Source: Porpolomopsis calyptriformis
Taxonomy: Eukaryota > Basidiomycota > Agaricomycetes > Agaricales > Hygrophoraceae
Length of the DNA: 64,000 bases
NCBI GenBank assembly: GCA_951640195.1
Contig: OX621173.1
Location: forward strand, 165,780 to 229,779
Reading direction: 5' to 3'
The position numbers and the translations under genes are program-made. A model generated the notes under the pieces. That model was not told the DNA's origin. It made no database searches and saw nothing but the letters and a program-made list of their open reading frames with translations. How positions within the stretch are numbered: position 1 is the first letter of the stretch; every line of letters begins with the position of its first letter. Shown in pieces: positions 1 through 64,000 of this stretch.

Positions 1-628
1 CTAAAGTGATCGGGGCAAGTATGGTTTGTTTGTCGAGATTTATCAGCTACGCCTGCTATACTTCACTGCATATACCGTATTGAGTCGATGGAGCTGTAGA
101 TTGAGCTAAAAAGTAGAGGACAACTGTGGAATAACACTGCGCCATTCGATCCTGATCCTGCCACCTTCTTCTACCTGCCCTTCTCCCTTGCGTTCACTTA
201 GAGGCCTGGCTGAAATAAATGCATTCCGTTTGAAGCAAAGGTTGGAGAGCAGTCTAACAGAGTTTCAGTGTACTCCTCTGAACCGAACCGCTCTGTTCCG
301 AACAGAGTGTACTTGGTTAAAAGGTGGTGATACATTGTGGTGCAGTGAAGCTAAGAGGCAAGAACCAGGCCGACCGAAGGTGAATGGTAACATAGCGCTG
401 TGTAGCACTGACTAACTGCATGACGCATGCAGCGTTCGCTGACAGGACATGAACCTACCGCGGTCTGAGAATTAAGGGGCGAGAAAACCAAGCCAATCGA
501 CAGTGAGCGTGGGCAGAGCTCGTTTGCCACAAGCCACAATAATCGTGGCATCCACACTATAAAATCCCCTCATTTTTTCTCGACCCCAATTCTCCACTTT
601 CTCCCTAAGCCACCACCCACCATCCATC
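1..628. other. Left edge, no supported gene; promoter of the first F-box gene
   Basis: I see no gene in this stretch. A small open frame at 188-415 begins with TTG and resembles nothing I know. The right end is pyrimidine-rich and holds a TATA-like TATAAAA at 558-564, about 65 bp before the ATG at 629, so the last 150 bases are probably the promoter and 5' leader of the F-box-like gene. Confidence 0.5.
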
Positions 629-1372
629 ATGATCCTCCTTCCCCTAGAGCTGTGGTTCAAAATAATCTCCCACATTCAGGACAGGCCCAGGGATCTACTC
701 GCACTATCCCTAGTGAATAGGGATGTTTCCTCCGCTGTGTTGCCCTCCCTGGCCCAATATGCCATCGTCAATCCATTGCCACAGCCGCGACACCCTATCC
801 ACCTTGTTGAGTTCACCGCCATTTCAGAGTGGGGCGGCGATTTGGTTCAGGAACATCTGGAGATGGCCGGGAGTAACCTGTGGGTCGCCAGGTTGGGATT
901 CGATGCCTCCGGATGTCAGTGTTTTAGTTTATTCCTATATGTCTGGGCTTTATCACTAATCCCGCATAAAGATGACTGCCTAGAACTCGAGCGGTTAAGC
1001 TTTTCCCGCAACTTATACCTCAGGGAAGTTACCCTCTCTGGATTACGACTAAAAATGCCGGGTCACTACGACACAATCGATATCTCGAGAATATTTGCTG
1101 GATGTCTGATGAGTGCTTTGACCAAGTTCACTCTGGATCTTACACGGGCCAACCTGGATAACTGCGTCAACGTCAATTGGGCCCTCCTCGACGCATATCT
1201 TTCCTCGAGACCTTCCCTTCAATCTGTGCACATTTTAGGCCCTCTGTTTGTGATAGAGGTCAACGATATCATGCCACTGATTGGCACCAAGGGCATCCTT
1301 AGGGTGACATCCATGCCAACCCTGCCGGAACCATCGGTACCATGGCCATCCCTATCGTGGGTGGGTATGTAA
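629..1372 (+). CDS. F-box-like protein, copy 1
   Basis: A single-exon frame of 247 residues. The N-terminus (LPLELWFKIISHIQ, then LLALSLVNR) has the Leu-Pro start, amphipathic helix and SLVNR-type helix of F-box domains; the rest, with Leu-rich segments such as LRLKMPGH and LSSRPSLQSVHILGP, is typical of basidiomycete F-box proteins with degenerate leucine-rich repeats. Family members recruit substrates to SCF ubiquitin ligases through Skp1; substrate unknown. The start at 629 is chosen because the paralogue on the other strand starts at the same residue. Relative to that copy the reading frame differs at the end and stops about 20 codons earlier, so its C-terminus is shortened. It lies tail to tail with copy 2. 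Confidence 0.72.
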   Translation: MILLPLELWFKIISHIQDRPRDLLALSLVNRDVSSAVLPSLAQYAIVNPLPQPRHPIHLVEFTAISEWGGDLVQEHLEMAGSNLWVARLGFDASGCQCFSLFLYVWALSLIPHKDDCLELERLSFSRNLYLREVTLSGLRLKMPGHYDTIDISRIFAGCLMSALTKFTLDLTRANLDNCVNVNWALLDAYLSSRPSLQSVHILGPLFVIEVNDIMPLIGTKGILRVTSMPTLPEPSVPWPSLSWVGM

Positions 1373-1796
1373 GCGAGGCAGGAAGAAGTTTTGAAGAAGG
1401 AAGGGTAGTGGAAGGGGGCAGGATACGGGTTGAATGGGAATGTGGTGATGTTATCCTGTAGCCATCTGTTGCAATGGATCGCGTATGATGACCCTGCCTG
1501 ATACTGATGAGTCTGGATTGGAAGATATCGTCCTCTTGAGACGACCCAAGCCCAAGGCGGAGAACACAGAGAGAGATCGTTGTCATTGTTGCTGCATCTG
1601 TGTCTACTTTTTATATGTATACGACATCGAAGGGGTCTAACCTACAAAGCGAAGCGCTTTGTGATCCTTTGATAGCACGATATTACTGAGAAGAAAGATT
1701 GTTGGATTGCGCAGCGGCTGCAAGTAATATCGAACTGTTGCTTTTGTCACCCACGCAGATTCGCCCTGCCATTTCCCATCGGAGAGATCCCTAAAG

Positions 1797-1965
1797 CTAA
1801 ATATGTAGCAACTCGTGCTGCAAAGGAAGCCTTATGGCTCCGCACCTTTATTGGTGAAGTATTTGGCCCAATCCCGTCTCAACTATCTTTTCAAACAACC
1901 AATCGGCTATCGTGCTATCAAAGGATCACAAAGCCCTGACCCCTTTGATGTCGCATACATATAAA
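1797..1965 (+). pseudogene. Ty1/Copia RNase H fragment
   Basis: Translated on the plus strand the piece reads YVATRAAKEALWLRTFIGEV followed, after a frameshift, by NQSAIVLSKDHKA and then a degraded FDVAYI. This is the order of the C-terminal Copia RNase H region (the KEAxWL helix, then the DNxSAI segment, then the HIDVRYHFI segment). No integrase, reverse transcriptase or LTR is attached. Its last ~50 bases are repeated in reverse at about 1600-1682, so the fragment straddles the centre of the inverted duplication. Confidence 0.75.
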
Positions 1966-2148
1966 AAGTAGACACAGATGCAAATGTATGTAGTAACAAT
2001 GACAACGATCTCTCTCTGTGTTCTCTGACTTCGGCTTGGGTAGTCTCAAGAGGACAATATCTTCCACTTCGGACTGGTCAGTATCAGCCAGGGTCATAAC
2101 GGATCCATTTCAACAGATTGTTACAGGATAACATTGCCCCGTTCCTAT

Positions 2149-2952
2149 TCAACCTGTATCCTGCCCCGTTCCACTCCCCTTCCTTCTTCGAAACTTCCTC
2201 CTACGTATCCGCCCAGATATAGATGGCCATGGTACCAATGGTACCGATGGTTCCGGCAAAGTTGGCCTGAACGTGACATCAAGGATGCCCTTCGCGGTGA
2301 CCAGTGGCATGATATCGCTGACCTCCATCACAGACAGAGGGCCTAAAATGTGCACAGATTGAAGGGAAGGTCTCGAGGAAAGATATGCGTCGAGGAGGGC
2401 CCAATTGACTTTGATGCCGTTATCCCAGTTGGCCCGTGTAAGATCGAGAGTGAACTTGGTCAAATCTTCCATAGAACATCCAGCAAATATCCTCGAGATA
2501 TCGATTAGGTTGACGTTACCCAGCCGTCTTAGTCGTAATCCAGAGAGGGTAACTTCCCTGAGCCACACGTTGTGGAAAAAGTTTAGGTGCGTGAGTTCGA
2601 CGCAGTCATCTTCATGCGGGGTTAGCGATAAAACCCAGACACATAGGAATAACCTGAAACACTGACAACCGGACGTATTGAATCCCAACCTGGTGACCCT
2701 CAGGTTGCTCCCAGCCCTCTTCAAATTTTGCTGAACCCAACCGCCGTGCCAATTCCTGATGGAGGTGAATTCAAGGAAACGAATCGGGTGTTGCGGCTTT
2801 GGCATTGGATCGACAAGCATGTATCGGGCCAGGAATGGAAACACAACGGAGGCAAAGTTCCTGTTTACTAGTGCCAGTGCGAGCAGATCTTGGGACGAGT
2901 TCTGAATGTAGGGGATAATTTTGAGCCACAGATCTATGGGAAGGGAAATCAT
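2149..2952 (-). CDS. F-box-like protein, copy 2
   Basis: A 267-residue single-exon frame starting at the ATG at 2952 (MISLPIDLWLKIIPYIQ), colinear with copy 1 along its full length: same F-box-like N-terminus, same LLALALVNR helix, same LSSRPSLQSVHILGPL block and LPEPSVP near the end. It keeps a basic C-terminal tail (RIRRRKFRRRKGSG) that copy 1 has lost. The frame is open upstream to 3030 but only through a TTG, and the ATG matches the paralogue. A SCF substrate adaptor is the expected role. It diverges from a small hypothetical gene at 3068 across 115 bp that hold a CACGTG at 3046-3051. Confidence 0.72.
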   Translation of the reverse strand: MISLPIDLWLKIIPYIQNSSQDLLALALVNRNFASVVFPFLARYMLVDPMPKPQHPIRFLEFTSIRNWHGGWVQQNLKRAGSNLRVTRLGFNTSGCQCFRLFLCVWVLSLTPHEDDCVELTHLNFFHNVWLREVTLSGLRLRRLGNVNLIDISRIFAGCSMEDLTKFTLDLTRANWDNGIKVNWALLDAYLSSRPSLQSVHILGPLSVMEVSDIMPLVTAKGILDVTFRPTLPEPSVPLVPWPSISGRIRRRKFRRRKGSGTGQDTG

Positions 2953-3067
2953 GATGGATGATGGTGGTTTTGGGAGACTTTCGGCTGCTCTATATACTAA
3001 GTCGACCTCGACGCTTTGACTCACTCTCAACTAAAATCGATTATTCACGTGGCTAGGGTCGCTTAAA

Positions 3068-3633
3068 ATGCCACAGTTTGACAGGGTGAACCTGAACGGT
3101 CCTCTACTACGACCATCTCCAGCAGTCTTCTTCATGACTGTGTCCGCGTCGCCTCACTTGGCCACTAGATCTCAATCTCAGAGGGTTACGACCTCAGACC
3201 AGATGGAGGGTGAGGGAAACCCCATGGGACCAGGATCTGCGGGGAATCAAAGTCACGCTGCCCAACATCACCAGGTGAGCTTGCTCTTTTCCTTTTTTTC
3301 AGGTTGACAGAGGGGACGTGTTAGGCGAATGAGATGAACATCCCCAAAGCTGTCAGCCCGAGAAGAAGAAAGCAATGGAAGGCCAAATTTTTGTCGGATG
3401 AGGAAACTGAAGAAACACTACTGACCGTCTATGTCAATTCAAAGAACACGAAGATGACAACCATAGCAGAGCCGTCGGTAAACACCCAGTCGACAACGGA
3501 TGGCGATGGCAAGATAGCCGAAGAGATCCAGCAAACAATCCACTGTGGGATCGTCACTGCGCCAACCCAGCCGGGGACTGATAATGACCCCATTGGACCA
3601 CAGTCGACGGAGAGCCATGGGATTGATGGTTAG
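3068..3633 (+). CDS. Hypothetical low-complexity protein, two exons
   Basis: I do not recognise this product. Exon 1 is 3068-3274. A GTGAGC donor and a 50-nt intron ending in GTTAG lead to exon 2 at 3325-3633 in phase 0, giving 171 residues. The protein is rich in Ser, Thr, Gln and Asn, with a basic patch PRRRKQWKAK near the start of exon 2, and has no membrane segment or known domain. It shares a short divergent promoter region with F-box copy 2. Composition is compatible with a disordered host protein or a gag-like leftover; the call rests only on an open frame plus a consistent intron. Confidence 0.3.
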
Positions 3634-4871
3634 GGGTCAGAGAGATCAAAACGATTTCAAACGGTTACGGCGAGAGGATGGAAATGCTGAGGTTGGGATC
3701 GAACGGTAAGGCTTTCATTAAAAAATCTGAATATCAGGCCCCTGTGTTGAATAATATGGTTATCAAGATTCGGCACGCAATCTCTCGGATGCAGTAGAGA
3801 AGCATGGATGGTGACCCTTGCCATCCCTCCCGTCTGTAGATTCCACCTTGTTCTCCCTTAGCCAACTTCCTCTTTACCTTCTTCTCAGGGTGGCCCTCGT
3901 ACCCATTCTCACTCCCGCACTCTCTTTTCCTACATTTCATCTGCTCACGCACGTCGGATATTCCCTATGAATTGAATTTTCATTATGACCTTTTGTGTTG
4001 GTATCCAGATGACCACTCACCAAGGTGCAAACCATTCACCGCTTCTCCAACATCATCAAGGATGGCAGTCACGCTCCATTACAAAGTGAGAAATAAGTGA
4101 TTCTGAGTCGTCTGAAGAAGCACAAAGATGTCTTTCAGCCGTACTTTAATCTTATGTTGCTATACTAGGTGTACCCGAGGCCCTTTACCTTGGCATGTCG
4201 TAGATTGACGGCATTTAAAGTTTTCTTAGCAGGCAAGTATTGCGTTCCATAATACAGGCTATCGATAAGGTTGAAGACATTAGCAAACCTTTGCCAAAAT
4301 GAGACTGTTGGAAGGAAGGGAAGGGAAATCAACGAAAAACAGTAACTAAATCACTCAATCACCCCCTCACATCTTTTCAGTGATGAAAATTTCTAGTTAC
4401 TGAAAAACAATACCACAGAGTAGGTTTGTAGGTGCGGATCATTAGCAAATTGGAAAACTTACATTTAGCTAAGGCGGCAGCTGACTAGTCTACATTAAAT
4501 TGACTTCACCGTGCCCAAAGTACATCTAATCATTGCATGATCACCACGAATCAGTGCCAGTTGATCTGTTTATCAGTAAATTTCAGTTACGAATGCTGTA
4601 ATACAATGAGAAAGTCGCTACTATTCAAACGAGAAAAAGAGACCTTCGGTGATAAAATTTCATTGATTTTAGTTCCAATGGAGATGACCTCAACATCTCA
4701 CTTGATTTTATGGTTCATCCTTCTTTTATAATTACACTCACGATTGTCCAAACTGCCTCTTTTGAAGTGCGCAGCCAAGCATAAGTTATGCTGGGCTCGA
4801 TTTGAACACCTACCAAATATAGGATTAACAAACATTCACAAGTTCCGAAAGCACTACCGAATCCGAATCCA
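3634..4871. other. Intergenic stretch without a supported gene
   Basis: About 1.2 kb, AT-rich towards the right. Open frames on either strand are short and have no recognisable motif. The right end is presumably the upstream region of the gene starting at 4872. Confidence 0.5.
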
Positions 4872-5971
4872 ATGGCAGATCTCGATTTTATTCTCAACGA
4901 TACCCATAGATGGCAGGATGGCATCTCAGAGGTTCAACCAAGCAGCTGGCTGTGTCTATTTGAATTGGAGAATTCAAAGAACTACCTGTTCAAACCGATG
5001 GGTTCCGACACAAAGATACGCTGGAAGTATTTTCCATTGGAATTCATTGCCTTTAATATCATCACGAATCAGTCTCGCCACTTTTCCTTGCCATTCATGC
5101 TGTGCCAACAGGTTGCGTTTCTTGATCTTCAATATTGGGCTAGCCTGGTTTCTGGAGATAAATCGATGTCGCGCTATTTAGAGCTGCTAAGGGATGACCT
5201 CCTTGAAGAATTCTTCGCAATGGAACCCCCTTCCAGCTTTAATGAACAACCTTGGAGTACCCGGCCTTGGGCCGTTCGAACGATGCACTCCTTTGGCCAC
5301 TCAAAGCCTGACCGTGACGCTTATCTCACCACATGCAGAGAACAGGGCTGGGAGAGTTATATGCATGGCAACCCATTGGAATATCGTACGTGATGAATCG
5401 CTCCCAAAGTCCTGATGGTTTATACTACGTTCTATAATAGGATGGACAGATATTTTCAACAAATATAAAAAACAAAATACCTGGATGAATTCGGGTCATC
5501 GTATTATAGACAGCCTTGCAAGCGCACTGAACAAAGCGAGGGAACATATCTCTGTGGGCCCTTCAAACGTTTTACTCTCTGCAGCCGACCTTCTCGACAA
5601 AGGCGACACCTGTTTGGCACAACAAGCTGGTGTGTGAATGGGATCCATCGCTCTCATGCTACATCAGATATCCTGACTAAACGATCAGCCACAGTCAAGA
5701 TCCCTGAGTTCGATATAAGTATCGACCCAACACATGTGGATAAATCACCATTGGATGTCGCATTGGCACATTCTACCTCAAAAGCTGGTACGTGAATGGG
5801 ATCTATGGGTCTCATGCCACACCAGATATCAAATATCTAGACTGATGATGATGATCAGCCACAGAGGAGATTTCTTCTTCATTCGCAGGCGAAATCGAAC
5901 AGAGGCTTAGGGCTCCATTGCCAACATGCATCGTGCAGCCAAACAAGTTAGTTCATTCAGCCGCTCGATAA
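4872..5971 (+). CDS. Orphan WAVR/HSFGHS family protein, stand-alone copy A
   Basis: Four exons: 4872-5385, 5441-5629, 5689-5787, 5859-5971, all junctions phase 1, total 304 residues. Exon 1 (514 nt) aligns without a gap to exon 1 of the gene at 9966-10887 and, less closely, to the N-terminus of the JmjC protein at 6637-9316. Shared landmarks are FLDLQYWA near residue 84, RYLE at 101, WAVR at 133-136 followed by HSFGHS at 139-144, a Tyr and Cys soon after, and EYRW across the first intron. Introns 2 and 3 and their exon edges are near copies of one another, so the C-terminal half contains an internal exon duplication. No catalytic motif is visible. I know no name for this family; function unknown. 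It is convergent with the JmjC gene. Confidence 0.65.
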
Positions 5972-6636
5972 CTTAGCATCCTTTGACTACTGTATAGCAG
6001 ACAATCATCTACACGTGTGGCCGTGGTACGAACCTCGGAACCTCCAAGTAGGCAGGCTACTCAACGTGAATTTATTTATTGCGTATTGATTTATTAACTT
6101 ATTCTTATTCTTATTTCTCTCCCACTTCAACAGCACAGGTTGAACGAGGGAAAAACTACAAACAAAACAAGTGGAAGCGGAATAAAAAGAAGAAAATGAA
6201 GGCAGCTCTATTACGAGAGACAGAGGCTGAGTTAGCTGCGCGCAACCCACCCAGCCAACCGACGCGACCCAACCATTCAACCACACGGGTGAACCGAGGG
6301 AGATAATAGCTTCAAGGGTGTAGCGCATCTGCTGGGCCAAACACTAACCGCAAGTACAACGTGGGGCTCTATCTCCCTAAGGGATAGGGAGTCCAGAAGC
6401 TGCCACCTTTCTGTATATGTAAATAAAGCAGATTGTGTTCGGCATATCTACTAGGTTACATGAGGTTGTAATTGGTTTCATCGCAGGCAAGGTAATGTAT
6501 GTATTCATGTATGTTTTTTTTTTTTCACGTGAGACATGAGCATCAAAGTCCAACTCAATTGTATCGATTGTAAAACTGTAACAAAGTACAGGCATATGAT
6601 AGCAGCACATCAATAGATAATGAATAGAAACTGTCC
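5972..6636. other. Convergent 3' intergenic region
   Basis: Separates the 3' ends of the orphan gene and the JmjC gene. It holds an AT-rich stretch, a T tract near 6514-6526 followed by CACGTG, and no frame with recognisable coding content. Confidence 0.45.
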
Positions 6637-9316
6637 CTATGGCGGTGGAAGAAAAAGTTCGGTGGATAAACATTTTTCTTCACTGAGCGCCATCCAATAC
6701 TCTCCACTGACGAGTACTTCTGACTCCATAGCTGTCAGGCTGATTCCTGCCCTTTCTAGTATCGCCTTGATCTGTTTCTGGGCCTCGTTGATTTCTCCTT
6801 CTTCCTCCTGAAAAAGGACATCCCACTCGGTCATCGGAAGGTCTGGCCTTTTCTGCTCACCCGGCAAAAGGTACTCATTCGATTTGAGAATCATTCTGGC
6901 CAGCGCCAAGAATGGCCTTCGATATATTTCTGGAAAGCTAGCTTTTAAACAAAAATGAGGGGATATCATTCATTCACGTGCTCACTTCGACTTTTGGCGA
7001 CATGTGGAAGCGCTAAAACCATGCGAGAAAGCAACCTTGAGACGTGGTGATTTGCATTTGTTGAAAAATGACCATGCATATGGTCGAAGTCCCGCGATTG
7101 TTCAGTGAGGTGAAGCGTCTCATAGGTATAAAAGTGACCTCCCGAACAATAGCTTGGCGTGGGGGTGTATACGGCATGCCAAATGCCAGGAGGCATAATT
7201 CTGACACATAGAATCAATATATGAGCATGAGTAATCAATTTTTAGAGCGTTAATAATATAAAAACTTACAGAATCTCCCCTGCAGAAAGAAACGTCGTGA
7301 AAATCTGAGCATGTTGATTCAGTTGGTGTAGTTGACTGAAGCAAATATCCTTGTGCAGGCTGCGCAACTTGTTCCGGGAGTTGTGACTTTTTGTGTATCT
7401 AGGTCGAATAATGGCCCAAATTTTTATCCCGGCGTGCGCATAGATCCAGGTACACAAGCCGTTAGCATCCTTGTGGGGGAATGTTACGAAGCCAGCATGC
7501 GTCAGCAGGTTCCACTGCATCATTTGCCAGGTGCACATCCGAATAACCTGTGGCCCTGGAAGGACTAGTTCTTGTCGAGTATTCGGCATCTTGTGATGCT
7601 TCGACTTGTCCTTTGGAGGGTGCTTCCAAAACTTCGCGAATGATTCATGTTTTGTGAGCTGGAATGCGAGTGCTTCGTCACTTATTCGACTGTTAAGGTT
7701 ACTTGTTGAAATAAGCCAATGTACAAGCTCTCAGCACTCTTACCATATAATAGAGGGGGCGGCATTTCTCAGTGAAGGGGCATCCAGGATATTTCCACAG
7801 ATGTCTACATCCTCAGATGCCTCGATAAACTCCCCCAGGGAAGAGTGGCTGTGGATGATGCCATCTGACTCCTTCTTGGACCTACCGACTGCACGCAATC
7901 TTGCGTCTATACAATATTAAACCACAGTAATCGTAGAGATGGATTTTACGTACCATGCCACTGAACTGGCTGGCTTAATGGACCCCTTGCTGCCTCGATC
8001 TCCTCCTTACAAAACGTCTCCGGACCTTCAAGATGTTGACCCTGTAATATAATGCATCGCTGATTAGCGAGATGGAGTCGCACGGCTTCATCGATGGCAT
8101 GAAGTGGTTGGGAAGGTTCTCTTGGTGGGATAACGACATAGTTAGTTTCATCCAAGTCCCAGTTGTTTATCGAATGGGTTGCAGATGAACCATCAGGTGA
8201 TTTGGCAAGCACCTCAACTAATTTAGCGTCCTTAACAAAGCTTCAGTTAGCTGATCAAGAACGAGCACAAAATGATGGACGGACTGCATTTTGATGGCCC
8301 GGAACGTGAACCCATGGAAGTACGGTTTGCGACCCATTGGCCCATTGAATCGAGGATGCGTCCTGGGGAAAGTTCACTCCCCTCAACGAAGTAAAGTAGT
8401 CGTGCTTATTCTGGGTGAGGGGTGCTGATGTTATGCGTTATCTTCTTCTTCATAAGGATGATGCGATGCGAATAACTTCACATACCAGATATCGTAGCTG
8501 GTTGATGTTTTTTTCGACTCGTGGGTTCTTCATCATCGGACAAAGATCGTTTTTGGGGAAGACTAGCGGCGCTCACTCCTTGGCCCAGTTCATTGGGATG
8601 GTTGATGAATCCGATCGCAATAAGATATTGCAGCGAGTCAGATTTCTCTTGAGCGGTATCGCTTGAAGTGCCAGCCGTCGCTGGAGAGTCTGACCAAGTG
8701 TCGGTCGCAAGCATCTCGTTCCCAAATGACACGACCCTGGATATGTGACTCTTCCAATCTTCAGTGAGCGATTTAATATCAGCTGTTGCACCCAATATTG
8801 ATAAGATTACTCACCATATTGAGTCGGATCGTCATCTTCATAAGGCAGACGGTTCTCGTTTTTGCAACGATCGGCATAGAGTTGGCGACCTGTTTGAGAG
8901 TGTCCAAATGAATGGTAGACTCTGACGGCCCATTGCTTCACCGTCTTCAATCGCAATGATGCTTGAGTGAGCAGTTTACGATCCTCAAACCACAACTCAT
9001 GCTGCACGGCCAAACAGAGGTTCTGGAGGTACTGTTTGATTCGTCCTGCATGTCGTACCTGGTTCTCTGCTTCAAGGCAGCTGTGGCGATGACTCAGGTC
9101 AAGGAAAGCAAGGATAGAGCGGTAATGGATGTGTATTTCGCGAGATCGCAGTGAGTTGTTGTGGTAGAAAAAGAGCTTGAATGTTGTTTGGGTTGATAAT
9201 TCTGAGAAGCGCCAGAAATTGGACGGTTTATTCAAGAGGGTGGATGTCTTGGCTGGCCATAAAGCCTCATCATCAAATAGCTCTCCTTCTTTGTTGGCTA
9301 TCGGTTGGGTGGCCAT
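6637..9316 (-). CDS. JmjC-domain protein with an orphan N-terminal domain
   Basis: Eight exons on the minus strand: 9316-8815, 8758-8486, 8424-8285, 8230-7954, 7906-7744, 7689-7270, 7200-6986 and 6929-6637, introns 48-70 nt, all phases consistent, 760 residues. JmjC proteins are Fe(II)/2-oxoglutarate oxygenases, often histone demethylases or protein hydroxylases. Visible here: HKD at 524-526 (the HxD iron ligands, followed by GLCTWIYAHAG) and the distal His at about 600 in MPPGIWHAVYTP, then GGHFYTYETLHLTE, a layout common in agaricomycete JmjC proteins. Residues 1-170 carry the WAVR (129-132) and HSFGHS (135-140) motifs shared with the two stand-alone genes beside it. The donor of exon 3 (GTCCGT) is weak. 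A CACGTG lies at 9341-9346, just before the ATG. Substrate unknown. Confidence 0.85.
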
Positions 9317-9965
9317 GATAATGAACGTATGTGTGGGGGTCACGTGGGTATTTATTCGATTAAAGAGTTTGAAAGCTACAAAGACGATATGATTCTATCC
9401 AGGACTTGGATTAGATCATGTGCTATAAATGAATGCCGTATTCTCAAGTTTGAGGGTGACAAAGAAGCCCTGACATTTTCTTTGCCATTTGATTCATTCC
9501 ACTACTCCTTCATCTGGTTGAAGGAGTTATAAATATTACGGTGAAAACCATCATCCTCATTATAATTTATTGAAGTGAAGGATACAGATTGTGGAGGTGT
9601 GAGGTATACCGCTGAGGAAAGGTGGCTACAATGATCTGTAAGTCCCATGGTAACTTGCAGCTGCTGTTCGCATGTAAAAAAACAAAAAACATCAAGAAAC
9701 TTTCATTATCATCTTCGTCTTCATCTTCGTCTTCATCTTCCTTTCGAATCGTGGAGGAATGGTAACACTGTTATCGGAGAATTGAGGCTGCCCCCCCTCT
9801 ATCTCAGCTTGGATCTTGGATCAGTATCAGCTTGGTAAATTCATCTGAATGAAATGCACCATGGGATCCCACTGGCTGATCATTATCAGCTGAAAGATTC
9901 ATTGCTAGCTGTGAAATACTAAATGATCACAATGAGTGAATGTGAACCATGTGTGTCTTACAGAC
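9317..9965. other. Intergenic region with a TCTTCR hexamer repeat
   Basis: Upstream region of the JmjC gene and 3' region of the next one. It contains a CTTCRT simple repeat at about 9713-9742 and several short direct repeats of ATCAGCTTGG/ATCAGCT type around 9807-9895. No coding frame supported. Confidence 0.45.
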
Positions 9966-10887
9966 CTACCCAAGATCAGCCTCATGGGTAGGTGATGATG
10001 TATTTACACCGTATCCATGGGAATCTGGGTTGATATTCTTCTCCTGAACATCGTTAGCCCACTGTTGGGCTGTATTTTCATTGATGCCAGTAGCAAAGAG
10101 AAGCATATAGCATTAGAGCATCCCTAAGCCAAGATGTGATTTCATTTACTCTCACCGTTAACTCCAAGGAACAAAGCAAGCGCACAGGTCACAGAGTGCC
10201 CTCTGTCAAACCGGGGAGGTTTCGTGTGTGATTCTAGCTGCTGGAGACATAGCTGGAACCCCCTGCTTAGCCAGTTTGTATGGGTTTCGAATAAAGTATG
10301 CCATTCTATGTAGTTTGAATTGGAAAGCATGATGAGATAAGGGAAGCTTGTGTATGCAGAAGCTGCCTCTTACGGTATAAGGTTGGGTCTTCATGGGTGT
10401 ATGGAGTCCACCCATTTGCCTTGCATTTCTGAAGGTACTCCCGTCTGCCGAAGAAAGAGTGGCCAAAAAAGTGATTCATTCTAACTGCCCACGGTATTGT
10501 CGTTTTAGGTTGGAAGCTAGAGCCAAAGCTGCCATGGTTTTGTGATAACTCAACCCAGAGATCAGACCTGAGCCTTTCCAGGTAACGTGTGATACGATTT
10601 GCACTGGGATGAGGGTTAGCAACATTCGCCCAGTATTCAAGGTCAAGAAGAGCGATCTGAAGTGTGGTCGATAGAGGGAGAGTGTAGTGTCGATGTTTGT
10701 TTCTGCTTTTGCAAAAAGCATGTAAAATGATCTGCTTTTGCTGGTTCAATTTGAGGGTCAAGTCAGGTTGTGTGAAAGGGTGGCTGATTTCCTCAAAGAG
10801 CCAGATGGTGTCGCTTGGTGGAACAGGAGAGCGATCGTTCGACCACCGATTATTATCCGCATCCAAGCATCGAGAAGAACACATCAT
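9966..10887 (-). CDS. Orphan WAVR/HSFGHS family protein, stand-alone copy B
   Basis: Three exons on the minus strand: 10887-10374, 10305-10156, 10069-9966; both junctions phase 1; 255 residues. The start at 10887 makes exon 1 exactly 514 nt, the same as copy A, and aligns the two proteins gap-free (LLDLEYWA near 80, RYLE at 101, WAVR at 133-136, FFGHS just after). The first intron sits at the same codon as in copy A and in the JmjC gene (Tyr then a split codon then Trp). The open frame continues upstream to 10953 but across what looks like an intron acceptor. After exon 2 the product is short, so this may be a truncated relative; a GGTGTAA at 10014-10008 could be a further donor. Function unknown. 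Confidence 0.6.
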
Positions 10888-11421
10888 TTGGTTCCAAGGG
10901 TAGTTACATTTGGGGGTGGGTGGATAACTGCATGAAAACAAGATAATCAGCATAAAATTTATCTAGATGTGGTGAAAAAATAAGCATTCATTCAATCGCA
11001 TGCGTATAGCCATTGTGGTGCTGGAAGTAGTTTCGTGTGTGAGTCACAGCTCTTGATCACTACTTAGGCTCCTCACACATCACTTCATAGCACATCACTT
11101 CATAAGTACATAACAGCTAGTTGATATTCACGCATACACAGACAAGATAGCTGGGAGTTAATCAATACAGTATCAAAGCAACTTGATATGTTATGCGTGA
11201 CATCACATTTGCATACCAAAATGGGATGGGAGTGGCGCATGTGAACTTGCTAATTTACACCTGCACACAGCTCAACATGTCTACACAGGTTTAGCACAAA
11301 TCGTATGTAGTAGACTTATATAGTAACTAGCTTGGAATGCAGCAATACAAGTTGATTAATATTTGTGGAAAGTTTGATGCGACATGCATGCAGCGTAATA
11401 GATGCTAATTCAGTAATTTTA
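10888..11421. other. Intergenic stretch without a supported gene
   Basis: AT-rich, with a short direct repeat of CACATCACTTCATA near 11079-11107. Nothing else recognised. Confidence 0.45.
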
Positions 11422-12572
11422 TCAAGACCATAACCTCCATGATGGTCTGTAGTTAAGCTTTCTGTCTCCATAGAGAACCTGAACCTGAGTGTGGTTGCTT
11501 TCGAGCATTTCACCTGACGCAATCATCTCCTCCATCCTTTTCAATGCCAACCGTGCAAACTCTTCACAGTCCATGTCTATCCAAGCATCGAATATACCAG
11601 CCCACGTAGCTGTGTTTGTAAAGGTATTATTGAGATATATAACTTGAGGCGATGCTTGTAAACTGGATTTGGGGGAATTTTTTGCTAAGATTCTAGCGGA
11701 CTGCTTGATAAAGTCAGTAGTACCCTTCACTTTCAAGCTAGTGCCAACCACAAGGAGAAGATCTAGTTGGCGACTGGGGGTGGTAGTTAACCCAAGATCA
11801 TTTTGCTGCACGTTTGCTATTTCTTCTCCTCGAGGATGTGGTTCTCCGTAAAGAATGATATTGGGTCGGAGTCGAGGCACAGTCGTTCTGCGTTTGCCCT
11901 GCTCTACCCTCTTTTCCATATTGATTTGACATTCAGTGCATTCTGGTAGTTGGCCCTCTTTCAAAGAGGGGTAGTATGGTTCGAGGATAAAAATGGAGGA
12001 GCAGCCAGGGCATCGTAGTTCCTCTAGGGATCCATGCAATGGAATGCATCGGGCTGGTCCATCACTGGGGTGAATTTCTGAGGACATATGTAACCCAGCC
12101 TTGAGCTCCAAACCATCGATATTTTGAGTGTAAACACGGAGTAACACTCCTTGGAGGTCTAGAGCACGAAGGAAATGGTGGAAGGCAGTGGGTTGTGCGA
12201 TCGCCGCTTTCTCAGCAAGGGTGGCAATGAGCTGACAATGCAGTGATTGTTGCTTTTGGGTCTAGAACATTAACTTGGTCAACTAATCCTCACTTGAACA
12301 TATATTTCTCACTACGAGGGATGAGCTAGTAAGCAGATCAGTCAGGTTGACTCCGGTAAATCCAGATAGTGCGTTGCCAGTATATAAGCCGTCTGGTCCT
12401 CTAAAACATGGAATACCTGCAGCCACGGATATTCCTGCTCCTAGAGAGTAGGTAAGTATTTGAATGAAACATGATGATGGGTCGATTTACCACAGAGCAT
12501 GACGATTCTCTTTGCTTTCAGTATTCCATCCATTAGATCTGTTGCACTTTGTTTTATAGTGGAGGGGAACAT
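11422..12572 (-). CDS. SIR2-family NAD-dependent protein deacylase (sirtuin)
   Basis: Three exons: 12572-12491, 12440-12313, 12261-11422; 349 residues. Sirtuins remove acyl groups from lysine using NAD+, and in fungi several act on histones. The hallmark motifs are present in order: GAGIS at 28-32, then GIPCFRGPDGLYT (normally GIPDFR, here Cys replaces Asp), YTQNIDGLE around 114-122, the catalytic His in LHGSL near 146, a zinc site with CPGC (154-157) and a second C-x2-C about 24 residues later, and VVGTSLKV further on. The start ATG gives a very short leader before the Rossmann fold, like the nuclear Hst3/Hst4-type or bacterial-like short sirtuins; I cannot assign the class. It follows the BAH/PHD gene in the same direction with only 72 bp between them. 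Confidence 0.87.
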
Positions 12573-12644
12573 AATAGCTGAGTTTTTAGCAGTAACACGG
12601 TGAAGGATAGTAGGTATTAGATAAGCTAGAAGAATGGTAAGGTA

Positions 12645-14010
12645 TCAAATAAGCAAATCTGAGCTACACCGAGGGCAAGTATAGTATGTTTGGTCTGTAA
12701 CGACTAATGGCTCATAAGAGTCTGTGTTATCTATGCCGAATTCTGCCTCAAGCCAGTTTTCCCAGTCAGTGTCTATCATATTTAACCGAGACTCCTCAAT
12801 GAGGTGAGCAGCTATCCATCCAGAGGCTTGGACGACACTGCGTTCCTGTGAAGAAAGCAACTTTCTAGCCTTGTTCACGATCCTAATATTTCCGGCTGTA
12901 AAATAAGTGAGACCTCCCCTAGCTGTGGGTTGGAAAGCAACTTGAAGTATAATTTTTGGGGTGTCGGCAAACTTCTCTATAGCATAGAGATTGTTAAGAT
13001 ACTGCTGCTGGGTAATGTTGGCAGGGGTTCCTAGGCAAGTAAGATGGGACCATCTTTTGCAGGACCAGCAGTAGCGTTGTTCCTCTGTATCGGGGGACCA
13101 AAGTGAATAACAGTGAGTTGCGCCACATATTTCTGGCTCGCCCTACCACCCAATAGATTACTACAGGGTATATGTTTAGTTCAATGAACGCACCTTCAAT
13201 GCCTGCCTATGCCCATCCCAGAAGTATCTAATAGAAATTTTAGTATAATAGATGGGTTGGTATTATCGTCAAGCTTACCGCATGTAATACGCGGTTACTG
13301 GAGGTTGATCTTCGATCTGATTTTTAATAATAACAATGTCGATTGTATCTACAGTTTAATTTTCAGTTCAGTTCAGTTCATTCTTTTATATCTGCTTCTC
13401 GATATAATAACCCTCACCTTCCAAGGCTTGCGCATCAATGATATCTGTAGAATCAGAGCCACACAGCTCTTGCTTTCCAAATGTGTTTATATACCTGTCA
13501 AGAGTAAGAAGAACATAGAGTGACAGGAGAAGGAGTAGGTTTTGAGATGCAACCTTTTAGTATCAGCCTTAACATCACTTCTCTCCAACAACTGCTTGGC
13601 TGTATACATCCATGAAACCTTAGCAAGATACTTGTTCTAAAGCACATTGTCAACATTGGGTAGGGTAGCTTGAGCAGGTGTATCACCTTAGTAGTTTTTC
13701 TTATTTGTAGGATCAAACCTTTCCAGTAGTCGTCCATTATAATATTATTTTCTTCCTTTGCATGGAGGCCAAGGTGACGGATGAGGCAGCTGTGTTTGAG
13801 GGAAATAATCAAATGACTACTATTCAAGCATTATCGATAAACACTTACAAGTCATTCTTAACGAATTTGCAAGGAGAGCCTATAAAGTTTTGATTCGGAA
13901 CAAATAGAACAAGGCATAGGTGATATCTCACCATCATTTGGATTAGGAACCTCGAGGTATTCTACGACTTTTGCAGATTTCCATTGTTTTTCCTCGGTTG
14001 TAGGTGCCAT
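12645..14010 (-). CDS. BAH and PHD-like zinc-finger protein
   Basis: Eight exons: 14010-13932, 13879-13849, 13789-13687, 13636-13554, 13494-13418, 13348-13279, 13227-13194, 13142-12645; total 975 nt, 324 residues, every phase closing. The N-terminal half reads like a BAH domain: YWKGLILQIRK, then AKVSWMYTAKQLLERSD, then YINTFGKQELCGSDSTDIID. BAH modules bind nucleosomes or modified histone tails. It is followed by RYFWDGHRQALKG and a Cys/His cluster (ICGATHC...YCWSCKRWSHLTCLG) with the C-x2-C-x2-W-x-H-x2-C ending of a PHD-like finger. The C-terminal ~110 residues include TCPRCSSDLL near the end, a possible extra zinc knuckle. A chromatin reader is the likely role. It is divergent from the large orphan gene. 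Confidence 0.68.
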
Positions 14011-14139
14011 AATAATAAATCTACGGACCAATGTTGATTATTCGTATTATATTCCCACAGCTATATATATGTCACGTGAATGTAGATACACTTTGTCTCG
14101 ACTATTGCACAAACATAGCTCTCGATCTTAACCTCCAAT
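14011..14139. promoter_or_regulatory. Shared divergent promoter with CACGTG box
   Basis: Only 129 bp separate the start codons of the BAH/PHD gene (14010, minus) and the large orphan gene (14140, plus). The centre has a TATATATAT run at 14062-14070 directly followed by TCACGTGA at 14072-14079, a palindromic E-box of the kind bound by bHLH factors. Whether it is functional is inference. Confidence 0.5.
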
Positions 14140-17100
14140 ATGGCAAACCAGGCAAATGAAGGTGCAGATTATGACAGTGATATAGATAGGATCATAGCTA
14201 TGTCCTCACTAGCCAAGGTAAGCCTATCCCTAGTAGTTATGTATCTAATTCGATTCACACAATTAAATCATTACGAGGCTAATAAAACCATAATAAACCA
14301 GGAAGGGGATTCGACTTCTAGTGGTTCAGATGATAGTGATATACGTAATATCCTGAATATGCCTTGTGCAGAGAAGATGCCAATGCCAATACCGATGCTA
14401 GGAGAAAAACATATGCCTTCCAAAAAACATATATTAATCAACAAAAAGCCAGTATACTCAGTAAGTGTATATCTGTTTTCAAGGTTAAAGTGCTCACATT
14501 ATTACAGACAACGTTAATTAGCCTAAATCATCTTAACATCCAGAATTCGGATCAGCAATATATATCGATACCTCCATTGGCTCCCTTAGGTCCCCAGCCA
14601 GGTCCTTCAAGGGTCCAAAACGCAATAAGTAGAAAGGATAATGACGCTGTATGTCTCAATTAACCTATGACAATAATAACTTACATTTATTTATTTTCCA
14701 GGTGGCGAAAGCATGGTATGTATTTTAAGAGAAATCATAAGATACTTGCGTATTAATACTGGTTAGGTTTAGTGATTATAGCTCTCCTTCAGAGCCTTCG
14801 GTGGATATTAGAAGGAACAACTCGCGATTTGAAACCAGACACCGGTGAATAAATCTATCATTCGAAATGTTAGGTTAAATACTAAACTTTTAGAAGCTCA
14901 ACAAGCCGATCATCGTCGCCAGCTAGCAATAACGGATCAGATTTCATTGGATCCAGTGAAAGTGACAGCGCTCATTCTCATTTACTAGCAAAAAATGCCA
15001 TTCGATTGAATCTACCACGATCTGAGCAAGAGCTTTTTATAGGTATGTTCTTATATTATTGGTGGTGATTAGACTCATTAAGGATATTAGACACGAAGCT
15101 AGCAGATCCAAGGATATGGGCTTCAGCTTGTCAATCATTGGGATCTGCTAAGCCTGGAAACCACCTGGATCACGCGGTCATAGAAATTTACCTTTTGAAA
15201 TCATGGTATATGTCCATTCAACCCCAGATGCCATCTCAGAGATATTCCTACTATCTAGACTCGGAAACGGTGAGCAGGGTAATAAGAGAAGAAGAAGACA
15301 TCCTGTCTACCGAAATCCATAAAACTCTCCTTCTTCCACCTCACGTTGCTATCCCGAAAAAGCCTGTGTTATTTTTCCCTCCACTATCATGGCAATCTTC
15401 TGCAACCCAAAGGCTAGCTTTATTTGATTACCAGCAGGAGAAGGTTCTTGTTTTTAGCCATGGAGCTCCACTCGAAACCAATATGTACTCAGATTGGACG
15501 GAGTGGAATGGCAACTACTATTGGAGGGCTATTGCTAATGTGTTTGGGTGGATCCTGGGTAGTGAGTTGGATGAGCGAGGTCCCCAAGTAATCGAACCGA
15601 ATTGGAATACGGTGAAAATCTCGTTTCTATACAGAAGAAGCATATTCATATACATATTTCAACAGAGTGAGGCCGACACTGGTTCCTGGATGGCATCGCT
15701 TTGCCAAGAAATCTTTGATAATGGTTGGATGTATTCCACAGACATTAACCAACACCCACTTGCACCCAAATTGCAATGTGTTCATGCGATGCGAGAGAGA
15801 ATATTTCTCACTGCGCTTCAAACTGTACAAAAATCATATGACTTCTGGAACAAGACTCAGACCCTGCTTCGGTATTCCATGGAACCCAATTCTGAGGTTG
15901 TGAATGATATGAAGGCTGGGCTTTTAAAATTCAAGCGTTTCGAGGTAATAGCACTTGCGCTTGCAACTGCTCGTATGAAGTGTGAGTATTATCTCATTCC
16001 GATTACCTGTGATAATCAATCTAAAGAGGCTACCTATATTAATCAACTAGGCCATCTTCTGGATAGTCACGACAAGGATGGCAATGCCAGCAATGACGAC
16101 AACAATCACAATGATGATGACAATGACAATGACAATGATGACAACGATGATGATTCCATTGTAATCAACCTACCACCTCAGCCTTCCAGAAGGTCTCTAC
16201 CTGAAATCCAACTTCCAGAGGTTGAGCTAAATGGGAATGGGGGTGAAGAAGCATTAGCAACAAGCGTTGATGAGCGGCCTTTTGATGACTACGAATCAGC
16301 TATGTTGGTTTGCTCCGAGGATCAAGCTGATATCATTCCAAACACGTGGACCTTTGACACCAATGGAATGCTTGTATTGGGCAAGCACTGGAGTATCTGG
16401 AGGGATAGAGGCTATAGGTTGCAGGCCGATTTTTTCTCTATGTTCAATAACCAGGAACCGGTTCTCCTCAATGACCACCTTCTTCCACACTGGGATTCAA
16501 GTGATCAAGCAAGTGGATGTTTACCATCATCTCCAGTTGCATACCCATCCTCGTTATCTTCTCATTCTTCTGAGGTGCTGAATTCCCTACTAGCTATGGA
16601 CAACCCAGATGTGACTGTGATGGGTGCTCAGGATATGTTGGATGAGGCGGGAGGGGTGGAAGGGACATCAGAGAGCCAGGGTGTGTTTGTAAAAGGTAAA
16701 GCACGCAACAACAAATTCATCTACTTCGACTTGGAGAAGGATAGAGTAAACCTGGACGATGAAGAAGTGTCAGTGTCGGTGGATATCGACAGCGTCATAT
16801 GGGTCACGCATAAACCACAGTTCATTGGTCCAATCAATATTCACCTTCTTCCACTGTTAGACGACAAACCTCCATTCTCTATCAACAATCATGTCTATGT
16901 CCAGGTTCTACAACCACCTACCACTCGAAATCCTAGGCAGAGGTCTAAAAGGTATCCACTTAGTGCCTTGCCACATACCCATTTCGGGCAGATGGGTCAA
17001 GGATCAGGCCAATTTAACACCTACGTCTTCTTCCCTCGTATGATTAGGAAAGACCCAGGAACGCATAGAATGACTACTCTGATGCCAAGGGAGGTACAGG

Positions 17101-19507
17101 AGTTGTGGTTCTCACAAGTGATCATGCCTGCTCTGCCAGTGGTTTTAGCCAACTACACCGGAATTATGGAGTATCTTCCTACAAGCGTCAGTAATCTCCA
17201 ATGGAAAATAGGGACAAGACGTACGACCAAGACCATTCCCCTCACACCTGAAGCATTTTCTTCCATGCGAACCACTCTCTGCGACATCATAAATAACCAG
17301 CCCGATCTCCTAGGCCGATTCGGGTCCTTTTTCTTTGTTGTAGATGCTCGAGGTATCAAACTGCTCTCTAAGCAGCACCACCCAACCGAGAATATATATC
17401 AGGCACTCTGTTCGATGATTCCTAACATGGACTGGGATTATATGAAGGACCGATCGCATGGAGAACTCTTGCTTGATCTTGGGATTTCATACCATCCTCC
17501 TTCTAGGGAGGATCAGGAGCCATTGGTAGGGCTGTGGAGGTTAGATAGGATCGACGACTCGTACGACCTTATGGGGATGAAAAAAGGAATGACCCATTAT
17601 ACTGCCATGTTTGGAGCTTATGGAGGGAGACAGGCTGAAACCAAGTTGAAGAAAAGTCGGCTTGTACACCTTTGCTTCCGATCCAGCTACAACCTTTGCT
17701 TTGAGGTGGTGCGACTTCCTGGCCAAACGAACTACCTATGTGATGACTGTGATGCAGTCAAGACAAATGACCGATTCATGACTAGCTGTGATCACTGGAA
17801 AAAGCTGTTTCAATCTTCTCAAATCCAGTCATTCGGCGTTAGAGAAGAAGTTAGAGGGAGTGGGTTAGCCATTATAAAGCTTCTTGATGTAGCATCTGAA
17901 AAGGTAAGCAGCGAAATAACTGCAAACTAGAAATGTCTAATGATTGCCAGGCACAAGACTATATGTCATCTGACCCTATCATTTGGATCAAGTCGAGCCT
18001 CTTTTTCAAGTTGTTGGCAAGAAGGCTAGCAGAGTTTCAAAACGTCCAACTACACCTTTCACGAAATCGACCAAGCAACTATGGAATGATGGCTACGCTT
18101 ATCATCCACCTGATTAAGCACACCATGGTCACGCCAAGGATAAAGCACACATTCTTGAATGATGTGTTGCGAGACCTTCGTTTCAGTTCGATAATGTGGA
18201 GGTTCGGAATGTTCTTTCTTCACGACCTCAAGTTGAAGAAAGGAGTGCTATCTCTAAGAGAACTACCGGAGGAGGATCCAGCTGAGGTTATCCAAGCATA
18301 TGGACAGTCCTTGAAGAAGCCACAGGCAACTCAAGCCAACCAGCCATATCACCTTATTCAAATGTATCAGCAAGATGCGTGCCCTTGGGGTCCCGATCCA
18401 TCTTGGTCAAGAATTCAGAAACTGTTGGAAACCGAGCCAGAGATTTTCCTTAGGGAATGGAGGTTGGATGATGACTGGGAAGCTCCTGAACTGCTTTACA
18501 CGAAGCTGTTGTTTGTTGAGTTCACGCATCAGCTGTGGCTAAGTCTGGCAGAGCAGTTTGCATCAGCAGGTGTTTTACCCAAGCCAACCACAGTTCAGGA
18601 AGCAATGGAGACTTGGACGGTACCTGCGATTCAGCATATCATAGGCATTGACCGTTGCCGATTCCTTCCTTCGAGCTGTGGCCTTAAAGGAAAGCTTCCT
18701 TTGAGTCACTCCCGTGATCTATCATTTTCAGCACATCGGGCAACCTTCTTCCCTGAACAAACTATCCAGATCCCAGAGAATTCAGTCTGGAAACCATACA
18801 CCAAGCCTGGAGGATATATCTCCACTTACCACCAATATCTTGTGGATTGGGATATGGATGAAGGTGATCAGCTCTGCCGTGAATTGGACAACATATTTGG
18901 CCAGTTACAATGCCTTCCTGTAGGTGGCCTATCGAATAAAAAGGGGAAACAAGTCATATGGGGGATGAAATCAGGCAAGATCAACTTTATTTCGAATTCA
19001 AAGTTCTATCGGATTGAAGAAATTGGGAAAGAGGTGGCTGCGCGTCCACGAACTCAGGTCCTAAAAAGGCCTCGTGCTTCAAAGAATATACTTCAGAGAC
19101 GACTAGATGAAACCTTGGGGAGATCGATAAAACCACCTATTCGGAGCCGAAAGTCTGCCAAAATCTACCAAAAATGAAAGCCTCCTGTGAGACGGAAAGC
19201 AGACAACAATCCTTCAGGTTCAGAGAGCGGGAAAGAGCAACAGGTTAGGGTTACTCGCTCAAAGGCCAAGGCTGCCCAGAAAGACGAGGGAAGAAAGGGG
19301 GTGAGTGGTGTGCGGATAACTCGGTCAAGAATGAACGCTGCTAGGAAAGATGCGGAGAGAGAAGATTCAGGTTCAGGAAGACATATAGTAGGTAGATCTC
19401 AGTCAAGAGTCAAGGCTGCTAGGGAACGGGCAGATTTAGAGTCTGATTCCGATTCCGATTCATTAGAGTACACAGATGAGCCAGGATCAGAGCAATCTAG
19501 TAGCTAA
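14140..19507 (+). CDS. Large orphan protein, full-length copy with C-terminal nonsense codon
   Basis: Nine exons: 14140-14217, 14302-14460, 14508-14648, 14702-14715, 14767-14844, 14894-15042, 15091-15611, 15666-17903, 17951-19177; 1534 residues to a TGA at 19175-19177. The frame then stays open to 19507, and the second copy has CGA at that place, so the ancestral protein was about 110 residues longer. I do not recognise the family. Visible: acidic Ser/Asp repeats at the N-terminus (DSDID, SDDSDI), an Asn/Asp tract encoded at 16093-16155, a long globular middle with LWFSQVIMPALP, a C-x2-C (LCDDCDAVK) near the end of exon 8, and a basic tail with repeated TRSKAKAA, TRSRMNAA and SRVKAA units then an acidic end. 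No transposase signature that I can see. Possibly a nuclear, DNA-associated protein by tail composition only. Confidence 0.65.
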
Positions 19508-19559
19508 TGTATCGATTTGAAGATTATATATTCACAGGTCTATTCTACCTATATGTGTT

Positions 19560-21440
19560 ACACTGCTCATTGTGGTACCCCAATCAGTCTGCCCATGGGG
19601 ATGTGGTTATTCTGGGATGTTATCACACTAATGCTATTGATTGAACATAACATGCTGATGGTTAGAGAGCTCGGTGAGAAGTTGAAGGTATAACCTCTGA
19701 TACCTCTTGCATGCTAATTACGGTACCCCAATTATTCCGCACATGAGGATTGGACTACTCCTGATGTTTGTAGCACCAATGCTATTGATTGAACATAAAA
19801 TCCTGATGCTTAGAGGGCTCTCTGATAAGTTGAAGGTGTACCCTCCCATACCTGTTGTATACTTATTGCGGCACCCTAGTTAATCCACACGTGATGATTG
19901 AACTATTCCTAACCTTTGTAATACTCATGCTATTGATTGAACATAAAATCCTGATACTCGGAGAGCTCTGTGATAAGTTGAAGGTATATCATCCGATACT
20001 TCTTACATACTATACCCCAATCATTCCACACATGAGGATTAGACTACTCCTGACCTTTGTAACACTAATGCTGTTGATTTAACATAAAATCCCGATGATT
20101 AGAGAGCTCTCTGATAAGTTAAAGGTATACCACCCCATGATATCTTATATACTTATTGCGGCACCCTAGTCAATCCATACACGAGGATTAGACTATTCCC
20201 AATGTTTATAACACTGATGCTATTGATTGAACATGAAATCCTGATGCTCAGAGAGCTCTGTGATAACTTGAAGGTATACCCCCCCCTACCTCCTGTATAC
20301 TTCTTGCGGCACCCCAGTCTATCTACACATGATGATTGGACTATTACCAATATTTGTAACACTGGCGCTATTGATTGAACATGAAATCCTGATGCTCAGA
20401 GAGCTCTGTGATAAGTTAGAGATATACCCCCCCATACCCCTTATATAGCTTATTGCAGTGCCTCATTCTGTCCATATATTGTCATTCCAAGCATCTGTAA
20501 CACTGGTGCTATTGATTGAACATGAAATTGTGATGTTTAAAGAGGTCTGTGATAAGTTGGAGATATACTCCACCATACCCCTTATATAGCTTATTGCAGT
20601 ACCTCATTCTGACCATATATTGTTATTCCGAGCATCTATGACACTGGTGCTATTGATTGAACATGAAATTGTGATGTTTAAAGAGGTCTGTGATAAGTTG
20701 GAGATATACTCCCTCATACCCTTTATATAACTTATTGGTGTGCCTTATTCTATCCATATATTGTTATTCCGAGCATCTATGACACTAGTGCTATTGATTG
20801 AACATGAAATCATGATGTTTAAAGATATCTGTAATAAGTTGGAGATATACCCCCCCATACCCCTTATATAACTGATTGCGGTACCCCAAATGGTCCATAA
20901 CTTAGGATTTTTGTATTCCCCACCTCTATGACACTGGGGCTATTGATTGAATATAAAACCCAGATTTTTAAAGAGCTCTGTGATACATTGGAGATATACC
21001 CCCCCCATACCCCTTATATGGCTTATTGCGGTATATTATTCTGCCTATAAATCAGGATTTTGTTATTCCAAGCCTCTATGACACTACTGCTATCGATTGA
21101 ACATGAAATCCCGATTTTTAAAGAGCTCTGTGATAAGTTGGAGATATACCCCCCCATACCCCTTATATAGCTTATTGCGGTACCCCAAATGGTCTATAAA
21201 TCAGGATTTTTGTATTCCCAGTATCTGTGACACTAGTGCTATCGATTGAACATAAAATCCTGATTTTTAAAGAGCTCTGTGATAAGTTGGAGATATACCA
21301 CCCCATACCCCTTATATCACTGATTGCGGTACCCCAAATGGTGCATAAATTGGGATTTTTGTATTCCCCACCTCTATAACACTAGGGCTATCGATTGAAT
21401 ATAAAACCCCGATTTTTAGAGCAGTCTATAGCCACTTATA
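19560..21440 (+). repeat. Satellite-like tandem array, unit 141-150 bp, first copy
   Basis: Thirteen diverged monomers, followed by a decayed one, lie directly behind the orphan gene. The anchor CTATTGATTGAACAT (or close variants) occurs at 19634, 19782, 19930, 20071, 20220, 20368, 20509, 20650, 20791, 20940, 21090, 21239 and 21388, spacings 141, 148, 149 or 150. Each monomer also has GAGCTCTGTGATAAGTTGGA and a pyrimidine stretch ATACCCCCCCATACCCCTTATAT. The two length classes (141 and ~149) differ by an 8-base indel. Confidence 0.9.
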
Positions 21441-21760
21441 CCTATACCTCCTCCTAAACCCTTACTATCTTCTACCACGACATACCAAATGCTCTAAAAA
21501 TCGGAATTTTGGGTGGGCCCACCATTAGTTCACTGTGCCTATCGAATGGACATGAAATTGTGATTTATAGAGTGCAATACAATAGCTGGGCTGCATAATG
21601 GTATAAATGGAGTATTTTACATATATCTCAAGAATGGGACCGCCGATTTTTTTAATTTATGGCTTAAACTGATTGTATTGGGATGCCCTAACGATCCCCC
21701 AAAGAATTTTGAATTAATTTTGTGCCAGCATTTTGGTCATTTTGTTAATAATGGGTCCCT
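21441..21760. other. End of duplication unit 1, non-coding
   Basis: AT-rich sequence after the satellite, including a decayed monomer near 21539 and a tail ending GGGTCCCT at the junction with unit 2. No gene seen. Confidence 0.5.
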
Positions 21761-24700
21761 GAAGCATATTCATATACATATTTCAACAGAGTGAGGCCGA
21801 CACTGGTTCCTGGATGGCATCGCTTTGCCAAGAAATCTTTGATAATGGTTGGATGTATTCCACAGACATTAACCAACACCCACTTGCACCCAAATTGCAA
21901 TGTGTTCATGCGATGCGAGAGAGAATATTTCTCACTGCGCTTCAAACTGTACAAAAATCATATGACTTCTGGAACAAGACTCAGACCCTGCTTCGGTATT
22001 CCATGGAACCCAATTCTGAGGTTGTGAATGATATGAAGGCTGGGCTTTTAAAATTCAAGCGTTTCGAGGTAATAGCACTTGCGCTTGCAACTGCTCGTAT
22101 GAAGTGTGAGTATTATCTCATTCCGATTACCTGTGATAATCAATCTAAAGAGGCTACCTATATTAATCAACTAGGCCATCTTCTGGATAGTCACGACAAG
22201 GATGGCAATGCCAGCAATGACGACAACAATCACAATGATGATGACAATGACAATGACAATGATGACAACGATGATGATTCCATTGTAATCAACCTACCAC
22301 CTCAGCCTTCCAGAAGGTCTCTACCTGAAATCCAACTTCCAGAGGTTGAGCTAAATGGGAATGGGGGTGAAGAAGCATTAGCAACAAGCGTTGATGAGCG
22401 GCCTTTTGATGACTACGAATCAGCTATGTTGGTTTGCTCCGAGGATCAAGCTGATATCATTCCAAACACGTGGACCTTTGACACCAATGGAATGCTTGTA
22501 TTGGGCAAGCACTGGAGTATCTGGAGGGATAGAGGCTATAGGTTGCAGGCCGATTTTTTCTCTATGTTCAATAACCAGGAACCGGTTCTCCTCAATGACC
22601 ACCTTCTTCCACACTGGGATTCAAGTGATCAAGCAAGTGGATGTTTACCATCATCTCCAGTTGCATACCCATCCTCGTTATCTTCTCATTCTTCTGAGGT
22701 GCTGAATTCCCTACTAGCTATGGACAACCCAGATGTGACTGTGATGGGTGCTCAGGATATGTTGGATGAGGCGGGAGGGGTGGAAGGGACATCAGAGAGC
22801 CAGGGTGTGTTTGTAAAAGGTAAAGCACGCAACAACAAATTCATCTACTTCGACTTGGAGAAGGATAGAGTAAACCTGGACGATGAAGAAGTGTCAGTGT
22901 CGGTGGATATCGACAGCGTCATATGGGTCACGCATAAACCACAGTTCATTGGTCCAATCAATATTCACCTTCTTCCACTGTTAGACGACAAACCTCCATT
23001 CTCTATCAACAATCATGTCTATGTCCAGGTTCTACAACCACCTACCACTCGAAATCCTAGGCAGAGGTCTAAAAGGTATCCACTTAGTGCCTTGCCACAT
23101 ACCCATTTCGGGCAGATGGGTCAAGGATCAGGCCAATTTAACACCTACGTCTTCTTCCCTCGTATGATTAGGAAAGACCCAGGAACGCATAGAATGACTA
23201 CTCTGATGCCAAGGGAGGTACAGGAGTTGTGGTTCTCACAAGTGATCATGCCTGCTCTGCCAGTGGTTTTAGCCAACTACACCGGAATTATGGAGTATCT
23301 TCCTACAAGCGTCAGTAATCTCCAATGGAAAATAGGGACAAGACGTACGACCAAGACCATTCCCCTCACACCTGAAGCATTTTCTTCCATGCGAACCACT
23401 CTCTGCGACATCATAAATAACCAGCCCGATCTCCTAGGCCGATTCGGGTCCTTTTTCTTTGTTGTAGATGCTCGAGGTATCAAACTGCTCTCTAAGCAGC
23501 ACCACCCAACCGAGAATATATATCAGGCACTCTGTTCGATGATTCCTAACATGGACTGGGATTATATGAAGGACCGATCGCATGGAGAACTCTTGCTTGA
23601 TCTTGGGATTTCATACCATCCTCCTTCTAGGGAGGATCAGGAGCCATTGGTAGGGCTGTGGAGGTTAGATAGGATCGACGACTCGTACGACCTTATGGGG
23701 ATGAAAAAAGGAATGACCCATTATACTGCCATGTTTGGAGCTTATGGAGGGAGACAGGCTGAAACCAAGTTGAAGAAAAGTCGGCTTGTACACCTTTGCT
23801 TCCGATCCAGCTACAACCTTTGCTTTGAGGTGGTGCGACTTCCTGGCCAAACGAACTACCTATGTGATGACTGTGATGCAGTCAAGACAAATGACCGATT
23901 CATGACTAGCTGTGATCACTGGAAAAAGCTGTTTCAATCTTCTCAAATCCAGTCATTCGGCGTTAGAGAAGAAGTTAGAGGGAGTGGGTTAGCCATTATA
24001 AAGCTTCTTGATGTAGCATCTGAAAAGGTAAGCAGCGAAATAACTGCAAACTAGAAATGTCTAATGATTGCCAGGCACAAGACTATATGTCATCTGACCC
24101 TATCATTTGGATCAAGTCGAGCCTCTTTTTCAAGTTGTTGGCAAGAAGGCTAGCAGAGTTTCAAAACGTCCAACTACACCTTTCACGAAATCGACCAAGC
24201 AACTATGGAATGATGGCTACGCTTATCATCCACCTGATTAAGCACACCATGGTCACGCCAAGGATAAAGCACACATTCTTGAATGATGTGTTGCGAGACC
24301 TTCGTTTCAGTTCGATAATGTGGAGGTTCGGAATGTTCTTTCTTCACGACCTCAAGTTGAAGAAAGGAGTGCTATCTCTAAGAGAACTACCGGAGGAGGA
24401 TCCAGCTGAGGTTATCCAAGCGTATGGACAGTCCTTGAAGAAGCCACAGGCAACTCAAGCCAACCAGCCATATCACCTTATTCAAATGTATCAGCAAGAT
24501 GCGTGCCCTTGGGGTCCCGATCCATCTTGGTCAAGAATTCAGAAACTGTTGGAAACCGAGCCAGAGATTTTCCTTAGGGAATGGAGGTTGGATGATGACT
24601 GGGAAGCTCCTGAACTGCTTTACACAAAGCTGTTGTTTGTTGAGTTCACGCATCAGCTGTGGCTAAGTCTGGCAGAGCAGTTTGCATCAGCAGGTGTTTT

Positions 24701-25631
24701 ACCCAAGCCAACCACAGTTCAGGAAGCAATGGAGACTTGGACGGTACCTGCGATTCAGCATATCATAGGCATTGACCATTGCCAATTCCTTCCTTCAAGC
24801 TGTGGCCTTAAAGGAAAGCTTCCTTTGAGTCACTCCCATGATCTATCATTTTCAGCACGTCGGGCAACCTTCTTCCCTGAACAAACTATCCAGATCCCAG
24901 AGAATTCAGTCTGGAAACCATACACCCAGCCTGGAGGATATATCTCCACTTACCACCAATATCTTGTGGATTGGGATATGGATGAAGGTGATTAGCTCTG
25001 CCGTCAATTGGACAATATATTTGGCCAGTTACAATGCCTTCCTGTAGGTGGCCTATCGAATAAAAAGGGGAAACAAGTTATATGGGGGATGAAATCAGGC
25101 AAGATCAACTTTATTTCGAATTCAAAGTTCTATCGGATTGAAGAAATTGGGAAAGAGGTGGCTGCGCGTCCACGAACTCAGGTCCTAAAAAGGCCTCATG
25201 CTTCAAAGAATATACTTCAGAGACGACTAGATGAAACCTTGGGGAGATCGATAAAACCACCTATTCGGAGCCGAAAGTCTGCCAAAATCTACCAAAAACG
25301 AAAGCCTCCTGTGAGACGGAAAGCAGACAACAATCCTTCAGGTTCAGAGAGCGGGAAAGAGCAACAGGTTAGGGTTACTCGCTCAAAGGCCAAGGCTGCC
25401 CAGAAAGACAAGGGAAGAAAGGGGGTGAGTGGTGTGCGGATAACTCGGTCAAGAATGAACGCTGCTAGGAAAGATGCAGAGAGAGAAGATTCAGGTTCAG
25501 GAAGACATATAGTAGGTAGATCTCAGTCAAGAGTCAAGGCTGCTAGGGAACGGGTAGATTTAGAGTCTGATTCCGATTCCGATTCATTAGAGTACACAGA
25601 TGAGCCAGGATCAGAGCAATCTAGTAGCTAA
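21761..25631 (+). pseudogene. Large orphan protein, second copy lacking exons 1-7
   Basis: Begins inside intron 7, so it has only the last two exons: 21790-24027 and 24075-25631. The encoded 746 residues of the first are identical to the full-length copy. The second exon carries a private TAG at 24993-24995 where the full-length copy has CAG, removing about 210 C-terminal residues; conversely it keeps CGA where the full-length copy has TGA. No promoter or start exons are present upstream, only the tail of unit 1, so it is unlikely to make the native protein. An internal ATG at 21814 exists but has no support as a start. Confidence 0.85.
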
Positions 25632-25683
25632 TGTATCGATTTGAAGATTATATATTCACAGGTCTATTCTACCTATATGTGTT

Positions 25684-27564
25684 ACACTGCTCATTGTGGT
25701 ACCCCAATCAGTCTGCCCATGGGGATGTGGTTATTCTGGGATGTTATCACACTAATGCTATTGATTGAACATAACATGCTGATGGTTAGAGAGCTCGGTG
25801 AGAAGTTGAAGGTATAACCTCTGATACCTCTTGCATGCTAATTACGGTACCCCAATTATTCCGCACATGAGGATTGGACTACTCCTGATGTTTGTAGCAC
25901 CAATGCTATTGATTGAACATAAAATCCTGATGCTTAGAGGGCTCTCTGATAAGTTGAAGGTATACCCTCCCATACCTGTTGTATACTTATTGCGGCACCC
26001 TAGTTAATCCACACATGATGATTGAACTATTCCTAACCTTTGTAATACTCATGCTATTGATTGAACATAAAATCCTAATACTCGGAGAGCTCTGTGATAA
26101 GTTGAAGGTATATCATCCGATACTTCTTACATACTATACCCCAATCATTCCACACATGAGGATTAGACTACTTCTGACCTTTGTAACACTAATGCTGTTG
26201 ATTTAACATAAAATCCCAATGATTAGAGAGCTCTCTGATAAGTTAAAGGTATACCACCTCATGATATCTTATATACTTATTGCGGCACCCTAGTCAATCC
26301 ATACACGAGGATTAGACTATTCCCAATGTTTATAACACTGATGCTATTGATTGAACATGAAATCCTGATGCTCAGAGAGCTCTGTGATAACTTGAAGGTA
26401 TACCCCCCCCTACCTCCTGTATACTTCTTGCGGCACCCCAGTCTATCTACACATGATGATTGGACTATTCCCAATGTTTGTAACACAGGTGCTATTGATT
26501 GAACATGAAATCCTGATGCTCAGAGAGCTCTGTGATAAGTTAGAGATATACCCCCCTATACCCCTTATATAGCTTATTGCAGTGCCTCATTCTGTCCATA
26601 TATTGTCATTCCGAGCATCTGTAACACTGGTGCTATTGATTGAACATGAAATTGTGATGTTTAAAGAGGTCTGTGATAAGTTGGAGATATACTCCCCCAT
26701 ACCCCTTATATAGCTTATTGCAGTACCTCATTCTGACCATATATTGTTATTCCGAGCATCTATGACACTGGTGCTATTGATTGAACATGAAATTGTGATG
26801 TTTAAAGAGGTCTGTGATAAGTTGGAGATATACTCCCTCATACTCTTTATATACCTTATTGGAGTGCCTTATTCTACCCATATATTGTTATTCCGAGCAT
26901 CTATGACACTAGTGCTATTGATTGAACATGAAATTATGATGTTTAAAGATGTCTGTAATAAGTTGGAGATATACCCCCCCATACCCCTTATATAACTGAT
27001 TGCGGTACCCCAAATGGTCTATAACTTAGGATTTTTGTATTCCCCACCTCTATGACACTGGGGCTATTGATTGAATATAAAACCCAGGTTTTTAAAGACC
27101 TCTGTAATAAGTTGGAGATATACCCCCCCATACCCCTTATATGGCTTATTGCGGTACCTTATTCTGCCTATACATCAGGATTTTGTTATTCCGAGCCTCT
27201 ATGACACTACTGCTATCGATTGAACATGAAATCCTGATTTTTAAAGAGCTCTGTGATAAGTTAGAGATATACCCCCCCATACCCCTTATATAGCTTATTG
27301 CGGTACCCCAAATGGTCTATAAATCAGGATTTTTGTATTCCCAGTATCTGTGACACTAGTGCTATCGATTAAACATAAAATCCTGATTTTTAAAGAGCTC
27401 TGTGATAAGTTGGAGATATACCCCCCCATACCCCTTATATCACTGATTGCGGTACCCCAAATGGTCCATAAATCGGGATTTTTGTATTCCCCACCTCTAT
27501 GACACTGGGGCTATCGATTGAATATGAAACCCCGATTTTTAGAGCAGTCTATAGCTACTTATAC
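25684..27564 (+). repeat. Satellite-like tandem array, second copy
   Basis: The counterpart of the array at 19560-21440, shifted by 6124 bp, with the same order of 141 and ~149 bp monomers and many single-base differences, mainly transitions (for example CACACGTGATG in copy 1 and CACACATGATG in copy 2). This shows that the array was duplicated as a block rather than expanded separately. Confidence 0.88.
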
Positions 27565-27884
27565 TTATGCCTCCTCCTAAAACCTTACTATCTTCCACCA
27601 CGACATACCAAATGCTCTAAAAATCGGAATTTTCTGTGGGCCCACCATTAGTTCACTGTGCCTATCGAATGGATATGAAATTGTGATTTATAGAGTGCAA
27701 TACAATAGCTGGGCTGCATAATGGTATAAATGGAGTATTTTACATATATCTCAAGAATGGGACTGCCAATTTTTTTAATTTATGGCTTAAACTGATTGTA
27801 TTGGGATGCCCTAACGATCCCCCAAAGAATTTTGAATTAATTTTGTGCCAGCATTTTGGTCATTTTGTTGATAATAGGTCCCTG

Positions 27885-30847
27885 ATGTTTTCAGTGAAGG
27901 AAAATCTAAACGTCTTCCTCCTCATCGTTATAGCGATCACCATATTGATCTAGAGGAAGGTATAACACCTCCACTGGGACGCATCTATTCTCTTTCTGTT
28001 GCGGAACAAGAAGCCCTTCGTATATTCTTGGATGAGCACCTTAAAAAAGGTTGGATACATTCCTCCGGATCTCCGGGCAGTGCTCCGATTGTTTTCATCC
28101 GCAAGAAAGATGGTTCTTTACATTTATGTGTGGACTATCGAGGCATCAATAAAATCACCAAGAAAGATCATTACCCACTTCCGCTCATCTCCGATCTCCT
28201 AGACCGTGCCAGCAAAGGTCGTATCTACACCAAAATTGATTTATGAATTGGATACTTCAATGTACGGATCGCAGAAGGGGATGAATGGAAAACCACTTTC
28301 CATACCAGATATGGTGCTTTCGAATTCTTGGTTATGCCCTTAGGTCTATGCAATGCCCCATCAACATTTCAACGTTTCATGAACGAGATTTTCTCCGACC
28401 TCTCTGATATCTCCATTGTAGTATATCTTGACGATATCCTTATCTACTCAGATAACATTGCAGATCACCGGAGACATGTCCGCGAGGTACTCCGAAGACT
28501 CTGACTTAACAGTCTTTTCGGAAAACTGGAGAAATGTTTCTTTCATCAAGATACGATTGAATACCTTGGTTTTATCCTTTCCCCTGGTGGAATTACCATG
28601 GACCCTGCCAAAGTTCAGATTATCCTGAATTGGCCAGAACCACGGAAAATCAAGGATGTCCAGTCATTCTTAGGTTTTGGAAATTTCTATAGGCGTTTTA
28701 TCAATAACTACTTGGGATTGGTATCTCCGCTTACACGACTGACGCAGAAAAACATTCTGTGGAATTTCGATACTCAGTGCAAATTCGCATTTGAATCCCT
28801 GAAGCAGGCCTTCACTTCCGCTCCTGTCCTTGTCAACTTCACTCTGGGATCTTGTCTGGTAGTAGAAACAGATGCTTCTGATTATGCCATAGCAGGCATC
28901 TTGTCAACTTATACGGATGATGAATCATTACATCCCATTGCATTCTACTCTCGGACTTTAACTCCGCCAGAGTTGAATTACAATATTCACGACAAGGAGC
29001 TATTAGCCATTCACGATAGTTTTCGCAACTGGCGTCATTACCTTGAAGGCTCTTCTGACCCAATCAACGTTGTCACTGATCACAAGAATTTGGTATACTT
29101 TTCTATGACCAAACTCCTGTCACGACGTCAGGCTCGTTGGTCTGAATTTTTGTCAGGCTTTAATCTCATCATTCATTTTCGCCCTGGAAAACTTGGACCG
29201 AAACCGGACTTCTTAACACGTCGATATGACATCAATCCTAAAGAGGGAGATAGCAACTACGCTAGTATCAATCCTCAGAACCTCCGACCAGTTTTTACCT
29301 CAGAGCAACTGGCTTCATCCCTACGAGCTTTATCCTTATTGGATCCAGTGTTAAAGGCTGCATTCATTATGGATGTAGACTCCCTCCACTCGAAAATTTG
29401 GAATTCACTTCATGATGATCCAGTGGCTATGGAGCACCTAAAGGTTGCGGAGTCCAACTCCGATCTCCGATGGACTATCGACAGTTCCGGTTTCCTTCGT
29501 CACGATGGTCATATCTATGTGCCCGACGTAGATGATTTGTGACTTGAAATTTTGCATATGAAACATGATCATCCAATTGCTGGTCATTTTGGTTAAAACA
29601 AAACACTTGAATTGATCCAACAAGAATACACATGGCCGGAACTCCAGACCTTTGTAAAGGACTACTGTAACTCCTATACTATGTGCGCTAGGTCTAAAGT
29701 CCCTCGCCATCAACCTTATGGTTTGCTCAAGCAACTCCCAATTCCAGAGAAGCCTTGGAATTTCATCTCCATGGATTTCATTGAGCAACTCCCTAACTCC
29801 GATAAATTCTCCGCTATTCTTGTTGTTGTTGATCAATTCTCCAAACAAGCTATTTTCATACCAACCTTCGACACCATCACTGCTCCTCAACTCACTCAAC
29901 TTTTCCTTGTCCATGTATTCTCCAAACATGGAGTTCCCTCACATGTCACCTGTGACCGAGGCTCAGAGTTTGTCTCCCGCTTTTTCCGGTCATTGGGTAA
30001 AGTCCTTGACATGCGTCTCCACTTTACCTCTGGGTATCATCTGGAAGGTGATGGACAAACTGAATGAGTCAATCAAACCTTGGAGCAATACCTACAGATG
30101 TATTGTAACTATCAACAGGACAACTGGTCCCATCTCCTGGCTATTGCAGAATTTGCGTATAACAATGCTCCGAACGCTACTACTGGGATATCCCCTTTTT
30201 TCACCAACAAGGGTTATCATCCAAATATTTCAGTACACCCTGAGTGTGATCTTACTTCCATTCGAGCCAGAGAACTTGCTGTTGATTTGGATGAACTCCA
30301 CTCCGAACTCCGAAATACCATCTCCAAAGCTCAAAAGCATTATCAGCACTATGCTAACTTAAAGTGTATTCCAGCCCCTGATTTCGAAATAGGAACTCAA
30401 GCCTTCGTAAAGGCCAAGTTTTTCCAAACTACCAGACCCTCCAAGAAACTCTCGGAGAAGAACTTAGGTCCTTTTGAGGTCATTGCCCGAGTTGGAACCC
30501 ATTCCTATACTCTCCATTTGCCTAGTTCCATGAAAGCTATCCATCCTGTCTTTCATGTTTCACAGTTGGAACCAGCCTCACCGAATACGATTCTGAACCA
30601 AGTACAACCTCTGCCTCCTCCAGTAATCATAGACAGAGAACCAGAGTTCGAGATCTCTGAAATCCTAGACTTGAAAATTGATAATAGGCATCACTTATGC
30701 AAATTATTGTATTTGGTTCGTTGGGAAGGCTATGAAGGTACTGACGAAGAAACCTCATGGATCCTTGCTACTGAGCTAGGACATGCTTCGGAACTCGTCT
30801 CGGAGTTCCACTCCGCTTATCCGGAGAAACCCGGACCTGACTATTAA
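27885..30847 (+). pseudogene. Ty3/Gypsy pol remnant: RT, RNase H, integrase, chromodomain
   Basis: The reading begins just before the RT domain (LPPHRYSDHHIDLEEG) and keeps [10 protein letters not shown] at the RT active site, the TDASDYAIAG RNase H motif, the integrase region with VVVDQFSK and GVPSHVTCDRG, and a chromodomain ending (LVRWEGYEG, TSWILATELGHA). Five in-frame stops interrupt it: near 28244, 28502, 29540, 29595 and 30065. Four are TGA where relatives have Arg and one is TAA where relatives have Gln, all explainable by C-to-T. The element could not move on its own. It belongs to the fungal chromodomain Ty3 lineage. Confidence 0.9.
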
Positions 30848-30894
30848 TTTCTTTTGCTCTTATTTATTTTTCTTCGATTCAAAAAATTCATTAT

Positions 30895-31674
30895 CTATTC
30901 CAAAGGGACTATTTCTACATCCCTTATGGGTAATTCCTCCTCCTCCGACATCTCTGACTCCTCCGATTCCTCTGAACTTTCTCCGCTTTCTCCACTGTCC
31001 TTATAATCCCCATCTAACAACTCCTCAGTCCTCTCCATAGACTCCCTCATTCTCTTCATCTCCATTCTCATCTTCCTCATTTCCCCCCAAACTCCCTGCA
31101 ACTCCTCCCTCAAATTCGCCATCTCCGATGACTCCGCATTTCCCCGCCACCTTTTTCCTCCGTATTCCGGACGCGTTTCCTTTTTGCTGGTTCTTCCCCA
31201 ACCCAGCATTTGGCCTTCACCTGTTGGCAGGTGGTACAACTCCGGGCCTTCCCCTGTCCGGTCGGCCACACGCACTCCTCCACGCTCCCTTTCTTGATGC
31301 AAGGCTCGCACAGAGCTCTCCTAAACGAACTCCGGTCAACTCCGGAATAAGGCAGATGAAAAAGAAAATACTTACGGCCTTCTGATCAAGGCCTCTTGCC
31401 CTGATCTTTCCTCTGCCGCCATCTCCGCCATCTCCGCCATCTCCGCTTGCTCCGTTGTCCTTGCTGCCTCCTTCACCCTCCTTGCTACCTCCCTTTTTGC
31501 AGCTTTGGCTGCCTTTCTGGCCGCCCGTCATTCCTCTGCCAACTGACGCTCTTCCTCCACCCTCCGGGCCTCCTCCGCTTTTTTCTCCACTTCCTTGCGT
31601 TCTCGTCGCTCTTCGTTTTCGAGCTGGACTTGCAGCTGTGCGAGTTGGGCTTGGATTTTTTCGCGAGTAGGCAT
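30895..31674 (-). pseudogene. Antisense gene of the Ty3 element: coiled coil plus zinc cluster
   Basis: On the minus strand an ATG at 31674 opens MPTREKIQAQLAQLQ, a strongly charged helical/coiled-coil region, interrupted by one TGA near 31531. A GTAAGT donor near 31375 and acceptor near 31331 lead to a second exon whose frame reads LCEPCIKKG, ECVWP and RSCTTCQQVKAKC, a Cys arrangement resembling fungal zinc clusters. In the third frame the 3' part (31311-30895) runs through KRMRESMERTEEL and an acidic Ser/Glu tail, so another intron or a frameshift lies between. Position between chromodomain and 3' LTR, on the opposite strand, marks it as an accessory gene of the retroelement. Function unknown. 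Confidence 0.55.
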
Positions 31675-31843
31675 TGTTAATGAAGAAGGGTGGTCTGCTG
31701 GACCTCGTTATATATGTTCCGATTTCAAACTCCGACAATTCTCTGAAATCCGCCACATTCCGAAACTCCGATTTCTTGGTCATTACCAAATATGGTCAAG
31801 TCCAATATGCGGTCTCGAGGGCTCGCCCTTAAGAGGGAGATAC

Positions 31844-32100
31844 TGTTACATCCCAGTTCCGATGAACTCCGATGAATTCCGATGAACTCCGATTACTCCG
31901 ACAACTCCGAACACTCCATACTTTTCACATGTTTCCTACTTATGACGTCCTCTGTCGTCACTATGTCTCAGATATAATTATCTAGCAAGTATATAAGTAC
32001 TGCATTTTTTCCCCTGTATCTGTAGACAGAATATCGACTAAGTCCCATCATTTATCCATCTCCGATCTCTGAATTCAACTCCGAAACTTCAGACCTAACA
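31844..32100 (+). repeat. 3' LTR of the truncated Ty3 element
   Basis: 257 bp, begins TGTTACATCC directly after a purine tract and ends GACCTAACA; the ends TGTTA and TAACA are inverted copies. It contains repeated GATGAACTCC/GATTACTCC units and a TATATAAG box near 31992. No matching 5' LTR exists in the window. Confidence 0.8.
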
Positions 32101-32840
32101 GGTGCATCTGGAGATTGTTTCCAAAAGAGTTGGAAGGGAGTGAAATGGAACAATTTTGCAATGGGATCTTGAAATACAGATTTAATGACTTCGATTATCA
32201 GTCTGTAGAACACATTTTTGACTTTGAACTTTGGGGCAGAATCCTCATTGAATGTGTGCTCACAGTTTTCTCAAGGTAGTGGGATAAAAATAGATGTCTC
32301 TTTCCAGCTATCCTTCTCTGAAAACCTAGCACCCATGTATTCATCAAGATGTTTGTTCTCTTGAGCTGTGCTAAAGTTTGCTAAGTGGTTTGCATCAAAT
32401 CCATCAGTGCAAATGATGTTACTGATGAGAGTGTCGAGGTCAGTGATTGATTTTGTGTTTGAGCTATTATAATACCACATCATTAAGTTGAAATTTGTCA
32501 TGTTGTAGAAAGGGGTGTATGTATTTTTTGTGACAGTAGTGAAAGATTCACCTAGCCCAGACCACCAGCTTCTAGTAGTGCAGTTGCTAATAGCAAGACC
32601 AGGGGTGTCACATAAATCATCCAAGGAGACATCTTGATTGGGTTCATGTATTGGGAGGGTAGGGTATTGTTAGAAAAGGCTGTATTCATTTGGCTTAGTC
32701 TTATAGAAAGGTGGGTCGGGGGGTGGGTCAGGAGCTTGAGGTGGAAGCTCAGGGGATTGCAGAGTAGGATCTTGAATTATTCGCAATGAAATACAGGGGA
32801 TTGGTGGGGGCATATGGGGGATATGTGTAGTTGAGGATGG
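32101..32840 (-). pseudogene. Plavaka-like (CACTA superfamily) transposase, N-terminal fragment
   Basis: Read on the minus strand from about 32840 down, the translation gives FNLMMWYYNSSNTKSITDLD, a HLANFSTAQENKHLDEY segment, DSWKETSIFIPLP and, after one stop, KFKVKNVFYRLIIEVIK and FHFTPFQLFWKQSPDAP. This order is characteristic of the long transposases of agaricomycete Plavaka elements. It stops exactly at the LTR edge (32100), so the rest of the gene, with its catalytic core, is absent here. Stops near 32274 and 32670 show decay. Confidence 0.65.
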
Positions 32841-33318
32841 GAGATAATCATTGTATTGCTTTGGAAATTGTTGTACTCACCTAGACAATATTGCTTTTGG
32901 TGCAAATTGAGGTGGGTTGGGGGGGAGATCAAGACGATCATCATCTATCTATTTTCTCTTAAGCTAAGAGCTTCCAATGAAAAATACCTAAACAGACCTG
33001 TGTGTTATCTACATCCAGACTTGCTATTTCCTCTCCAATATCTGCACCAAACTGGTGAGCAAGTTTTACTACTTGTTATACCTCTAATTCGTCTTGATCT
33101 CTAGATAATCCATGAAATCCTCTTGAGTGCCTTCGTGCACAAGTTTCTGTGCCTCATGAGTCCATGGCTATTTCTGAACTGCCTTCTGCATCCTGAACAC
33201 ACAAAGGTCATTGCCAGTGGCAATGAGCAGGCTATTGATCATGTGTATGCATATGTTAATAAAAAATTCAAAGTCCACCTTTGCATTCCTTCTGCTTTCC
33301 CTCTAGCAATGTATCTAC

Positions 33319-35126
33319 TATGTCTAATATCAGCAGTAACTCTGACTATGAAGACTAGCAAGATCTGAGACGTAGATGTGATGAGGACCAGCTTGAGGAC
33401 AGGATCTCAAAGAGACCGAGGTGAGCATCTATACTACTAGCAGCAGTAAATAAAACTGACCCCCTTTTTTGTTGCAGATTAATGCATCTTCTGCTATATG
33501 TAAAGCTCGCACATTGGCTAGTGTGTAGCTACAATCCATTTCTTTTTTATCCTCTAGTCTTTGATATTGGGTTGCACACTGGCATTTGTGTTGATGATGA
33601 AGAGGTCACAATCAGGTATATGCTATATGATATTAATTGTGTATATATTGTTACTCTGATAATTTATAGGATAACAGATACCCATCACACAGAACTTCTC
33701 ACCACATACACAATAATCTTGGAGGTATTGCCTAACTTCACAAATAACAGGGCTAAGTACATGAAGGAGCTAGAAAAGCTGGAGGCTCTTGTGAGATTGG
33801 TATGTCTATAATTCTTCATTCTTAAATCACGTTCAACACATTCTTTTCACTTCAGATAAACACAGGAGCTTGTGCGGGATTCTCTGACAACATTAGTAGT
33901 ATGCATGCTGATGGACTTGCCTATATAGCTCTTGACCTTCCCTCAAAGGTAATTGATCCACCTATTCCTGCCAAGAGCCTCAAAGCTGCAACACGTGGTT
34001 TTACCCACCCAGTTCTTGGTTGACTACTCTATTCTATCAAGTACTTGAAAGACTTTAACAAACCTGAGGAGAAGTATGTTGCCTTTATCTTATCATCTAT
34101 TTATTCTGATACCGTGATTCTAGAATTTTAAAAAAGCTTACTATGGGTACCCTAGCTGTCACTGCATACAACTTACTGGTTTTTCTTTTTGAAAATCCAG
34201 AAACATGGTTCCCAGCCGAAATTGACAAAGGTCTTTGTCAAGGTCCTCTCCTTGTTTGAGTAAGTCTCTTTTTACATCATTACTTACCAGTTCACCATTA
34301 TCTAGGTTTGGCAATACATTTTCATGTTGCCGTCATCAGCTGCCAAGGATTCATCTGGCCCCATATGCATGAAGGCAGGTCAAGCAAAGCTGAATGGTCT
34401 ATTATCTGTAACTGGTCGTACAATTGCTTATGCTGCACTACAAGTAAGTTTGCTTCCTCTCACTGTTAATCTCAAATACTGAACAACATTGCAGGCCTGT
34501 TGGCTCCTCTGTGCTGAAGACAACTGGAAACTCAAGGACAAGTTGTTCGATAAAGAAGAGTTTTTTAACGCAGTAGTGGAGATGTTTGAGAAAACTCCTG
34601 ATGATGAATGGGTTATTGACACCCTCAAATGGTGGAACAAGTAATTATCAGATTTCATTTATATTGCAATTGCTACTTACACTATCTGGCAGGCAAGTTT
34701 TCAAAGGGATTGTTGCAGAGGATCACCAGACAGAGACACCCTCGGCATTGAACAACATCTCTAACATGTTTGAGTAATGTCATCGCCATTGGGAAATGGC
34801 CATGGCTGCCAATTGTGTGAACACTGGAGGTGAGGTACAGGGATGCCAACTATCCACAATGGAATAAGAGTGCCACCCTGGAACATTACATGAACCTGTG
34901 CCCTAATGCCAACAGGAATGCCCTTCTACACCTGAAGACCATTTCTCTCTGCTCAGTTCTGAAGATCAAAGGACTGAAGATGTTGACCACCACACTACCT
35001 CTTCAACTCTGCGTGATATTCAAAATGATTCAAGCTTGCAGCAGGAACCCTCTCCACCTCACCGAGGTGCCAATAATGCTTGTAAGACCACTGCTAAAGG
35101 GAAGACCATGCAATGCAAAAAGCTAG
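33319..35126 (+). pseudogene. Broken gene of an uncharacterised agaricomycete family (DUF6698-like)
   Basis: Splice-consistent exons read: an N-terminus with SNISSNSDYED, then EEVTIRITDTHHTELLTTY, LPNFTNNRAKYMKEL, GFTHPVLG, AEIDKGLCQGPLLV, a YIFMLPSSA segment, GRTIAYAALQACW, FFNAVVEMFEKTP, DTLKWWNKQVF and a Ser-rich tail to about 35126. The order 'PGF...; GFxHxxxG; FPxxxxxGLxxxxLLV; FTSPSSA; ALLxWWN' is that of a multi-copy agaricomycete family that I associate with Pfam DUF6698 (recalled, not searched). At least two in-frame stops (TAG near 33355, TGA near 34022) and several more after 34776 break it. Function unknown; often repeat-associated. Confidence 0.5.
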
Positions 35127-35999
35127 GTAAAACTAACCCCCTCTCCCTTTCTACTCACCACTGGACTCAGATTTGTTATCAGTTGCTTGTTGCTATCTCA
35201 AATGACCATCTCACAAATTTCTCCACCTCAAACCACTCACTGTCTAACATTTTCACTGTCTCAAATCACTTGCTGTCTCACATCCTCACTCATACCTTCA
35301 TTCCACATACCCTGCATTCACTCCTCTGCATCAATCCAAGAGTTTCAGACTTAATACGATTCTCATAGATGCTACTGCCATATTATGTACTCCATAGATT
35401 AATACATTGCATTGTGCTGAATTGTATAATATTGTTAAGATAACTACAGATGGTGTGCAATGTATACTATCCTAACCTCTTCTCTCTAGGTATGCCATTA
35501 GATAGCCTTGCAGTTTGTTGGTAACTTTGTCATTGAGTGATTAAATTGTCATTTTGTATGATACATTGTTAATTTTTAAGTGGGTGTCATGGAGTACATT
35601 GTAGTAAAAAGATGGCAGACATTGTCCCCAATTGTGGACAATATCAGTGCTTACCTAGCATCACCTTTCTATTGCGCTTTTGCTGATGTAAACATAACTT
35701 TCCCATGTGTGTTATACTACCAACCAAAGTGACCCAGTAAACATTAGTTTAGCCAGACTAGCATATAAATTATAAACTAGTATAAAAGGTTCATCTTATA
35801 AGATGTGAAGGAATATAGATCTTATCTGCAGTTTTATAATAACAAATGTGTGGTTATATGGTGTAAATACCACAGAAATGAAATTCCAAGGAGTTACAGA
35901 AATGAAATGCAATTAAAATGAGTGTGATAGGATGTAGCTGATGAAAAACAAATTAGAGATGGAACAAGTTTATAATGGATTACCAAAATAATGTCCAAA
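35127..35999. other. Intergenic AT-rich stretch
   Basis: Nothing supported. It separates the repeat block from the conserved gene island and includes the 3' flank of the BTB/CAP-Gly gene. Confidence 0.5.
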
Positions 36000-38900
36000 T
36001 CAGAAATCCGAACCAACAGCATCGACAACATATAAGACTTGCTGCGGCCTAACAAAAAGACCTCTAGATTCCGAGTTGGATAGGTCTGATGCAGCAGGAG
36101 ACGCGCTCCTGAATCGTTTGGGGCGATAAACGCTGAGTTGATCACCCTCCCTCTTTAATCCCCCACTCTTCTTGCTCATATTTTGATCGATCTTCCTCCG
36201 TCTCGCGGTTCGTTCATCACCGAAATCCCATTCTGACCCAAATCCACCAATTTCGAAATATCTGATCCCTCCCCAGGTGCCGTCATTCCACTGTCGACCT
36301 TCGAGTTTATCACCCGTCCATGATTCGTCTACAGGGACTTCCACACCAACCCAGGGCCCTAACTCGCCCTCCACTTCTCCAATATACCGAGCAAAGGCTT
36401 TAAATCGTGTCCGTTTCGAGGATATGATGCACGGGATTCCGATCTCCAATGTTGCGCCTCGGGGTGAAAAAAGTAATGGCTCCTTCAGAGAGGAGTGTGC
36501 ACGTTTCTCGGGTGCTGCAGCCGACTTGGTAATAGTATCAGAAGAGCTTTTCCGCTTCAAATTACCGCTAATGGTGGAGGCACTGGATGGTATAGTGCTG
36601 GGTCGCTTTGGGTCGTCAGGTGCTGCACCGTTGGCTTTGCTTTTGCCTTTGTCATTGGTAACGGTGGAGGTTGGCGTCGAATGTCCATTCATCTTTGGAA
36701 GAGGCTTTTCGAACAAGACGGCTTTTCGGGATATTGCGCTTTTCTGGGTGGTGGTCGCCGCCGGCGTAGACGTAAAAGTAGATGCCACAGAGGCACGAAT
36801 AGAAGTATTAGATACCATCTTGTTTGTGTTTCGCTTCAAGGGATCCACAGGCGGGACGGGTGGTCGTTTTGTTTTAAGGGCTGAAGATGCTGTAGATGCT
36901 ATAGACTGACGGGATTGCTTTGTCATTGAAGGGCTACTCGATTTAATGCTGACATTGGAAACAACAGAAGCGGCTGACGTCCTCCGTGAACGTGGGACAG
37001 AGCGCTCTGAGTTCGCAGTCTTGAACGTAGAACTGTCTGTTGTCGTCGATAAATTTGAAATAGGCCGCGAAGCGCTTGACGTTGGGCGTAATGTGGCGGA
37101 ACCAACTGGCGCAGCTGCATTTCGCAACGTCGACGCACGAGAGCGAACAGAAACGAAGGACTCGGCTGATGACTTTGGCCTATCAACGCGGGAAGATGAC
37201 GTCTTAGTGGAAAGCACACTACGCCGGGAGGCTATAGCAGGTGAGGGGGACTTGAGGCTAGGTCTGGATAAAGTCACCTTCGTGGTTGGTGTTTGTGGAG
37301 TGGTGTCTGTGTCGGGGGTGGTTTGATCATCCGTGGCAATGCCAGCCAGTGCCGACGAAGTCACGATAGGAGGCACATTTGGTGTGAGTTTAGAGTCCGG
37401 GCGGGGTCCTGGTGGGGGTTGCTGAAGGTGGTGGCTTGATCTTGTGATACCAACTCTGGATGAAGTGGAAATCATGCTCGGTGCGATCGATCGGACAGAC
37501 CTCGCCGTAGAAGACGGAGTCTGATCCCGCTGAATGGAAGTGATGGTGGTATTCCGGGTGAGAATTGGGGCACGGAGCGAGCGGACGCTGAGGGATTCGC
37601 ATTCTCCGTCGGTCTTGGCCACTGCGCTTGTGTGGCCGGTTTTAGCAGACAGCCCTTTCAACGGGGTAGAAGTCATAAGCCTAAAAAGGTCTTCTACTGG
37701 TACTTCGATCTCTTTGGACACACAAACAAATCAGATCTGCCACGCAACAGTAACGATAAGACGACTTGCCATAACTAATCTCCTTAATGGTCCAACCCTC
37801 CAAGGAATCAAACCCTCCTTCTTGGCGGATACCCATCCAGCGCTTACGCATCCACCGGATGATATCCATTCGAGTATTCTCGACCTGAACGCGAATGGAT
37901 GAAGTAGGTGAAAGTAATGTAGCGTCCGTTTCAGTTGCATGAGGTCTGAGGAGAATAGATGAAACCAGAACCTAGAGAATTGGTCAATGGATATGCCCAA
38001 AGACAAAAAAAGGAAATCTCGCACCTGATAAACCATCGGTGCATTCTTTTCGTTTATACCTCGCTTAATGGCCTCCATGACCCACTCCGTTTTTTCAGTA
38101 TCATCAAACCCTACACCATCACCTGCCAAAACCTCGAGCCATTCAGGCTGTTCAAAACACTCTTCGGCATGGGAACACAACACATCGTCAATATTTTTCC
38201 TGGCGGCAAGGATCATCTGCCGCGAAGTGTCCGCCCAAGCGTCAATAACGGTATTAAGTTTTTTCATTGCATGCTGGGTTGCAAACAGTAGCGCAAACAC
38301 GTTGACGGGTACGGTCCGCTTCCCAAGCCCCTTCAAGAGGCTGTCTTTCGTCCGCTGCGACAAACTGGCAAATTCGGTTGTGGCCCATCCTTCACCAAAT
38401 AATCCCACCAGGGCACGTCGGGCGCCTCGTTCTAGATGGGCATTCTTGACATCTTCGGACATTGAGAACTCGAGCACGCGAGGGGCTCGTCTGGCACATT
38501 GACGGCAGCGGCATCCTCCCGTACCCCACTTGCCACCTGTAATGCGTTCATACTCGGCAAATTCGAGGAACGCGTGAAAGAGACCGTGCATCATCTCCTG
38601 GACGATGCGTGCCTGGATCTCCTCGTAGAGACTGTCGATAGAGAGGTACGATGCAGAGCGCATGATGTGAAACGCGGTTTCAAGGTCATAGGACCGGTGT
38701 GAGAAAATCAGTGTGCCAGTGTAGATGTAGCCTAGTGTGAAGTGCAAAGATGCGGGAGTAAAAGGTGGGGAGGGTAGATTGATGGTGTGGAGGTCGGACG
38801 ACTTTGCGGCGACTCCCCACGATATCAAAGCATTGTGAAAATAAGGAGAACGAGAAACGAGGACGAAGCGATGAGAAGAGAATACTGCTGTTGCATCGTC

Positions 38901-39671
38901 GTGATTCGTCGAAGAGAATTTTCCGGTCAAAGCGATGCGCACGTCCGAGTACAGACGGGAGCGCCACATGTAGACGAAATCTTTGCGAAGCTTATCTATT
39001 CGGTTCTCTTCGGCGTCGCCTTCCTCGCGGCTTTCAGAGGTATCAAAAAGAAATTCGAAGGCCTCGCCAAAGCCTTTACCCGTGTACAAATATTCGAGTT
39101 CATTTGAAAAGAGAATGGGGTTGATCGAAGTCTTAAGACGAAGCAAAGCCCCAGGCGTTGTAGACGGCGTAGGAGATGTAACTCGATATGGCGAGGGGGA
39201 ACGAGAAGCACTGGGAATGTCGAGACCCATAGACAAAGAAAGGGATGACTGAGCAGGGAGGGTTCCGGTTGGAGATGTAGAATATGGTAAAGGAGAAGAC
39301 AACGGCGCTGGACGGAAAGAAAAGTAGCGTGCCTGAAAACTGGGAGGGGCACGAGCGTACACGATAGCTGAAAACAGAAATTACTCATTAGGAACGTTAT
39401 TATTATTATACCCTGACGGTGCATGCAGCGCTCGCCAGGGTCAGGAACATTGATTGGGAGAAGGCGAGGATGTCGGCAAAGACAAACCTTTGTGGCCCCA
39501 GACTTCCTCTCCAGTTTTACTTCTGTCGTCGTCTTCGAGTTCCAACTCCCATAGGACATCCGGGAAGCGGTCTTTTGCATGATGAAAAAGGGACTGGAGG
39601 TCAGCTTGCCATGCCGCGGTTGACTTTTGGGTGGCTTCCTGAAGAGCTGGAGGGGAAATGATTGGAGACAT
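36000..39671 (-). CDS. BTB/POZ plus CAP-Gly domain protein
   Basis: Four exons: 39671-39488, 39367-38025, 37971-37776, 37711-36000; 3435 nt, 1144 residues. All phases close, so what looks like two adjacent genes is one. A BTB/POZ fold is visible at about 195-320 (LYSDVRIALTG, FSSHRFVLVSRSPYFHNAL, LGYIYTGTL). The middle is Ser/Thr/Pro-rich and basic (about 575-985), as in microtubule-binding linkers. The C-terminus holds a CAP-Gly domain from ~995 (LGPWVGVEV, WNDGTWGGIRYFEIGGFG). The usual GKNDG is changed to WNDG, and the expected GxFVRP end (GLFVRPQQV, ~1125) comes some 45-60 residues late, so the domain carries an insertion. CAP-Gly domains bind tubulin or EB C-termini. The donor of intron 3 (GTTATG) is weak. 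Divergent from dynactin p27. Confidence 0.85.
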
Positions 39672-39812
39672 TTAGTGAGGAGAACAAGAAAAGCAGGACT
39701 CGGTAGATCTGAGGAATCAGCCCAGCTGCAAGTATCTAAATGAGCACAAGTTGAGGCGTTCCTGTTCACCGTGGGTTGAACCCTAGGGTTAGGGTTAGAA
39801 CACGCCTCTCAA
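39672..39812. promoter_or_regulatory. Divergent promoter region with two TTAGGG units
   Basis: 141 bp lie between the start codons of the BTB/CAP-Gly gene and dynactin p27. It contains CCCTAGGGTTAGGGTTAG at 39781-39798. Two TTAGGG units are a known binding-site type for Tbf1/TRF-like factors in some fungi; with only two copies it is not telomeric. Function is inference. Confidence 0.4.
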
Positions 39813-40515
39813 ATGCCTCCAATGTCAGACTGCCATCGTTTCGGTTTGATTTTCCCCTACTGATAGAGTGGTCGTTCAGACGAGACAAATACACGATACA
39901 CTCAAAGGCAGTCGTTTGTCAAGATGTCGAGCTCAAAGGGGACATTACCATCGGCTCAGGTAGCTACCTGTCTGTTATTGATCATGACTATTATTGTGTT
40001 CCAGCTCAATTTTCACGCCGTAGGAACCATCCTCCATCCCAAGGCTACCGTATTTGCCATAGCAGGGCCTATCGTTATAGGCTCGGGATGCATCATCGAA
40101 GAGGGTGCCATCATTGTAAACAGGAGGAAAGAAGTCATGCGAATTGGCGACGATAACCTCTTCGAAATCGGATGCCGTCCGTCCTGCCTCGTACACCCTT
40201 GTCTTATTTTCATTTTCTCTTTCAGGGGTCGAATCCCCCGCGGTCGGTAACTTCAATACTGTTTCCACACGTGCACGTGTCCATCACACCGTTCGAATTG
40301 CCTCTTACTGCGTCATCGGTGCCGGATGTCTAGTGGTTCCCACCGATGACGAACTTCTTGACGACTACACCGCCATTTACGGCCCCGCAGCTGAACGGCG
40401 GAAATGGAGTGGCAGAGGGAAGATGCAGGAAGCCGACCTAAGGCGGAAGCATGCAGAGTATCTCCGCGAGATGTTACCAAAATTCAACCGACTACGCAGA
40501 GAAGATGGAGCGTAG
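39813..40515 (+). CDS. Dynactin subunit p27 (DCTN6-like), left-handed beta-helix
   Basis: Exons 39813-39823, 39880-39959, 40024-40176 and 40226-40515 give 177 residues. The body shows hexapeptide-repeat turns: YTIHSKAVVCQDVELKGDIT, ILHPKATVFAIAGPIVIGSG, IIEEGAIIV, then VHHTVRIASYCVIGAGCLV, which is the p27 pattern, followed by the conserved IYGPAAERRKW and a helical tail LRREDGA. p27 sits in the pointed-end complex of dynactin, the dynein cofactor. The very short first exon (11 nt, donor GTCAGA) is the least certain part; an alternative start is possible. Convergent with the Gno1 gene, 207 bp between stops. Confidence 0.82.
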
Positions 40516-40722
40516 ACTCTGGCCTGTCGTGTGGGCATCCCAAAATTCAGGTGTATATTAATCACGCAAATTGGAACACTACCTTGTATTGCTCGGGGAA
40601 GGAAATCGGATGGGGCATATATTTGGTGCCGAAGATCGAATTGGCAATCTCAACGTGGTTCACCGTCCCACTGTTGACAAAGTAATGGGCCTCATGAATT
40701 TACTCCCCGCCGCAATGTCTCT

Positions 40723-42079
40723 TTAATTCCCAGTCTTAGCCTTCCTCTTCATTCTTCGCTTCTTCGATTTCCCTCCCTCCCCTGCCATATCATCCTCGAA
40801 ACGTTCTCGCTTCTTTGGAGGGTGCTTGGGTGGGTCGTTCACAGGCCTGGGGATTAACCTTTTGGGTTTTCGATATTTCATCTTTCCCACGTCACGGCTA
40901 CGCTTGGTATCGTTTGTCTCCACAATTATGTCAGGCGGTATCTGTGCAGTAACAGCAACTGGCTTCCAAGCCAGTGGAGGGGGGGTTTCAGTGTCGCAAA
41001 GGGGAGGGGAGTTTGCGGCGTTTAGATTATGGCTTTCCAGGGATAAATCAATGTCGTCCTTGAGTCTCTGTTGCAGGCGGAAAGCACCAAGTCCATTCGG
41101 TGGGACATCGTAGGTCGAGTAAGGCTCACGGTGACTGAGCTCATCTAGGAGGCAGCTCGAACAGGTGTTGGGTGTGATCGTTCCCGACCTGGAAGAGGGC
41201 TTCGAGGAGAGTTTCTCCTTGAAGTAGTCGGCAACACTTTTGGCAGAAATGGTCAGTTTCTCCGATGGGACATTGTCAATGACCGGCGTGAAAGTCCCCA
41301 GACGAGTATCAGTGAGGGTGGGCTGTGGTGACATAGCGTGCACCGAAGGTGCCATGCCGAGAATCTCAGAAATGGCAGCGGGGGACTTGGAGACCATGTA
41401 TTTGGAGGTGATTACTCGTGCTCGATGACTATTCAAGGGAAGATTTAAGCGGGATATAATAAAAAACGAGATGATGAAATTCGGCGTACGCTCGAAGACG
41501 AAAAGCAGGGACATTGGAATTGAGGGTTTCCCTCGAACTTCCTTCGTGTGTGCTGTCCAACCCCGCTCCCTTCTCCTTCCGGGACGGCTGTTTTTGTTCA
41601 CTCCATTCCTGACCCTCTTGCCTTTTCTGTTTCGTTCTCACCTTGAGGCTTTCCAAGCCCTCTATATCATCCTTGCCGCCTTCTCCCTCACCTTCGCACT
41701 GTGCACAAGACCTCCGACATTCATTACCACCATTTATGGCCTCGATGCTCTCATTCAGCCTCTTCAAAACCATCTCAAAGTCCTGGTTCTGCCTCCAAGT
41801 AATACCGTCCTTCTGCTGAGTTGCCCCGATACCAAGCATATCCAACTTGTGAGAGACTTGAACGTGAGACATCGGGCCCTCGCCTCTAACACCTAATCCT
41901 CTAGAAGGCTCCCAACCCAACTTCCTGAGATGGATTTCCGCAAATCTCGATGCATCTTTTGTTCCTCTCCAATGAGTGTTGTTTGATGCGAAGATATAGA
42001 GCTCACCTTCAGCCCAGCCCAGATTCCTTGGGTCATCGGGGATCCGCTGTTTTGCTCGTCTGCCAGCATGCAGACCCAT
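40723..42079 (-). CDS. PINX1/Gno1-type G-patch nucleolar protein
   Basis: Exons 42079-42007, 41955-41490, 41428-40723; 414 residues. The N-terminus (MGLHAGRRAKQRIPDDPRNLGWAE, split by intron 1, then DASRF) and the G-patch (HLRKLGWEPSRGLGVRGEG, then QVSHKLDMLGIGA and WRQNQDFEMVLKRLN) are diagnostic of yeast Gno1 and human PINX1, which activate the DEAH helicase Prp43 in rRNA processing; PINX1 also affects telomerase. The C-terminal part has HRARVITSKYM, SKSPAAISEILGM and a Lys/Arg-rich nucleolar-type tail. The start ATG is secure. An LTR element has inserted 12 bp upstream of it, so its native promoter is displaced by 4.3 kb. Confidence 0.88.
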
Positions 42080-42095
42080 GGCTAGAGGCTTATAT

Positions 42096-42808
42096 TATTG
42101 AGATTTGATGAGCTACCTTGCCTGCCGGCGTGGTGGTGGACGACTCGTTGATGATACCACGATGATTACTAATACAAATTGTACACTACAGTTGAAATTC
42201 TCATAATGCATATGGTTGGTTCCCACCTTATGGCTATGCGTTATGCGAAATATGCAGTATAGAAATTGTCACTCATTGTGACGTGTCTGTGACCTAGGCT
42301 AAAAGCGTGACATGAATATCGGGCACAATCAACTTTTGACTTGAAATGTTCAACAATACATAGTTGGCCAAGGGTTGGTGGGATTCAATGAATGTGAAGA
42401 CTCTCATCCAGTCTTGAAGGGTGAGATTGTTGTGCTTATTCACTAGCTGAGTTTTGGCTGATGTTGCTGCTTCAGGCATAGGGTCAGGCTTTTGCGCAGT
42501 TTTCATGTCAGTTCAGCAGGCATGGTTGGGTTCTGAACCAGGATGTGTTACCTGCATGCTCAATTCCCTTCCTCACAAATATATATATCACATTTTTGTT
42601 CAATTCATGTCCCCATAGTGCTCTTCATACCACCTCATAATGTATACATTGCCTTGCTACTCTATGCAATATGCAATATGCAACATATGGACATTTCCCC
42701 TGCGCCCCAATGTGGTTCCCTAAGAAAAGCCATGCATTATTAGATTTATGCATAATAAGCACATGCATTATGAGAATTTCAACTGTATGGATTGCGCGAC
42801 TTCCAACA
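42096..42808 (-). repeat. 3' LTR of the pol-less element, carrying a MITE
   Basis: Without the inserted 597-bp MITE and its duplicated TA the LTR is 114 bp, matching the right copy at 46307-46420 with several transitions (for example GACGACTCG versus GATGACTTG). It lies directly upstream of Gno1 and points towards it. Confidence 0.85.
42189..42785. mobile_element. Mariner-like MITE nested in the LTR
   Basis: 597 bp bounded by a perfect 23-bp terminal inverted repeat CAGTTGAAATTCTCATAATG..., with TA on both sides (42187-42188 and 42786-42787). The empty site is visible in the other LTR (CACTACGGATTG). TA duplication and a CAGT start are the Tc1/mariner hallmark. The interior has no transposase. 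Confidence 0.88.
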
Positions 42809-45800
42809 CACCCCCTCAAGCCGTAGTGGCTGTAGAGGTTTCAGTGTACACCCCCTTAATCCATACATGTAATATAGATTAGAGTGATTATGGAATGGGG
42901 TTGACCAGGAATAAAAAGGGTGGGCTTCGAAAGTTCCGATTGTACCTATCGTTTGGGTTCATCTTGGGTTTGGAGTCTCTGCATCAGTTGGCGTTCTCTC
43001 TGGTAGCTCAGAGGTCATCGTCTCAGCGTATGATGTGTCTAGCCAGCTCACAACAGCCTGTCAACCAGGAGCATTTGCTCACTGCAGTCCGGCATCCATT
43101 GCAGCCTTAACATTTGCAGTGTCCTTGACAATGCATAAGCAGGATCTTCATCCGGTATGGGTGGGTGTCGCATTCATAGTCTTGTAGCAGCATGGTGATG
43201 GTATGATTGGGGATTTGTATGTTTTCGAGTTCTTGGTCCTTTAGTGCACATGTACAGGGTTTGCGCAGCTAGGTTTTGTCGGCTGATCGTGGATTCCCTG
43301 CGCTCGCGATGGCGCTTAAGGTTTCTTCACATATGGTGGTGAAAGCGACAGTGGTGGGTCTTCCATTGCTGTGGGTTTCGGTGTGGGGCATTGTCCATTG
43401 GGTGAATGGCGGGCAGTAACGGCATTTGTCGAATTGGTAGATGCTATTGTAGTTTAATGTTATTGCAGATGTAGCCTAGTTTTACATCATTGCAGATGCA
43501 TTATCATCTGGTGGTGTCTGTTTGTGAGGGATTGGGATAAGGTGTCGGGGTTCTGGAGGGATGGTATGGTGCAGGATAGCTTCTTCAGTTGCGCATGTGG
43601 TAGCTGCGTACTTAGCTTAGGCGGGATTGGGGGGTTGATCACTTGCTGCTTAGGTTTGGTCCTTGTCGGCCTTTCGGTGGTACATCTCAGTGATTTAACA
43701 GTGGCCATGTAGCATGTAAGTCATTTCAGCTTCTTCTTCCAGAGTGGTGTGACTTCAATCCATGTGTGTGTGCATTCACGCAGTCGTCTGGGTGACAGGT
43801 AGAGTGATTTAATAAATGGCAATGTGGGTAGGTGGGGAATAGATGGATGGATGTGCATGCATAGTGTGGTGCTAGCTCTGTCTTAGGTGGGTATTGATAT
43901 CGCGTTTCCCTTTGGAGCTAGTGTTGATGGGTTGGCATTCAGTCCTCCTTTGCCTTCTTCTTCATATCCCTTTTCTTTTTTATGCTTGCTCTGGTTCCAT
44001 GGGCTGGCACATTGGTGGTAGGGTATGTGAGGTGTTGTCCTTCTATGGTCGGCTTGGGTTCTTCATCCATGGGGTTTCCCGCTCTCGGAGTGGTACTCTT
44101 TCCCGCGACACCAGCGGTACTTCCATGTACATCGTGTGTGAGGCAGCTTACTCTGTTGCGCCTCTTCTGTGCATCAGCATTGTGTGGGGCATAAACTCAT
44201 TTCACCCCCTTGCACCATGCATATCAATATACGGGATTTTCAGGTGCGCACACATAGTGGCTAGTCTTCTGTGTAGATGGTGGTGGCAGCTGGTGGTCAG
44301 TGACTATGTCGGGATAACTCCGTTGTCACTTCCTCGGGTCTGGTTGGTGGGTGGTCAGGTTGTGTATTCCCTTCGGCAGGGCATGGTTGACATCTTTGGG
44401 TGCATTGGCTGGGTTGTACTTCTTGCGCATTAGGCTTGGCATATATCTTTGGCAGCTTGTATCACTGTGCCTTCTCATGTTCCTATTGCAGCTTTCTGTT
44501 GGGGTCTGGGACGTGGTTCTTGCTGGCACGTAATCAGGGTTTCGGCATCAGGATGTTCATCATCATTTGTAGCTTTTCATCTGGTATTCTGGGAGCTGAT
44601 ATATTCTCCGCTTTCCTTTTCCTTGTCTCTTAGCTGGAGATCCTTGTTCCGGAGGGTTTTGGTTACAATGGCTTGAGTTCAGCTGGTGTTGCCTCCTAGG
44701 CTTTGGTTGCGGTTTTTGCTGGTTTTTGGCTTTGGGGTTAGCAGGTTCAGTCTCTGTGCCAGTAGCAATTAGACAGAGGACTCGGGTAGTTGTTATCTTT
44801 CATTTCCAGGTATAGATGTTGCCGTTTAGCTTCATATCAATAGCGCGATAGTTTAGTGTCGTTACAGACATTCAGGTTGGCGCAGTAACCTTCCGGGTTT
44901 GTTTACTAATGGCCCCTCTCCATCGCAAGGCTCTGGTTGTCGGTACAACCTTCTGGGGTTCTTTATGGATAGTCCCTCGTGTTGTACCTTAGTTTATAGT
45001 CATTTCGGACATTTGCTATATCTTTCTGGTTCATCGTTGTTAGTAATATGGGCAAGTGGAGTTGGCAGCGTGACTCTCATATCCCATGGGTTTGGCGTAT
45101 ACTCTTCTCTTTCCTTTTCCTCGGCATCTTGGTCCTCTGACAGCTCTTGGTGTTGGATGCACTGTCTGGGCTGTTCTAGCGATTGTCTTAGTTATTGACT
45201 TTGGTAGCTTGGTGAGTAAAGGGTTGTTGTCAGTATTCATATATCATTGACATTCATGTTGCCATATATATTTACTCCTTCGATATGGGTGTCCTGGTAC
45301 GTAGTGGACATGTCGTAGTTTTAGTGTCATTTCGGACAGAACTTAGTTTTCCATTGTTACGGATGTTCACTCGTTGCCTGGTTCAGGCTCTTATCTCTGG
45401 CTCACAGCTTGGGCTTAAGGTGATGCGCTTCCAGCGGCTTACATGATTGCTTCTAGTTCTCATACTAGTTGGTGTCTTGTTCTCGGCACTAGTAGGTGGT
45501 TCCGTCTTACTCTAGTTGGCAGCTTGTTTTCGGTGCTGGCTGGCTCGAGGGGCAACAGTCGATCCAGTTGTTGGCTGTCCCTTTCAGTGCTTCTCAGTAA
45601 GCAGTAGTAGATGGACGTAGTACATTGATGGTCACTATTGAGGCTATATTCTGTTTGAGTGGTTGGTCTTGGTATACTTCGGAGGGTTCGGTAGAGGGCT
45701 GTCGATAGCTCTCTCGATACTGGAGTTAACATCCTCCTACTCATCATTCTTTATCTCCCCGGGCAGCGTGGAAGGGTTTGCTTGGTAGTTCACTCAAGGG

Positions 45801-46306
45801 GTTGGGTGCTGGTAGCTGGGTGGGTGTCCTTTAGAGTATCCAGTCACTGGTGTGCTAGTCTGGCCTGGGGTTCTCATCTATATCTCCCTGACGTGGGTTT
45901 CTCCTTCAGTTTATCTATTCCATGGTCTTATCTTGGGTGGTGCCTTCTGTGGTATTGTTCTGCTTAACATCCTCTCGATGTTGTATTGCACGTATCCCCC
46001 TAATCCGAGTGCATCGCTAGTTGATGTCTTATCATGGATTCCTATAGTGGTTCTTCATGGCTCGCTCCTTGCGGCTCTTGCTCTTCGCAGTTTGATTTTG
46101 AGGTTGGGTCCCATCTGTATTGGTTGGAGAGTGGTGAATGGTGGTGCATACCTCAATTAAGAGGTCGCCATGCCCTCAGTCATCTGGGGCTGGGTCTTGT
46201 TTTGGCCCTACAAAAAAGTTCGTGCCTGCTTGATAGGCTATCTTCTTTTCGTCATCTTGGCAGACAGGTAGCGTGCTCGGGTTCCGCGCGAGCAGGGCTC
46301 ATAACC

Positions 46307-46420
46307 TATTGAGATTTGATGAGCTACCTTGCCTGCTGGCGTGGTGGTGGATGACTTGTTGATGATACCACAATGATTACTAATACAAATTGTACACTAC
46401 GGATTGCGCGACTTCCAACA
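46307..46420 (-). repeat. 5' LTR of the pol-less element
   Basis: 114 bp, the uninterrupted copy. Inner side is followed on the minus strand by AGGTTATGAGCCC, a plausible primer binding site. Confidence 0.82.
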
Positions 46421-46425
46421 TATAT

Positions 46426-46812
46426 AAGCAGTGGCAAAATTACCTGGCTAAGCAAGGTTTCTCTGAACCTCATAATTCGCCATGTAAGATTGGGCTCAAT
46501 GAGAACCAACGTACAATGTCACATGTGACAGGACAATTTGTTAGATGGGTTTTAAGCCCTGAAGCCTATTGAATGGGAATTTGAGCTCCATTCCAATCTG
46601 CTTGAATACTTAGGAGTTGCACTACATCTGCCACTGCAAGTTTTTGAAAAATCCAGCATGATCATGTTGTCCTAAAATTCCTTCTCTACAATGTGATCAG
46701 CTTTGATTTTCTTAAAATGTTGAAGGGAAAAAGTAGTTTCGACATTTGACTTTTGTCACACTTTCTCATGTGATGTAGGAGGAAAATTCATGAGCCCAAT
46801 CTTAACATTGTA
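46426..46812. other. Former upstream flank of Gno1, fragmentary
   Basis: The sequence that adjoined the Gno1 leader before the LTR insertion. A plus-strand frame to 46572 (YLAKQGFSEPH, CKIGLNEN, HVTGQFVRWVL) looks like a piece of a protein but is cut on its left by the LTR; I cannot place it. The rest has no supported gene. Confidence 0.35.
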
Positions 46813-48046
46813 CAGTAATGTGACAAAAGTTTTGGTGTGTCACCTTTGTCACATCTTAGACAGTTTCGAAAAATCTTCCAGTGACAACACGAAGCTATGA
46901 AACACTAGTTTTAATACTTGGTGGGTCCTCCTTTACTATCATAGACTGCCTGGACTCGACATGGCATTGGGTTTACTAGGGTATCAACAAAATTAATGTT
47001 GATGTTTTCCCATTCCTCCTTCAGAGTGGCCCACAGCTGATCTAGTGATCTTGGATGAAGTGGGTGCTTGTTAACCAAAACCTTGAGTTGTTTCCAAACA
47101 TGCTCAATGGGGTTAAGGTTGGGTGATTGAGCAGGGTGTGGAATAGTCTCCATTGAGTTTGTAATGCAGAAGTCTTTGGCTACTTTGGACTGATGGACTG
47201 ATGCTCCATCTTCCATAACCAAAACAGCACCCTTTTCTTCAATTGACTCCAGATAAAACTCCCATAGTGGTCCCCCAAGAACCAAATCAACATAGTCATC
47301 AGCTTTCCTTCAGTCGGAAGGGATTAGAATGAGTGGACCGCGCCTTCCATGAGAAATACAGCCCTAGACCATCACGCTTTTCCTTCCCAACTTGAAAGTA
47401 GGCATCAAATAGCTCTCCTTATACCTCTCACCTGGCCTGCGCTATACAAGACCCTTCCCAGAGTCATAACCAATTTCTACTGATGCTTTATTAGTCCATA
47501 TCACCCTTTCCCAGTTGGTCATATCCCAGCTCCGATATTCTCATGCCCATGCCATCCTTGCTAGCTGATGTTTTCTAGATAGAAAGGGTTTTTTGGTAGC
47601 ATGATGAGAGGAGAGACCAAGGTGCTTCCTCATCATCCTCCGGATTGTCTGTGAAGCAACTAGCCTTGAGAAAGCAGAGTTAAGATTTTGGGTGATATCA
47701 CAGAGTGTTTAGTGTCAGTTGAGCTCTATAGTCTGTTTTACATGGTGAATGTCACGATCGGTGAAAATGGAAGGCTGTCCTGGCCTAGGGCTGTCTTCAA
47801 GATAGCCTCTTTCTGTCCCCCTCTTGATGATCCCTTGAATAGTGCGAAGTGGGCAATTTACATCTAGGGCAATTTGGGGGCAAGTTTGCCCTTGGAGGAA
47901 TTTTTGATATATGAGTTGACATAGCTGAAGACTAGTATTAGGTTCACCAACTGGTTTTGTCATTTTCCTTAGTGTGGTGAATGAGGTAGGAATATATTTT
48001 CATCAATACACAAGCGTGACATGCCAAAACTTTTGTTACATGACTG
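46813..48046 (-). mobile_element. Tc1/mariner DNA transposon, full length but decayed
   Basis: 1234 bp with ~32-bp imperfect inverted ends (CAGTAATGTGACAAAAGTTT on the left, CAGTCATGTAACAAAAGTTT as the reverse complement of the right), each flanked by TA (46811-46812, 48047-48048). It encodes a broken transposase on the minus strand. Confidence 0.87.
46911..47963 (-). pseudogene. Tc1/mariner transposase, inactivated
   Basis: The N-terminus (47963-47715: LIYQKFLQGQTCPQIALDVN, RTIQGIIKRG) is the helix-turn-helix DNA-binding region, and the C-terminus (47285-46911) has VLVMEDGASVHQS with the second catalytic Asp and AQSPNLNPIEHVWKQLK with the final acidic residue, the Tc1 DDE layout. Between them, 47286-47714, the sequence is still colinear with the family but has many stops. 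It cannot produce an active enzyme. Confidence 0.88.
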
Positions 48047-48330
48047 TACTAGGGAAAGGCCTACATACATATGTAGGCAGAAACCTTGCTTGCGCTTGTA
48101 TAAGTTTCACACTTGGAGTCAAAAAAAAACACAATAACATTGTTGTGGTTGAAGGAATGACTATAGTTAGTATGGATATGGGTATAGGCAAGATTCAGGC
48201 ATCAAAGGAGTGGTCAAAAGGAGAGTGAAAGACATCAAAAATTGAATGAAAATGCTTTGAAAATGGGTATTGGCATATTCACACCTCAGCAGTGTTACTG
48301 TAAAATAATTGTTAATGTATTTATTGAGGT

Positions 48331-49201
48331 TTAACAGCTTCTTACCTTGGATGTTTTCCTCTTCTTAGTTACTAACATAGGCAGTTCGACTTTGGGACTA
48401 TAGGGGTCCATTTGGTACACCCTTTTCCTTCGAGGCGTGACAGGTCCAGCTGGTTTCAGAGGTTGTAACACTCTGATAGATGCTATATCTCCCACATACG
48501 CATCGCATCCTCTGCTACTAGACCCACTTCGAATGTTGTAGTGGGTCATTGTGAAATGAATGAGAGCAATAGCTCCTTGCAACTGTTTGCGATAGTTGTG
48601 TGGAGTGATACAACACCCACTCATGTTGAATACCTCAAGATCATACAGAATGTGTGTGGTTTTCATATTCTTCAAAGCTTTGCGAGCCGCCTCCGATTCA
48701 ACAGGCCAGTCCTCCATATCATAAGTACCAATCAATTCTTCATCCGTGTTATCAGCCAAAAGAATTATCTAGATGTAAGTCTCAATATCTGAATTGTGAA
48801 ACACAAAATTATGATATATCACTCACATCAAAGAGAGCATAACAAAACTTCAATTTTGTATAGCCATCCTTCTCAAGCAACAAACCCTGCTTCCTGAGTC
48901 CAGGTGTCTCAATCTTGGTTAATAGTTCACGAACATTTTTCAAGACTTGACCAAAGTTATTGCACATTTCGGGAAACTCTGCAGGGGGCAAGCCGCTGGA
49001 GCAAGTCAACTTGACTTCAGAAAAAGCCTTCACAAAGTCTGTAGGTCCTTTCCAATTTCCATCAGGCATTAACCAAAAGCCATCGTAGGTGATAAACATG
49101 AAAGCAGTGAGGATGACTGGCTCAAGAGGAAGGGTGCTCCCTTCTCCTGAGGTATTTGCCTCCTCAACAGCAATGAGGCAGTTGCAACCTTTTTGTTTCA
49201 C
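48331..49201 (-). CDS. Orphan fungal protein, two exons visible, 5' end unresolved
   Basis: Exons 49201-48827 and 48768-48331 join in phase 0 (donor GTGAGT, acceptor ATCTAG) to 271 codons. The first visible exon follows a TAG acceptor, so an upstream exon is needed; a Ser/Thr-rich frame with an ATG near 49407 is a candidate. Readable segments include FVKAFSEVKLTCSSGLPPAEFP, TPGLRKQGLLLEKDGYTKLK, NMSGCCITPHNYRKQLQGAI, IHFTMTHYNI and CDAYVGDIASIRVL. A similar 'LQGALxxxxFxLxHY ... DxYVAxIxxIRVL' pattern recurs in agaricomycete hypothetical proteins that I cannot name. It is the only apparently intact gene among repeats between 42 and 64 kb. Function unknown. Confidence 0.5.
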
Positions 49202-49484
49202 CTAAACAACATTATCTTGAAGGTCTGGATTACTGAGGTAAAACCTTTCTTTCGCTACAACATCACGCTAATTAGCTAATTTGGTGACTGCGTAACTGAC
49301 AGGCAAGTTGACATTGTTGGATGACTTCAGAGTGGATGTGGTCAGAGTGGATACGGCAGTGGATTCAGTAGATGTGGTTGTGGTAGTTGCTAGAGAGGGT
49401 AGCATGGTGGAGGACGTTCAAGAGAGTGTGATTGAGGATGAACGAGAGGACATAGTTGATGAGAGAGGAGGAAAACTGGTTGGA

Positions 49485-49508
49485 TTTTTTTTTTTTTTTT
49501 TTTTTTTT
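49485..49508 (+). repeat. Homopolymer T tract, 24 nt
   Basis: An uninterrupted run of T between the 5' region of the orphan gene and the Helitron. Length is prone to sequencing error. Confidence 0.8.
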
Positions 49509-49669
49509 ATTAAACACCGCTCTTTTTATATTTTTATTTATTTCAGGAGTTCACGCCATACTCTTTTTATTCTAGTGTAACAAACACTCTTCGCTGGCAA
49601 ACTGTTGATAACCAATTAATCCTAAAATATATATTTTTGCATTAGACACATCTCACTGGGTCTTATACC

Positions 49670-52600
49670 ATGGAACCTCTCACCCTAGGACAAATATCCA
49701 CTCTCACTCTACGTGAAATATGTGCACTTATAAAAAACAAGCTCATTATCCCACAGTCACTCAGCCAGCACAAAGAAGCGATCATTGAAGACATTTTACA
49801 ATATACGCCTAAGGATTTATTGTCTGCGATCAAGCATACTGTTAAAGGGAAAGAGGAGTTACGAAGAGATACCAGTAAGAGCTTGAAGAGGAAACGAGAG
49901 GTTACTCAACATACCTGATGCATTGAAGCAAGAGTTGATGGAGGATCCAAACTACACGATACAACCAAATATCTTGAATTGCCTACTCCTGAACAGGCGA
50001 GGGAATGTTATTGAAAATTTTATAAAGCAACATCAAACCAAGCAGTGGAGATGGTGGTCTGTAGCATTTGCGCAAGGGAAGTTAGTATGAAAGCCAATCA
50101 CATTAACATCATGAATCTGGAAGACTTACCAAATTCACTGCAGTTGATTCCCCATATGCCTGACACAGCTCACGATTTGTTTGACAGAAGATTGCTGGAA
50201 CTGAGAGGGATTATCAATGGACAGAAGGCAAGAGTCAGGGTTTGCCAAGAGTGTCTGAATGAATTACGACAAGACTCTAATAAACCCCCTACATATTCAC
50301 TTGTGAACAATATGTGGATCAGCTCTGTACCCTGGCAATTAGAGGATCTCACCTTTCCTGAACAACTCCTTGTTGCTCACCTATACCCTTGTGTCTATGT
50401 ATTCAAACTATATCCAAAGAATCTCACTTCCATATCCAATGTGGCCAATTTGTAGAGGGGTATGCATGGTACTGTTAGTACTTACGATTTGGATACATGT
50501 GGTATCGCTTCTATGGTTGAAGGCAAGCTTTTGCCTCACTGACCATCTATCCTGGCATCGGTTATCGCTGTTACCTTTATCAGACTAGGGGACTTACCCA
50601 AAAACTGGCTACGGATGACATTTCATGTGCAACGGAAGGTCATATTTGAAGCGTTGCAATGGTTCAAAGAGAATAACCCTAAATACTATGGAGACGTCAC
50701 CATTAGTTTGGCACACCTTCAACAATTACCTGAGGATGATGTACCAAGTGAGATATTAGGGATAATACGACACACCACTGACACAGGTCTAGTTGATCAG
50801 GAAAGCGCAGGATACATACCATTAGGTGATGAAGGTGTGTGTGTGAGAGATTCACTGATATTACACTCAACTCTGTGAAGGATGAGAAAGTGGACCTGTA
50901 GACAGGAACAATGATAATCAACTGGAGGAAATTGATTACAGTACATCTATCAAACATCAATTGATATAAGTAATGAATGATTTTTTAACAGATAGTCAAC
51001 CAAAAGTCATACCTCTACAAGTGTCTGGTGCAATTGACACGGATCTGTCCAAATTAACAGCCAATGAGATGATGATGTGGGGGTTGGCTAATATGTGGAA
51101 GGAAGGGAAAGAAGGCGGCTATGTGGTCAAACATGGAGGGCAGCCTGTCAATGATTTTGGCAAGACTCACAGTATCCAAAATGCTTCCCGCAAGCTTGAT
51201 CCTACCCATCCAAATTTTTTTGAGAAGGCCTTTCCCTGTTTATTTCCTTGGGGTGAAGGAGGTATCGAGCATGATAGAGTTGTCCCTGTTGAATTTTCAA
51301 ACCATGTGAAGTGGTGCTTGCAGTATTTCGACTGTTGATTTCGCAGACACGAAATGTTTCCTTTCGTGGCTTTTAGTATAGGGCAATGGTGGCAAGCACT
51401 ATCTTCAGCTTGTATTCAGATGCAGAGGAAGGCATTCGAGAGAGATGCTCATGTCATGGCCACAATTACCATGGAAAAACTGCAGCAAGCAAGTCAGCAA
51501 GAGGAGCGGAGTATACCTATAACCAATCCCACCATTCGTCTGCTCAAAAGTCAAGTACATGCGACCATTGGTCACGTCTAGGGATTGGACTAATCATGAT
51601 TCCAGATGCGTAGTCAGATATGGTCCACTTTAGTGTGTTTGGGCCCACCCTCTCTTTAGATCACTATCAATCCATCAGACCTGCATGACCCTATCGCCCA
51701 AGTGTTCACCGGAGAAAAGATAGATTTGAATAACTTTATGGTGACAGCTAGGCCAACCAGTGACCAATGAGCACAAAATATCACCAAAGACCCCTACGCT
51801 GCATCTAAATTTTTCCACTTTATGATCAAAACAATTTTAGAAAATTTATTCGGAATCCAAGTAACGACTCACTGGGTGTGCAGCGATATGGGGATATTGG
51901 GTCACATTGTAGCATATTTCGGAACCAGGTGAGGCACCCTCCATCTCCATCTTCTTTGTTGGTTACTTCATATGTTATCCCCCGATGAGTATCTAAACTC
52001 TTGAAAACTGAGGAATTTCGGGCACGCATGTGAGCTTTTATATGAGCAAATCTTCACGCCTATCTTCCAGGACTCGAATCAGCTGAATCCATCAAATCCT
52101 TACTAAAAGCCAAGAATATTGCATACAACAGGCCCCCCGATCCTAACTCGGTAGACTATGATACTCAATTAGCAAACTTTGAACTTCAGTTAGTATACGC
52201 AGAACAGATTCATACCTGCAGAGTACGGCAATGCCTTGTGCTTGACAGGAGCGGCAAATATGTGTGTAAATGAAAGGCTCCATTTGAATGTGCCACAGAC
52301 GACTTCATTCATGATGATGGGACATGGGGGCCAAAGTGTTTGTATGGTTACATCAATGGCTGGATCCCTGGAATCCTCATGAACATGCAATGTAACAATG
52401 ATGGAAAGCTTCTCACCAATGGAAAAGATACCAAAAACATTACCTTTTATGTGACCATCTATGCCGCTAAAAAGCAAGGCAAAAGTCATAACCTGTCTGC
52501 TATTCTTGCTTGTGGTTTTGCTTACCATCTGGATCATCCTAAGGCGAATTACATAGAAGGTCTTCAAGATGAACAACAATTGCTACTGTTCCGTCTAGTC

Positions 52601-55361
52601 CATGCTATTAATCGTGAACAAGAGTTAGCCACCCCAATGGTTATTTCTTACCTTATGGGATGGGGAGATGTCTATTGGTCTCATACCTACTCAACAATTT
52701 ACTAGTTATCATTTGTGTCAGCAGTCCTTAGGGTATACCCTGGTCTACACCTGTTTAATACAAACTTGTAAGCTATATATTCATTTGTCAATTATAAATG
52801 AGCATAACTGATCAGCATTCACATAGCTTGTTGTGTGATCCACAGTCTGGATCAAACAAAAGCGAATCGTAAGTCTATGATTGTCTAAATTAACAACAGA
52901 TTGACAATTGATACAGGACCAATGAAAGCAAACAAAGTGATTAGAACAAGACATCCACAAACAGACATAATGCAGAGGTTTGTTGTCAATAAACAAAATA
53001 TCAAGACTTACAATGGGATTTCAGGATGATGGTGAATTGGCTATTCTTGATGTCAATTCACAAGGGAAAATCGTTATCAGGTCCCAAGTGATTGACTACC
53101 AAAAGCGTGGAGAATCACTGGCTGATTATAATGTACTGGACTATTTTGTTCACACATACAAATCCAAAATCACTAAAAAAGATTACTGTTTCTTGAACGA
53201 TGAACATGAGATAGAGTTGGAGGACACTTCGAGATGCGGGAGACCACAGAATCAGCGAGTTTTATATCTTAATGATCACCCCAAAGCTACTCAGTTTCAA
53301 TGTATAATTCGATCAAAAGGCCATTGAAACTTACCAAATTTTGTTGGCAAATAGTTTCCCCAATGAGATAATCCCGATATGTATCCTTTTTATTGTGCGT
53401 CGATACTGCTGCTGTTGAAGCCATGGTGAAACATTATGGATCTGAAGTCTCCAGACCAATCCTGGTCTATGGCCTTTGAAGAATTCGTATCAACATCTCA
53501 AGACTAGATTAGTTTTATACTATCAGGTATTCAATACTTCCACGAATGCGAAGTTGCTGCCAACAAGAAAAGAGAATCTAAAGGTGAAGGGTATCAGGTT
53601 GTTGAAGAAATGGATGAGATAGGAGCGATGGACATAGCAGGTGCAAGTGGAGGCTATACAGAGGAAGGATTGGTAAACTTGATTGCTTCCCAAAAGCCCT
53701 GGAGGGAAGAGCTTCATGGATGTCTTGCAATCAAGGTTGGTAAACAAGCAAAGATCTTCAACAGTGATTCATCAGTGTGGAAACCAGTCAACATTGGGCA
53801 GATGAGGAATGCTACAGGAGATGATTTCCAAAGGCTGTTGTCGTGGAAAAATCAAATGCAAAATGATGTCCAGCAACAAGATATGATGATGAACTTACCT
53901 CAAGATATCAACACTCGAATCAACAATGATCCATCGGTCACCTGTATCACGTCTATGGAACCAGCAAACTCACGTGCTACAGCTCATGTATTGCAACCAG
54001 AAGCTGCACTAGCACCAGTTGATCTATCAATACTGAAAGCAGACTAATTTTGTGCATACAACATTGTCATCTGGCATCTCAATCAGACGCTGGCTGGGGA
54101 GAACCCCCCCCACTTCAAATGATACTATCTGGCGAGGGAGGCACCGGCAAGTCTAAAGTGATTCAAACAATCACGGAAGCATTCGCGCAAAGAGAAGTGA
54201 CATACCTGCTTGTCAAATCGGCATATACTGGAATAGCAGCATCAATTATTAACAGAAAAACTACACACATAATTAGCCACATTACCTGGACGTCACTGGA
54301 TGCAGCAAGCACTGTAGGAGTGTTGAACACTCTACATGCCGAAACAAAGTATTTCCTTATCTGGTACACAAAGGTATTTATAGTATATATACTTCGACAC
54401 TGTAGCCACTGACAAAAAAAGAATATACCAGAGAACGAGAGATTACACCCCCAGAACCATATCACAGACCCTCACTGTCGATACCTAGGACCACGACCTC
54501 ACTGTGCAGTCCCACCCCCCTTGACTGCCTTACAGCGCATCCCTTGTGACACCCTGACATGCTGTCCGCAAGCGCTGGAATGATGCAGCTGTGTGAAAAT
54601 GGTGTAAAAAAACTGGCCAACAATTACTCATCTGCAATGCTGAAGATATGATCCAGGGCTGACCATTGACTTTAGCTGAGTGGTATAGCATTGTGGGGAG
54701 GAATAGGACTGAAGGCTAACAAAAATGAAAGGATCTTCTAGCTAGGATTAAGCTGGCAAAGGGGATGAAGGTTATAGTTACAGATAATATAGCAACTGAC
54801 CTAGACATTGCCAACAGAGTGCAAGGTGAAATTGTCGATATCTTAATGCATCCAGACAAGCCGCCACTGGGAATCGACCCAGAGGTGAAACTACAATGTC
54901 TCCCAGCATTCATCTTGGTGAGACTCTCTCAGACCAGGGCTACCCAGTTAAATGGGTTGGATAAAGCCATTATTCCCATTGAGGTAGCATTGACAACAAT
55001 GCGAATCAGCTTGACTGTTGGAAACAAGACGGTAACCTGGACAGTCACTTGACAATAGTTCCCGATAACTGGCGCATACAGATTCACAGATTACCAATCC
55101 CAAGGACAAACAATACCACATGTAATTGTGGATATCGCTACACCACCAAGCAGTACATTATCATTGTTCAACTTATACGTAGCACTCTTGAGAAGCTCCA
55201 GAAGATCGACAATCAGACTTTTGCGAGATTTTGACGATAAATTATTCAAGATGAAACATCACTCAGACTTAGTGGATGAGGACAAAAGGTTGGAAGAGCA
55301 CAATGAAATAACAAAAACTTGGTGGAAAGGAATGGGTAGGGATACAAGAAACATGCCATAG
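49670..55361 (+). mobile_element. Helitron, decayed
   Basis: The order of parts is that of fungal autonomous Helitrons: a SAP-like small N-terminal frame, a Cys-containing region with SLVNNMWISSVPWQLEDLTFPE, the Helitron N-like domain, the HUH replication initiator, and a PIF1-type helicase at the end. I could not find the 5'-TC and 3'-CTRR termini with confidence, so the bounds are those of the coding remnant. Confidence 0.85.
49670..55361 (+). pseudogene. Helitron RepHel remnant
   Basis: Pieces, in order: 49670-49915 (helical LTLREICALIKNKL, SAP-like); 50045-50452 (VCSICAREVSM, then VCQECLNELRQ and the LTFPEQLLVA block, DUF6570-like from memory); 50615-51590 (YVVKHGGQPVNDFG, FPWGEGGIEHDR, MFPFVAFSIGQWWQAL: Helitron N-like); near 51925, GTLHLHLLCW with the HxH of the HUH nuclease; 52340-52700 (VISYLMGWGDVYWSH); 52980-53320; and the helicase with Walker A GEGGTGKSKVIQTI at 54132-54173 and late motifs VTDNIATDLDIANRVQGEIV at 54774-54833. 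Frames shift and stop many times, and stretches at ~52705-52980 and ~54410-54720 do not match the family, so they may be insertions. Confidence 0.85.
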
Positions 55362-55978
55362 TATGAAATGTTAAAATCTAACTACTTGTCTATCCAAATG
55401 ATTGATTAGTGATGGTTGGGACTCCACATACAATTCACATATCCCAGTAATCAAAATGTTTGTTTGGATCTATATACTAGATTTTTCATAACCGGTTTCA
55501 TTGTGGGGGTGCGAAGAAACCTTGCAAGCAAGGTAATATAAAACCAAACAAAAAAATAATTAAAAAATAATTGTCTATTTTGGCAAGTTGGTGGAGCCCA
55601 AAAAATTGATCAAAAAAGGAAGTTGAACCTGCATATCTCAGTCAATTCTCAACAGAATTGTATAAAAAGGACAAGCATTGGAATAACTCAGAGCCTTAGT
55701 ATTGATCTATAGGGTACTAATACTAATATTGTGATTTCAACTTTCAGTTTTTTGAAGGCTCAGTACAGCACTTTTAGAAAATTATCTAATATGTATATAA
55801 TTTTGTATGTAACACTTATCTTTGCCTTTTACCCTGCCACTGGCACCAGTGTACATGAGTTCAAGAGCAAGACCAAAGAGAAATATTGCCAAAAAAGTGA
55901 TAAAGGCCAAGGCAAATTGCTCCCAGGCTGATATTAACAATAGTATTTTTATTTTTTATGTATTATACATTTTCTAAC
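55362..55978. other. Spacer between Helitron and second Ty3 element
   Basis: AT-rich, no supported gene; may include the Helitron 3' end. Confidence 0.4.
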
Positions 55979-56262
55979 TGTCAAGAAATTGTTCCCTCTT
56001 ACTCCCAATCATGTGTTGCTCAGCATAGTCATATGATTACAAACTGTAAATACCTTAGTTCTGTAATGACGTGAATAAACTTCTGACAGTTTGCAGAACT
56101 CCCTTCCCAACAGTCCTAACTGAATGTTCTGGACCCTTGGTAAACCCCTAGCCAACCCCTACCCTTCCCAAGATGTCCAATGTCATGATCCCAAACTGAT
56201 TTGGTATCAAACTTAACCAAAGATTATGCATTCAGCAAGTAGCATCCATAGCTTAAATATCC

Positions 56263-56340
56263 TTTATCTTATCTTATCTTATCTTATCTTAGGTAAGATA
56301 TCACTGTCCCTCACATATTATCTTATCTCAGATAAGATAA
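56263..56340 (+). repeat. CTTAT simple repeat and palindromic AAGATAT/GATAAGATA copies
   Basis: Five perfect CTTAT pentamers at about 56267-56292, then inverted GATAAGATA units nearby, giving potential hairpins in the left LTR region. Confidence 0.6.
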
Positions 56341-57201
56341 CACTACTATCTTTACATATGCTATCTTATCATGGACAATAGCATTCTTCCCCATTATTCT
56401 CTGAGTTAGAATGACTCATATCCCATTTCTCTATTGTTCTATTATCACTCCATTGTTCTCTGAGTCACTATGACTCATATTAATCTCCTCTATTGTTCTC
56501 CTCATTGTCTGACTCATAGTGAGTCACAATTCAAACTCCTCATTGTTCTTTTATCCATTGTTCTTATTTCCCATTGTTCTCATTGCCCATTGTTCTCAAA
56601 CATATATAAAGGGCCCCCTTTTGACCAGTGAGGAGTTCAGTTCACTTTTACCCCACTTTATCCCCCCTCCCCCCCCCCTTTCCCTTGAACTCACCACCTA
56701 GTACTCAGTACCTAGTGCTACCCCTTATTGATACTACTTGTCTGTAGTCAATAAATCCAATCTAGTCTAGTCTCTTAAGCTATATCTTGTGTGATTTCGC
56801 CTAAACTCTCTTAAGTGAAGAATTAACTTAGGGATCACCCCTTGACGTATTTCTGTAAGTTGAAGATAGCTACTGAGGACTATCTTATCTTACCTCAGCC
56901 CCTACTTATTCATCACATTCTCAAAGTCTTAGTCCTTATTGGAGAGACCTCACTGTGATACGTATTCTTCTAAGTTAGCTGTTGACTTAATTCTTGCTCT
57001 CTCAGTCAATACTATCCAATAGGTTTGGATAGCCTGTTCATCTGTACATCCTAGCCAAGGATTACTCAAGCCCTATCAAAGGAGGAAGTGATCATTACCC
57101 AATCAATTCACATCTCCCCCAAATAACTAGGACTTACTTGATTGACATATAACTCTAGTAGTTCTAGAAGTGAAGTATTTATATTTCACCTGATACCAAC
57201 T

Positions 57202-60200
57202 ATGAACAATTCCTCATGGAAGTAGCCTCCCACATAACAGAGGCAAACAAAAAGTTCTCCTCACTTGAATCCAACATTGCCCTCCTAAATCAGGGAATGA
57301 CCTAACCCCAAAATCTCAGTATTGCCCAGAACCTTGCTAATATATCCTAGGCCCTTCAAGACCTACAAAACCAATTAGCTTCCCCAAATACCAGCCTCCC
57401 TCTGACTCTCCCTCCAAACCTGCCGACTCTCCCTCTAAACCCTCCAACCATCCCTCCCCCAACCCATATCAAATCAGCAACCCCAGAATACTATAACGGA
57501 TCCTGTCTATCAGCCAAAACCTTTTTCTACCAAGTCACCCTATAACACTGAATGAATTAGCTATGACAATGCCCTTCTGTTATGATTCGGTAGTTGAAGG
57601 CTTTACTTCTCGCGTTGGTGGGGCTGATAAGGAAATGGAATTCAACTAAAGAGTGGGGGAGCTAACTAGGAATTGAACTTAATCTACTAACTAGAGGTCA
57701 GGCTTTATATACTAACTACCTGAGTTACCATGAGTCAGTCGTATGGATGATTACAAAGTGGAATCCGGAATGTGACTAGTGAAGGGTCATGAAAAGAATA
57801 GTGGAAACGGAATGTAACTTGTGAAGAGTTGGAAAGGAAATACATGTGATCAGTCTCTATATATAAAATGGTAAAGCGGAAGGGTAAACGGAAGTGAGAC
57901 TAATCAAGTATGACTAAAAGAAAAATGAAAAAAGTATCTGTGACACCTTCACATCAAACATGCCCTCAACTTTATGACAAAAGGCCCAGCCCAAATCTAG
58001 GCCCAAAACAAGTTTGATGCTTATAAAGTAGGAAGGATCCCTTTCCTCCACTAGGCTAACTTCCATGACAAATTCCTATGCTAATTCGATAACCCCAACC
58101 CCTAATAAACAGCAATTGAAGCCCTAGAAAAGATCAAACAAACTGGTAGAACTGCTGAAGAGTACAATGCAGAGTTTCAAGCCCTTGTCGACCCAAGTGG
58201 AATCAATAACATTGCTGCCATAGAATACTATAGAAAGGGACTCAGCACCACCCTTTGTGATTGTATTTTCAATGTAATACCCCTACCCACCACCCTAGAA
58301 GGCTGGAAATCCCAAGCCAAAACCCTCAACTGCTAATGGCAGGAATCTCATACCTACACTCACAGTCTAGGAAGACCCATGGGAGTCAACCGAAACACTC
58401 TTCTGACTCTCCCTGATGCCAAAATCAGCCCTACTACCCCTAACGCACCTATCCCAATGGACATTGACTACACCTGACACCTTACCCCAAAGTTTGCAGG
58501 CAAATGCTTCAGTTGTAGAGGGGAGGGCTACTGTGTATCCAACTACCCTTATGCGCAAAAAATGATAAAGCTAATTGAAGCCGGGAGAGGTAATGAATGG
58601 TTAGGATCACTAGATTTTCAATAGGGACATCAATACCTACTGCCTGCTTGTCCTATAACAGATTCATAGTCCTTGAAATAGAGAAGACTAATGCTGAAGA
58701 TGAGGCAGAGAAAGAAAAGACTGAAAATGGAAGAAAGATACTCACCACCCCCCCTAACAAATGGACTAATGAAGAAGAACCCCCACACAGGCCAGAGGAT
58801 AGTTATGTCATATGCAGGACACTTGACCAGAAGCTAGAGACCTCTATCCATATCTGTCTAACCATCCCTGAAACACTACGATCGACATCATAGAAAGCCC
58901 TAGTTGACTGTGGTGCTACTGACTCCTTTATCAACTGACAATACACCTAAGAGAACAAAATCCCAATTACCCACCTTAACAGACTCATACCAGTGTTCAA
59001 TGTAGATGGTACTAAGAATGCTGCCAGTGCCATCATAGGAAAGTCAATGGTGATTATAGAATATGAAGGATATAGAGAATGCCTTGAGCTCCTGGTAACA
59101 AACCTAGGGAAGACAAACATTATCCTCAGACACCCATGGCTTCAGAAACACAACACCTCAATCAACTGGAGAACAGGTGAAGTAGACTTCTCACAATGCC
59201 CCCCCGAATGTTGTACACAACCTACCCTAGAACCAAATCTATTCGCGATAAACTTTATCTCTTTGTCCAACCCTAATAAGAATGCAACCATCCCCAATGA
59301 ACTCCTTCCCTGGTCCTTAGTCTTTAAGAAAGCACACTTCGATGAACTCCTGCTGGAACGTATCTGGGACCATGCTATAAAACTCAAGCCTGGAGCAAAA
59401 CCAGTCACAAAATGAGCCTACCCCTTAAGCTAAACGGAAATGAAAGAACTCAATGAGTTCCTTGATGAAAACCTCAAAACAGGCCACTTACACTCCTCTA
59501 AGTCAGAATGGGCATCCCCCTTTTTCTTTGTAGATAAAGCCGACTCCTCCCACCACCCTGTCTAGAACTACCACACCCTAAATGCCCTAATGATCCTAAA
59601 TCAATACCCACTCCCACTTATCTCTAATATAATTGAAGGCCTACAAGGTGCACAGTTCTTCACCAAGATGGATATCTGATGGGGATTTAACAACATGCAG
59701 ATAAAACCACCCAACTGCTATAAAGCCACATTTATCACCCCCCAAGGACTCTTTGAACCAACAGTCATATTCTTCAGACTGATCAACTCCCCGGCGACCT
59801 TCCAAACAATGATGAATATAATCCTCAAACCCCTGATTGATAAAGGAGTTGCCTGAGTCTACATGAACAATATACTCATCTACACCCACACCTGTGAAGA
59901 GAACATCCTAGCCATGCAAGAGGCATTACAGATCTTCTAGGAACACAAGCTATACCTCAAGGCAGAGAAGTGCAACTTCTTCAAAGAAGAAATAGCCTAC
60001 CTTGGCATAGTTATCTCAAAATCAGGAGTCTGCATAGACCCAGCAAAAGTCTCAGCCATCCTAGACTGGCCTATACCAATGTCAAAAAACCAAGTCCAAT
60101 ACTTCCTTGGCATCTGCAACTTCTACCAAAAATTCATTAAAGAATTTGCCAAGATAGCCCACCTAACTCCATGACCTCACAAAAAAGTGTAACACATGGA

Positions 60201-62220
60201 CATAGAACCTGAGAGCTGACAATGCCTTCCGATCCCTGAAACAATCACTAACAACTGCTTCAGTCCTATGATTCCCCTCAGACTCTGGCTTATACCAAGT
60301 TGAAGCTGATGCCTCAGACTTCGCAACAGGGGCAGTACTCTCATAACTCCACAACAACATATAGCACCCTGTTGTCTACTACTCCAAAAGTCTTAACCAA
60401 GTAGAATAAAACTATAAGATCCATGATAAGGAATTACTAGCTATCATTCAAGCCCTCACAGAATAGCACCACCTACTTGCTGGGATGCACCATGAATTTG
60501 ACATCTAGACTAACCACTGTAACCTTGAATACTTTATATCAGCCTAGTGGCTAAACTGTCAACAAGCACAATGGTCACTATTCCTCACCAACTTCAACTT
60601 CACCCTAACACACAAACTAGGAAAAACTATAACAGTTACTGACCCCCTCTCAAGATGTGAGGATCACAGTAAGGGGGTAACCTCAGATAATGCTAACATC
60701 ACAATCCTAAAACCTGAGAATATCTGCTGAGCAGAAGTCCAGACCTACTCCGATAGTGATGAAATACTCAAGCAAATCAGAGACCTAAAAGACCTCCATG
60801 ATGACAAGATGAAATCACTGCTCTCCGAAGCTCAAAATGCTAGTGGGAATGACAAGGAGGGAAACAAGTGGGAGGAATCTGACAACCTAATCCTACAGAA
60901 TGGACTGGTCATTGTCCTGAACCACAAAAACACCCTCAAACAGATCCTAAGACTAAACCACAACCACCCCACCGCAGGACACCCAGGTAATGCATGAACA
61001 CAAGAACTCATATCAGGAGACTACTGGTGGCTCTCAATATCTCGAACGATCACCCAATATGTAGAACAATGCAACAAGTGTCAATGATCAAAACCTTCCC
61101 ACAGAAACCCCTAGGCCTGCTACACCCCAATGAGATACCCTTGACCCCCTGGACCACCATATTAGTCAACTTCATTACAGGACTTCCCAAGTGCCAGGGA
61201 TTCAACTCACTGATGGTGGTAGTCAACTGCTTCACAAAAGGTAACTGCTTTATCCCAACCACAAAAACAATAACTGCTGAAGAAACTGCCCAACTCTTCT
61301 ACAACCATGTATGGAAAAGATGGGGCTTCCCAACAAAGATCATTAGTAACCAAGGGACTCAATTCACTGCTGACTTCATGCGAGAGCTATGTCAACTACT
61401 CAAGATCACTCAAGGCCTATCCTCAGCATACTACCCACAAACTAATGGTTAGATGGAGCGAATAAACCAAGAGGTAGAGCAATACCTTTGCTTGTTTATC
61501 AACTACTGCCAAAATGATTAGGTCAGCTAGATCCAAATGGCAGAATTTGCATACAACAACAAGGTATCATCATCAACCACCTACTCCCCATTCTTCTTAA
61601 ACCACAGTAGAAACCCCCAATGAGGAACTGAGATACGCTGAGAATCAACAAACATTGATGTCAAACACTTTGTAGATTGCCTCAATCAAGTCAAGAAGGA
61701 CACTGAATGCTCCCTCAAGAAAGCCTCTGCTGATACCAAGAAGTACTATGACTGTAAACACCAAGAGGAATGCTTTGAAGTCAGAAACTAAGTCCTGATT
61801 AACCTATGTTGATACTTCAATAACTGCCTAAGCCAAAAACTCGACTATTGCTGTATGGGACCTTACTAAGTCATGAAGGTCCTCTCTGATATTGCCTACT
61901 GTGTATCACTGCTAACTGACCTAAGTTATATCCACCCAGTCTTCCACATCTCAAAACTATATTGCTACAAACCCAACACCTTTAACCACCCAAGACCTAA
62001 AGTATCCTTATGAATCTGAGGAGACATCAATTAGATAGCTAAAAAGATCCTCGATTTAAAGAGTATGGATGAAGGACTAGAGTATCGCATCCAGTGGAGG
62101 GAGCACCTGAAACCCATCTGGGAAAAGAAAACCTGCATGCAAGAGAGTTTCCTACAACTTGTTACAGATTTCCATTGAAACAACCTAACTGCCCCCCACT
62201 CTACCGTGAGACCCAAGGGA
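57202..62220 (+). pseudogene. Ty3 gag-pol remnant with altered catalytic residues
   Basis: Gag is seen from about 57202 and again after a nested LTR (ALEKIKQTGRTAEEYNAEFQ; zinc knuckle CFSCRGEGYC with Tyr where His is expected). Then a protease region (ALVDCGATDSFIN), RT (59460-60170), RNase H (VEADASDFATGAVLS), integrase (60960-61660) and a chromodomain (KILDLKSM, LEYRIQWREH). The RT box reads YMNNIL where YxDD is required, and two integrase Asp positions are Asn (VVVNCFTKG, IISNQGTQF). Dozens of TAG/TAA/TGA stops occur. All are G-to-A or C-to-T type changes. The element is dead. Confidence 0.9.
57578..57945. mobile_element. Solo LTR nested in gag, CCTTC target duplication
   Basis: 368 bp starting TGTTATGATTCGG and ending ATCTGTGACA, flanked by CCTTC at 57573-57577 and 57946-57950. 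It contains CTATATATAAAATGG near 57858. The gag reading resumes immediately on its right. The sequence differs from both Ty3 LTRs here, so it is from a third family. Confidence 0.85.
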
Positions 62221-62277
62221 AAAGAAAGAATTCCCTCAAGGCCTCATTCAGAGGATGAGGCCTAAAAAGGGGGGTAA

Positions 62278-62387
62278 TATTAAGAAATCATTCCCTCTTA
62301 CTCCCAATCATGTGTTGCTCAGCATAGTTATATGATTACAAACTGTAAATACCTTAGTTCTGCAATGACATGAATAGACTTCTAACA
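62278..62387 (+). repeat. Right LTR sequence of the second Ty3 element (possibly truncated)
   Basis: Matches 55979-56088 over 110 bp with transitions at both ends (TGTCA became TATTA, CTGACA became CTAACA). Past 62387 the two sides no longer match. Confidence 0.75.
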
Positions 62388-62571
62388 CTAACTATATGCA
62401 TTTAGATAGTGATGCAAAACCTACTCATACACTCAAGCCTGTAGTTTGTGCCCACTGTAGATACTGAAAAGTGAGATGTAACTTTAATTTTAAAGTTGAC
62501 ACATGTCATGCTTGCATCTCAAGCAGCTATTCAATGGAATGTATACCAGTTCAATCTTCAACCCAACTACT

Positions 62572-62833
62572 GTTGGAATATTAGAACCTATAGTGATAAT
62601 GCCTCATCAATTGCATAATAAGTACATATATGATTTGTAAGCATAGTCTGTACTACTAGTATAAATAGCTTATAGTACACATAGACTATGAGCTATCACA
62701 CAAATACTCTGTATATCATAGAGTAGTTCTCTATTGGAATTGCAGATAGTTATACTAGATTAACTCCCTTATTAATAAGAAGTCTCACCAGCTTGACTTC
62801 CTATCTCTATCATGGTACCCTGCAATACTAACA
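62572..62833. repeat. LTR-like sequence, 262 bp
   Basis: Begins TGTTGGAATATT and ends AATACTAACA (near-inverted TG..CA ends). On its right, read on the minus strand, is a purine-rich tract (TTTGAGGGGGAAG) as expected just before a 3' LTR, and further CTACAGCTTGAGG like the tract of the element at 42.8 kb, which suggests a minus-strand Copia-type element running off the window. A TATAAATAG on the plus strand at 62661 speaks for the other orientation, so strand is left open. No target duplication flanks it. Confidence 0.5.
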
Positions 62834-64000
62834 GAGAACTTCCCCCTCAAATTCTCACAACCACACACCTCAAGCTGTAGTTACAATGTCCCTCCTAATA
62901 GGTGGAATAATACTAGGAAGCCTGTGTCAAGCCATAGTCAAAGTTTAACATGTAATAAGGTACTATCAGAATTGCACTAGGAATATGCACTTCAAATGAC
63001 AGCTGTTATAGTTATAATTCTTCATATCTCTTTTCCTTATCACCATGCAATCCCCTATCCTATTATAGGATTCTCCATAGTCTTTCTTTAGGATTCCCCA
63101 CAGCCTTGTCCCAAGATTATATCCATATATGGACACACTTCATTTCCATTCATGTTTTATCCCCTTATGATTCATTATCAATCACAATAACTCATCCTTA
63201 TCTGTGACTCATGTTATGGAACACTAACTTGCACTAATAAGTAGTTAGTATATAAAGGGTACCTTCTATATGTATCAGACCTTAAGTCTGATTCCTTATT
63301 AGCTACCTAATAATAAGGACTTGGAATAATACCTTTTCTCTAGGGACAGGACATTTGAAGTAAAACATGTTCCAAACAACTGATTTATAATAAGAATCAG
63401 ACTTCCTTCTGGTTCTCTCCTACTTACTTATCCAAACCCCACTTCATCACTGTAATTATCAATATCACTCTTCTTTCCCCTACCTGTTTCCATCCTAGCT
63501 TCATTAGACAACTCTAACACTGAATATGAGGACCTTTTCTCAAGATTGACCTTTTCAACTACTGTCTGAGAACAAGAACCTTTATTTACTACTAAAATCA
63601 AAGAAACCCTAACTGCCCCTTCCACTCCTCTCCTGGGACCAAGAACTCAATCAAGAATAAGAGGAATCCCACCTTCAGCTTTAGCATGAACTGTTTATCA
63701 AAGAGCAGCCACCCCACCAGGATGATACAGTTCTCTCTACTCCCAGCTGTCCATAGCAACTCCCACAACACTACCAGATCCTACTCCTTTACCCTTAATA
63801 TCAACCAATATATCAGGAATGTCTACTAACCCTCCTGTGTCAGAAACTAAGTTGCACTATCTGAGCATACCCAAATGGCACACTATCTGATTATGCCATA
63901 TACCACTTGCGCTATCTGACCATACCCAAATGGTGCACTTTCATTCTCAGCCATTAACTAGAATAACAATAACTCAAGATCCAGTAGTCAGATTCTTTCC
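62834..64000. other. Right edge, probable interior of a truncated retroelement
   Basis: AT- and C-rich, with TATATAAAGG at 63250 and a gag-like, stop-ridden plus-strand reading from about 63480 (SNTEYEDLFSRLTFS, LLGPRTQSRIRGIPP). No intact gene. It may hold another LTR (around 63000-63420) plus the start of a gag. Confidence 0.35.

Follow-up and report, generated by a model that had tools for sequence, protein, structure and literature searches.

In the telomeric retroelements HeT-A, TART and TAHRE and in the terminons of bdelloid rotifers the inner end is fixed and the outer end is truncated. The Y' elements are subtelomeric, multicopy and protein-coding, Helitrons have TC...CTRR ends, insert between A and T and carry Rep/helicase, and Starships carry a DUF3435 tyrosine recombinase as captain. 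The Drosophila HeT-A, TART and TAHRE elements form tandem arrays at chromosome ends and join to broken ends, as described in the accessible part of PMC4700185. The fungal DNA transposons Kyakuja, Zisupton and Plavaka carry TET/JBP genes (accessible part of PMC12730594), and subtelomeric RecQ helicase genes have been described in A. bisporus var. burnettii (accessible part of PMC7473861). The window of this study, the whole stretch of 64,000 nucleotides of Porpolomopsis calyptriformis at C11:165780-229779, contains a block of chromatin genes. On balance we are inclined to see in it the central part of a giant element, one end of which attaches to chromosome ends that have broken or eroded. No sirtuin-carrying chromosome-end element was described in the titles and abstract openings of the open-access literature searched.

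The initial annotation had offered two readings of the block, a host silencing module or the cargo of a mobile or selfish region. A search of the contigs found about 60-70 recurrences of the block in the genome, spread over most chromosome ends, which ruled out a single-locus host module, and the mobile or selfish reading is supported by these mostly terminal copies together with their fixed end sequence. The genome contains 65 element sirtuins, 59 of them on the 14 large contigs, where 57 lie within 450 kb of a contig end and 53 of these 57 are transcribed toward the nearest end. Four copies near right ends are oriented the opposite way, which counts against our explanation. The units form tandem arrays with sirtuin-to-sirtuin spacings of ~21-101 kb, including an exact period of 29,310 bp in five consecutive repeats on C5 and one of 49,281 bp in three consecutive repeats on C16. 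Copies were ~100% identical among the 40 scored per gene and their reading frames are mostly open; the JmjC gene has 63 candidate copies, and the TET/JBP gene 38. Compared with the window, 11 copies located at contig ends or close to them had 3-30 differing sites over 6.4-10 kb. Two copies ~490 and ~548 kb from the ends have a sirtuin stop in common, and in the one of these two that lies on C9 41 of the 59 differences over 8 kb were of the C-to-T type. Coding differences among the copies near contig ends were four silent and four amino-acid changing, so no selection is evident on the element genes within this genome. Other parts of the repeat encode a putative TET/JBP dioxygenase (Tet_JBP match with E 1.4e-6 and 28.1 bits, under the cut-off of 34.9), an alpha-kinase and a Ulp1-type protease. 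In read-through frames of C10 one UBA_MELK match exceeded its cut-off, but it was rejected as repeat noise because no single stretch passes alone.

The centromere side of the element is one exact terminus of ~97 bp. In the window, positions 1..27885 (plus strand) comprise part of one unit, the innermost sirtuin-bearing copy of the C11 left arm, and a second partial copy ending in this constant terminus; the unit extends beyond the left edge of the window, and the region is near-identical to several contig starts and ends. The first terminus (21666..21762, plus strand, 97 bp) is joined inside the orphan gene of another copy, of which the orphan 3' part, repeats and terminus follow at 21763..27885 (plus strand, 98.9% identical to 15639-21762). 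The terminus of this second copy (27789..27885, plus strand) is one base off the usual motif and is joined to a Ty3/Gypsy-type retroelement with RNase H and chromo domains (27886..31000, plus strand), which is cut at the element terminus; its matches elsewhere start at window position 27882, and the family is dispersed over the chromosomes. As for the tandem repeats and retroelements reported to follow the block, the array of ~141-149 bp units (19620..21418, plus strand), between the orphan and the terminus, lies within the element, and the retroelement starts at the element end (27886).

Genome-wide, the terminus motif was found at 104 sites, and at none with a reversed-pattern control. Of the 86 termini listed at distances up to 400 kb from the end of a large contig, 74 point inward. 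We read 34 junctions with 23 distinct outside sequences, and the first outside base was A (13) or T (10) in all 23 distinct flanks, which would have a chance of ~9e-7 at 45.4% GC, given independent flanks. Termini also abut internal points of other copies or of one shared subtelomeric sequence. The telomere side, on the other hand, is variably truncated, either by the terminus of another unit or directly by telomere repeats. Of the six contig ends with telomere repeats, two (C6 right and C7 right) have these repeats attached to a truncated copy, and at C7 right the fusion lies inside the sirtuin gene. A similar arrangement considered for C16 right was rejected, as the tested stretch did not match.

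These features suggest that each new copy would join, by its single active terminus, a chromosome end that has broken or eroded, and would thereby supply a new end; recombination may afterwards multiply the copies into tandem arrays. Both the fixed end and the A/T rule would be compatible with a joining step of the transposase type, and the orphan may be the protein that joins or binds the end. Four proteins, namely the sirtuin, PHD-type reader, JmjC-like protein and TET/JBP dioxygenase, may act on histone and DNA marks at the ends, and such changes could maintain expression of the element and leave it accessible to recombination. Scans of the element revealed no reverse transcriptase, transposase or Rep; the parts scanned cover part of the longest copies only (two 10-kb pieces in six frames, plus chosen frames from the window and from further pieces), and no frame scanned against Pfam matched DUF3435, the Starship captain.

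Like HeT-A, TART and TAHRE, the element forms tandem arrays at chromosome ends and, on our reading, would join broken ones, and it has the fixed inner end and variable outer end of telomeric retroelements and terminons, with the copies flanked by one common sequence, discussed below, as exceptions. Unlike them, it coexists with telomere repeats of the TTAGG/TTAGGG type, shows no reverse transcriptase in the parts scanned, and has a ~97-bp terminus with an inverted partner and a cargo of chromatin enzymes. We raise, only tentatively, a further-reaching reading, in which the element would be the DNA-based equivalent of a telomeric retroelement. Such a giant element might capture broken ends via one protein-recognised terminus, with the orphan as end-joining or end-binding protein, and its own chromatin enzymes (the Hst4-related sirtuin, the PHD-type reader, and the JmjC-like and TET/JBP oxygenases) might determine the state of chromatin at the ends that it builds, beside a working telomere-repeat system. 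If this were true, a selfish element would have acquired a silencing-type sirtuin along with other mark erasers for a life at chromosome ends, which would open parasite-encoded control of subtelomeric chromatin to testing and would suggest that DNA elements, beyond retroelements, can rebuild ends beside telomere repeats.

The alternative that survives best, though we consider it unlikely, is a giant cut-and-paste DNA transposon of ~28.8 or 52 kb with ~97-bp terminal inverted repeats and a preference for subtelomeres, in which the orphan would be the transposase and arrays would arise by nested insertion and recombination. Indeed, the terminus has an inverted counterpart on the left, 94-95 of whose 97 positions are identical in the 7 pairs compared, and inverted pairs picked from the terminus list lie ~28.7-28.9 kb or 51.8-52.7 kb apart. 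Examples of the ~52-kb copies are C7:12151-64065 and C9:505605-558261. The TET/JBP gene, a known cargo of fungal DNA transposons according to the accessible part of PMC12730594, and the Ulp1-type protease also agree with it. Like Kyakuja, Zisupton and Plavaka as described there, the element combines a putative TET/JBP cargo, an agaricomycete host and fixed termini. However, none of the 9 copies read at both ends showed a recognisable target site duplication, and in 8 of these 9 the left outside sequence is the same (X), two copies having X on both sides; no known transposase family was found in the scanned parts. The common X flank is not predicted by simple one-ended joining either, and counts against our own reading as well. 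Unlike the TET-carrying KDZ transposons, the element shows no recognisable target duplication at these copies, and KDZ transposase gave 19 matches from 20 candidates genome-wide, none within the arrays and the nearest ~2 kb outside a C8 terminus; KDZ was accordingly ruled out as the mobiliser of the element. A further difference is that the words sirtuin, JmjC and PHD are absent from the main text of PMC12730594.

Attachment by one end also has to be weighed against passive subtelomeric repeats, similar to Y', that spread by homologous recombination and break-induced replication and whose chromatin genes serve the host. The element resembles Y' and the subtelomeric RecQ genes in being subtelomeric, multicopy and protein-coding, and the near-identity of the scored copies, the exact-period arrays of C5 and C16 and the mostly open frames would all be expected. 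We nevertheless hold this to be improbable, since homologous recombination leaves one exact terminus at 23 different sequences unexplained. Unlike Y', the element has this terminus at unrelated targets, and unlike Y'/TLH it has no RecQ gene in the scanned unit parts; the telomere-side helicase gene that was found has two copies in the genome, and the one at C12 left is located beyond the element. More improbable still is one-ended transposition of a rolling-circle, Helitron-like element. The ends do read 5'-TC...CTGA-3', in agreement with TC...CTRR, with one end fixed, the other variable and no target duplication seen, but TC would be preceded by A in 13 and by T in 10 of the 23 flanks, so that insertion between A and T fits only 13/23, the ends are ~97-bp inverted repeats, and the scanned parts contain no helicase or Rep. 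That misassembly accounts for most of the arrays and the real number of copies is small, as the identical unit spacing on C5 and C16 and the 2 and 4 element sirtuins of the small contigs C15 and C16 might hint, deserves next to no credence in view of the 34 junctions with 23 different flanks, the two telomere-capped truncations, the point differences between copies and the presence of the element on both arms of many contigs.

Among the genes of the element, the sirtuin (11422..12572, minus strand; 349 aa in three exons, 12572-12491, 12440-12313 and 12261-11422) is the most securely assigned. SIR2 proteins have the core motifs GAG, TQNID, a catalytic His, four Cys and GTS. The spliced model matched Pfam SIR2 with 109.9 bits (cut-off 24; profile positions 1-179 of 180) and has the core motifs, and membership in the family is thereby established; TQN, D, HG, four C and GTS were invariant in an alignment of 10 rows, in which the window row is without the GAG exon, GAG being present in the spliced model. 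The description of a SIR2 deacylase with all core motifs needs one correction, in that the GIPxFR motif carries Cys in place of Asp, a replacement that it shares with one of the 100 retrieved proteins in which the motif is seen. The nearest named relatives are agaricomycete Hst4-type proteins, but the element sirtuin is 36% identical to the cellular Hst4 of its host and did not group with cellular Hst4 in the tree, where it belongs to a separate clade of 23 rows with support 100/100. It thus differs from Hst3/Hst4 in its clade, its shorter length and its Cys-for-Asp change. The 14 best matches of the cellular Hst4 of the host among retrieved proteins, mostly from named agaricomycetes, are 65-68% identical to it.

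The PHD-type reader gene (12645..14010, minus strand) is separated from the sirtuin by exactly 72 bp (12573-12644), as had been annotated. Its PHD domain is sub-threshold, the exon scoring 17.5 bits against Pfam PHD, and where the domain was found the scores were 15-21 bits (cut-off 24). The BAH domain that was also annotated was not detected by Pfam. In the PDB search the sole chromatin protein matched was plant EBS, a BAH-PHD protein, at E 0.038 over query 94-203 and outranked by three Rab-family matches; a BAH domain in the 5' half of the gene is thus plausible. The large orphan gene (14140..19507, plus strand) has several exons in an approximate model, with a main exon frame of 953 aa at 15069-17930. 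The 129-bp gap between it and the reader (14011..14139) is exact and lies between divergent start codons. The first orphan copy of the window has a premature stop, and among the 70 sites that gave an exact match across the genome, 66 have the open form. Its orphan status was borne out: the window exon matched no Pfam family at E<=5, its homologues (n=6) gave only stray Pfam matches (best E 0.0091, in one member), PDB profiles gave nothing better than E 0.12 and NCBIfam nothing usable. Fold predictions from two models had mean pLDDT of 32 and 33. Two pattern stretches in viral contigs were considered as relatives, and neither is one.

Linkage of reader, sirtuin and orphan in other sequences was partly borne out. 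Judged by matching sizes, all three occur together on one metagenomic contig, and the sirtuin and PHD protein on a second, the two contigs measuring 9,176 and 19,025 bp; two of the 8 PHD homologues are accordingly on contigs of the same size as sirtuin-bearing contigs, whereas the other five orphan homologues (of 6) and the other six PHD homologues (of 8) had no size-matched contig among the matches listed, the sirtuin homologues compared being the best 120 of 729. Subtelomeric repeat regions tend to drop out of short-read assemblies, and this may be why no orphan or PHD homologue found carries an NCBI source.

The JmjC-like oxygenase gene (6637..9316, minus strand; PF02373) has several exons in an approximate model. 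HxD and the distal His of the annotated intact oxygenase were identified by eye, and one approximate spliced model scored 22.4 bits against PF02373, just under the cut-off of 24. Two paralogues of its N-terminal region are present, at 4806..5393 (plus strand; 27% identity over 100 aa, E 9e-9) and at 10306..10962 (minus strand; 37% over 123 aa, E 5e-15). Two F-box-like reading frames, at 563..1372 (plus strand, 16.4 bits) and 2149..3030 (minus strand, 17.9 bits), both under the cut-off of 24.3, sit in an inverted repeat of ~1.05 kb that is ~81% identical.

The four genes lie in the window where the initial annotation had placed them, and they belong to a large multicopy element found at chromosome ends, with a fixed inner end and a variable outer end. 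The sirtuin (12572-11422, minus strand, 349 aa) is a SIR2 protein as claimed, matching the profile at 109.9 bits over positions 1-179 of 180. The PHD-like gene was correctly described as lying on the sirtuin strand, 72 bp upstream of the sirtuin, with 129 bp between its start and that of the divergent orphan gene. The observation as a whole is only partly confirmed, because the BAH and JmjC assignments stay below threshold. In the proposed BAH/PHD-like reader the PHD match fell under the curated cut-off of Pfam, which detected no BAH domain in this protein; in a PDB search the plant EBS was the sole chromatin protein matched (E 0.038, ranked below three Rab-family matches). The JmjC gene is in its place; its protein, taken from an approximate gene model, scored 22.4 bits, the cut-off being 24. 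No recognisable domain was found in the orphan by Pfam, PDB profile or NCBIfam searches. Two extra copies of the N-terminal region of the JmjC protein (4806-5393 and 10306-10962, 27-37% identical to it) form their own frames without a JmjC match, and two F-box-like frames (563-1372 and 2149-3030), an inverted pair about 81% identical, also lie within the unit.

The SIR2 search of the 33.5 Mb genome (17 contigs, C1 to C17; the window is C11:165780-229779) gave 75 candidates and 74 matches. Eight rows taken as exons of cellular sirtuins were left out, as was the row C12:206048, judged to be cellular, which shares just 29% identity with the element sirtuin. The 65 element sirtuins are distributed as 59 on 14 large contigs, two on C15 and four on C16. 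The nearer contig end is faced by 55 of the 59 on large contigs; 57 are no more than 450 kb from it, and 53 of these face it. Of the four facing away, three are on the C9 right arm and one is on the C13 right arm. By manual count, 55 of the 65 are stop-free over the matched stretch, two stops placed in an intron being disregarded. DNA searches with the sirtuin, orphan and JmjC genes returned 65, 72 and 63 candidates, and the 40 copies scored for each were all at 100%. The orphan main exon is open in 45 of 48 scored copies (protein-level search, 75 candidates); its premature-stop site, read at 70 exact-match sites, is open at 66 and carries the stop at four, including the first copy of the window. 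Orphan 3' ends, located by exact pattern, lie less than 400 kb from 22 of the 28 large-contig ends. In the tandem array of C5 a spacing of exactly 29,310 bp recurs five times in succession, and C16 shows three spacings of 49,281 bp. Further cargo was read from the C10, C5, C6 and C16 copies, in sequence lying left of the window, and included a TET/JBP dioxygenase frame (E 1.4e-6, under the curated cut-off), an alpha-kinase frame and a Ulp1-type protease. All 38 candidates for the TET frame in the genome were matches, 29 listed at 100%, eight at 98-99% and one at 92% identity; the three older copies that were read (C9, C7 and C4) carry the TET-bearing segment in the orientation opposite to the common one.

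On the centromere side the element ends in a constant terminus of about 97 bp, whose motif, with at most one mismatch, occurs at 104 sites in the genome; the reversed-motif control occurs at none. Among 100 sites listed, 93 are on large contigs and 86 of these within 400 kb of an end, 74 of the 86 pointing inward. The 34 junctions read comprise 23 distinct outside sequences, and the first outside base is A or T in all 23 (chance about 9e-7 by base composition, with flanks taken as independent). Within arrays the terminus adjoins internal points of other sequence: that of C5 is joined to L013:3899 and that of C2 to L018:7413, both in other stretches of this genome, that of the window to a position in the orphan gene that corresponds to window 15639, and those of C1/C4, C9, C16 and C11 to L012, one shared subtelomeric sequence, at four separate points. 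The remaining flanks had no match among the genome stretches compared, bar one (85% to window 63251-63349). A second terminus in the window (27885) cuts a dispersed retroelement. Such junctions are the pattern left when inner units lose sequence from their telomere side and the next unit then caps them. A G-patch protein frame just above the cut-off (41429-42094, minus strand) lies beyond the element boundary, toward the centromere.

Telomere repeats were present at six of 34 contig ends (C12 left; C1, C6, C7, C14 and C16 right), and truncated copies are capped by them: at C6 right they directly follow the element cut at window 7210, and at C7 right they adjoin a cut near window 11674 that falls within the sirtuin gene. 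At C12 left a helicase gene (Helicase_C, 42.9 bits), RecQ-like by a sub-threshold zinc-domain match only, lies between telomere and element. It has two copies in the genome, at L020:3060-4127 (the C12 left end) and C3:2702651-2703718, and is of the telomere-linked type, about 3-7 kb from contig ends.

We propose that the element would join damaged chromosome ends by one end, with the orphan as a candidate joining or end-binding protein, that recombination may have multiplied the units into arrays, and that the chromatin enzymes would serve the element. Sirtuins of the Hst3/Hst4 group deacetylate H3K56 and influence both replication-linked repair and the stability of repeats; an enzyme of this kind on the element could therefore favour array growth or silencing. 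Inverted partners and a recurrent flank do not fit this mechanism well. In selected pairs the inverted partner termini are 28.7-52.7 kb apart, and 94-95 of 97 positions are identical in the seven pairs compared. The left-end outside sequence is the same sequence, X, in eight of nine copies with both ends read, two of these eight having X on both sides; the flanks of the ninth pair (C5, 332-348 kb, about 15.5 kb apart) are different. None of these nine copies showed a recognisable target duplication. No KDZ transposase match fell inside the arrays, and the nearest was some 2 kb beyond a terminus on C8; the longest copies were read in part, and a mobilising enzyme may therefore lie in sections beyond those seen. 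Parts of the element recall the telomeric retroelements and the TET-carrying transposons described in PMC4700185 and PMC12730594, respectively. The latter paper argues that transposon TET/JBP genes counter methylation-based silencing, an idea that several erasers on one element would extend. This combination, with its own sirtuin clade, was not found among the titles and abstract openings listed by searches of an open-access library.

Of 729 proteins matched in the sirtuin search, the best 120 were listed. In a tree of 57 hand-chosen rows the window sirtuin groups with 22 retrieved relatives, one of them from the bolete Butyriboletus, in a clade of 23 short proteins (support 100/100). Outside this clade the tree has 34 rows, made up of 32 named fungal proteins and two cellular sirtuins from the host genome. 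Long branches lead to two clade rows and one host row. Among 5.77 billion proteins the orphan had six homologues and the PHD exon eight, none of either with an NCBI source. Sirtuin, PHD and orphan genes are linked elsewhere, which partly upholds the idea that they are neighbours in relatives: a sirtuin (P0001), an orphan (P0121) and a PHD protein (P0128) each come from one 9,176-bp contig, and a sirtuin (P0003) and a PHD protein (P0127) each from one 19,025-bp contig, these contigs being taken as shared on the basis of their equal size. The other five orphan and six PHD homologues had no such contig match among the matches listed (for sirtuins, the best 120 of 729).

Compared with the window over 6.4-10 kb, eleven copies located at contig ends or close to them show 3-30 differences; an interior C9 copy has 59 in 8 kb, of which 41 are C-to-T or G-to-A. 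In the frames counted, differences confined to interior pieces (C9, C1) gave 22 amino-acid changes, 13 silent changes and four stops, a picture typical of decaying genes. Terminal copies among themselves showed four amino-acid changes against four silent ones, numbers too small to show selection. On these counts, the older copies seen decay, whereas terminal copies stay uniform. Several retroelement positions and old element copies are mirrored between C9 (about 276-548 kb) and C1 (about 3553-3830 kb), with coordinates summing to about 4.10 Mb. This suggests that two chromosomes share a large segmental duplication in inverted orientation, extending to an old element copy. The end pieces of C17 (84 kb) are AT-rich or tRNA-like as judged by eye, and this contig is possibly the mitochondrial genome.
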